Under the pieces are notes generated by a model that searched no databases, was not told the DNA's origin, and saw only the letters and a program-made list of their open reading frames with translations. Position numbers and translations under genes: made by a program. A stretch of DNA of 64,000 nt from Magnetococcales bacterium WMHbinv6 (GTDB taxonomy: Bacteria; Pseudomonadota; Magnetococcia; Magnetococcales; Magnetaquicoccaceae): NCBI GenBank assembly GCA_002753135.1, contig PDZV01000005.1, positions 63,558 to 127,557 of the forward strand. Reading direction: 5' to 3'. Each line of letters opens with the position of its first letter. Position 1 is the stretch's first letter. Shown in pieces: positions 1 to 64,000 of the stretch.

Positions 1-148
1 TGGGCTGACCTTGCACCCGGCTGGCGTGACAGGCGCTTAAGCAACTCTGATCGTGCAACATGCGGCCTCGTTCTGCATCAGCAGCAAACAGCGGCAGCGT
101 CACGCCCAAGGCCAGCGACGTGACCAGCAAACGAGCTTGATATTTCAT
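1..148 (-). CDS. c-type cytochrome-like protein, N-terminal fragment (runs off window)
   Basis: Forty-nine codons are visible before the window edge. The ATG is preceded by AAGGAG at a six- to seven-base distance, a strong ribosome site. The protein opens with a Sec signal peptide (MKYQARLL, hydrophobic core, cleavage probably after LFAADA), followed by a GRMLHDQSC segment typical of small periplasmic c-type cytochromes. The haem-binding motif reads C-L-S-A-C-H, that is CxxxCH with one residue more than the usual CxxCH. Only 30 bases separate this start from the divergent reductase start, so the two promoters must overlap coding sequence. Family placement rests on the signal peptide and the single haem-like motif; the rest of the gene is outside the window. 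Confidence 0.6.
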   Translation of the reverse strand, partial: MKYQARLLVTSLALGVTLPLFAADAERGRMLHDQSCLSACHASRVQGQP

Positions 149-178
149 GACCAACTCCTTTATCACGGGTTAAACACC

Positions 179-1150
179 ATGAACCATTCTACGGCACACC
201 AGGCAAGCGTATCGCCACCCCCCCAGCTGCTGGTTGTGGGAACAGGAGCGGTTGGTGGCTACTACGGTGCCCAATTGGCCAAAGCCGGTGCAACCGTCTC
301 TACCGTGCATCGATCCGATTATGCCGTGATTCGTGAACGGGGAATTCAGATCGACGGCCTGCAGGGCAGCAGCCTGTTTCGCCCGGCGCATGTTCTGCAA
401 CAGGTCGAAATCCAGGAACAGGCCCCGGATTATATCCTGGTTGCACTCAAAGTGCTTGAGGAAATCGACACGGCAAGCATAATTCGTCCGGCTGTGGGCA
501 AAAAGACGGTCATTTTGCTGCTGCAAAACGGCATCGAAACCGAACAACGCATTGCCGATGCCTTTCCAGATAACGAAATTTTAAGCGGACTTGCCTTTGT
601 TTGCTTAAGCCGCACCGCCCCAGGACGCATTGCACACAGCTGTTACGGCCATTTAGCCATAGGTCGCTACCCCCGAGGCGAATCACAGGCGGCACACCAA
701 CTGGCGGCGTTGTTTGAACAGTCGGGAACCGCATGTGTGGTTTCAGACGATATTGGTTTGGAGCGTTGGAAAAAACTGGTCTGGAATGCCGCATTCAATC
801 CGCTGTCGGTTCTCAGTCGGGCCACCACTGCAGAGATATTGGCCAATCCTGCGGCAAGCCATTTGGTTGAACAGGTGATGCGTGAAGTATGTCGTATCGC
901 CGAGGCCGCCGGTTACCGGTTACCGGACGGGATCGTGGAAAAAAATCTGGCCGCCACGCGCAAAATGAAACCCTACAAAACCAGCATGCTTTTGGACTAT
1001 CTCTCTGGTCGTTCCATGGAGGTGGAGGCCATCCTGGGCAATGTGGTGCGGGCGGCAGATCGATGCGGCATTGCGGCTCCCCATCTGCAAAGCCTGTATG
1101 GGGCTTTATCTCTGTTGGCCCGCCCGGCCAGTACAGCTGAAAATCAGTAA
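179..1150 (+). CDS. panE: 2-dehydropantoate 2-reductase (ketopantoate reductase)
   Basis: Cytosolic NADPH-dependent reduction of 2-dehydropantoate to pantoate in pantothenate/CoA synthesis. The 323-residue protein carries the Rossmann motif GTGAVGGYYG near residue 17-26, the central segment ERWKKLVWNAAFNPLS that holds the family's catalytic lysine and asparagine, and the C-terminal signature DYLSGRSMEVEAILGNVV containing the substrate-binding glutamate. Length agrees with the family (about 300). The open frame extends upstream to 53, but that part overlaps the divergent cytochrome gene and resembles nothing, so the ATG at 179 is preferred; no strong ribosome site precedes it. The 3' end overlaps the convergent 51-aa gene by a few bases. 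ApbA/PanE-family paralogues with other ketoacid substrates exist, so the exact substrate is inferred. Confidence 0.88.
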   Translation: MNHSTAHQASVSPPPQLLVVGTGAVGGYYGAQLAKAGATVSTVHRSDYAVIRERGIQIDGLQGSSLFRPAHVLQQVEIQEQAPDYILVALKVLEEIDTASIIRPAVGKKTVILLLQNGIETEQRIADAFPDNEILSGLAFVCLSRTAPGRIAHSCYGHLAIGRYPRGESQAAHQLAALFEQSGTACVVSDDIGLERWKKLVWNAAFNPLSVLSRATTAEILANPAASHLVEQVMREVCRIAEAAGYRLPDGIVEKNLAATRKMKPYKTSMLLDYLSGRSMEVEAILGNVVRAADRCGIAAPHLQSLYGALSLLARPASTAENQ

Positions 1151-1299
1151 GTTTTTAACCAGGTGATCAGAATATAGGCTTGAACCAGAGAAATGGCGAT
1201 CAGGCCATAGGTGCCGCCCACACAGACAAAAGACAAAAACCGAACCAATGCTTCTTGAGGTTGCCAACGGTATTTGACGTTTGCAAGGTATTTGGACAT
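1144..1299 (-). CDS. 51-aa single-pass membrane protein, unknown function
   Basis: Short frame, convergent with panE and overlapping its last codons. It encodes MSKYLANVKYRWQPQEALVRF followed by one hydrophobic segment (about residues 22-46, rich in L, I, V, F, G) and a basic-aromatic end (WLKTY). A GGGGGAAAG purine stretch lies about eight bases before the ATG, a plausible ribosome site. The charge pattern (basic and amphipathic N-terminus, then one transmembrane helix) looks like a real small membrane protein rather than chance. No family recognised. The short length and lack of homology evidence keep confidence moderate. Confidence 0.5.
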   Translation of the reverse strand: MSKYLANVKYRWQPQEALVRFLSFVCVGGTYGLIAISLVQAYILITWLKTY

Positions 1300-1354
1300 C
1301 GGCGCTTTCCCCCTGAATTCTACATAACCTGTGAATAAGAAAAGAGTTCGCTGC

Positions 1355-1391
1355 GGTCTTGACCCAGGGGAGCCCCCTGCGGGATAAGACC
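1355..1391. other. two-tiered inverted repeat between convergent genes
   Basis: GGTCTT at 1355-1360 pairs with AAGACC at 1386-1391, and inside it CAGGGG pairs perfectly with CCCCTG around a three-base loop. No T-run follows on either strand, so it is not a standard intrinsic terminator. It sits in the 214-base gap between the 51-aa gene and the end of the H-NOX/PilZ gene; I see no other feature in that gap. Confidence 0.35.
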
Positions 1392-1513
1392 GGCTCTGGG
1401 GCTCAAGAGAGCAAAAGACGAGCCAATTTCAACGTGTCGTCAGTAAGGTTTCTGAGGTCAGAGAAAGCGCGGTCGTAACAGGAGTTACTGAAGGTTAAAC
1501 TGTGTCAATAACA

Positions 1514-2794
1514 TTATAATTCAGAGAGTTGATGACGTTCCGCCAGTACCAGGGCTTTCAGGCGGTGCAAGGCCATCTGCTCTTTTTCCTGGTAAAAGGC
1601 AAAAATCCGTCGGCTGTCATTGACGGTCAAGGGACGAAATACGACGCGGATTTGATGACGCCCATCCCGTTCGTCGATATAGAGAATGTTGCCATCACAC
1701 TGCAGTGGCGGATCGTTGCTGGTGGCTTCGCCATGCACCTCGCTATGGAGTGGCGCTAATGAAAAACGAATCTGCACCGGAGTAAAGGGGGAAATCTCTT
1801 TTAGTAACGGATCGCTGCGCATGACAATTGCCATGCCGTTTTCCGAAAGATTGGCCAACCATCCACGGAAGGATTGCTGTTCAATCTGAAAAGAGACAAT
1901 GACCGAATTGTCGACAGCGATACGGGCAGTCATCCGACGGCCAATGGGACCATCGGTAGGAATGAACGCCTGCAAAAGGGCGGTTCCTTGTGACCAGTGA
2001 ATTTTGCTCACCATCGCCTTGAGGCCGAAAGGAAGGTGTGGCAAAGCCAGGTAGGTAATCCCCTCCTCCTGCATCGCCCGCAACGACTCTGGATGAATCT
2101 GCACCAGAACTCCTTGTTGACCGTAGCGCAGCACCAGCCCCGAATGAATGATCGGAATCCCATCAAACTGATTGAAAAAACGAATCTCCTGGATGCGGTC
2201 GTGGACAATTTGGAACTCACGATTGATTTCGATATGGTGTTGCAAAGCCGGATCGTGCAGAAGAATCGACAATCGACAGACCGGGGCTCCGTCACGCAAA
2301 CAGAGTCGTTCCTGAATACGAATCGGTTCCTGGAATCGTTCGGCCATGCCCAAAACAATTCCCTTGAAGATGCCACACAACTTGCGCTCAGAGAGATAGA
2401 CGGCGGAAACTTCGCCATATTTCAGTCGATAGGCACGAATGTTGGGTAGTTTGGTGCTGTTGCTGGCGCTGAAAGGGGCCAGTATCACGGTATTGAGATG
2501 TTCCAGAATATCCAGAGTCCGCCATTCCGGGCGAATCAGACCCATGGTGCGCCCCAGGGTGAGCAAACCGTCGCTCAAATAACGGCCAAACGACTCCTGA
2601 AATTGCACAACAGGGATCTGCAGTTGTCGCGCTGCTGCCTGGATGAGGTCTGAGGCGGCGGCATCCGGATAGGTGCGATCGGCCTGCAGGGGCTGACGAA
2701 CCCGGTTGGCACTCAGCCAGAGCGATTCCAGACAATCCACACCGCACTGTTGTTGGAGATACTCCTCCAAGGCAAGCAAGATAATACCGTGCAT
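1514..2794 (-). CDS. H-NOX haem gas-sensor domain fused to a PilZ c-di-GMP-binding domain
   Basis: A 426-residue cytosolic sensor-effector. Residues 1-180 match the haem-NO/O2-binding (H-NOX) fold: the start MHGIIL follows the family pattern, H99 in LDILEHLNTVI stands at the place of the proximal haem histidine (canonical H102), P117 follows, and Y133-x-S135-x-R137 (YLSER) is the haem-propionate YxSxR signature. About residues 195-285 look like an N-terminal PilZ-associated beta domain. From about 286 a PilZ domain shows RRMTAR (RxxxR) and then NLSENG (NxSxxG), the two c-di-GMP-binding motifs. The start was moved 25 codons inside the longest frame because H-NOX proteins begin at this MxG; AAGGA lies 11 bases upstream. 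Divergent from trxB with about 100 bases between. Direct coupling of NO or O2 sensing to a c-di-GMP effector is inferred. Confidence 0.82.
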   Translation of the reverse strand: MHGIILLALEEYLQQQCGVDCLESLWLSANRVRQPLQADRTYPDAAASDLIQAAARQLQIPVVQFQESFGRYLSDGLLTLGRTMGLIRPEWRTLDILEHLNTVILAPFSASNSTKLPNIRAYRLKYGEVSAVYLSERKLCGIFKGIVLGMAERFQEPIRIQERLCLRDGAPVCRLSILLHDPALQHHIEINREFQIVHDRIQEIRFFNQFDGIPIIHSGLVLRYGQQGVLVQIHPESLRAMQEEGITYLALPHLPFGLKAMVSKIHWSQGTALLQAFIPTDGPIGRRMTARIAVDNSVIVSFQIEQQSFRGWLANLSENGMAIVMRSDPLLKEISPFTPVQIRFSLAPLHSEVHGEATSNDPPLQCDGNILYIDERDGRHQIRVVFRPLTVNDSRRIFAFYQEKEQMALHRLKALVLAERHQLSEL

Positions 2795-2894
2795 CCCTCT
2801 GCCAATCCTTATATTCTGAGGCCGCTCAGAAGCACCATGGCACTCTGCCGGGTGCAATCTATCACCCATTGATCATACGTATGGAGGCATCGCC

Positions 2895-3872
2895 GTGGCC
2901 ACGGTAACGCACAATCCTCTTATTATTTTAGGCTCTGGACCTGCCGGTTATACCGCAGCCATTTATACGGGTCGCGCCAATCTCTCCCCGATTCTGCTTC
3001 AGGGCATGCAACCGGGTGGACAACTGACTGTTACCACAGAAGTAGACAATTTTCCAGGCTTTGAGGAGGGTATTCAAGGTCCAGAGCTGATGCAGAAAAT
3101 GGAGGCGCAAGCCCGCCGCTTTGGTACCAGGATTATCTCCGATATGGTGCTGCAGGCCGATTTGAGCGCAGCACAGCGCCAGGGTGGACCGTTTCGCCTG
3201 ACCTGCGATTCCGGGGATGTCTATACCTGTGATGCGCTGATTATCGCCACGGGTGCCTCGGCCCGTTGGTTGGGGTTGGAGTCTGAAAAAAAATTGGGCG
3301 GCTATGGCGTCTCAGCCTGTGCCACCTGTGATGGTTTTTTTTACCGGGGACATGAGATTGCCGTGGTCGGCGGTGGTGATACCGCTGTCGAAGAGGCGCT
3401 TTTTTTGACCAATTTTGCCAGCAAAGTGACCCTGATCCATCGCCGTGACGCTCTGCGGGCGGAAAAGGTGATGCAAGAGCGGCTGTTTGCCAATCCCAAG
3501 GTGCATACCATCTGGAATGTGGTCGTCGAAGAGATTCTCGGTGACCCCAAAGCCGGAGGGGTGTCGGGTCTGCGCTTGAAAGACGTGCAAACCGGTGCCT
3601 TGCAAGAGCTGGCGGTTACCGGGGTTTTTATTGCCATCGGCCACACCCCCAACACCACCATATTTGGCGATCAACTGGATAAGGATGAGCAGGGCTATCT
3701 GATCACCAAATCCCATTCGACGGCCACCAATATTCCCGGTGTTTTTGCGGCGGGCGATGTTCAGGACAAAACCTTCCGCCAGGCGATCACCGCTGCTGGC
3801 ACAGGCTGCATGGCTGCCTTGGAAGCAGAACGCTATCTTCATGAAAAATCAGGAGAAGCAGCGAGGATTTAA
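2895..3872 (+). CDS. trxB: thioredoxin-disulfide reductase
   Basis: Cytosolic FAD/NADPH flavoenzyme that reduces thioredoxin. The 325 residues show the FAD-binding motif [18 protein letters not shown] near the N-terminus, GGQL and NFPGF of the low-molecular-weight family, the redox-active CATC disulfide in [13 protein letters not shown], the NADPH motif [16 protein letters not shown], and the C-terminal FAD signature [15 protein letters not shown]. Length is standard (about 320). Translation starts at GTG 2895, preceded by GGAGG at seven bases, and no better ATG is in frame. A strong hairpin follows the stop, suggesting a single-gene transcript divergent from the H-NOX/PilZ gene. Confidence 0.96.
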
Positions 3873-3894
3873 CGGGTCTTACGTTTCTGCCAGC

Positions 3895-3938
3895 GGACAT
3901 GAGAAGCGCGTGCCACCGGTTGACGGCTTCTCATGTCC
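3895..3938 (+). terminator. 13-bp inverted repeat after trxB, probable terminator
   Basis: GGACATGAGAAGC (3895-3907) is matched perfectly by GCTTCTCATGTCC (3926-3938), and the 18-base loop can add three more pairs. There is no T-run, only an A-rich tail that runs into the ribosome site of the next gene, so it may act as an attenuator, RNA-end stabiliser or imperfect terminator between trxB and the methyltransferase. Confidence 0.5.
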
Positions 3939-3963
3939 AGAAACAAAAGAGAGGTGACGGATT

Positions 3964-5118
3964 ATGCAACAGGGTTTTCCACTGATTCGTTTCATGGCAG
4001 CCCGCCTGCGTATGGGCATGTCGGATGCGGACATCCTCCAGTCGCCTGAACTGCACCCCCTTGCCCCCACAACTGCCACCGTGCTGCTCAAGGCAGTCAA
4101 AGAGATTTGGCTCTTGTTGCAAGAGGGTACACCGCTTGAAAAGGTGCAAAAACCGTTACAACGCTACGGTATTGAGGAGCAAACACTCGCAGCGATCATC
4201 GAATCGGTCCATGCCGAAGATGTACACACCTGGTTCAAGCAATCGACTGTGCCTGCCGGGCCTCGTTGCCCGGCATGGGATGAAGAAAAAGAGAAAAATC
4301 TTCTTTTTGCCCAAGCAACAGAGTGGATAGCGTCAGGAGAGAAGGATCTGGCCGCTGCCGCTTTGCGCCGCCTGCTGCTTCTGGATTGCGACAGCAGCCA
4401 ATATTATAATACGTTAAGCAGCGTTCTTCTCTCCGCACACAACCATATTTTCATGCTCAAGCATTTGCATGCGGTGTTGCAACCAAAACGCTATCTGGAA
4501 ATTGGCGTCAGTTTTGGCCACTCGATCGTTCTGGCACAGCCAGGGACCCAAGCCGTCGGTATCGATCCGGAACTGAAGGCGACCTGCCACCGTCTACCCG
4601 ATCATATTCGTCTGTATGGCATGACCAGCGATGATTTTTTTGCCAAGGTTGACGTGCAAGCCGTTCTCGGTGGCCCGCTGGATATGGCATTTTTGGATGG
4701 CATGCACCTGTTTGAATATCTGTTGCGGGATTTTATCCACGCCGAACGCCACTGTCATCGCCACTCGGTCATTCTTTTGCACGACACCTACCCTGTCGAT
4801 GGCGTGGTCGCCGCGCGCAAACGGTTGACGGGCTACTGGCTGGGGGATGTATGGAAAATGGTTCCCTGCCTCAAAAAATACAGGCCGGAGCTGCAGATAG
4901 ATACCATCGCGGTTCAACCCAGCGGCTTGACCGTGGTGCGCGGATTGGATCCCGGCAATCGCACTCTGCTTGATCATTTGCCGGAAATTTATCAGGAGTT
5001 TATCTATCTCAATTTTGCCCAGGTGCAGGATAAGATGGATGAACTGGTCAATCTTGTTCCTGCGGATGTGGCGCACATCACCCGCGATTGGTTGTTGCAA
5101 CCTGCAGAAAAAGCATAA
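3964..5118 (+). CDS. class I SAM-dependent methyltransferase (Methyltransf_24-like) with N-terminal helical region
   Basis: A 384-residue protein. Residues 1-145 are helical with no recognised family. From about 165 a Rossmann methyltransferase region follows: KRYLEIGVSFGHSIVLAQPG is motif I (SAM binding), AVGIDPEL the acidic second strand, and LDMAFLDGMHLFEYLLRDF followed by HSVILLHDTYP matches the metal-type Methyltransf_24 pattern (DG-H and HD). The ATG has AGAGGTGA about eight bases upstream. It follows trxB on the same strand beyond a hairpin and converges with modB with ten bases between, where I see no terminator. The substrate is unknown; relatives often occur in glycan or sugar modification loci, but no such genes are nearby. 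Confidence 0.72.
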   Translation: MQQGFPLIRFMAARLRMGMSDADILQSPELHPLAPTTATVLLKAVKEIWLLLQEGTPLEKVQKPLQRYGIEEQTLAAIIESVHAEDVHTWFKQSTVPAGPRCPAWDEEKEKNLLFAQATEWIASGEKDLAAAALRRLLLLDCDSSQYYNTLSSVLLSAHNHIFMLKHLHAVLQPKRYLEIGVSFGHSIVLAQPGTQAVGIDPELKATCHRLPDHIRLYGMTSDDFFAKVDVQAVLGGPLDMAFLDGMHLFEYLLRDFIHAERHCHRHSVILLHDTYPVDGVVAARKRLTGYWLGDVWKMVPCLKKYRPELQIDTIAVQPSGLTVVRGLDPGNRTLLDHLPEIYQEFIYLNFAQVQDKMDELVNLVPADVAHITRDWLLQPAEKA

Positions 5119-5128
5119 AAACAAAGCG

Positions 5129-5803
5129 TTAACAAAACGATTTATCCGGTCGGAAACGTTGCAGTAACAGCAGAACGACAAAGGAAAAGAGCAACAATCC
5201 CCCCGCCAGCCAATGGGCTTGTGCATATTCCATGGCTTCTACATGAGAGTAGATCTGCACAGAGATCACCCGGGTTACGCCAGGAATATTACCACCCATC
5301 ATCAAGACTACGCCAAATTCCCCGACCGTATGGGCAAAACCAAGGATGGCGGCAGTCACAATGGCCGGTTTGGCCAGCGGCAAAGCGACCGTCACAAAGG
5401 CATCCCATGGGCTGGCGCGCAGGGTGGCAGCCGCTTCCAGGGGTTTATCGCCGATACTCTCGAAGGCATTTTGAATCGGTTGCACGACAAAAGGGAGAGA
5501 ATAGAGACAAGAGGCGATTACCAGACCAGGAAAGGTGAAGGGAAGCAACCCCAAGCCCAGCGTTTGTGTCAATTGCCCCAGCCAGCCCTGTGGTCCCATC
5601 AGGATCAACAGATAAAACCCCAACACAGTCGGCGGCAGCACCAAGGGCAGGGCCACCACGGCAGCCACGGCTCCCTTGTATCGTCTGCGGCTACGCGCCA
5701 ACCACCAAGCCAGAGGGATGCCCAGCAACAGCAAAAAAAAGGTCGTGACCATGGCCAACTGCAAGGTCAGCCGGATGGCAAGCAGATCGTCGGCAGAGAG
5801 CAT
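5129..5803 (-). CDS. modB: molybdate ABC transporter permease ModB
   Basis: Inner-membrane permease of the molybdate importer, 224 residues, the usual ModB size. About five hydrophobic segments are visible (for example [15 protein letters not shown] and [17 protein letters not shown]). The ModB signature [16 protein letters not shown] is present, as is the cytoplasmic EAA loop [20 protein letters not shown], which contacts the ATPase, and [15 protein letters not shown] near the C-terminus. It begins three bases after the modA stop, so the pair is translationally linked. The expected ModC ATPase does not follow: the gene ends convergently against the methyltransferase. Confidence 0.92.
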
Positions 5804-5806
5804 GGA

Positions 5807-6577
5807 TCAGGTTCCGTAACCAAATGAGCGGATAACAGAGTGTGCTTTGTCACTGCGCAAAAAGGCAAGCCAAGCTGTTGCTGCCGGATTTGCCTGGCCG
5901 TTGTGTAACAAAATGGCATCCTGGCGAATCTCCTGGTAAAGATGTTCAGGTATGATCCAGGCCGAACCCGCAATCAGTTGACCATCTCTCAGCAGCTGCG
6001 AAAGAGAGACAAAACCCAACTCCGCATTGCCAGAGGCAACAAATTGCTGCGTTTGGGCGATATTTTCCCCCTGGACCAGCTTTGCCTGCAATCGCTCATA
6101 CAGCCCCAAAGCCTGCAAACTCTGTTGAGCCGCTCGACCATAGGGAGCCAGTTTGGGATCAGCGATGGCCAAATGAGCAAAGTTTCCCTGCTGCAGACAG
6201 CTCCCCTGGGTATCGACATAGCCCGATTTTGCCGACCACAATACCAATTTTCCCAAGGCATAGGTAAAGCGGCTGCCGCCATTTGCCAACCCTTCTTCCG
6301 CCAAACGAACCGGCGTCTCGGCATCGGCGGCCAACAACACCGCATAGGGGGCACCGTTGTGAATTTGGCTATACAATTTTCCTGTGGAAGCAAACGAATC
6401 TCGTGTTTGGTGCCCGCTCTCCTGACTAAACAGTTCGGCAAGTTTTTTGGCCGGGGCGGTAAAATTGGCGGCCACCGCAATCGAGACCGTCTCCGCCCTG
6501 GGCAAAGCGGGAAAAAACAGTCCCGCAAACAATACCAGCCAATGCCAACCGCCAGCCCTGCCAGCAAACATTTTCAT
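5807..6577 (-). CDS. modA: molybdate-binding periplasmic protein ModA
   Basis: Periplasmic substrate-binding protein for molybdate or tungstate. A Sec signal peptide (LVLFAGLFFPALPRAE) leads to the ModA start VSIAVAANFTAPAKKLAELF. The oxyanion-binding serine segment SFASTGKLYSQIHNGAP and the LLAADAETPVRLAEEG, LGKLVLWS and GENIAQTQQFVASGNAELGFVS segments follow in the family order. The 256 residues fit the usual length. No good ribosome site precedes the ATG; it lies 18 bases after the spermidine-synthase-like gene and may be reached by reinitiation. Together with modB it forms a transporter lacking its ATPase in this window. Confidence 0.9.
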   Translation of the reverse strand: MKMFAGRAGGWHWLVLFAGLFFPALPRAETVSIAVAANFTAPAKKLAELFSQESGHQTRDSFASTGKLYSQIHNGAPYAVLLAADAETPVRLAEEGLANGGSRFTYALGKLVLWSAKSGYVDTQGSCLQQGNFAHLAIADPKLAPYGRAAQQSLQALGLYERLQAKLVQGENIAQTQQFVASGNAELGFVSLSQLLRDGQLIAGSAWIIPEHLYQEIRQDAILLHNGQANPAATAWLAFLRSDKAHSVIRSFGYGT

Positions 6578-6595
6578 GGCAACTGACAGCTCGTG

Positions 6596-7480
6596 CTATT
6601 GATTGATCAGCAAATTGGCCGGAGAATATTGATCGGTCAGCATGCGGCTGTTGCTGGGCCAATCGACCTTTTGCGTAAAGAGAGGCAGCAGCCACTGTTT
6701 TGTAACGCCAAAACGTTGCAATTTTTCTTCGACCAGGTCGGCATTGCGTGCCAGTTGCGCCTCATTCGGCAGGGGCTGTTTGCTGGCGATAATAATGCGG
6801 TTGCGTTGCTGCAGTTGATAAAAGTCCCCGAAAACCGCTTGATAGGTTGCCGACTCCAGTGGATAGAGCTTGCGTGACGGATAGGTGTTGGCCACCAAAA
6901 CCCCTGCCGGGGTAAGCAGAGATTTCATCTCTTCAAAAAACTCTTTGGTCATCAAATGTTCTGGAACATACAGATGGTCAAAGGCATCCAGGATGATCAG
7001 GTCATACTGTTGCTGGCGGCGCATGGCCCGCTTGACAAAAACGCGGCCATCCTCATCAAACAGACGGGTATCAGCAGCCGGCACCAAGCCAAAAAATTGT
7101 TTGGCCACCAGGGTAACTGCCGGATCCAACTCGACACAATCCAGTTTGATGCCCGGATAGAGCTTCTGGAACACCTTTGGCAGAGTGCCGCCACCCAAAC
7201 CAATAATCAGGGCGCTTTGCGGCTTGGGATTGAGATAGAGGCCACCCAAAACCAGTTTGGTATATTCCAACACCAGACGGTCGGGCATTTCGCTATCGAT
7301 ACAACTTTGCCGTCCATTGTCATGAATGCCAAACTTCATGCAACGGATGCCATGCTGCTCGTAGACCAGAATATTGCGATAAAGAGATTTGGCTTCATAG
7401 ATGGTCTCGGCAGCCAGGGGCAAGCTGGCACCACTCAGCAAGAGAGCCAAAAGCGTTTTAAACCTATTGGTTTTGGCCAT
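6596..7480 (-). CDS. spermidine-synthase-like protein with N-terminal hydrophobic leader
   Basis: A 294-residue class I methyltransferase-fold protein of the polyamine-synthase type. The Rossmann glycine motif is ALIIGLGGGTLPKVFQ, the acidic second strand LDCVELDPAVTLVAKQFF, then LFDEDGRVFVKRA, and YDLIILDAFDHLYVPEHLMTKEFF carries the DAF motif of the family. Unlike cytosolic SpeE it starts with a hydrophobic leader (KTLLALLLSGASLPLAAE), either a signal peptide or the last membrane span of a split fused protein. The start at 7480 (GGGAGA upstream) overlaps the end of the preceding membrane-protein gene by 17 bases. In many genomes the two parts are a single membrane/spermidine-synthase polypeptide. 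Enzymatic activity and substrate are not established by sequence. Confidence 0.75.
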   Translation of the reverse strand: MAKTNRFKTLLALLLSGASLPLAAETIYEAKSLYRNILVYEQHGIRCMKFGIHDNGRQSCIDSEMPDRLVLEYTKLVLGGLYLNPKPQSALIIGLGGGTLPKVFQKLYPGIKLDCVELDPAVTLVAKQFFGLVPAADTRLFDEDGRVFVKRAMRRQQQYDLIILDAFDHLYVPEHLMTKEFFEEMKSLLTPAGVLVANTYPSRKLYPLESATYQAVFGDFYQLQQRNRIIIASKQPLPNEAQLARNADLVEEKLQRFGVTKQWLLPLFTQKVDWPSNSRMLTDQYSPANLLINQ

Positions 7481-8075
7481 CTTGCTCTCCCTTGAAGAAA
7501 AAACACAGGGCGGCAATCAACAAGGAGATGCTCATCATGCCAAAAAACAGTTGGTCCAGTTCAAAGAGCAGCACCAGATAGAATGAAGTCAACAAGGTGC
7601 CGATTGTGCTGCCAAAGGTGGAGACAAAAAATATTTTTCCAGCCACTCTGCCAGAACTGCCCGGCTGATCGACCAGCAGGCGAATGGCATAGGGTGAAAT
7701 GGCGCCGGAGATGGTAATGGGTACAAAAAACAACAGCAAAGAGGCCAGCAAAGCACCATAGCGGGGATCGGATACCAGACCAAAAACAGAATCCAGGATG
7801 CGGATGGAGCTATAGGAGCAGGGAATGGTTGCCAGAGAGGCCAAGCCAAGAATAATACTTAATTTGCGTAAATTTGGTTGCCGGGTGGAGAGGTGTCCGC
7901 CAATCAGATAACCGATGGAGAGCGATAGCATGAACATGGTGATGATCGCACCCCAGACATAGATTCCAGAACCGAAGTAGGGAGCCAGAACCCGGCCTCC
8001 CAACAGTTCCACAGCCATGACATAATAGCCCGACCAACCGGTCAGCAGGTAGATCAACACGGTATAGAGATTCAT
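7464..8075 (-). CDS. multi-pass membrane protein, membrane half of a split MFS/spermidine-synthase system
   Basis: 203 residues with about six hydrophobic spans (TVLIYLLTGWSGYYVMAVELLGG, IITMFMLSLSIGYLIGG, LSIILGLASLATIP, ALLASLLLFFVPITISGAISP, FFVSTFGSTIGTLLTSFYLVLLF, FFGMMSISLLIAALCFFF). The early segment VELLGGRVLAPYFGSGIYVWG and the later SGAISPYAIRLL and STFGSTIGTL segments are the pattern seen in the membrane half of fused MFS/spermidine synthases. The frame extends to a GTG at 8105, but that lies against a strong hairpin and has no ribosome site, so ATG 8075 is preferred. Its stop overlaps the start of the spermidine-synthase-like gene, implying coupled translation and probably a complex. 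Confidence 0.72.
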   Translation of the reverse strand: MNLYTVLIYLLTGWSGYYVMAVELLGGRVLAPYFGSGIYVWGAIITMFMLSLSIGYLIGGHLSTRQPNLRKLSIILGLASLATIPCSYSSIRILDSVFGLVSDPRYGALLASLLLFFVPITISGAISPYAIRLLVDQPGSSGRVAGKIFFVSTFGSTIGTLLTSFYLVLLFELDQLFFGMMSISLLIAALCFFFKGEQDGQNQ

Positions 8076-8109
8076 GACGGCAACTTTCAGTGAAAGAAAG
8101 GTCACTTAG

Positions 8110-8149
8110 CCATCATCGAGGTGTTGGTTGGCAACACCATCGATGATGG
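8110..8149 (-). terminator. near-perfect 17-bp hairpin, probable terminator
   Basis: CCATCATCGA-GGTGTTG pairs with CAACACC-ATCGATGATGG around a five-base loop with a single bulged base. It lies just after the stop of the 124-aa gene on the minus strand and before the split membrane protein. A T/C-rich run (CCTTTCTTTC) follows about ten bases later on that strand. It probably separates the two transcription units. Confidence 0.55.
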
Positions 8150-8156
8150 GAGGCGA

Positions 8157-8531
8157 TCAGACATAGACGTTGATGGTTTTGGTTCGGTTGGCAGGGTCGC
8201 GGGTCAGGGCATCGTTGACCAGCAACTCATTGACCCGGCGAAAAGCGGTTGTCGCCTGCAGTGGATTGACCGGTGCCAGGGTACCGGTCTCCAACAGGGG
8301 ACGATCTGGGCGATGGTTCAAGGCCTCCCGGATCGCCGCAATTTCCGCAGATTCGTTGCGGCTGACCACCGCCTGCTGCGGGGCCTGGGCATCGGCCCGG
8401 GTTACCGGACGCAGTGAAACCTGTTCATTGTTGTTGGTTTGAATCTGCGCGCCGATCCGCTGCTGATTCCACAGGTTCAGCAGCGGATGCGGAATGGCAT
8501 AGACAGCTCCGACGGCAATCGAATTCAACAT
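8157..8531 (-). CDS. hypothetical protein, 124 aa
   Basis: Not recognised. The protein begins MLNSIAVGAVYAIPHPLLNLW, mildly hydrophobic but without a signal-peptide pattern, and continues with a polar, Gln/Asn/Arg-rich body ending in RTKTINVYV. GAGAG precedes the ATG at about seven bases. It lies 24 bases downstream of another small polar gene on the same strand and is followed by a strong hairpin, so the two form a compact two-gene unit. The composition suggests a soluble, partly disordered protein. No cysteines, no metal motif. Confidence 0.6.
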   Translation of the reverse strand: MLNSIAVGAVYAIPHPLLNLWNQQRIGAQIQTNNNEQVSLRPVTRADAQAPQQAVVSRNESAEIAAIREALNHRPDRPLLETGTLAPVNPLQATTAFRRVNELLVNDALTRDPANRTKTINVYV

Positions 8532-8555
8532 AATCTGCTCTCAGCATGCCGGAAA

Positions 8556-8951
8556 TTAGCCAGAAACATCAATTCGCGACACATTGCCCTCGGCGGTACC
8601 GCCATCCCGTACTTCCGGGTTGATCTGGGCCAGGGCACGGCGCATTTTGGCCTCTTGTGCCCTGTTGTCCCGATCGGCCTCCAAGGCGGTCTCCTGGGCA
8701 TGGGTGCTTGCGGCGCGCCGGTTCAGCATCTCTTGCAGGCGATCACGCATCTCTTGCGCCTCTTTCGGGTCCGGGCGGAGTTCGCTGCTGCGGGCATCGA
8801 TTTTTTCGACTTTCTCCACATTGCGAGCTGTCGTCTGTTCGGCTGAATTGGTACGAATCTGTTCGGCTACCGCAGCGGCACTATTCTGGTGTTGCGAAGC
8901 ACCAGCCGGCGGGTTGGCATGCGAGGAAACTTCAGGCAGCGAGTTCACCAT
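8556..8951 (-). CDS. hypothetical protein, 131 aa, predicted coiled coil
   Basis: Not recognised. The first 45 residues are disordered-looking (Ser, Ala, Asn, Gln, Pro). About residues 60-110 are strongly charged and helical (EAQEMRDRLQEMLNRRAA, then ALEADRDNRAQEAKMRRA) and likely form a coiled coil. The end, GNVSRIDVSG, recalls the end of the downstream gene product (TKTINVYV) in being a short beta-like tail. GGAGAGG is six bases before the ATG, a good ribosome site. First gene of a two-gene unit with the 124-aa protein; divergent from the HAD phosphatase gene. Confidence 0.6.
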   Translation of the reverse strand: MVNSLPEVSSHANPPAGASQHQNSAAAVAEQIRTNSAEQTTARNVEKVEKIDARSSELRPDPKEAQEMRDRLQEMLNRRAASTHAQETALEADRDNRAQEAKMRRALAQINPEVRDGGTAEGNVSRIDVSG

Positions 8952-9091
8952 TGGACCCTCTCCACAATGTTATGTACAATGAATGCGTCTGGCATTCCAA
9001 GGAATCCCTCTTCTATAGGATCCTCGGACAGGTGAAGAAAAAATGCAAGGTTCTTTTTACTGAATCTCTCGATCAATTGCGGAGAAAACGG

Positions 9092-9760
9092 ATGGCGTTG
9101 GCTTTGTTTGACCTGGATAATACCCTGCTGGCTGGCGACAGTGATCATTTATGGGGTGAATATTTGATCGCTGAAGGCATTGTCGATGCGAAGGAGTATA
9201 AAACGCGCAACGACCAATTCTATCATGACTATCAACAAGGCACTCTGGATATTTTCGCCTATCTCTCTTTTCAGGCTGGCATTTTGGCCCAATATGATCG
9301 TGCAACGTTGAACCACTGGCGGCGCGACTATCTGCAACGGATGATCGTTCCCATCATTGCCCCCCACACCCCTGCCCTGCTGCAGTGGCACCGGCAACGG
9401 GGTGATCAGCTACTCATCATCACGGCAACCAACCGTTTTGTCACCACACCGATTGCCGAATATTTGGGTGTGGATGCCCTGCTGGCGACCGAATTGGAAG
9501 AGATTGACGGTCGTTTTACCGGTCAACCCGATGGCATCCCCTGTTTTCGGGAGGGAAAAGTGTTACACCTGATGCAGTGGATGAAGCAGAGCGGTCTTGA
9601 TCTGGCCGACAGTTGGTTTTACAGCGATTCCCACAACGATCTGCCCCTGTTGGGTGAGGTAGCCTTTCCGGTAGCCGTCGACCCAGATGCCACCTTGCGC
9701 ACCACCGCCCAGGAAAAGGCGTGGCCAATCATCTCCCTGCGCACCCCTGCTGCCGGTTGA
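9092..9760 (+). CDS. HAD-superfamily IB phosphatase (SerB-like)
   Basis: A 222-residue phosphomonoesterase-type protein. Motif I is FDLDNTLLAGDSD with nucleophile D7 and general acid/base D9; motif II is LLIITATNRF; a lysine in REGKVLHL serves as motif III; motif IV is FYSDSHNDLPLL. The alpha-helical cap between residues 20 and 110 (WGEYLIAEGIVDAKEYK onward) is of the subfamily IB type found in SerB-like and related housekeeping phosphatases. The frame is open far upstream, but GGAG nine bases before the ATG at 9092 and the motif I position fix the start. Convergent with the adhesin gene, 81 bases apart; that gap holds only a GGCC-TATA-GGCC palindrome (9764-9775). The natural substrate is not determinable. 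Confidence 0.85.
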   Translation: MALALFDLDNTLLAGDSDHLWGEYLIAEGIVDAKEYKTRNDQFYHDYQQGTLDIFAYLSFQAGILAQYDRATLNHWRRDYLQRMIVPIIAPHTPALLQWHRQRGDQLLIITATNRFVTTPIAEYLGVDALLATELEEIDGRFTGQPDGIPCFREGKVLHLMQWMKQSGLDLADSWFYSDSHNDLPLLGEVAFPVAVDPDATLRTTAQEKAWPIISLRTPAAG

Positions 9761-9841
9761 TTTGGCCTATAGGCCTCGCCGTGATCCAGAGGAGCTGAAT
9801 AGTTGCATCAAATTAACAAAAGAGATTTCAGCTTGCCGCCA

Positions 9842-12800
9842 TCAAATCTCCTTTTCTTTCCCCTCCGGGGCTGCCGGGGAACCGGAAGAGGCGGGCGCGC
9901 CGGGGGTGACCTGTACGTCCACGCTCTTGACCTCCGAACTGCCCGGCACCTTGACCTGAATGCGCAGGCTGACCGGGGCGGCTCCTTCCGGTACGGTGCC
10001 TGCTACCCGCATCGAGCTGGTGTCCAGGTGCAACCAGGAGGGAACCGGCTCGCCATTGGTTTGGGTAATGGCGGCAATCTCTCCCTCTGGGACCACACTG
10101 GAGAGATTGGCGACAAAACGGGCCCCACCGGTTACCGGCAATACCAGTGGTAATACACTGGTCGCCGTGCTGGTCGCACCATCCAACGAAAAAGATGGAC
10201 GGGCCAGAGGCGTACTCAATGAGGCCGCAGGTTGGACAAGGGAGGTTGACGCAACCATCCCGGAGTTGACCACCGAAAAGGCGTTGGTGTTGGTGTTGCC
10301 AGTGGCCGCAGAAGAGGTTGCACCACCGGTTTGCCGGGCATACTGCTCTGGATTGTGAATAAAGGCGGTGGTGATATAGCCGTTGCCGCTTTCGCTTACC
10401 TGGGAAGGCAGATAATCGTTATACCAGGTGTAAACCCGGCGGAAAGTGTAGGTCAATCCACCCAAGCGATCCTGCAACAACGGATTGTCATCATAAATCA
10501 ACCAGCGACCGTTGGGTGCCTGTACTGCCGTGGCACCGGCCTGATTCCAAAAAGCCGCCGTTGCCGACAAGACGACACTTTCCGAACCCGTGGCATTGCC
10601 CACCACCGAGCGCAAGGTGGTCAAATCAGCCCCACTGCGAACCCAAACTTTACCCCCTGCCGTAATGCCGTTCGTACCAGCAACGGTGGTAATGTCCAGA
10701 TTGCCCGTATTGTAGTAAGCGAGATCACTGCCAGTCACCGCTGCCAGGGCGTTGACCTGGTTGTTGTTGCGCAACGAGGCCGATCCTCCGGTTACCAGTT
10801 TCAAGGCACTGCCCTGTACCGTCGCTCCGCTCGCCTCGCTGATACTGCCCGTCGTCGATGTCAACTGGATCGTGCCGTTGCTGGTGGTAATGCCGGTTAC
10901 GCCACCAACCGTGCCAAGCTGTAAATCGCCCACGTTGCCGAAGGTGAACCCGGCCCCGCTGCCGCTGACATTGGCAGCCAGATTGGCCACACTGTTGCTT
11001 TGGGAGAGAGTAACCGGACCCGTGGATTGAATGCGCAACCCTTTGCTGGCCGTACTCACGGTCACCACCGCGCCACTCGTCTGGGTCAATGTGCCGCTGT
11101 TGGTTAACAAAATATCGCCGCTGTCGGAGGTCAGGCCCGAGGTGGTGCCAGCCGCGTCGCTGCCTTGCGTGCTGGTGACGCTGCCAATGACCAGATTGCC
11201 ACCGTCGCTGAGGGTCAAGGTTTTACCGGCATGACCGGCAATGGTACCCATGACATTGCTCGGCGTACCACTCAAAGTGACCAGGCCACCGGCATCAAAA
11301 CGCAACTGGCTCGAAGACAGTTTGCCGGTACTCTGAATAATATCGTTGCTGGCCCCGGAACCAGCCAGCAAAGTCAGTACGGCACCGGTTACGTTGGCCC
11401 CCAACGCCTGACTGCCCGACGCCTTGAGCGTGACATCGGCGCTGCCGCCGTCGATGGCTTGATTGATGGTTAAATTGCCGGCACTGACCGTCAAACCGAT
11501 CACATTATTGGTGGTCGTCAAACCGGATTTGCTGGCAGCAATGGTATGATCCAGTGTTGAGGCACTGTTTTGGGCTGTCACCGTACCCACGATCAAATCG
11601 CTTGCCGCCTGACGCAACCAGATCACCCCTGGCGTCTGTACCGCCAGCGTATTGATGCCACTGCTTTCGATGCGGTTTGCATCGCTGCCGATATAACCAT
11701 CCGCCGTCAGCAACAGGTTGCCGGTGCTCACCAGTTCATTGCTGGTATTGGTCGCACTGCTGGTGGTGATATTGCCGCCGGATACCAGCTGTAACGCACC
11801 GCTGCTGCTGCTGATCACCGCATTATTGTTGAGAGAAACATCTCCTCCATTGCCAGCGGATGCCGTACGAAGATCGACAATGCCGCTGCCATGGGCGGTG
11901 ATGTTTTGTGTTACCGTCAAATCGCCGCCTTGCGTCGTCAGGGTGATTTGGCCGTTATTGGCCGTGCTGCTTAAACCAGACAGGCTGGCAGCGTTGCTGA
12001 CCGTGCCGTTGATGGCATTATCCAGCACCGTTGCGTTGACCCGGCTGACCGTCCCTACCTCCAGATCACTGCTGCTGCCCAGTTTGCGCAACCATAAGCT
12101 GTTGGCACCACTGCTCACCCCATTGCTCAAAGTGCGGGCGGCCAAAATGGCGGCATTGGCCAGTTGAATCCGGTTGCCATCGGCACCCATACTCAAACCG
12201 GCCTCCAACAACACGTTACCAGCGGTATCGATGGTCGGCACACTGCTGTTGTTGGCGCTGTCGGTGCTGATGGTGTTGCCAGCAATCAAGGAGATGGTAC
12301 CACTGCTGCTGGCAATTTTGGCCCCGTTGCTCACGGCAACATCACCCAGATTGCCGGCATTGGCGGTGCGAAGGTCAACATAACCACTGCCATGGGCGGT
12401 GATATTCTGGGTAATGCTTAAATCTCCACCCTGGGTGGTCAGGGTGATGGTGCCGTTGTTGGCGCTGCTGGTCAAACCGGAGAGGCTCGTGGCGTTGCTG
12501 ACGGTGCCATTGATACCATTATCCAGGGCGGTACTATTGACCTGGCTGACCGTGCCGACTTCCAGATTGCTGGTTGTCCCCAGCTTGCGTAACCATAAAC
12601 CGCTGCTGCCAACGTTGCTCAAGGTGCGAGCCGCCAAAACTGCCGCATTGGCCAACTGAATGCGGTTGCTGTCGTCACCGATACGCAACCCCGCCTCCAG
12701 CAGTACGTTGCCGGTGGTCTCCAGGGTGGGCACACTGCTTACATTGGCGCTTGTGGTGCTGATCGTGTTGCCGGAGATCACGGCAATGGTGCCACTGCTG

Positions 12801-15800
12801 CTGGCAAGTTTCGCCCCGTTGCTGATTGAAACATCGCCCAGATTGCCTGCATTGGCGCTACGAATGTCAATATAACCGCTGCCATGGGCGGTAATATTCT
12901 GCGTAATGCTCAGATCACCCCCCTGAGTGGTCAAGGTGATGCTGCCGTTATTGGCCGAGGTGGTCAAGCCGGAAAGGGTGGTGGCGTTGCTGATGGTACC
13001 ATTGATGGCATTATCCACAACGGTGTTGTTGACCTGACTGACTGTGCCTACCTCCAGATCGTCACCGCTGCCCAGTTTGCGCAACCAGATGCCACTGGTG
13101 CCGCTATTGCTCAGGGTACGGGCCGCCAGAATGGCTGCATTGTCGATCTCCAGACGGTTGCTGTTCGTGCCGATACTCAAACCAGCTTCCAGCACTACGT
13201 TACCCGAGGTATCGATACTGGCGGTTGCCGAATTGGCGCTGTTGCTGGTGATGGTGTTGCCCGCGATCAACTGAATGGTGCCGCTGCCGCTGCTGATTTT
13301 GGCACTGCTGATGGCAATATCGCCCAAATGTCCACTATTGGCAGTACGAATATCCACATAGCCACTGCCGTTGGCGGCAATGTTTTGGGTGACGGTCAGA
13401 TCGCCTCCCTGGGTGGTGAGGGTGATGGTGCCGTTGTTGGCGCTGGTGGTCAATCCAGACAGAGTGGCGGCGTTGCTGCCGGTGCCGTTGATGGCATTAT
13501 CCAGAGCCGTCGCATTCACCCGGTTGACCGTGCCAACCTCCAGATCACTCGAGTCACCCAACTTGCGCAGCCACAGAGCGTTGGCCCCACTGGTCGTACC
13601 GTTGCTCAAGGTGCGGGCCGCCACAACGGCAGCATTGGCCAACTGAATCCGGTTGCCGTCGGCCCCCACACTCAACCCCGCCTCCAACAACACGTTACCG
13701 GTGGTATCGAGGGTTGGCACGGTGCTGTTGTTGGCGCTGTAGGTGGTGATGGTGTTGCCGGCAATCACAGAGAGGGTCCCGCTGGTACTGGCAATTTTGG
13801 CCCCGTTGCTGATCGCAACATCACCCAAATTGCCGCTGTTGGCGGTGCGAATATCCACATAGCCGCTGCCATGGGCGGTGATGTTTTGCGTAATACTCAA
13901 ATCGCCACCCATGCTGGTCAGGGTGATGGTGCCATTGTTGGCCGAGGTGGTCAAACCGGACAAACTGCTGGCGTTGCTTGTTGTACCGTTGATGGCATTA
14001 TCCAGGGCGGTCGCATTGACCTGGCTGACCGTACCCACCTCCAGGTCACTGGTGTTGGCCAATTTGCGCACCCAGATGCCACTGCTCCCCGTGTTGCTCA
14101 AGGTACGGGCGGCCATGCGGGCGGCGTTGCCGATCTGGATCCGGTTGCCATCGGCACCGATACTCAACCCGGCTTCCAACAAGAGATGGCCAGTGGTGGC
14201 CATATCGTTGCTGGAGCCATCATTGCCGCTGACTGTGGTGATGGTGTTGCCTGCGATCACCTGCACCGTACCGGAGCTGCTGCTGATCGTGGCACCGTTC
14301 AAGACAATGTCACCCAGGTTGCCCGCATTGGCGGTGCGTATATCCACATAGCCGCTGCCATGGGCTGTGACATGCTGGCTGATGGTCAGATCACCCCCCT
14401 CTGTGGTCATCGTCAGGGTGCCGTTATTGGCGGTAGTGGTCAAGCCGGAGAGGGTATTCACCGCCACAGCCTGGGTTGCATCCACGCTGCCTGCCGCATC
14501 GGTCACCGTATTGGCCTGGACAATACGGGTCACGGTACCGATGGTCAAATCATCGCTGCTGCCCAGCTTGCGCAGCCACAGGTTACCGGCAGAGGTGGCT
14601 GCCAGGGTCGAGACATCGGTCAATTCGATGCGCTGACCGTCTGCACCGGTGTTGCGTCCCGCCTGCAGCAACAGGCTGCCGGAAGTTTCCACCTCCGAAC
14701 CGGTGCCGTTATTGGTATTGGTGCTGATGTCACGGCCTGCAGCCAGTTGAATGGTGCCACCGCCAACGCTTTTGACTGTGGCGCTGTCGTTGATGGCCAG
14801 ATCGCTGGAAGCACCGGTGGCACGCAGATCGATGGTGTTGGCAGCAGCGCCGTTGGCGGTGATGCTCTTGCTGACGGTCAATGAACCGGCCAAAGTGTAC
14901 AGATCAATGGTGCCGTTGGCGGTGCTGATGCCATCCACCGCTGTGCCGGAAACCGGTGCCAGAGTGGAGGTGTTGACACTGCTGGCCGGGGTTACTGAGG
15001 CAACCGTCAAAGCATCGGCATCACGATAGCTGAAATTTTTGCTTGAGGCGGCCAAAACCGCCGCCAGCGTACCAGCATTGTTGCTGGCATTCTGCAGCGT
15101 CACATGCCCGTTATCGGCCTTGAGCAGCAAAGAGCTGGTGATAATATCCCCCAGGGTATTGGCCTGCTGGGTAATGTCTCCCGTTTTGGCATACAGCACC
15201 ACCGTGCTGCTGCCCCCGGCGATACCGTTGCTCGCTGTGGGAGTTGCCCCGGTGGTGTTGGCAACGGAACCGATCAGGATGGCATCATTTTCAGTAAAAT
15301 AGAATCCCTTGTTGCTGCCGGTAAGAATTGCCGAAACCGCGCCAGAACTGCCGGAAATGAGGTTATCGTTGAGCAGGGTGGAGTTGTCGTTGGCCTTGAC
15401 CAGCAACTGGTTGGCGGTGATGAGCGCCCCACTGACTTCGTTGACACCGCCGGTTCCGCTGGCACCCGCCCACAATTTGACCGTATAGCCGCTGGCGGCA
15501 ATGCCGGTCGAGGAGATAAAATTGCTGGCATCCCCGGCGGTGCCCAGTTGCAAGGCATTTTTATCCACCACGCTCAATGTGCCACTGCCACCGGTTAAGG
15601 TGGCGGCCAATTTGCCGAAATCGTTGGCACTATTTTCCAACACCACACTGCCGGGCGTCCTGATATAGAAACCGCCGGTGGTGCTGCTGCCGGTGACCAC
15701 GGCCTGTGTCTGGGTCAGATCCCCGGCAACCAATTGCATGGCCACGTTGCCTGCATTCAGGGTCAAACCGTTGACCGTCGTGGCCCCGACCGTGACCGCG

Positions 15801-18800
15801 CCGATCACCAGGCTGTCGTCATTTTTAAAATTAAGATTTTGGCCACTGGCCGTGATTTCACCGGCCAGGGTATTGACCACATTGATATTGGTCAGGGTCG
15901 ATGTATTGCGGGCATAAAGACGCAATTTGTCTGCGGTGATGATCGGTACCGCCGTGCCGGTTTCGTTGACTGCTCCAGCCGAGGCCACCAGGCTGACGGT
16001 ACCTGTGCCGGTATGGATGTTTTGCTTGACGGTAATATCCCCCGCTGAGGTAGAGAGGGTAAGATTTTTATTGTTGGCGGTGACAATACCGGTCGCCGTC
16101 GCCGTACTGCCCAGCGTTTCGCTGGTCACCTGATCGATGGTCAGGGCCTGGGCATTGCTCAAGGTGATATTGCCGTCATAGCTGGTGCCATCGGCAGTGC
16201 CCGGACCACCGGCAACCAGAATATCGACAAAATTGGTGCCGGTCAGCGAAACGTCGCCGCTGCCGATCAAACGCAGATTATGCACGCTGATCGCGCCTGT
16301 TCCCGTTGCCCCGCTTTGGACATGCAGGGCCAGGGTGCGGGATGAACCACTACTGCTTTGCACGGTCAATGGTGAATTGATCACCACATTTCCCCCCGTG
16401 CCCATCATGCGCAGATTCAGGGGATCATAGACCGAGGTGGTACCGGCAACGGTCAGCGTTTTGGTTGACTCGGTCCCGGCCACCGCATAGCGCCCGATGG
16501 TAATATCACCAAACCCTTCAGTAAATACGGCGTTGCTGCCGGAAAAAAGGGTGCTGGCCAAATAGAGAGGATTGGTCGGTGCCGTCAAATGGGCCGAATC
16601 GGGCGAAGGCGGCGAGGCTTCACTGCCGCCAATCTGAATGTTGATGTCATGGTAGGGGCGAATGTTCAACTGTCCGGTGCTGAGGTTTGATCCGGAACGG
16701 GCTCCGGTCATGCGCATGCGGCTGGTGGAGGTGTTGACAAACTTCATCGTATCGGCCACCAAATCGATATTGCCGGTAAAAGGACGAGCCGATACCGCCG
16801 CTTTGGCGGTGGTGGTATCCCGTTCCTGTCCCAGGGCCATGTCGTCGCCACTGGCATAAATGCCGTAGCTGGTGGTTTTACCGCCGGTCAGACCGGTCAG
16901 CAGAATGTTACCGGTTTGGGAGACTATTTGCGTATCGGTATCCTTGATTTTGATACCGTAATTTTCGCCTACCTGACTGGCGCTGCCGCCGCCACCGGTA
17001 CCGGTCAAGGTAATGTTACCGGCAATGCTGCGAATCATCGCCGCCGATTCGATGTCGATACCATTATAGCTGGCCCCTGCCGTGGCGCTGGTACCGGCGC
17101 TGCTGGCATCACCAGTGATGGTGATGGCACCGTTATCGGTTTGCAGGGTCACGGTTGCACCACCGTTTTTGCCGATCACCACGGCATCTTTGGCAGAACT
17201 GGAAGAGGGTGTGCTGACGCCACCGTTGATGGTCAGCGTGCCGGTGCTGTCGCTGCTGCTGTTACTGGTAGAGAGCGTACCCTGGCCGTAAATGTACACC
17301 CCCAAACCACCAACCTGGGAAGCAGTCCCGAAATTATCCATCACCGGTGCCCGTCCCCAAATTTCCAGGTTACCGCCACTGGTGTAGATGTTGCTCTGAT
17401 AGATGCGCACCCCGTCTGTATTCTGTTCCGAAGCGACACCATAGGCCATGTTGCTGACATTACCCAAACTGATGTCGGCCCCATAGGATTTGATCTGCGC
17501 GTTATCCAGATAGATGGAGCCGGAGTTAATCGCTCCCCCCGTACCGGTAAATTGTGCCGGACGGAAATTGACGGTCAGCGCCTTTTGTCCGGCAATGGCG
17601 TTGGTTGCGGTATTGTAATAGTCGCCGGTAATTTTACGCTGCTGGCTGGAAGAGCCGACCACCTGAATCGAACGGTCCGACTGGATGGTCAAGGTCGGGT
17701 TGGTCAAAGCGCTGCTGGTGACAATGTCAAAGGTGGACTGCACATAGTCGGCACTATCGACGCTGCTGCCCCCGGATACACCGGTAACACTGATCGTGGT
17801 GGTATTGGTGCCAAGCACCAGTTTGGGAATATAGTTGGTGCTGATGGTGCTGAAGGTCAGCACGTTACCCGATGAAGCCTTGAAATTCATCGAACCGGTA
17901 TTCAAAAAGGTGTAGGTCGGTCCGGTAATTGTCAATGACCCCAATGGGTTGGATGAGGTACCCACCGAGTTGTTGAAGGTGATGCTCCCTGCCTGGTTGC
18001 TGCCGCCACTCACCGCACCGGTGGTGGTCAAAATCAGTTGCTGTGGCAACAAAACGCTGTTGGAATAGAGCTGATCGTTGAAGGTAATGGCCCCACCGGT
18101 ACCGGTATAGGTGGCTCCCGATTTGGCCGATTGGGTATCCAGGGTGACGGTGGAACTGGCCTGGTTATAGAGTTCAACCGTTTTGTTGAAGGTAATGGCC
18201 CCGGAAGCGCCCGTATCACCGGAAGTCAACCGTTTGGTCGAAACCGGCGTGGCACTGATCAACTGCGCGGCTTTGTGAAAGACCACATCACCGCCGTTGC
18301 TGGCCACGCTGCCAGAGATGATGGCGGTACCGGAATTGTTGCTGGATGTGCCAAAATTGACGCTTAAGGTGCCACTGGTCGAGGCGACGTTGACCCCGGA
18401 ACTCAAGGTGATGTTGCCAGCTGCATCGAAGGTCAGCGTAGAGGCTCCGCCCCCGGTTTTGCTGATATTGGCCCCGATGGTAATGTCACCCGTCGCCGAC
18501 AAGGTGACCGATGCCCCACGGGTCAACACTTCATCGATCGAGGAGTTGTACACCGACACCGTACTGCCCGCTGTATAGGAGAGCGGGCTGGCGGCATTGG
18601 TCGGGTCCACATCGACATCGGTGGTCACGCCGGTGATGGTGATATTGTTCGGGTCGAGCAGCCAGTTGCCCCCTTTGCCGTTCTCTGCCGAAACATCCAC
18701 CGAACCCTGCACCCCCAAAGCACCACGGCTGGAGGTTTCCAGCTGCCCACCTTTGCCGTTTCCGGCCCCCTTGGCGGAAACAGCACCATTCATGCGGGTG

Positions 18801-19921
18801 ATTTCACCTGACCAGGCAACCACCGTACCACCGTCGCCGTTTTTCGTTGCATCGGCGCTTACCTTGGCCCCTTTTTCTATGGTAACCCTTTTGGCTTCGG
18901 CAATGGTTTTATCTTTGCCCTGCCAGCCTCCACCGAGATTGACCGTACCCCCACCGGCGGCCCCAGAGGCATCGACCACCCCATCTTTGGCAACCGTCAC
19001 CGTATCACCGGTGGCAACCACCCGACCTCCGCTGTCGCTTGCCCCTTGGCCACGGGCTTCGGTACTGCCCGACAAACGGACCTCACCGCCGCTCCCTTCA
19101 ATCCACACTTCGCCATTTTTGTTGGCCAAGGTGTTGGCCCGCACCACACCGCTCTGATTGACCGCCGTTGACAACACCGGCGAGGCGGTTTTGGCCGTCA
19201 TCCATACCCGACCACCATCGGCGATGACCATGCCGCTGTTGTTGACCTTGGCTCCTTCGCCTGCTGTATCCACCTTGACGCTGATCAAACCGTTGGGGGT
19301 CAGGTTCACGGTTGCCTCTTTACCGGCTGCCATGGCTACCTGCCCTTTGTCGGCACGAATCACCCCGGCGTTGTCCACCGAACCACCAACCAGGCTGACA
19401 AATCCCCCCTCCTTGGCTGCCAGTTCACCCAGGTTGCTGACCGTAGCGCTGCCGCCGGAAAACTGGTAGTTGCCCGACTGCAGATCGGCGTTGGATAATT
19501 TCATCGCCGCAGCGGTCAAACCGGCGGTATCAACTTTCGCCGAAGGGCCAAAATAGACCCCGTTGGGGTTGACCAGAAACACCTGGCCGTTGGCGCTCAT
19601 TTTACCATAAATCTGCGACGGATCCGCCGACAACACCTGGTTCAGGGCCACCGAATTGGCAGCAGGCTGCACAAAGGTGACGCTGGCATCCTTGCCGATG
19701 TTAAAGCTCTGCCAGTTGGCCACCATGGAAGGGGTGTTCTGGGTAACCGTCATCGCTGCCCCAGCCTGTTTGATCGCCCCTTGTCCGCCAACAACCTGGC
19801 CACCTGTGGGCAACGCGGTCGCGGCGGGTGGTCCGGCGTGGGTCAAGGTCGGCCACGTAGCAACCACGGCTGCCAATAACAACATGCGACCGTGTGGTGT
19901 GTTACGAGTGGATCTGCTCAT
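9842..19921 (-). CDS. TpsA-type filamentous-haemagglutinin-like adhesin, 3359 aa
   Basis: Secreted exoprotein of a two-partner secretion pair. Residues 1-29 form a Sec signal peptide (cleavage after THA). Residues 30 to about 280 are the TPS domain: NWQSFNIG, then NPNGVYFG near 115-123 and repeated GG/N-rich strands that nucleate a beta-helix. The bulk is Ser/Thr/Gly/Asn-rich beta-helix, including seven units of about 165 residues. Near 3130 the motif GRWLIYDDNP, common near the C-terminal end of such proteins, appears. The last 100 residues resemble a putative Ig/cadherin-like domain (PSWLHLDTSSMRVAGTVPEG). The ATG at 19921 has GGGGAG at eight bases; a longer frame overlaps tpsB and is rejected. 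It lies 17 bases after tpsB, at the end of the export operon. Role: probably adhesion or biofilm (inferred). Confidence 0.9.
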   Translation of the reverse strand: MSRSTRNTPHGRMLLLAAVVATWPTLTHAGPPAATALPTGGQVVGGQGAIKQAGAAMTVTQNTPSMVANWQSFNIGKDASVTFVQPAANSVALNQVLSADPSQIYGKMSANGQVFLVNPNGVYFGPSAKVDTAGLTAAAMKLSNADLQSGNYQFSGGSATVSNLGELAAKEGGFVSLVGGSVDNAGVIRADKGQVAMAAGKEATVNLTPNGLISVKVDTAGEGAKVNNSGMVIADGGRVWMTAKTASPVLSTAVNQSGVVRANTLANKNGEVWIEGSGGEVRLSGSTEARGQGASDSGGRVVATGDTVTVAKDGVVDASGAAGGGTVNLGGGWQGKDKTIAEAKRVTIEKGAKVSADATKNGDGGTVVAWSGEITRMNGAVSAKGAGNGKGGQLETSSRGALGVQGSVDVSAENGKGGNWLLDPNNITITGVTTDVDVDPTNAASPLSYTAGSTVSVYNSSIDEVLTRGASVTLSATGDITIGANISKTGGGASTLTFDAAGNITLSSGVNVASTSGTLSVNFGTSSNNSGTAIISGSVASNGGDVVFHKAAQLISATPVSTKRLTSGDTGASGAITFNKTVELYNQASSTVTLDTQSAKSGATYTGTGGAITFNDQLYSNSVLLPQQLILTTTGAVSGGSNQAGSITFNNSVGTSSNPLGSLTITGPTYTFLNTGSMNFKASSGNVLTFSTISTNYIPKLVLGTNTTTISVTGVSGGSSVDSADYVQSTFDIVTSSALTNPTLTIQSDRSIQVVGSSSQQRKITGDYYNTATNAIAGQKALTVNFRPAQFTGTGGAINSGSIYLDNAQIKSYGADISLGNVSNMAYGVASEQNTDGVRIYQSNIYTSGGNLEIWGRAPVMDNFGTASQVGGLGVYIYGQGTLSTSNSSSDSTGTLTINGGVSTPSSSSAKDAVVIGKNGGATVTLQTDNGAITITGDASSAGTSATAGASYNGIDIESAAMIRSIAGNITLTGTGGGGSASQVGENYGIKIKDTDTQIVSQTGNILLTGLTGGKTTSYGIYASGDDMALGQERDTTTAKAAVSARPFTGNIDLVADTMKFVNTSTSRMRMTGARSGSNLSTGQLNIRPYHDINIQIGGSEASPPSPDSAHLTAPTNPLYLASTLFSGSNAVFTEGFGDITIGRYAVAGTESTKTLTVAGTTSVYDPLNLRMMGTGGNVVINSPLTVQSSSGSSRTLALHVQSGATGTGAISVHNLRLIGSGDVSLTGTNFVDILVAGGPGTADGTSYDGNITLSNAQALTIDQVTSETLGSTATATGIVTANNKNLTLSTSAGDITVKQNIHTGTGTVSLVASAGAVNETGTAVPIITADKLRLYARNTSTLTNINVVNTLAGEITASGQNLNFKNDDSLVIGAVTVGATTVNGLTLNAGNVAMQLVAGDLTQTQAVVTGSSTTGGFYIRTPGSVVLENSANDFGKLAATLTGGSGTLSVVDKNALQLGTAGDASNFISSTGIAASGYTVKLWAGASGTGGVNEVSGALITANQLLVKANDNSTLLNDNLISGSSGAVSAILTGSNKGFYFTENDAILIGSVANTTGATPTASNGIAGGSSTVVLYAKTGDITQQANTLGDIITSSLLLKADNGHVTLQNASNNAGTLAAVLAASSKNFSYRDADALTVASVTPASSVNTSTLAPVSGTAVDGISTANGTIDLYTLAGSLTVSKSITANGAAANTIDLRATGASSDLAINDSATVKSVGGGTIQLAAGRDISTNTNNGTGSEVETSGSLLLQAGRNTGADGQRIELTDVSTLAATSAGNLWLRKLGSSDDLTIGTVTRIVQANTVTDAAGSVDATQAVAVNTLSGLTTTANNGTLTMTTEGGDLTISQHVTAHGSGYVDIRTANAGNLGDIVLNGATISSSSGTVQVIAGNTITTVSGNDGSSNDMATTGHLLLEAGLSIGADGNRIQIGNAARMAARTLSNTGSSGIWVRKLANTSDLEVGTVSQVNATALDNAINGTTSNASSLSGLTTSANNGTITLTSMGGDLSITQNITAHGSGYVDIRTANSGNLGDVAISNGAKIASTSGTLSVIAGNTITTYSANNSTVPTLDTTGNVLLEAGLSVGADGNRIQLANAAVVAARTLSNGTTSGANALWLRKLGDSSDLEVGTVNRVNATALDNAINGTGSNAATLSGLTTSANNGTITLTTQGGDLTVTQNIAANGSGYVDIRTANSGHLGDIAISSAKISSGSGTIQLIAGNTITSNSANSATASIDTSGNVVLEAGLSIGTNSNRLEIDNAAILAARTLSNSGTSGIWLRKLGSGDDLEVGTVSQVNNTVVDNAINGTISNATTLSGLTTSANNGSITLTTQGGDLSITQNITAHGSGYIDIRSANAGNLGDVSISNGAKLASSSGTIAVISGNTISTTSANVSSVPTLETTGNVLLEAGLRIGDDSNRIQLANAAVLAARTLSNVGSSGLWLRKLGTTSNLEVGTVSQVNSTALDNGINGTVSNATSLSGLTSSANNGTITLTTQGGDLSITQNITAHGSGYVDLRTANAGNLGDVAVSNGAKIASSSGTISLIAGNTISTDSANNSSVPTIDTAGNVLLEAGLSMGADGNRIQLANAAILAARTLSNGVSSGANSLWLRKLGSSSDLEVGTVSRVNATVLDNAINGTVSNAASLSGLSSTANNGQITLTTQGGDLTVTQNITAHGSGIVDLRTASAGNGGDVSLNNNAVISSSSGALQLVSGGNITTSSATNTSNELVSTGNLLLTADGYIGSDANRIESSGINTLAVQTPGVIWLRQAASDLIVGTVTAQNSASTLDHTIAASKSGLTTTNNVIGLTVSAGNLTINQAIDGGSADVTLKASGSQALGANVTGAVLTLLAGSGASNDIIQSTGKLSSSQLRFDAGGLVTLSGTPSNVMGTIAGHAGKTLTLSDGGNLVIGSVTSTQGSDAAGTTSGLTSDSGDILLTNSGTLTQTSGAVVTVSTASKGLRIQSTGPVTLSQSNSVANLAANVSGSGAGFTFGNVGDLQLGTVGGVTGITTSNGTIQLTSTTGSISEASGATVQGSALKLVTGGSASLRNNNQVNALAAVTGSDLAYYNTGNLDITTVAGTNGITAGGKVWVRSGADLTTLRSVVGNATGSESVVLSATAAFWNQAGATAVQAPNGRWLIYDDNPLLQDRLGGLTYTFRRVYTWYNDYLPSQVSESGNGYITTAFIHNPEQYARQTGGATSSAATGNTNTNAFSVVNSGMVASTSLVQPAASLSTPLARPSFSLDGATSTATSVLPLVLPVTGGARFVANLSSVVPEGEIAAITQTNGEPVPSWLHLDTSSMRVAGTVPEGAAPVSLRIQVKVPGSSEVKSVDVQVTPGAPASSGSPAAPEGKEKEI
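11510..14935 (-). repeat. seven imperfect tandem repeats of about 490 bp inside the adhesin gene
   Basis: The same coding block recurs with spacings of 501, 492, 486, 501 and 489 bases, measured on the GCCGTTATTGG-type marker at 11951, 12452, 12944, 13430, 13931 and 14420. Each unit encodes about 160-167 residues containing SGLTTSANNGTITLT, GGDLSITQNITAHGSGYVD, GNTITT, LLEAGLSIGADGNRI, WLRKLG and DLEVGTVSQVN. The flanking first and last units are more diverged. Copy number could change by recombination. Confidence 0.85.
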
Positions 19922-19938
19922 GGTCAAAACTCCCCTTA

Positions 19939-21978
19939 TCAAAACAGAATGTTGCCGACAATCCAAATCCGCCCGCTCTTGTTGGTGCCGTCGCTGTCGG
20001 CACCGGAACTGGTAGGATTCGGGTTGCTGCCGATCTTCTGCGCCCACATGACACGCAGATTTTCGTGATTGCCATTGACCAGACTGGCCCCGGCACCCCA
20101 GCCGGATAAACTGTAGCTGTTGGACTGACCGGCGGTTAGGGCATGACTCCACAGGGAATGATACTGGGTGACATGGCCGTAATCATAGAAGGAGAAGATC
20201 TGTGGTTCCCCGATCGGTGTCTGGCCCAATTTATAACGCACCTCCGCGCTGGCCAACCAGCCGGAATCACCCAAACCTTCCCCTACCGGATAGGCCCGCA
20301 CACCGGTCGGACCACCTAACTGAAACTTTTCCGAGCTGTCCAAATTTTTTGAGGCAAACATGCCGGAACCTACCACCAGCCAGGACAACTCTTCGGTAAT
20401 GTTGGCGGTGCGCTGCAGGTTCCAGTTCAACTTGGCAAAATCTCCTTCGGTACGGGCGCTGGAAGCATCCAGCGCCTGATAGGATTGCTTGCCGGAAAGA
20501 TCCAGATCACCCCCCGCCACACTGGCACCCCAACTGACCTGACCTTGCAGCGGATCCACCAGATTGCCGTTGGCACCCACGGTCAGCAAATCAATTTTGC
20601 GGTCGTTGTTACGGGCCCCGGAAAGATCGTTGGTAACATGTTTGGCATCATAGTTGGCCGTAACCCAGGTATTGCGTGTACTGCTGCGCTCCAGCGGATA
20701 GCTGACATAGGCTGAGGCCACTGCGGTGTTACTGGAAAGATTGAGTGGTGTCACCTCTTCACCGATATCCAATTTCATCTGCGAATAGGAGGCACCCATC
20801 TTCAGACCATCCGAACCGATTGGCGCTTGTACGGCAACCTTGCTGCTCTCCATTCCTGATGATTTGGCGGCATTGAGGGAGAGCTGTTCCCCATGCCCGA
20901 ACGGACTGTTGAGGTTGAGTTGGGCATTGACCCGCTCTCTGCCGGTATAACGGCTGCCATAGTTGTCGGCCCAAACGGTACCGGTTACCAGCGAACTCTC
21001 CTCCACTTTGGCTTCCACCTGGGTGGTGCCCGGTTGACTGCCCGGGGTCAAAGTGGTTTTCACCGATTGAATACCCGGCGTGTCGTTGGCCAACAAAACG
21101 GCCCGTTCCAAATCGGCGATGCGCAGCGGTTCGCCTGGTGTTACCCCTTTGGCAAGAATCTCTTCCACCACCTCACGCTTGACCCGTTCGCCACCGCCGG
21201 CCACCTGCATGCCACCGCTGCTGTCGATCACCCCCTCCTGGACAGCAATTTCCACCACTCCGCCATCGATACGCTGCGGCGGCAGATAGGCTTGCACCAG
21301 CGGGTAACCTTTGGCACGCAAATGGTTGGCCACACTCTCGGCAGCCTGTTCAATCTCTTTCATGGTCAGAGCTTTGCCGGTGCTGGCAGCCAGCAGTTGA
21401 TCAAACTCCTCTTTGGCCGCCAAAGTGGCACCGCTGACCTTGAACTCTTTGACCTCGATACGCGGTACGGTCTCCTCGCCCGAAGGACGCATGGCCAAAG
21501 CGGTCGGTGCATCCGACAATCCCTGAATCGCCACCATCACCGTGCCGCCACCGACCAAGGCGCGTGAGAGCTTGACCTCTGCATCCGGGTGACCGTGTTG
21601 GCGCAGATAGTTGGCCACGGCATGCACCGCCAACTCAAACTCCGGAAAACGCAATTCGCGATCTTTCCAGGGAGCCAGCACCTCATCAATGGCATCCGCT
21701 GAAACCTGGGAGACGCCGTCGAAGCGAAACTCTTTGATCGACAGTTTCAGGCTGGTCATGGAGCTTTCCGCTTTCGGCAGGGAGGAGGCTGCCCGTATCA
21801 CAGTTTTGCGCGGTGGAGAAGAGCGGTGATCCATCACCTCCCGGCTGCCATTGGCACTCTCGTCAGGAGGCACCGCTGCCTGTACCACGGCAGTGACCGT
21901 CGGTACACAAAAAGCTGTCAGGATTATGCCCTGCCAGGCAGAGGGACGACGAATGCGCAGATTGGCATTGCTGTTCAT
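19939..21978 (-). CDS. TpsB-family outer-membrane transporter with three POTRA-like domains
   Basis: Outer-membrane Omp85-type pore that exports the adjacent TpsA, 679 residues (typical TpsB about 550-580). A signal peptide (residues 1 to about 36) is followed by a linker. There are three POTRA-like beta-alpha modules: about 75-155 (LSIKEFRFDGVSQVSADAI onward), 165-245 (IEVKEFKVSGATLAAKEEF to VVEIAVQEG) and 255-335 (VKREVVEEILAKGVTPGEPL onward). A 16-strand-type barrel follows, with GGPTGVRAYPVGEGLGDSG as the loop-6 VRGY-like motif and a terminal phenylalanine typical of barrel proteins. The ATG overlaps the stop of the upstream HlyD gene by four bases (ATGA). The extra N-terminal POTRA-like unit is unusual for the family. 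Confidence 0.9.
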   Translation of the reverse strand: MNSNANLRIRRPSAWQGIILTAFCVPTVTAVVQAAVPPDESANGSREVMDHRSSPPRKTVIRAASSLPKAESSMTSLKLSIKEFRFDGVSQVSADAIDEVLAPWKDRELRFPEFELAVHAVANYLRQHGHPDAEVKLSRALVGGGTVMVAIQGLSDAPTALAMRPSGEETVPRIEVKEFKVSGATLAAKEEFDQLLAASTGKALTMKEIEQAAESVANHLRAKGYPLVQAYLPPQRIDGGVVEIAVQEGVIDSSGGMQVAGGGERVKREVVEEILAKGVTPGEPLRIADLERAVLLANDTPGIQSVKTTLTPGSQPGTTQVEAKVEESSLVTGTVWADNYGSRYTGRERVNAQLNLNSPFGHGEQLSLNAAKSSGMESSKVAVQAPIGSDGLKMGASYSQMKLDIGEEVTPLNLSSNTAVASAYVSYPLERSSTRNTWVTANYDAKHVTNDLSGARNNDRKIDLLTVGANGNLVDPLQGQVSWGASVAGGDLDLSGKQSYQALDASSARTEGDFAKLNWNLQRTANITEELSWLVVGSGMFASKNLDSSEKFQLGGPTGVRAYPVGEGLGDSGWLASAEVRYKLGQTPIGEPQIFSFYDYGHVTQYHSLWSHALTAGQSNSYSLSGWGAGASLVNGNHENLRVMWAQKIGSNPNPTSSGADSDGTNKSGRIWIVGNILF

Positions 21979-22760
21979 GGATCATTTCCGTTCGTAGAGA
22001 AGTTGATACGGCATCGCTGCCCGGGGGGCAGTTCAAAATTGGGGTTCGATAACAACAAACGCACCCGAAAGGTGGCGCTGGCCGCATCGATCACCCGATC
22101 AATGGTGGCCACACGCGCCTTCTGTTTGCCACCTACCAGTTGTGGAAGCACCTCATAATTTTGATCGAGGTGAATCCGACCAAAAAAGGTGGCCGGTACC
22201 ACCGTTTCCACATGCAACGGATCCAGTTGGGCGATGCGGAAAATTTTTTCCTGTTTCACCAGATCACCGCGATTGCGATAACGATCGACGATGACCCCGC
22301 GAATCGGGCTGAAAATGGAGCGCAGCATCACCTGTTCCCGGCGTTCCTTGAACTCCAGCTCCGACAATCTTTGTTCGGTGGCAATTTCGTCCAGCTCCTG
22401 ACTGGAGATCAGCTGTTGCTTTTGCAGATCAACGTTGCGCTTATATTTGCGCGCACCATAGGCAGCTTTTGCCTCCTGCACGTTGGCCGCCGCCACCTGT
22501 ACGGCGCTGTCCAGTTTGGCCAAAAGTTGGCCCCGATTGACAATATCCCCACGATCAACGTTGACGACATCCAATGTGCCATCGGCAGGACTGCCGACGT
22601 TAACCTCTATGGATGGTTCAATCAGACAGCTGACTTCGCCGGCAACATTTTTGTCAACCATGGCCTGTGCCGTGGCCAAGGGGAGAGCGGAGGGCTCCGC
22701 CGCCAAGGGGGAGGTTGCATAAAACAGCGAAATAACACAAAGAGATAATTCGCTTCTCAT
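21975..22760 (-). CDS. small periplasmic HlyD/RND-type membrane-fusion adaptor
   Basis: A 261-residue adaptor with a Sec signal peptide (ELSLCVISLFYATSPLAAE). The lipoyl/biotinyl halves flank a short coiled-coil hairpin: first half IEVNVGSPADGTLDVVNVDRGDIVNRGQLLAKLD, hairpin AAANVQEAKAAYGARKY to LEFKERREQ, second half RSIFSPIRGVIVDRYRNRGDLVKQEKIFRIA. A beta-barrel domain follows (LDPLHVETVVP, FRVRLLLSNPNFELPPGQRC). It lacks a transmembrane anchor and the hairpin is short. The start at 22760 overlaps the SecA-like stop by four bases, and its own stop overlaps the tpsB start by four, so it is coupled to both. It may bridge the inner-membrane components to an outer-membrane partner (inferred). 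Confidence 0.85.
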   Translation of the reverse strand: MRSELSLCVISLFYATSPLAAEPSALPLATAQAMVDKNVAGEVSCLIEPSIEVNVGSPADGTLDVVNVDRGDIVNRGQLLAKLDSAVQVAAANVQEAKAAYGARKYKRNVDLQKQQLISSQELDEIATEQRLSELEFKERREQVMLRSIFSPIRGVIVDRYRNRGDLVKQEKIFRIAQLDPLHVETVVPATFFGRIHLDQNYEVLPQLVGGKQKARVATIDRVIDAASATFRVRLLLSNPNFELPPGQRCRINFSTNGNDP

Positions 22761-24754
22761 TCCATTCTTCCCGAAAAGGAAAGGGCTCGGCGTATCTGGA
22801 AATCGGCACGGAGCAGACGGCGACGGACGCGGCGTTGCTCTTGTTCTGTGCGCCATTGGGCCGTGCGGTACAAAATGCCTGCTATTGCTTGCAATAACCG
22901 ACTTCGTGGATGTGCTGAAAAAATATTAGCAAATTTCGCGCCGAATGATCCCAAACCCTGTTCTGCCAGTTCATCCTGCAACGAGACAAAACTCTGGGCA
23001 CTACCCGGATCTCCCTGACGGGCGCAACGACCGATCAACTGCCGATCAATGCGTGCGTTATCGTGACCTTCGGTCAAAATGACATGCAAACCGCCCGCTT
23101 GCAGAACCTCCTCATCCAAACGAATATCGGTGCCGCGTCCGGCCATGTTGGTTGCTATGGTCACCTGCCCCCGACGCCCGGCCTGCTCAATCAACTCGGC
23201 TTCTGCTTTGTCCTGTTTGGCATTCAAAACCCGATGCGGCAAACCGGCCTCCTGCAAACGGGCCGACAGGGCTTCGGAAGCAGCAATGGAACGGGTACCA
23301 ACCAAAACCGCCTGTCCGCCTGCGCACCGTTCCGCTACCGCCGCCACCACTGCCTGCCAGCGCTCTTCGGCTGTGGCAAAGATCCGCTCAGGCAACAAAC
23401 GACGACGCGAAGGACGATGCGGTGCCACCCGCACCACACCAACACCGTAGACTTCTGACAACTCTCCCGCCACCTCACGGCAGGTGCCGGTCATGCCAGC
23501 CAAATGCAAATAACGCCGAAAAAACAGCTGATAGCTGATCCGAGCCAACACATCTTTTTCGGCAGATACCGGCACATTCTCCTTGATTTCCACCAACTGC
23601 TGCAGCCCCCGTTCCCAGGAGCGATCCGGCATCACCCGGCCAGTATGTTCATCGACGATCATCACTTTGGCCACCCCCTCCACTTCGCGCACAATGTAAT
23701 GCACATCCAGGGTAAAGCCATAAAGCGCCGACAACGCCAAACGAATCACCTCCTCTGCCCGCAACGCTCCGCGCCATAAACCGCTTAACGAAGCGGTCAT
23801 CTGCAACAAGTGACGCTGGCCGTCACGGGTCAAACGGGGAACACGGGCAATGATTTCAAAGTCGACCCCTTGCACAAGTTGTTTTGCCAGTTCGATTGCC
23901 TGGCGATAAAACGCCTCCACCACCTGATTCTGACGTTGCGACGCCAGAATGAGCGGGGTACGGGCTTCATCGATAAAAATGCTGTCTGCCTCATCAACGA
24001 TAGCAAATTGCAAGCCGCGCAACAGCACTTTATCCGCTGCCTGTCCGGTCAGTTTATCCATGGCCATGGCCAGTGGATGCAGGCGATCACCCAGAGTGAT
24101 CCGGTCGCGCAAATAGTCGAAGACCAACATTTTGTTGGTACAGTAGACAATATCGGCGCTGTACTCTCTTTTTTTCTCCTCCGGGGTCATTTTCTCCACA
24201 ATCAAACCGGTCGTCAGGCCAAAGGCAGCGTACAATGGTCGCATTCGCTGTGCGTCCCGTTCGGCCAGATAGTCATTGACCGTCACCACATGCACCGCCA
24301 AACCGGCCAGGGCAGCGGTTGCCGCCGGCAAGGTCGCGGTCAAGGTTTTGCCTTCGCCGGTATCCATTTCCACCACGGTTCCGTGCAGCAACAAATAGCC
24401 GCCACGCATCTGGCTGGCAAAGTGGCGCATGCCGAGAATCTCCCCTGCCCGCCGCTGCAGCAGGGCAAAAGCCATCGCCACCTGTTGGTCGGCAAAACCG
24501 GCACGGCGCAAAGAACGACGCAAGCTGGCGATCCGTTCTTCCTGCTGAACTGGCGTCAGGGTGGACAGCTCCTCTTCTGCACGGGCCACCAAAGCCAAAA
24601 ACTGTTGCAAATGGCCATCTGCTGCCCGCCGACGGGAAGTCAGCCAGGCATAAAACCGTTCTGCCTGCTGATCCAGCCAAGGCACCTCATGCCACAATCG
24701 CCGCTGTGGATAAAAATCCCCCAACAGAGCCTGGGCAGGCGGGTGGGCGTTCAT
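22757..24754 (-). CDS. SecA-like accessory translocase ATPase, shortened (665 aa)
   Basis: DEAD-type motor resembling preprotein translocase SecA. Walker A DTGEGKT is at 131-137. VTVNDYLAERDA, DIVYCTNKMLVFDYLRD and the Walker B segment VDEADSIFIDEARTPL follow. A preprotein-crosslinking-like domain includes VMIVDEHTGRVMPDRSWERGL; then come LAGMTGTCREV and the second RecA domain with TNMAGRGTDIRL and GRCARQGDPGSAQSFVSLQDEL. It ends about 70 residues later, so the helical scaffold/wing, two-helix finger and zinc-binding tail of full SecA (about 840-930 residues) are absent or strongly reduced; a 60-residue N-terminal extension is new. The ATG overlaps the stop of the M50 gene by four bases. Its position between HlyD-type genes and a giant substrate suggests a dedicated export motor, not the housekeeping SecA. 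Confidence 0.88.
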   Translation of the reverse strand: MNAHPPAQALLGDFYPQRRLWHEVPWLDQQAERFYAWLTSRRRAADGHLQQFLALVARAEEELSTLTPVQQEERIASLRRSLRRAGFADQQVAMAFALLQRRAGEILGMRHFASQMRGGYLLLHGTVVEMDTGEGKTLTATLPAATAALAGLAVHVVTVNDYLAERDAQRMRPLYAAFGLTTGLIVEKMTPEEKKREYSADIVYCTNKMLVFDYLRDRITLGDRLHPLAMAMDKLTGQAADKVLLRGLQFAIVDEADSIFIDEARTPLILASQRQNQVVEAFYRQAIELAKQLVQGVDFEIIARVPRLTRDGQRHLLQMTASLSGLWRGALRAEEVIRLALSALYGFTLDVHYIVREVEGVAKVMIVDEHTGRVMPDRSWERGLQQLVEIKENVPVSAEKDVLARISYQLFFRRYLHLAGMTGTCREVAGELSEVYGVGVVRVAPHRPSRRRLLPERIFATAEERWQAVVAAVAERCAGGQAVLVGTRSIAASEALSARLQEAGLPHRVLNAKQDKAEAELIEQAGRRGQVTIATNMAGRGTDIRLDEEVLQAGGLHVILTEGHDNARIDRQLIGRCARQGDPGSAQSFVSLQDELAEQGLGSFGAKFANIFSAHPRSRLLQAIAGILYRTAQWRTEQEQRRVRRRLLRADFQIRRALSFSGRME

Positions 24755-26904
24755 ACGGCAAACCGCTTGAGAAACATTTGCCGTATCCCACGATACCACT
24801 GCAAGGCCAACGGAGCATCGGGATGGACAAAGCGGACATAAACCCGATTGCCAAGAGAAGAGGGCACGGTTCCCTCTTGAAACGCCAGCTCAAATTGAAA
24901 CAACGAAGAGAGCGCCTTGGGTTCTGTTCCGTGCTGCGCGCTCGGATCAAGACCAATGGTGCCACCGCCTGCCAGAGACAAGGCCATGCTGGGCAATTCA
25001 CTGGTTGCTGCCGGCACCTCGCGGACGATGCGCGCCGCCAAAAGCTGCCAAATACGATCCACCGAGCGCAACTCAACGGCACGTGTCTGGCGTCTCACCT
25101 GATCCACATTGCCCTGCGGCACAACGGTCAACAAGGTAAAACGGGCCGTATCCAACAAATAGCCCACCACTTCACCCCGTTGCAAAAAACGTCCGGGAAA
25201 ATCTCCCGGTGCCACCATGACAAATTTGCCGGCATGCGGACTGCGGATGGTCATGGCTGCCAGCCGATGTTCTGCATCGGTCAGTTGGGCGGTAATCTGC
25301 TCCCGTTCGGCCTGAATCATTTGCGTCTGCACCCGATCTGCGGTCATGGCCAAGGCAATGCGGGAATCGATCTCTGTTTTCCTGGCCCGCAGTTGCGCCA
25401 CTTGCGCCTCAAGTTCTGGATCCACGCACAACAACAACGCCTCTCCCCGCTCTACCTGAGTGCCGGATGCAGCCAGTGCCTGCTGACCAAAACAGTTGAC
25501 CGGGGCCCGCAGTCGCGACTCCTCCGGCATCCAGACCACCCCTTCGGTCATGGTCCAATCCGCTACCGGCAGAAAAAAAACGGGCAACAACACGAGCGCT
25601 GTCGCCGCAGCACTGATCAGAATGGCTCGTCCCCGCTGGCCATGCAGTGTCTGGTCACGCACGAGAAAGCGCAGATTTTTGCCGATCGGCTGCAACAACA
25701 TCGTCCAGGTTGCCCAGACAGCCAGCAGTACGCCAACAATGAAATAGTTGCCAGCCACCAACAAAATAATGCCCAATGAGAGCAGAATACGGTACACAAA
25801 CGAAGTCAGGGCATAGCCGATCAGCCAGGGAGCCTCGCCAGGGGTCAAAGGGGGCGGAAAGGCCTGCTCGCTGCCAAACAGATGGCGGTTGATCCAATAG
25901 CCAAGATATTGATTCGCTTTCTGCCCCAGGTTGGCAATCTCCACGGCGTCGGCAAAAATATAATAGCCGTCAAAACGAATCAGCGGGTTAAGGTTGAAAG
26001 CCAGTGTGGTCACACCCGCCAGCAGAATAATCTCATGCAGCAGGGCACGACCGGGACCAGGCATACTCCAACTCCACAACCAGACAGCGACTGCAGCAAC
26101 GGCCAATTCGGCCATCATCCCGGCTGCCCCTACCAGCATACGGTGATATTTATTGACAAAGGCCGAGGAAGAGGAGACATCCACATAAGGAACCGGCACC
26201 AGCACCAAAAACATCAGACCCGTTTCATGGCAGCTTCCCCCCAGCAGTTTTACCGCCACACCATGCCCCAGTTCATGGATCGCCTTCAACACGGGAAAGG
26301 CCAACCAGAGCAGGAACATGTTTTCCGGGGTAAAAACCTGCAGGGTCATATCGGCGGTCAACTCCCGCCAATGCAAGGCTGCCTGCATCAGAGCAGACCC
26401 CACCAGCAACAGCCAACCTGCCAACAACCAACCCAGCAAGGGACGAGGCAAAAAGGCGCAAATAACGGTCAGCAAGCGATCCGGATCAAAAAGGGGCAGT
26501 TTGAACGATAACGGATTGCTCAGGTATTGCTTGAACCGTTGCCAGCGCAACCGTTGCCGCCGTTCACCCAACTCCTGCAGATCAGCCGGGCGATCGCTCA
26601 ACAGCACGTTGGCATGATACAACTGATTGAGCAGTAACAAAATTTCATCCTGGGTCGGTGCCCGGTCGCCGTCACGATCACACAAAAACTGCCAAATTTC
26701 ATCCAGAGTACGCTGACCATCACACAAAGCCAGCACGCCATAGGCTACCGCGTTCAGCCGCAAAAAACGCCCACTGGCGCGATCCTGCAGAATCCACCAC
26801 CGTTCGCCCCGGTAAAGATGGCGAACCACCCTTGCCTGGCTGCGCAGGCGGGGCCGTAACGAAGCGACCCGATACCAGGAGTTGGAAAAAAGGGCTGAAC
26901 TCAT
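24751..26904 (-). CDS. PqqD-like domain / M50 zinc metalloprotease / HlyD fusion
   Basis: A 717-residue inner-membrane protein built from three parts. Residues about 20-110 resemble PqqD (RERWWILQDRASGRFLRLN-type start, LCDGQRTLDEI, then a winged-helix end), a fold known as a peptide-leader recognition element. Residues 140-460 contain about nine membrane spans with the M50 zinc site HELGH at 210-214 and NPLIRFDGYY at 306-315 supplying the third ligand. About residues 480-717 form a periplasmic HlyD-type adaptor: APVNCFGQQALAASGTQVERG, a short coiled-coil hairpin (VAQLRARKTEIDSRIA and EREQITAQLTDAEHRLA), then IRSPHAGKFVMVAPGDF. It starts three bases after the GAF-HlyD stop. Such proteins are annotated as putative peptide zinc metalloproteases; the substrate here is probably the upstream giant (inferred). 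Confidence 0.87.
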   Translation of the reverse strand: MSSALFSNSWYRVASLRPRLRSQARVVRHLYRGERWWILQDRASGRFLRLNAVAYGVLALCDGQRTLDEIWQFLCDRDGDRAPTQDEILLLLNQLYHANVLLSDRPADLQELGERRQRLRWQRFKQYLSNPLSFKLPLFDPDRLLTVICAFLPRPLLGWLLAGWLLLVGSALMQAALHWRELTADMTLQVFTPENMFLLWLAFPVLKAIHELGHGVAVKLLGGSCHETGLMFLVLVPVPYVDVSSSSAFVNKYHRMLVGAAGMMAELAVAAVAVWLWSWSMPGPGRALLHEIILLAGVTTLAFNLNPLIRFDGYYIFADAVEIANLGQKANQYLGYWINRHLFGSEQAFPPPLTPGEAPWLIGYALTSFVYRILLSLGIILLVAGNYFIVGVLLAVWATWTMLLQPIGKNLRFLVRDQTLHGQRGRAILISAAATALVLLPVFFLPVADWTMTEGVVWMPEESRLRAPVNCFGQQALAASGTQVERGEALLLCVDPELEAQVAQLRARKTEIDSRIALAMTADRVQTQMIQAEREQITAQLTDAEHRLAAMTIRSPHAGKFVMVAPGDFPGRFLQRGEVVGYLLDTARFTLLTVVPQGNVDQVRRQTRAVELRSVDRIWQLLAARIVREVPAATSELPSMALSLAGGGTIGLDPSAQHGTEPKALSSLFQFELAFQEGTVPSSLGNRVYVRFVHPDAPLALQWYRGIRQMFLKRFAV

Positions 26905-26907
26905 CGG

Positions 26908-28767
26908 TCAGATCCCGAACAGAGCCCAGAGATGCAAGCGAAGCCACGCCAGCAGGCGATGGCTGCCAATCCACAGCCAACGTTCCCGCCCGACGTGGAT
27001 TTTGGCTATTCCTTCCATGCCGGGACGTAAACGTTCATCGGGTGCGTTCAGTGTGGCTTCAACACGAAAATGGTTGCTGCCATCGGAGGTGGTTGCCACC
27101 GGTGTAATCAGGGATACCCGGAAGGCAAAGGTCTCTCCCGGCAGGGCGGTAACCATTAATGTACCGCTCTGCGCGTCAGTCACCTGAGCAATATCGGCCT
27201 CTTCGACCTGCAACACCACCCGATAGGCATCCAACGGAGCAATTTCAAACAAAGTTTGCCCCTTTTTTACTGCCCCACCCAAATGTTGCGACAAATCGCC
27301 ACTGACCAGCAATCCGGCAAAGGGGGCCGTAATGCGCGCCCTGGCCATCATCGACTCATAAAGCTCCCGCTGCGCTTCGGCCTGTTTCGCCTGGGCTTTG
27401 GCAATCTGAATCTGGGCCAGATTGTGTTGTGCCTGGGCGTCGTCCATCTGCTTCTGGTATTGCTGCTGTTGGCTGGCCCAACGCAAGGATTCCAGACGCA
27501 TTTCCCGATCATCCAGGCGGGCCAGTTCCTGACCTGCTGCCACCAGTTGACCGGCACGTAACCGGGCGGAGGCGACAAAACCATCATACGGGGCCACAAT
27601 CACCCGCCGTACGCTCCCTTCCAGCAGGGCTTTGGCCGACAGCCGATAATCCCCATAAGCAAAAAAACCGGCACCAATCGCCAGCAGCAGCACCAAGCCC
27701 AGCAGTTTGCGTAACCCTTCACCGGGACCAAACAAACGACGCCATTCATTGGCCAACGCATCGCGCAGACGCCCTCGCCAATGGCGACCAGCCTGTTGTC
27801 GTTCCACCAACACCAGGCCCAGTATCGGTGCCAACGCCTCTGCCTGGCGCACCCGTGCAGTCGCCTGGGCCGCATCAGGCCACTCGAAGAGAAAAACCCC
27901 CTCTTGCCGTCTGCCGGTTTCACCCGTGGCAAACGGGACCGAAAGGACAAACTCGGTCCCAAAATCACGGATCAATCGCTGATGTTCGCGAATATCCAAC
28001 CAGGAGGGGGCACTCTCCTGCCCGGTCGCGCGCTCTTCTTCGATCGGATAGAGCCCGGCCCGCACCGTGGTCGATTGATCAAGCGCCTCGTGCATGGCCG
28101 CTTCGATTGCTGCCACCAGATCAATGCGTTTGGCCACTTCTGCGGCATGCGACAAGGCGGCCAAACGAATCGATCCCTTTTTGGCAAAGCCCACCGCTAC
28201 CCGATCACAACCCAAACGGGAAGCCGCTTCCGTGGCAACCGCATGCACCGCCTCTGCTGCCCGATCTGTTTCCATGGCAACCCGAATCAAATCCAAAACC
28301 AGCAACAACCGCTCCTGCAACTCGGCAGACTCCTGCTCTGTCTGACTCTGCCACAGCCGTTCCAGCCACCCTTCCCCCCAGCGCAGCCAACGTCCGGCAG
28401 TTGGCGGGACGGCACCATGCAACGAAACGGCCACGACTGCCATCACCACCCCATCACGCAGCAACGGTTGCACCAGCATGCTGCGCCCGCCCCGCTGTCC
28501 ATGCAACGGACGACGAACCGCCAGAGCCTGTTCGCACAACTGCGCCAAATCGGCAGAGACCTGTTTGCTCTCTGCAGGCCAGAATGCCTGTGGCCGAAAC
28601 AGCCCGGAAAGCGGGTCAAGCACCAGCAAAACCGCCTCCTGCACCGACTCACCCAGCCCGGCAACCAGACAGTTCAACCAGACAACGGCCTGGTCCTCAC
28701 CCTCGCCGCTGCCAAGCAGGCTCCAGGAGTCGATGGTAGAAACCGACGGATTCATCGCTCCTGTCAC
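26908..28767 (-). CDS. GAF-domain / HlyD-family membrane-fusion protein
   Basis: A 619-residue inner-membrane protein. Residues about 30-120 and 150-310 look like two GAF-type sensor domains in the cytoplasm (ASRLGCDRVAVGFAKKGSIRLAAL; EFVLSVPFATGET). One transmembrane helix follows at about 362-382 (LLGLVLLLAIGAGFFAYG), then a periplasmic HlyD adaptor: RRVIVAPYDGFVASARLRAG, a coiled-coil hairpin (LRWASQQQQYQKQMDDAQAQ onward), ARITAPFAGLLVSGDLSQHLG and a beta-barrel domain ending LRPGMEGIAKIHVG. A last hydrophobic stretch lies at the C-terminus. The start is uncertain: GTG 28767 has no clear ribosome site, while ATG 28755 has AGGAG only two bases away. It begins 14 bases after the giant's stop. 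Cytoplasmic GAF domains suggest ligand-gated control of export (inferred). Confidence 0.85.
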   Translation of the reverse strand: MTGAMNPSVSTIDSWSLLGSGEGEDQAVVWLNCLVAGLGESVQEAVLLVLDPLSGLFRPQAFWPAESKQVSADLAQLCEQALAVRRPLHGQRGGRSMLVQPLLRDGVVMAVVAVSLHGAVPPTAGRWLRWGEGWLERLWQSQTEQESAELQERLLLVLDLIRVAMETDRAAEAVHAVATEAASRLGCDRVAVGFAKKGSIRLAALSHAAEVAKRIDLVAAIEAAMHEALDQSTTVRAGLYPIEEERATGQESAPSWLDIREHQRLIRDFGTEFVLSVPFATGETGRRQEGVFLFEWPDAAQATARVRQAEALAPILGLVLVERQQAGRHWRGRLRDALANEWRRLFGPGEGLRKLLGLVLLLAIGAGFFAYGDYRLSAKALLEGSVRRVIVAPYDGFVASARLRAGQLVAAGQELARLDDREMRLESLRWASQQQQYQKQMDDAQAQHNLAQIQIAKAQAKQAEAQRELYESMMARARITAPFAGLLVSGDLSQHLGGAVKKGQTLFEIAPLDAYRVVLQVEEADIAQVTDAQSGTLMVTALPGETFAFRVSLITPVATTSDGSNHFRVEATLNAPDERLRPGMEGIAKIHVGRERWLWIGSHRLLAWLRLHLWALFGI

Positions 28768-28781
28768 CTGCTGCCAAAGGT

Positions 28782-50438
<21,657 letters not shown>

Positions 50439-50694
50439 CTCAGCCTCTTTGAAGCTGTTAAAGAAACTTAAATTTGCCGCAGCGAGCCAGGATAAACCTA
50501 ATTCGCACAGCTCTACCCGCGCTCATATTAGCGCAATTTGATGTAAATTGTCAAGCAAATTCCCGGTTTTTCAGCACTAAACGAGGATGCGGAAGAGAGG
50601 CAATCGAGGTTGTTAAACGATATATGCAAGTGATTCGACAAAATGAAAACAACTCTAACAAGCGCTTGAATGGCATTTCTGAACAATCAAAGTA

Positions 50695-50724
50695 ATTATA
50701 TCATACATAACGTTTCATGATCAA
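50695..50724 (-). promoter_or_regulatory. sigma-70-like promoter for the giant gene
   Basis: On the minus strand TTGATC (50719-50724) is followed after 18 bases by a perfect TATAAT (50695-50700). This would start transcription near 50688, leaving a leader of about 250 bases before the giant's ATG. The leader (50439-50690) is AT-rich and contains a small GCGCT/AGCGC hairpin near 50518-50533; I see no gene in it. Prediction from consensus only. Confidence 0.5.
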
Positions 50725-50740
50725 TCCAGAGCAAACCGCT

Positions 50741-50770
50741 GCCTCTTTTCGGAAGAGTGGGCTTTTTTTT
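50741..50770 (+). terminator. hairpin plus T8, terminator-like, oriented on the + strand
   Basis: CTCTT and AAGAG form a five-bp stem around TTCGG, followed by GGG-C and eight T at 50763-50770. It faces the + strand although both flanking genes read on the minus strand; on the minus strand the T-run becomes an A-run before the stem. It may stop antisense transcription into the outer-membrane-factor gene, or end an unseen small RNA from the giant's leader. Confidence 0.45.
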
Positions 50771-50798
50771 GCTAAAGAACAAACTTTGCGGGAAAGGT

Positions 50799-53672
50799 TT
50801 AATCGTTGCGCAACAACGAACCCAAATCTTCCAGATCGGTCCGATTCAAACTGCCGACTGCCTGTTTGAGGCGTAAACGATTGACCAGATAGTCGTATCT
50901 GGCCTGCAAATAATCCCGTTTGGCCGAGAAAAAGAGTCGGTACGCATCGACAACATTGACGATATTGCTTGTTCCCAGCTTGAGCCCCTCCAAACGGGCC
51001 TGCAAAGCACTATCCTGCGCTTTCACGGTTTTGCGCAAAGCAAGCAGGGAACGGGAACTGGCTTGCACCACCAAAAAGGCCGAGCGGGTTGCTCTTTCCG
51101 TATGACGCAACTCTTGCTCTCTTTCCTGATCCACCTTGTCTTTACGAGCCGATGCTTCGCGCACCAGGGAGCGGGTCATTCCTCCCTCAAACAGAGGCAT
51201 GTTGAAGCGCAAACCCAGCTCTTTGTTCTCTGTCGTTTGCCCATCACCATACAATGAACCGCCAGAGTCCTGGCGAGCCATTGAGCCGACCAGATTGAGC
51301 GTGGGAAGATACCCTGCCTGTTGGCGCATAATTTCCAGATCGGCAATCTCCGTGGCCAGAGTGCGCGATTTCAAGGCCAGATTTTGTTCAATGGCGGCCT
51401 GCACCCAGGAATCGGCCCGATCAGGCTGGGGTGCAGGGGCATCAAAATCCCCACGGAAGCCACGCACATCATCCACCCGCACGCCGACAATTTCTTTGAG
51501 TGCCTGCAAGGCATCATCATATTTGTTGCCGGCATCAATTTCGTGTGCCTCGGTGACGGCAAAACGGGCTTCCGTATCATGCAACTGGGTGATGGTACCC
51601 AAACCCTGGGCCAGGCGGGTACGCGCCAGCTCATACTGTTTTTCCGTGGCTTCCCGTTCTGCCTGCGCCAGTTCCCGCCCATCTTTTGCTGCCAGCAGGT
51701 TCAGATAGGTCGTGGCCACGCGCAGAATTAAATCCTGCTCGGCTGCCACCAGATTGACTTTGGCCTGTTCCGCAGCCAAAGATGCCTGATCCATCTTGAC
51801 ATAGGCTTGCGCTTTCAAAATCGGCTGGGTAATGGTCAAGGTCTGGCTGTTGTTAGCATAACTCGATGCCCCCGTCGGGAAAGAGGGGTTGGCAGCGTGC
51901 AGCACATTCTGCTGAACCTTGGAATATTGATAATCAAAGCTGGCCGCCGGCAGATAGCCGGCACGCGCTTGCGGCACCGCTTCGCTATTGGCCTCATAAT
52001 CAGACTTGGCGGCAAGATATTTTGGATCCCGGTCCATTGCCTGTTGCAGCATGCCCATCAGGTTAAACGTTGTCCCTTTGCTGGGGGCAGGCGGCCTCTC
52101 TTTGGCCCAACGACCCTCCAATTGCACCGGACGAACGGTCAAACTGGGACGGGATTGATCCCCCTCCTCACGCAGATTACGACGAAAACGTCCATCAAGC
52201 GGATCACGGCCCTCCATTTGCGAAGAATCGGCAATGGTTTTGTCGCTGGATAATGGCGTCCGCAACGCCAACGTCAGGGTACGCTGCAACTGATCATCAA
52301 CCTTCTGGGCATTCATGGTCTTACTGATCAGGGTGGTCGGACTGGCCAACTCGGCTACCAATCGTCCAGAACCCAGACGGGTTGTCTCAACCCGCAAGCT
52401 GCGCACCGCCGGATGGGTGGGAACATAGGCTGCAACCACCTCGGTCAACTGTTTGGGCGACCAACCCAAAAAATCGACAATCAATTGTGGCGGTTCATCG
52501 ACAGTATAGGCATTGATGCGACTTTCATTCACCCCTTGCAGGGCAATCTCCAACCGACCAGCCAGCTCATCCATACGCAAATCGGTCAAACCGGGCTGTT
52601 GCGCCATCTCAGCGCTCGGCATGGCATCTGGTGCCAACCCGACCAAAATCCGTCCCCGGTCCCCATCCATAACCCCGGCACTGCCAATCAGATCCACGGA
52701 CTCCTGCAGATCAAAAACCAGCTGATAGCCCTTTTTTGCGGCAGAAGAGGAGGCCATACCCGGCAATCCGGCTGGCAGAATCAGTTGTTCACCCTTGTTT
52801 AAAGGCGCATCAAATGCCGCCTGGGTATTGGAAAAACGTTTTGGGTTGGCCTCGGCCACCATCAGAATGAATCGCTCCCGCACGGCACCGGAACCGGGAT
52901 AACGGTGGCGGGAAATCATCCGCAAGGTGGTAGGTTGATCGATGGTCAACACGGATTGCGCTTGCGAAGAGGGAGCAGGAGCGCCCCCTGCCTCTGCAAC
53001 ACGCACGCCACGAATCAACGGGTTATCCGGGGCAAAATGGCTTGCCGTCGCAATCAACTGCTCACGAGGCACGCCAGGAAGTTCCACCAACACGCGCGGC
53101 GGATTTTCCTCAAACGAAACTTCCGCCACCAAACCACTGCTGCCGTTGAGAATCAGGTCGGAACGACCACCGCGAGCAACCAGTTCCATGGAGGTCAAGG
53201 CAGGTGCTGCCAACGCCATATCGGGAACCCGATTATCGGTAGGCCCCAAAAGCAACTCCCAGCGGGAACGATTTTGACTGGTCGCCACAACGGTCTCATC
53301 GAAGATGGAGACCGGGGCCGCCAACTGCAGAACCAAACGAACTTTGTTGTCTCGTCCAGGCAACACATGGAGCCCACGAACCAGCGCAGGACGCTGCTGC
53401 AGGGCGTCAACCAACCCGGCCAGCTCTTTGCTGTCAACATCGACCAGTTCGACGGTTACTTCACTGCCGCGAGCAGTCAAAGTTGCTCCAGAGAGGACAC
53501 CTATCCGCGATTCAATTTGCACGCGCAACAGATCACCTTCGGCACGCAGCATGAAGCCGGAAACAGCGCCCTCCTCTGACCAGGCGCTTGATGAACTTAG
53601 CGTGCAAAAACAAGCGATTGCAAGCAAAGAGGCTCTTATTTTCATTGTTTGGCGCTTTAAGCTGGTTTTCAT
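50799..53672 (-). CDS. AMIN-domain / TolC-family outer-membrane factor fusion
   Basis: A 957-residue protein with a Sec signal peptide (MKIRASLLAIACFCTLSSSSAW, cleavage near WSEE). Residues about 35-540 contain repeated AMIN-like beta modules (LRVQIESRIGVLSGATL, RLVLQLAAPVSIF, SDLILNGSSGLVAEVSF, QLIVDFLGW), a domain type that binds peptidoglycan or secretin-type machinery. About residues 560-957 form a TolC-type channel: AMDRDPKYLAAKSDYEANSE, coiled-coil helices with QARAGYLPAASFDYQYS, a second half with QQAGYLPTLNLVGS and GLRFNMPLFEGG, and helices through YLQARYDYLVNRLRLKQAVG. TolC itself is about 470 residues, so the AMIN half doubles it. The start is uncertain: ATG 53672 (AGAGGG 11 bases upstream) or ATG 53645. 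It lies upstream of the giant on the same strand and is the likely outer-membrane exit. Confidence 0.87.
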   Translation of the reverse strand: MKTSLKRQTMKIRASLLAIACFCTLSSSSAWSEEGAVSGFMLRAEGDLLRVQIESRIGVLSGATLTARGSEVTVELVDVDSKELAGLVDALQQRPALVRGLHVLPGRDNKVRLVLQLAAPVSIFDETVVATSQNRSRWELLLGPTDNRVPDMALAAPALTSMELVARGGRSDLILNGSSGLVAEVSFEENPPRVLVELPGVPREQLIATASHFAPDNPLIRGVRVAEAGGAPAPSSQAQSVLTIDQPTTLRMISRHRYPGSGAVRERFILMVAEANPKRFSNTQAAFDAPLNKGEQLILPAGLPGMASSSAAKKGYQLVFDLQESVDLIGSAGVMDGDRGRILVGLAPDAMPSAEMAQQPGLTDLRMDELAGRLEIALQGVNESRINAYTVDEPPQLIVDFLGWSPKQLTEVVAAYVPTHPAVRSLRVETTRLGSGRLVAELASPTTLISKTMNAQKVDDQLQRTLTLALRTPLSSDKTIADSSQMEGRDPLDGRFRRNLREEGDQSRPSLTVRPVQLEGRWAKERPPAPSKGTTFNLMGMLQQAMDRDPKYLAAKSDYEANSEAVPQARAGYLPAASFDYQYSKVQQNVLHAANPSFPTGASSYANNSQTLTITQPILKAQAYVKMDQASLAAEQAKVNLVAAEQDLILRVATTYLNLLAAKDGRELAQAEREATEKQYELARTRLAQGLGTITQLHDTEARFAVTEAHEIDAGNKYDDALQALKEIVGVRVDDVRGFRGDFDAPAPQPDRADSWVQAAIEQNLALKSRTLATEIADLEIMRQQAGYLPTLNLVGSMARQDSGGSLYGDGQTTENKELGLRFNMPLFEGGMTRSLVREASARKDKVDQEREQELRHTERATRSAFLVVQASSRSLLALRKTVKAQDSALQARLEGLKLGTSNIVNVVDAYRLFFSAKRDYLQARYDYLVNRLRLKQAVGSLNRTDLEDLGSLLRND

Positions 53673-54394
53673 AAACAACAAAGCCCTCTCCGCATACGGT
53701 GTCGTGCCAATCCATTGTCAATCTTCACCGCTATGGATCGCAAAAGCAACTATCAAATCGTGTGCCAAAACGAATCAGAGCAACACAAACAAGACCGAAT
53801 CAGGCAACGAATGCCTCCTTTCGCCACCAGTCAGACCTGCTCAAGATAAATTCAATATCAATGCGTTAGCTATGACCGTTCGTGCAAACATAATATTTTG
53901 TCATATTAGCAGAATATCTACTTAATAGTAAAGGAAAAAAAGAGATTTCAATGCTGAAAATGAAACCGTTGCCCGCACAGAACACGCTGCTTTGAAAGCG
54001 ATGTACAGCATCAGCCTGACGCTGCCAACCGGCAATGATCTGTCGCGATTCAGAGTTGAGAGTTTATTGCAGTAATAATGCACCCTAAACATCCAACCGT
54101 TCGTCCAGAATCACAATACATTGTCAGAGCGGCAAGGAGGTGACAGTTTTCGTTTTGCAGCGTGTCTGCTGATTGACGACTGCCACAAAATACCGCGAAA
54201 AAATTTTTGCGGAATGTTTACTATTGAACTTCGACAGTTGCATGTTTTGGCTCATTAACGTCCCCCAGTAGGCCTTGACAGCCCACTTTTCTCGGCGCAT
54301 TCTCCCTGCCGTCTTCAACTCGGGTACCGAGGCAGACTGACGTGAACCATGCCGTACATGCAATTGCAAAGCAGCACATAAGGAGGGGAACCAC
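53673..54394. other. 722-base non-coding region upstream of the export locus
   Basis: No gene is supported here. On the minus strand, upstream of the AMIN-TolC gene, there is an AT-rich stretch (53860-53960) that could hold its promoter. A perfect AAAGGAGG at 53815-53822 is followed by a possible TTG-initiated ten-codon leader frame. On the + strand TTGACA at 54275-54280, with a weak CATTCT 17 bases later, could drive the 86-aa gene. An A/T-rich palindrome with CCGC/GCGG ends lies at 54193-54212. Confidence 0.4.
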
Positions 54395-54655
54395 ATGGAA
54401 AAACACATTTATTTCCGTTCCAGCCAATCGGTTTTGGATTCCGTGGATTACCAATTGCGCACCAGTCAACCTCCTGAAGTCAAAGAGACTTATCGCCGCC
54501 TCTGTTCCCAGGGCTACAGCGATCAGGATGCCCGGAAATTGATTGCAACGGCGGTGGCCAATGAATCGTTCATGATCCAGGTACACCATGATCAGTTTGA
54601 TCGGGCCCGTTTTGTTGCCATGTTGCGCAATTTGCCGCGCATTCCCTGCGCTTGA
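54395..54655 (+). CDS. hypothetical protein, 86 aa
   Basis: Not recognised. The ATG follows AAGGAGGGG at six bases, one of the strongest ribosome sites in the window, which makes a real gene likely. The product (MEKHIYFRSSQSVLDSVDYQ start) is soluble, mixed-charge and predicted helical, with a single cysteine mid-sequence and one in the last two residues. The segment GYSDQDARKLIATAVANESF looks like a small helical domain and precedes a conserved-looking tail, HHDQFDRARFVAMLRNLPRIP. Monocistronic, facing the ArsR-rhodanese gene. Confidence 0.65.
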   Translation: MEKHIYFRSSQSVLDSVDYQLRTSQPPEVKETYRRLCSQGYSDQDARKLIATAVANESFMIQVHHDQFDRARFVAMLRNLPRIPCA

Positions 54656-54964
54656 ACAGATTGCCTGGCAAGTGACGAGTCGGTACTGCAGATCCGTATT
54701 GCCCGTTCGGCCCTTTCCATGTCAGAAAGACACCCTTCTTTCGTCAAAATTTGTCAGAAATCCGACAGAAATCGTTTCGGCCTGCTGAAAATCAATCGGG
54801 GGGCGGTATAACTGTCAGAGTGACCGGGAGGCTTGTCGGGAATAATTCAGCAGAGCGCGTGCCGACGGAGCCAACAACGAAGATCTCCTTGCGCACCGCA
54901 CGCCAGCAGCTACACGGAATTGGCCATCGGACAAAGCAACAGAAAAAACAACCCCCACATTTTT
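54656..54964. other. 309-base gap between convergent genes, no gene seen
   Basis: The gap contains only short direct repeats of GTCAGAAA/GACAGAAATC type near 54720-54775. I see no clear terminator and no open frame with a ribosome site. Confidence 0.4.
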
Positions 54965-55627
54965 TCATTCACTTTGTTCAACCGGCAATTTGGCAAGCTG
55001 CCACTCGGGAAATCCCTCTTCCAGGCGGTGCGCGATAAAACCGTGTTGCCGCAAACGGGCAACAGCCTCAAAGGATAAGACACAATAGGCACCACGACAA
55101 TAAGCAACCACCTCACGCCCTTCAGGCAACTCGTGCAGACGCCTCTCCAACTCCCGCAGCGGAATATTGAACGATTTGGGCAGATGACCGGCTGCATACT
55201 CCTCATGGGGGCGCACATCCAAAACCGTCACGGTTCCTTCCCGCATACGCTCCAACAACCGTTCTCGGGCAATAGGTTCCAGCGCATCCTTGGCCAGCAG
55301 ATAGTTGCGGACCAGATCTTCCACCTCGGCCAAATGACGCTCCGACAAACGACGGATTACCCCGAGCAAAGTGATAATTTCTGGATCGGATAAACGATAG
55401 TGGACATAGAGCCCTTCCTTGCGGGCCTGCACCAATCCCACCTGACGCAACTGCTGCAAATGTTTGGAAGTATTGGCGACAGACAATCCGGTCAACTGTG
55501 CCAAGACATCGACGCTGCGTTCCCCTTGGGCTAAAAACTCCAGAATTTCCAAACGATGCCCTTGCCCTACCGCTTTACCGATGCGGGCCAAATGGTCAAA
55601 CATCTCTCGCTTGAATTGACTCGACAT
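54965..55627 (-). CDS. ArsR-family regulator fused to a rhodanese domain
   Basis: A 220-residue cytosolic transcription regulator. Residues 8-90 form the ArsR winged helix (HRLEILEFLAQGERSVDVLA, recognition helix SVANTSKHLQQLRQVGLV, wing RKEGLYVHYRL). Residues about 115-215 form a rhodanese domain with LDVRPHEEYAAGHLPKSFNI and active loop CRGAYC (C177-C182). These two are the only cysteines in the protein, and the ELCVCD metal site of classic ArsR is missing (ERSVDVL instead). It therefore probably senses a sulfur species or redox state through the rhodanese cysteine rather than metals (inferred). ATG 55627 has AAGGAA at five bases; the longer frame upstream is rejected. Divergent from the lipoprotein hydrolase gene, a possible target. 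Confidence 0.9.
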   Translation of the reverse strand: MSSQFKREMFDHLARIGKAVGQGHRLEILEFLAQGERSVDVLAQLTGLSVANTSKHLQQLRQVGLVQARKEGLYVHYRLSDPEIITLLGVIRRLSERHLAEVEDLVRNYLLAKDALEPIARERLLERMREGTVTVLDVRPHEEYAAGHLPKSFNIPLRELERRLHELPEGREVVAYCRGAYCVLSFEAVARLRQHGFIAHRLEEGFPEWQLAKLPVEQSE

Positions 55628-55818
55628 CCCGTTCCTTTCACCTCGGCGTGCGGACTCCCAACCCTGTCTCTGGGCTGAGGGTGCATGTTCCCAAAAGCCT
55701 CGGGCCAAGGCAAGTACAAAATCCTTGAATAATTTTCTACCATTTGGTTGAATAAAAAACAGTGGCCAAAGACCAATGGCTGCCAATTCCGTTGCCTGCC
55801 GCACAAATCGAAGTGAAT

Positions 55819-56667
55819 ATGCCTGTTTTATTTTCCTTGCGAAAGCTGCACCTGCCAGTATGGCTGCTCTGTCAGTTCTTGAGCGCCTGTCATTCTCGCC
55901 ATGAACTGGCACACCAAGTAGCAGATTCGGCACAACTTGCAGCGCAGATCATCCAGACAACCCCCATTGCTGTGCAGAGTTTTGTCCGACTGACACCCGG
56001 TTATCCTCTGCTGACGGTCTATTTGGAAGGTGATGGATTGGCCTGGATTACCCCTACCCGACTGTCGGACGATCCCACGCCGAAGAATCCCCTGGCTTTG
56101 CTGTTGGCGGCACAGGACAGATCACCCAGTGTCGCCTACCTCGCTCGCCCCTGCCAGTATGTGCGCAAGGAGGTGGCAGACCCCTGTGCCCCACGCTATT
56201 GGAGCAATGCGCGCTACGCCCCGGAAGTGGTCGAAGCCCTTGCACAGGCCATCCGCCGACTGCTGCAACAAGCCGGGGCAACCCGCCTGCGTCTGGTAGG
56301 ATATTCGGGAGGAGGAACATTGGCACTCCTGCTGGCTCCCACTCTGCAACCGGAACACGTTGTCACCGTGGCTGCGGTATTGGATACCGAGGCATGGACC
56401 GGGCATCATCAACTCTCGCCACTCAATCTTTCCTTGAATCCGTCCAGCCGATTGGGCGAAATCACCCATATTCAACAAACCCATTGGCTGGGCGGTCAGG
56501 ATGCGGTGGTACCAAAGCAACTCAGCTACCAGGCGCTTTCTGCGCTTCCGCACCTGCGGCACCAGTCGTTGCGTGAGGTAGGCGCTTTCACGCACCACTG
56601 CTGCTGGAGTGACCATTGGCCCAGCCTGTTGCAACAGATGCAGTGGTATGCAGACGACGAGCGATAA
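55819..56667 (+). CDS. alpha/beta hydrolase, predicted lipoprotein
   Basis: A 282-residue serine hydrolase of the alpha/beta fold. The N-terminus LPVWLLCQFLSAC is a lipoprotein signal with lipobox LSAC and lipidated C24. The mature part has VYLEGDGLAW (oxyanion strand region), ARPCQYV and PRYWSNARYAPEVVEAL, the nucleophile elbow GYSGGG with S163, an aspartate in LGGQDAVVP and a histidine in AFTHHCCW. Substrate unknown; relatives are annotated only as alpha/beta hydrolases. The start at 55819 is chosen because it places the lipobox correctly; the ribosome site is weak. Divergent from the ArsR-rhodanese gene (about 190 bases between) and convergent with the NYN gene nine bases away. Confidence 0.75.
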   Translation: MPVLFSLRKLHLPVWLLCQFLSACHSRHELAHQVADSAQLAAQIIQTTPIAVQSFVRLTPGYPLLTVYLEGDGLAWITPTRLSDDPTPKNPLALLLAAQDRSPSVAYLARPCQYVRKEVADPCAPRYWSNARYAPEVVEALAQAIRRLLQQAGATRLRLVGYSGGGTLALLLAPTLQPEHVVTVAAVLDTEAWTGHHQLSPLNLSLNPSSRLGEITHIQQTHWLGGQDAVVPKQLSYQALSALPHLRHQSLREVGAFTHHCCWSDHWPSLLQQMQWYADDER

Positions 56668-56676
56668 CCGAGAAGA

Positions 56677-57264
56677 CTATCCCTGCAGAGAGTTGAAGAA
56701 AGAGGCCAGATCGATAAAATTGTTGACCGCTTTTTTCAGTTCTGGACTGATGGTTTGTTCGACGCTGGCCACCTCGACGCGAATGCCTTTGCGGCGCAGC
56801 TTTTTGGCCAGATAGGCAAAATCCTGATCGCCGGTAACCAGAACCACCACATCCGGTTTGACTTCAAAAGCGTATTCCATGGCATCCATGGCCATCAGCA
56901 CATCGACGTTGGCGGTATAGAGACGATCCCCTTTTTCGCTTTCGCCCCGTTCTTTGCCATACCATGCGACGGTCATAAATCCATTGAATTCGAGAAAATC
57001 CCGCCGTTTGATTTTTTTATCACGAGATGTTTTCCACTCCTGCGGCAAAAACTCCTCTTTCCATTGCGGTGGAAAGCCAATGTAAATGACCATTTCCACC
57101 AATATTCTGCCTTCTTCACGATTGGCCAGAAATTCACGCAGTTTCAAATAGTCCGGTTGTTTCCCCAAAATAGAAGCCGTATTGATAAAATTTGCATCAT
57201 CGACAAAAATCATAACACGCTGTTTAATGATTAACGAATTGCTCTCCACCACACCTTTGGCCAT
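56677..57264 (-). CDS. NYN-domain (LabA/DUF88-type) PIN-like nuclease
   Basis: A 195-residue cytosolic protein of the NYN/LabA group, a PIN-like fold with metal-dependent RNase potential. Acidic residues typical of the active site are visible: VMIFVDDANF (D22, D23), NVDVLMAMDAM and VTGDQDFAYLAKKLRRKGIRV. The insert ERGESEKGDRLYTANVDV is characteristic of the family. GAGGAG lies five bases before the ATG. Convergent with the hydrolase gene; the 251-base region upstream, shared with the divergent Sel1 gene, should hold both promoters but shows no strong consensus. Its RNA target is unknown. Confidence 0.85.
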   Translation of the reverse strand: MAKGVVESNSLIIKQRVMIFVDDANFINTASILGKQPDYLKLREFLANREEGRILVEMVIYIGFPPQWKEEFLPQEWKTSRDKKIKRRDFLEFNGFMTVAWYGKERGESEKGDRLYTANVDVLMAMDAMEYAFEVKPDVVVLVTGDQDFAYLAKKLRRKGIRVEVASVEQTISPELKKAVNNFIDLASFFNSLQG

Positions 57265-57515
57265 AAAAACTCCTCAAAAGTTGCAAATACTGCTCGATAA
57301 TAAAGTGGCGTCACCGTTGTCAGGGTAGCGGCAACAGGGTGCCGATGCAAGTTCTATCACAAATAAATCTCTACCGTTTTCTCGTGGCGTGCCACAAACA
57401 GCCGTAAAGGCGGAAAAGAAGTGCGTCCATTGCAATTTGGCTCAGAGTGCGCTTTAATGTGTCAGCTTTGCCAACACTCTGTTGATCGTCAACTTAACTA
57501 CGAATTGTCAAGGTC

Positions 57516-58070
57516 GTGAGCACCCCTCCTCCTGCTGAACCGACATCCGATGGCACAACTCTGCTGCAAGTTGCCAGCCAGGGTGGTATGCACGCTTTTT
57601 CGGAAGAGGATTATTACCAAACCTTGATCACCCTGGCCTCATGGGGTGATGCCAAGGCGCAGCACAATCTGGGCGCACTTTTTCTGGAAGGAGTTGAAAT
57701 TCAGCAGAATTACGCAGAAGCCTTCAAATGGCACTCCCTGGCTGCTGCGCAAGGGATGGCTTTGGCGCAACACGATTTGGCCACCCTCTATCTGGAAGGA
57801 TTGGGCGTGGAAGAGGATCCGGCACAAGCTGCACACTGGTTCCGTCTGGCCGCTGAACAAGGCGACGTCAAAGCGCAAAACAATCTGGCCATTCTCTATG
57901 CCACCGGACATGGGGTGGAACTGGATCTGCTGCAGGCTTACCTCTGGTTTACCAAAGCCATTCATGGCGGCATGTTTGAGGCGTTGGATAATCGGGACAT
58001 GGCCGAACAGGATATGTCGCCTGAACAGTTGGCAGAAGCCCGTCACCTCTCCGGCTCACTGGTTGGCTAA
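57516..58070 (+). CDS. Sel1-repeat (TPR-like) protein
   Basis: 184 residues with three Sel1-like alpha-helical repeats at about 40-150, each with the pattern AxxxLGxLFxxGxxxxxxxAEAFKWxxxAAxxG (AKAQHNLGALFLEGVEIQQN, LAQHDLATLYLEGLGVEED, VKAQNNLAILYATGHGVEL). Such repeats mediate protein-protein contacts. No signal peptide. The start GTG 57516 has AAGG only two bases away; an ATG at 57588 would shorten the protein by 24 disordered residues without harming the repeats. A GTTGA-TCG-TCAAC inverted repeat at 57481-57493 may be an operator. Partner unknown. Confidence 0.82.
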   Translation: MSTPPPAEPTSDGTTLLQVASQGGMHAFSEEDYYQTLITLASWGDAKAQHNLGALFLEGVEIQQNYAEAFKWHSLAAAQGMALAQHDLATLYLEGLGVEEDPAQAAHWFRLAAEQGDVKAQNNLAILYATGHGVELDLLQAYLWFTKAIHGGMFEALDNRDMAEQDMSPEQLAEARHLSGSLVG

Positions 58071-58157
58071 TAAGCCAGGCAAAAACAACATGGACATTTT
58101 ACCTGTCTACGTGCTGAAATGTTCCAAAACGTGTTGATCAATAGTTGAAAGCTGGTT

Positions 58158-59699
58158 TCACGGTCCGCCAAGCAAGATTCGCTGACCGACCGGCATGGTC
58201 GGCGCACTCTCATGTTGTTGCAAATAATCCATTACCACAGTAGAAAGCGGCTTTCCTGCCTCGGCAGAGACCAAAACCTGTCCCTCTTTGAGCATATGAA
58301 AACCGTCGCCGCCACGAGCCAGATAATCGTTGGTGGCCACTTTAATCCTGCGCGTGCCCTGCCGTTGCAAGGCCACGTTCTGCTCTCCCTGACGCAGCCA
58401 CACCTCCTGCACTCTTTCGCCTGGCGGCAATTGCGGATTGAAGCGAAAAGAGAAGCCGGCAATCTGCAAAAAACGACCAGCCCCTTTGCCATAGTGCGCA
58501 ACACCATGTTCCAACGCCTGCCAGAGATGCTCTGCACTGATTTCCAACAGAACAACGGTATTGCCGAAGGGGGACTCCTTGACAATGTCCCCGTAGGTGA
58601 GCGGGCTGCCTGCCGCATAGAGACGGTTGCCACGCAAAGAACCACCATTCAGTAAACTGACATCGGACTTATGCGCATGGCGCATGGCATCGGCAAAAAG
58701 ATTGCCCAGGGAACTCTCCTTTGCCCGCACGGTACTTTCGCGACTGTCCAGTTCCATGGCAGTCGTGGCCACCACGGTTTGCATACGGCTGCTCATACGC
58801 TGTTCAATGGCGTCTGCCATGGCCTGCACCGGTGGATGCGCCGGGACACGGAAGGTGGAGAGCCAGTGCAAATCGGTGAACAGACGGGGTTTGCCTTGGC
58901 TGTCGGCATCGGGACGTAATAAGGTCAATTCAACCACTGCCAACTGGCCACCGTCGGAGCTGGCTTTGATGATCTGGGTCGTACCGACCGTGTGCAGCGT
59001 GCCATCGTGATCGTGTCCACCCAATATCAGGTCGATGCCCGCCACTTGTCGGGCCAATGCTTCATCTTCGGCCAAGGTGAGATGGGTCAAGGCAATAATC
59101 AGATCGACACCTTGCTGTTGGAGAGCTGCCACCTGTTGGCGGGCCACCTCGATGGGATCGAGAAAGGTGACCTGCTGGCCCAGATTGGCCAATTCGGCAG
59201 TAAAGGGGGTAAGCAGACCAATAAAAGCCACACTGAGATCGCCAATCTGTTGGATGTGCCACTGCCGAGTGTGCGGCAACAGATCACCGTCAGCTGTACG
59301 CACATTGGCAGCCAGCCAGGGAAAGCGAGACCCCTGCAGCCGCTGCTGCAACGTTTCCAGTCCAAAATCAAATTCATGGTTGCCCAATACTGCCACATCC
59401 ACCCCCAGGGTGTTGCACAGAGTGATCATCTCTTTGCCCCGGGTCAGATAGGAGTAAACGGACGGAGAGAGCAGATCCCCTCCAAAGGTGAGCAGCGTAT
59501 CGGCATGCCGGTGCCGGTGCCGCTCGATCAAGGTCATCAGCGGGGCAAAGCCACCTCTCTCTCTTTGCGGATTGATTTCGTAGATGTCATTGAAATGCAT
59601 GATCGTCAGTCGATTGACCCGTTCGGCCCAGCCATCGGCAGCAATCAGCAACAGAATCCACACCATCAGCACAATCGGAAGGGGTTTTTGGCCTGGCAT
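58158..59699 (-). CDS. periplasmic 5'-nucleotidase / metallophosphatase (UshA-CpdB family)
   Basis: A 513-residue exported enzyme that hydrolyses nucleotides or related phosphoesters. A signal peptide (PIVLMVWILLLIAADGWAE) is followed by the metallophosphatase domain: MHFNDIYEI, GGDLLSPS, LGNHEFDFG, ALTHLTLAEDE and LILGGHDHDG supply the di-metal ligands. The C-terminal 5'-nucleotidase domain starts near residue 330 with SSLGNLFADAMRHAH, then LNGGSLRGNRLYAAG, LTYGDIVKESPFGNTVV and NDYLARGGDGFHML. Length is normal. The start is uncertain: a TTG at 59714 also fits, and no ribosome site is strong. Convergent with the Sel1 gene. Confidence 0.9.
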   Translation of the reverse strand: MPGQKPLPIVLMVWILLLIAADGWAERVNRLTIMHFNDIYEINPQRERGGFAPLMTLIERHRHRHADTLLTFGGDLLSPSVYSYLTRGKEMITLCNTLGVDVAVLGNHEFDFGLETLQQRLQGSRFPWLAANVRTADGDLLPHTRQWHIQQIGDLSVAFIGLLTPFTAELANLGQQVTFLDPIEVARQQVAALQQQGVDLIIALTHLTLAEDEALARQVAGIDLILGGHDHDGTLHTVGTTQIIKASSDGGQLAVVELTLLRPDADSQGKPRLFTDLHWLSTFRVPAHPPVQAMADAIEQRMSSRMQTVVATTAMELDSRESTVRAKESSLGNLFADAMRHAHKSDVSLLNGGSLRGNRLYAAGSPLTYGDIVKESPFGNTVVLLEISAEHLWQALEHGVAHYGKGAGRFLQIAGFSFRFNPQLPPGERVQEVWLRQGEQNVALQRQGTRRIKVATNDYLARGGDGFHMLKEGQVLVSAEAGKPLSTVVMDYLQQHESAPTMPVGQRILLGGP

Positions 59700-59776
59700 G
59701 TCACGCACAACCAACGGAGAAAACAGAATGAGCGGGAAATAAAAACAGTGGATTCACCACGTTTTTTCGGCGCAAA

Positions 59777-61309
59777 TTATACAACTTGCAACGCGCGAAA
59801 CAATGGAAATTTTTGTTCCATAAAGCTCTCTGCCATGGCAGTCAATTTCTGCACATGCTGCGCCCTGGAGGTGAGCATCTCCCCATGATCACCCGCCAAC
59901 CGTTGTCCTTGCTGGCTCAAGGACTGATCGGCAAACCCTGCCCAGCCCTCAGGCGTATGCTGGCCAAGGCGATAAGCGGCCAGAAACAACCTTTCAATTT
60001 TGCTGATGGCAACACCACCCCCGGTGACCGGTGAGGCCATAAAGCCAAAGGTATCACTCACCAACACCCAGTCCAACAGTCGACCGTTCAGCCTGTCGGT
60101 TGCCAGACGGGCCGCCTTGCTCTCCGCCTCACCCTGCGCTGGTTGCAGCGTGTTCATGGCCAGCAACTTGGCAACCGCTTCCCAGACCTGCTCAAAAGAG
60201 AAGCCCTGTTCACGCAACCGTTCTGACAATTCAGCCAGAGAACGGCTCTGATGGTCGGACAGCAACTGCAGAACCGGCTGCATGGCCGGCAGGGGCCTCC
60301 CCGCAGATTGCGCTGCCATGGCGAGAGCTTGCGCGTGAACAACGGTCAACACAACCCGTTGCCGGTGCAAAAGCGCATTTTTTTCGGCTTGTGGCAAAGT
60401 TCGGCTGCCCTTGACCCAATAATCGCGACGAAATTGTCGATTGACCATCAGATCCAGGGTTGTTTCCCGCAACGGCAAGTCGGCAATGCCATTTACGAAG
60501 GTAAGTTGCTCCGCCGTGAGATGATCCTGCTGTCTGTTGTCCGGGCCGTGGGCGGAACAGACATAGTGCAAACGCGAGGCAGAGAGCCATTCCGCCAGGC
60601 GCGAAAAGGGCATCGGTTGCCACTCCCGGTTGAAATATTCGTGGCTCAGATAGTGAATATTTTTGTTTTGCCGGATCGATTGCCACTTGCTCATCACCTG
60701 CGGATGGAACTCGCTGTAGGCTGGATGGCAAGCCAACAGTCGATCCGTAAAGGCCAGTGCCTGTTCAATCCGTTCCGACCGTTCCAGACCGGGTGCCGTC
60801 ATGCGCTGCTCGTAGAGATACAACAAATCGCGCATCGGCAACATGGTCACCCAGGCTGGCAAGGTGTAGTAACTGATGTATAACACCCCACCAACCCGCA
60901 ATTTGCGTTGCAGAAAATCAACGATCACCTGCCGATTTTCATCCGAGATCCAGGTCCAAACACCGTGCAGGGCGATAAAATCGAACTCAGGCAGATCTGT
61001 GCGTTGGCAAAACTGGGCAAAAGGCTGGTCATAGAGTTGGCAGGATAACGCCTCATTGGCCGCCAAAGTGCGGGCATGGACCACCTGGCTGGCGTTAAAA
61101 TCAGTACCATACCAAGAGGTGGCCGTAGCTGCTGCATGCATATTGATACTGACTCCCTGGCCAAAGCCCAACTCACAGGCAGTTGCAATCGCCGGAAAGG
61201 CGATTCCTGCCTGTAAAAAAGCCAAAGGAAGCCGCAGCGGATTCAATTCAGTGTAGTAACCAAGGTTGTAACCGATATCGGTCACATAACCAGCACTCCA
61301 ATCGGTCAT
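59777..61309 (-). CDS. class I SAM methyltransferase with C-terminal methyltransferase-regulatory domain
   Basis: A 510-residue cytosolic protein. The N-terminal half shows a SAM-binding fold: ATACELGFGQGVSINMHAAA (motif I), WYGTDFNASQV (motif II), FDFIALHGVWTWISDENRQ and LRVGGVLYISYYTLPAW. About residues 200-300 match the regulatory domain known from this family (YLSHEYFNREWQPMPFSRLAEWLSASRL), followed by winged-helix-like segments. ATG 61309 with GGAG at six bases is preferred over ATG 61321, which overlaps the chemoreceptor stop. Directly downstream of the chemoreceptor on the same strand, probably co-transcribed; a link to receptor signalling is possible, but nothing in the sequence makes it a CheR. 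Substrate unknown. Confidence 0.78.
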   Translation of the reverse strand: MTDWSAGYVTDIGYNLGYYTELNPLRLPLAFLQAGIAFPAIATACELGFGQGVSINMHAAATATSWYGTDFNASQVVHARTLAANEALSCQLYDQPFAQFCQRTDLPEFDFIALHGVWTWISDENRQVIVDFLQRKLRVGGVLYISYYTLPAWVTMLPMRDLLYLYEQRMTAPGLERSERIEQALAFTDRLLACHPAYSEFHPQVMSKWQSIRQNKNIHYLSHEYFNREWQPMPFSRLAEWLSASRLHYVCSAHGPDNRQQDHLTAEQLTFVNGIADLPLRETTLDLMVNRQFRRDYWVKGSRTLPQAEKNALLHRQRVVLTVVHAQALAMAAQSAGRPLPAMQPVLQLLSDHQSRSLAELSERLREQGFSFEQVWEAVAKLLAMNTLQPAQGEAESKAARLATDRLNGRLLDWVLVSDTFGFMASPVTGGGVAISKIERLFLAAYRLGQHTPEGWAGFADQSLSQQGQRLAGDHGEMLTSRAQHVQKLTAMAESFMEQKFPLFRALQVV

Positions 61310-61320
61310 GGAATACTCCA

Positions 61321-63081
61321 TCAGACTTTAAAGAAGCCGATACTCTCCTGCATGGTTCGCGCCTGCACGGCCAACGATTCGGCCACTTCCGACATTTCAC
61401 TGGTGGACAAAGCATTGGCTTGAATGACCTGATCCAACTGTTGAATCGCCTGATTGACCTGTTGTGCCCCTTGGCTCTGCTCTTCGGAGGCATCGGCAAT
61501 CTCTTGCACCAACTCGGCGGTGCGGCGAATATCCGGGACCAGGCGGGCCAGGGAGCTTCCTGCCTGTTCGGCGATGGTCACGCTGGCTTGGGAAAGGGTG
61601 GTAATTTCTCCTGCTGCCGTTTGGCTGCGCTCGGCCAACTTGCGCACCTCCATGGCCACCACGGCAAACCCTTTGCCATGCTCCCCGGCCCGGGCCGCCT
61701 CGATGGCGGCATTCAGGGCCAGCAGATTGGTCTGGCGGGCAATCTCTTCGATGATCACAATGCGGCTGGCGATCTGTTTCATCGCCTCCACCGCCTGTTT
61801 GACCGATTCACCGGTTTGGCCGGCCTCTTTGGCCGCTTTGGCGGCCAGTTCTCGTGTGGTATTGGCGTTGCTGGCATTGTTTTGAATGTTGGCGGCCATC
61901 TGTTCCATGGCAGCGGATGTCTCTTCGACTGAAGCCGCCTGTTTTTGTCCGCCATCAGAAACATGACGGGCACTTTCATTAACCTGTTCGCAATCATCCA
62001 CCACCGAGTCAGCCACCCCCTGAATGGTGCTGACCGTCTGCCGTAAGTGGCCCACCATGCGCCGCATCGAACCGTATATGCTGCGTTCCCGTTTACAATC
62101 GACCGTGAACTGGACCGAAAGATCTCCCTGGGTGACATTGTTGACGATGGCCACCACATCCCCAATTTCGGTCATCTCACAGCCAATCTGGTTCATCAGA
62201 TCCCGGTTGACATAGGTAACGAAACTCAAGGTGCTTACCACAATGGTCGGCACCAGAACCGCATAAAGAATCAACTGTGTGTGCGACTGTGAGGCCAGGC
62301 CACCGGCCAGAGAGGCCAACTCTTCGCCCAATTTTTCTTCCACTTTTTTCATCTGGTTGATCCGCTCGGTGCTGGCGGCAAACCAACTGTTTGGTTCAAT
62401 TGCAAATCCACCCGTACCTGCCTTCTCGAAAGCAATCTGGCGCATACGATCCACCTCCGCCACCGCATTGACCGCCATATGCTCTTTGAAGACGGCCTGC
62501 ATTTTTGGGGTAGCCAGCGAAAGGAAGATGTTCAGAAAAGCGGTCTGCTCACCAGCCAACGAACCAAAACGTTGCAGGATACCTGGCCCAAATTTATCCT
62601 GGGCAAAGGTGTTGGTCAGGGTTGCCCGTTCCAAACCAGCCCGCTCTTTGCCCAGCATCAGATTGACATAGGCCGTGGTCCGGGCAGCAGTTTCCGCATC
62701 TGCCGCCAATTCGGTCATCTCGCGCACAACGTTGATCAAGCCTTCGATGGTGGTGGTATAATATTTCAACACCTCCGGTGCAGCGACAGCCAGGGCATCC
62801 ACCTTGCTGCGCCAGTCGTTCAACTGGGTCAATCCCTGTCTGCCATCGCCAACCCGCCCGGCAAAACGACTGCCAAAAGCAGCCACATCCAAGCGTTGGA
62901 TACCAGCAAGCCACTCTTGCAGAAAACGGTCGGAAAGTTCGCGCTGTTTGGGCAACTCTGCCTTGAACTTGTTGCCTTTGCTGCCAATAAAGCCGGAGGT
63001 CATGCCCCGCTCTTTCTGCAGTTCATGCACCAAACCGCCTGTTTGACTGACCAGCGTGGTCAGGCTGGACATTGCCTCCAT
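61321..63081 (-). CDS. methyl-accepting chemotaxis protein with NIT (nitrate/nitrite-type) sensor, N-terminus interrupted
   Basis: 586 residues as an uninterrupted frame. About residues 1-250 form a NIT sensor ([73 protein letters not shown]). One membrane span ([21 protein letters not shown]), a HAMP region and the signalling hairpin [32 protein letters not shown] follow. There is no CheR/CheB pentapeptide. The first transmembrane helix that should put the NIT domain in the periplasm is missing from this frame; it is encoded in frame just upstream (63127-63195), separated by one TGA. The visible ATG at 63081 has no good ribosome site. So this is a recent nonsense mutant, a sequencing error or a TGA-readthrough case. 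Confidence 0.85.
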
Positions 63082-63126
63082 GCGCTTGCGCAGATCATAT
63101 TTGCTCCAGATGATCTCTCCCCCCCT

Positions 63127-63195
63127 TCAAATCAGACTGAACAACGGGAAAAACAGCATCAAGGCCAATTTGGTTCGCAACCGCATTCGTCTCAT
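63127..63195 (-). pseudogene. detached N-terminal transmembrane segment of the chemoreceptor, ending in in-frame TGA
   Basis: ATG 63195 follows GGAGGAGGGG at about eight bases, the best ribosome site here, and reads MRRMRLRTKLALMLFFPLFS then L-I-TGA. The stop is codon 23 (63127-63129). Beyond it the same frame continues through [18 protein letters not shown] into the NIT domain, with a run of seven G just after the stop. The segment is exactly the positively charged start and first membrane helix expected for this receptor. A single TGG-to-TGA change would explain it. Confidence 0.7.
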
Positions 63196-63280
63196 TGTAT
63201 CCCCTCCTCCGTGAATGATTCTCTTCCGCAATTTGATAACGAATTACAACGAAAATTCGCCATTTATTTTTTATAGCAGA

Positions 63281-64000
63281 TCACCCTTTCCCCTCGAAGG
63301 AAAAAACCATCTCCCCAGCCATTTTTTTTAACTGAGTCCGATCAATCTTACCATTGGCAAGCAAGGGCATTTGTGGCAGATGAATCCAATGGTGCGGATG
63401 TTTATAACGAGCCAACAACGGTTGCAAATAGTGACGTATTTCTTCCAACTTTAACAAATGGGAACCGGTATAAAATGCCAACCCCACTTCATGCCATTTT
63501 GCATCCGGCACACCGACCACTACCGCCTGTACAATTTGCGGATGGCGATTAAGGGCCTTTTCCACCTCACCGGGATAGACATTTTCGCCACCGGAGATGT
63601 ACATCTCCTTTTTGCGTCCCACGACATAAAAATAACCCTCTTCATCCACGCGCACCAAATCGCCGGTGGCAAAAAAGTCGTCGCGCAGGCAAGAGGCAAA
63701 CAACGCCTCCTGCCGCCAATAACCGGCACAACGATGCGGACCACGCAACCACAATTCACCGACTTGGTTTACGCCGACCTCCTGCCCCTCGCCATCCACC
63801 ACCCGCGTTTGGCTGTGTGCCATCGGTTTGCCGATCGAATCGGGATGGTGGAAGGCAGCGCTGGTCTCCAGCAAAAAACAGTTGGGGCCAACTTCTGTCA
63901 AACCAAAGCCTTGTTTGAAAGGGACGCCGCGTCGGTGGTAGCCCTGGATCAAACCCAGCGGCAGCGGTGCCCCGCCGGAGAGGAAAAAACGGATGGCGGA
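63281..64000 (-). CDS. AMP-forming acyl-CoA synthetase/ligase, C-terminal part (runs off window)
   Basis: 240 codons visible; the frame stays open through the window edge, so the start lies outside. The adenylate-forming superfamily motifs are present in order: FFLSGGAPLPLGLI, GFGLTEVGPNCF (A5, Y/FGxTE), ELWLRGPHRCAGYW, GDLVRVDEEGYFYVVGRKKEMYISGGENVYPGEVE (A7-A8 hinge), VVGVPDAKWHEVGLAF, and near the end NGKIDRTQLKKM with the A10 catalytic lysine. This activates a carboxylic acid as acyl-AMP and probably transfers it to CoA. The chain-length preference cannot be read from this part. It lies 85 bases upstream of the chemoreceptor start region on the same strand. Confidence 0.9.
   Translation of the reverse strand, partial: SAIRFFLSGGAPLPLGLIQGYHRRGVPFKQGFGLTEVGPNCFLLETSAAFHHPDSIGKPMAHSQTRVVDGEGQEVGVNQVGELWLRGPHRCAGYWRQEALFASCLRDDFFATGDLVRVDEEGYFYVVGRKKEMYISGGENVYPGEVEKALNRHPQIVQAVVVGVPDAKWHEVGLAFYTGSHLLKLEEIRHYLQPLLARYKHPHHWIHLPQMPLLANGKIDRTQLKKMAGEMVFSFEGKG

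Follow-up and report, generated by a model that had tools for sequence, protein, structure and literature searches.

A module of SecA_DEAD, HlyD, Peptidase_M50 and GAF proteins was predicted by Kamneva et al. in 2015, with the SecA-like protein proposed as its ATPase and the M50 protein as its inner-membrane part (PMC4452313). Kamneva et al. report no ABC transporter for the loci; no cargo is assigned to the module, and an exit channel is present in some loci only. A term search of the main text gave no match to Magnetococcus, giant or LEPR, and no AMIN domain in the passages returned. An outer-membrane channel with an N-terminal half of three AMIN domains has been described separately in PilQ of Myxococcus xanthus, where the three domains are required for polar recruitment. 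In both PilQ and AmiC, AMIN domains are responsible for recruitment to the septum or poles, although exceptions in Neisseria and A. baylyi show that AMIN is not always polar, and the authors suggested that localisation through AMIN may reach beyond type IV pili (PMC10653833).

The stretch of DNA analysed here (the window) comprises 64,000 nucleotides of a contig from Magnetococcales bacterium WMHbinv6 (PDZV01000005.1). At positions 21975-28767, GAF-HlyD, M50-HlyD, SecA-like and HlyD genes stand in a row, which corresponds to the locus of Kamneva et al.; an OEP gene is sometimes present in those loci. The window differs from them in that its TolC-type protein is fused to AMIN domains (AMIN-TolC) and in that FhaC and FhaB belong to its sub-lineage (Table 1). 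It also differs from PilQ, which is a secretin ring, whereas AMIN-TolC is of the TolC type and the pore halves are unrelated. The module, as a prediction from 2015, and AMIN domains on the channel PilQ were thus already known. The joining of AMIN to TolC, linked to LEPR-XLL giants and FhaC/FhaB in one clade, is apparently new and is unreported in the open-licence papers searched. In that literature we found no paper describing AMIN fused to TolC, OEP or an outer membrane efflux protein, and none tying the LEPR-XLL motif, which two of the papers name, to a secretion module. We propose that AMIN-TolC is probably the peptidoglycan-anchored exit channel of a dedicated exporter for the adjoining LEPR-XLL giant protein.

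Table 1. Features of the AMIN-TolC gene and its neighbors, in window coordinates
Feature	Position	Strand	Basis
AMIN(x3)-TolC fusion, 957 aa from first ATG	50799..53672	-	ORF list, Pfam/NCBIfam scans
Putative signal peptide region	53574..53672	-	judged by eye from sequence; first helix in AF2 model
AMIN-type domain 1, under Pfam threshold; homolog of repeats 2 and 3	53238..53561	-	hhalign, AF2 fold
AMIN-type domain 2, interrupted by insert; repeat recognised by Pfam in relatives	52626..53207	-	Pfam in relatives, profile search, hhalign
Insert within AMIN 2, possibly LysM-like (FimV type)	52734..52985	-	alignment, AF2; weak sequence support
AMIN domain 3	52251..52589	-	Pfam PF11741 over cut-off at 52338-52559
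Disordered linker, AMIN repeats to channel	52074..52250	-	pLDDT mostly <50
Complete TolC protomer with two OEP repeats and four barrel strands	50814..52064	-	Pfam, AF2, structure and sequence alignment
Giant protein of 7218 aa with LEPR-XLL motif (NF012209), DUF4347, cadherin-like/Big repeats and weak RTX repeats; putative cargo	28782..50438	-	motif/domain scans
GAF-HlyD fusion, 619 aa	26908..28767	-	Pfam
PqqD - M50 metalloprotease - HlyD fusion, 717 aa	24751..26904	-	Pfam/NCBIfam
Short SecA-like ATPase, 680 aa	22757..24799	-	Pfam/NCBIfam
Third HlyD-type adaptor, 293 aa	21975..22856	-	Pfam/NCBIfam
FhaC/ShlB-type two-partner transporter, 679 aa	19939..21978	-	Pfam
FhaB-like two-partner exoprotein, ~3360 aa from likely ATG; longest ORF to 20152	9842..19921	-	N-terminal sequence, not domain search

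The AMIN-TolC reading frame has no internal stops and extends to 53672 from the first ATG or to 53681 from a TTG (957-960 aa). About 500 N-terminal residues, made up of three AMIN-type domains and a linker, are followed by a full-length TolC. The C-terminal half matches Pfam OEP in two stretches (1.2e-52) and NCBIfam TIGR01844 (type_I_sec_TolC) at 296 bits against a cut-off of 225. Residues 540-956 align end to end with the mature E. coli TolC chain 2-418 (E 7e-46; ~28% identity), and Foldseek comparison of this half with TolC structures gave E-values of 1e-24 to 1e-21. E. coli TolC and TIGR01844 therefore match the whole C-terminal half with both OEP repeats, whereas E. coli TolC lacks the ~500 residues that the window protein adds at the mature N-terminus. 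In AlphaFold models (mean pLDDT 74.6 and 74.4), a strand-helix-strand pattern occurs three times and is followed by the disordered linker and a complete TolC protomer; with a pTM of 0.41, the full model does not fix where the AMIN arms sit with respect to the barrel. A trimer would have nine AMIN domains in the periplasm, tethered by flexible linkers. A promoter and terminator scan gave nothing above chance.

Pfam yields AMIN alone in the N-terminal half, which speaks against its belonging to another family. PF11741 is the sole AMIN match passing the Pfam threshold in the window protein, at residues 375-448 and just over the cut-off (23.9 against 20.5 bits); in relatives of AMIN-TolC the AMIN scores are 28.5-45.3 bits, and several of these proteins have two matching stretches. 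An alignment of 12 N-terminal halves resolves three units of ~105 residues each, and a profile built from it gave a single significant match among PDB sequences, to E. coli AmiC (4BIN; E 2e-4). The hhalign comparison of repeat 2 with repeat 3 gives E 4e-16. Repeat 1, which Pfam misses, matches both of them with a probability of 94-95% and E ~1e-7, compared with ~1% or less for a column-shuffled repeat 1. AlphaFold predicts three similar strand/helix sandwiches. In Foldseek searches the model of this half matched AmiC 4BIN with prob 1.00 and E 0.012 (115 columns at 3.8 A), and it matched a model of PilQ with prob 0.84 and E 0.010; every match had an E-value of at least 0.001 and unrelated beta-rich proteins reached similar E-values but low probabilities. 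Together, the Pfam match, the N-half profile, the hhalign result for repeat 1 and the AlphaFold and Foldseek results point to three AMIN-type domains, not one. AmiC, the best match in both structure and sequence, shares the AMIN domain with this half, but has one such domain joined to an enzyme where the window protein has three joined to TolC. The first-pass annotation had described a TolC-type channel fused to a long AMIN-like N-terminal half, and Pfam (OEP and AMIN), TIGR01844, the profiles and AF2 all confirm this. The AMIN region that it placed at residues 35-540 has the right range, except that residues ~478-538 are the disordered linker. A frame of 853 aa, about the size of PilQ and with three AMIN matches, lies on the same contig as the window (G000:C16:4646-5581).

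The second AMIN-type domain contains an insert of 80-90 residues, predicted to fold as strand-helix-helix-strand, that alignment and AF2 place in the window genome and two sister genomes only. It has zero Pfam or NCBIfam matches. By eye it looks like the LysM domain of FimV, with weak statistics: an hhalign probability of 4.5% compared with 0.2% or less in shuffles, and an hmmsearch E-value of 0.005 from a database of only three sequences. Proteins with FimV_core (LysM) occur several per genome among these Magnetococcales, with up to five in the window's genome.

SPOR is a domain family that binds wall material at the septum. Two further TolC-type proteins of the window genome have ~500 extra C-terminal residues each (G000:C46:171674-174733 and G000:C35:18067-20964), and both contain SPOR (25.2 and 22.9 bits against a Pfam cut-off of 21). 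The C35 protein also has a Cds6_C/NTF2-like domain, and two HlyD-like genes lie behind its gene. Head to head with it is a second giant frame, ending at the contig edge, with DUF4347, cadherin domains and the LEPR-like motif LEARMMFDG. Together with AMIN-TolC, these two proteins indicate that wall-binding domains have been joined to TolC more than once here, with different domains and at opposite ends.

The distribution of the fusion was examined by searching 398 Pseudomonadota genomes with the N-half profile and with a PqqD-M50-HlyD profile. Full-length matches to the N-half (at least 133 bits) were found in 13 genomes; the remaining matches scored 39 bits or less, mostly covered one repeat, and had ORF sizes mostly fitting AmiC-type amidases. 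Twelve of the 13 genomes belong to the window's own order and the thirteenth (G303) to another family; a targeted search of the order of G303 added one genome of the same family (G510), giving 14 in total. A contig scan with the N-half returned six loci, all in Magnetococcales, using one short pattern that does not bound the real spread; contigs in the window's group that carry the N-half include Candidatus Magnetaquicoccus inordinatus UR-1 and other Magnetococcales. Spread of the fusion on plasmids was also considered, and no match was found. The 13 top genomes for PqqD-M50-HlyD (at least 928 bits) are identical to the 13 AMIN-TolC genomes, and G510 scored 963 bits. Maximum-likelihood analysis of 33 M50 proteins placed all 14 from AMIN-TolC genomes in a single clade (100/100). 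The co-occurrence counts few independent events, since the fusion genomes fall within two groups of related genomes, and because the sampled genomes are related we argue from this single clade rather than from a Fisher test. These results lend good support to the proposal that the fusion is another sign of a dedicated machine: among the 398 genomes it is present in precisely those 13 whose PqqD-M50-HlyD belongs to one clade, and in most of them it lies beside a LEPR-XLL-type giant.

Gene labels in relatives denote matches to the window proteins, not curated annotation. The order in the window, G001 and G037 is TolC, giant, GAF-HlyD, M50-HlyD, SecA-like, HlyD, FhaC, FhaB, and that in G510 and, as far as read, G303 is TolC, giant, FhaC, FhaB, GAF-HlyD, M50-HlyD, SecA-like, HlyD. 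In G041 the genes from GAF-HlyD through FhaB are followed by TolC, placing it at the opposite end of the cluster; the contigs of G002 and G005 end before the whole order can be read. That the eight genes stay together despite a changed order between lineages argues for a functional unit. TolC immediately precedes the giant gene in the window, G001, G002, G003, G037, G038, G040, G303 and G510, with LEPR-XLL-like giant N-termini, and the gap is roughly 20-60 bp in G303, G510 and G040. The first-pass annotation had asked whether such fusions always neighbor giant-protein genes; they do in most fusion genomes, but "always" is too strong, as in 3 of the 13 (G042, G044 and G045) TolC is on a different contig from the module and not near a giant gene. 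The co-occurring module and adjoining giant genes also rule out a placement mostly beside ordinary efflux pumps. FhaC is beside the module in every AMIN-TolC genome whose contig reaches far enough; G042 and G044 have FhaC, but no FhaB-like N-terminus was found in either.

In the giant protein of the window, LEPR-XLL lies at residues 41-60 and exceeds the curated cut-off of NF012209 (23 against 17 bits), a feature shared with the LEPR-XLL proteins; DUF4347 is next, and the cadherin-like/Big and weak RTX repeats come later. The giants of relatives have similar motifs near their N-termini (LEPRFMLSGE, LEQRLLLSGE, MEPRYLLSGE and LEQRFMLSGD). Giant genes at AMIN-TolC loci range from ~6200 codons (G510) to ~14,900 (G037), the latter figure calculated from open stretches that were read piecewise and agree in frame. 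The giant protein looks like a surface adhesin, and gene linkage suggests that it is the cargo of the exporter. The HELGH and FDG motifs of PqqD-M50-HlyD are invariant in four aligned proteins, and no HlyB-type ABC transporter was found among the six machine proteins scanned with Pfam.

Modules without AMIN-TolC were found in 11 other genomes, which have GAF-HlyD and M50-HlyD, in most cases also the SecA-like protein (not seen in G186 and G331), and usually an adjoining very long ORF. Neither AMIN-TolC nor FhaC was present in the stretches read around these modules, and TolC genes near them were identified with Pfam OEP. In G155 an ordinary-sized TolC frame of 461 aa and a long ORF starting with a LEPR-like motif (LEERLLLS) are followed by the GAF-HlyD to HlyD genes in the same order, and in G331 a 461-aa TolC frame is adjacent to the module. 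Because related modules manage without AMIN, AMIN is best seen as an add-on; ordinary TolC in these modules is what would be expected of a general exit channel to which AMIN was added later in one branch. The FhaB/FhaC pair is inherited together with the module clade that has AMIN-TolC and was not seen beside AMIN-less modules. We interpret it as a separate system for surface proteins that is passed on along with this sub-lineage.

Under the proposed model, AMIN domains would bind peptidoglycan and hold the channel in the wall, by analogy with AmiC and PilQ, and they may recruit the channel to the wall at the septum or poles, the role that three AMIN domains play in Myxococcus PilQ. Domain content suggests that PqqD could recognise the N-terminal leader of the giant and the M50 protease cut it, while the SecA-like ATPase would drive export, HlyD-type adaptors would bridge the inner membrane and the TolC tip, and TolC would be the way out for the giant adhesin. 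A channel held in the wall would follow from the role of AMIN in AmiC and PilQ (PMC10653833), and the idea gains from the two SPOR-TolC fusions. The fusion points to the cargo and the exit channel of the 2015 module, as the TolC gene, the LEPR-XLL giant gene and one module clade are inherited together. More tentatively, these components may represent a distinct wall-anchored system for giant-protein secretion in Magnetococcales and a second Pseudomonadota family, with a SecA-like motor, a protease-adaptor that reads LEPR-XLL, HlyD adaptors and AMIN-TolC at septal or polar peptidoglycan. More broadly, the TolC of giant exporters may repeatedly have gained AMIN or SPOR.

The AMIN half might instead be chiefly a localisation tag that sends the exporter to the septum or poles for display of the giant, rather than a mechanical anchor. 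We consider this conceivable but somewhat doubtful. The insert in three genomes, with its weak resemblance to the FimV LysM domain, is in its favor, as are the two other TolC proteins of this genome that carry the septal wall binder SPOR. So is the septal and polar recruitment by AMIN in AmiC and in PilQ, likewise with three AMIN domains in M. xanthus, although the Neisseria and A. baylyi exceptions count against it (PMC10653833); the localisation idea of the PilQ authors would here be carried over to a TolC channel. It is unlikely that the AMIN half serves as a docking scaffold for GAF-HlyD and PqqD-M50-HlyD or takes up the giant chain in the periplasm. Such a role would fit the co-inheritance with one M50-HlyD clade and the correlated divergence (r = 0.90), but that correlation is also expected from shared ancestry, and the same HlyD fusions occur without AMIN. 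The AMIN-less modules with an ordinary-sized TolC, as in G155 and G331, argue against AMIN as an obligatory dock.

Two further explanations would detach AMIN-TolC from the giant. FhaC, which lies beside the module in every AMIN-TolC genome with a long enough contig, could be the exit pore of the giant while AMIN-TolC serves another substrate; this is improbable, as FhaC usually has its own adjoining FhaB-like partner gene, the giant had no two-partner signal in scans, and AMIN-less modules with long neighboring ORFs show no FhaC in the stretches read. It is more improbable still that the fusion is a general TolC for ordinary efflux or type I secretion that lies by the giant gene through chance. 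Its channel half is typical of TolC and it is away from the giant gene in three genomes, but the fusion and this clade of the module occupy an identical set of 13 genomes among the 398, the spacing to the giant gene is tight in several of them, and the window genome holds many other OEP proteins.

The window genome also carries a paralogous second cluster of GAF-HlyD, M50-HlyD and SecA-like genes with an ordinary TolC-type frame of 572 aa (G000:C26:22240-30848). Its SecA-like gene appears as two overlapping frames of 430 and 257 aa, possibly through a frameshift.
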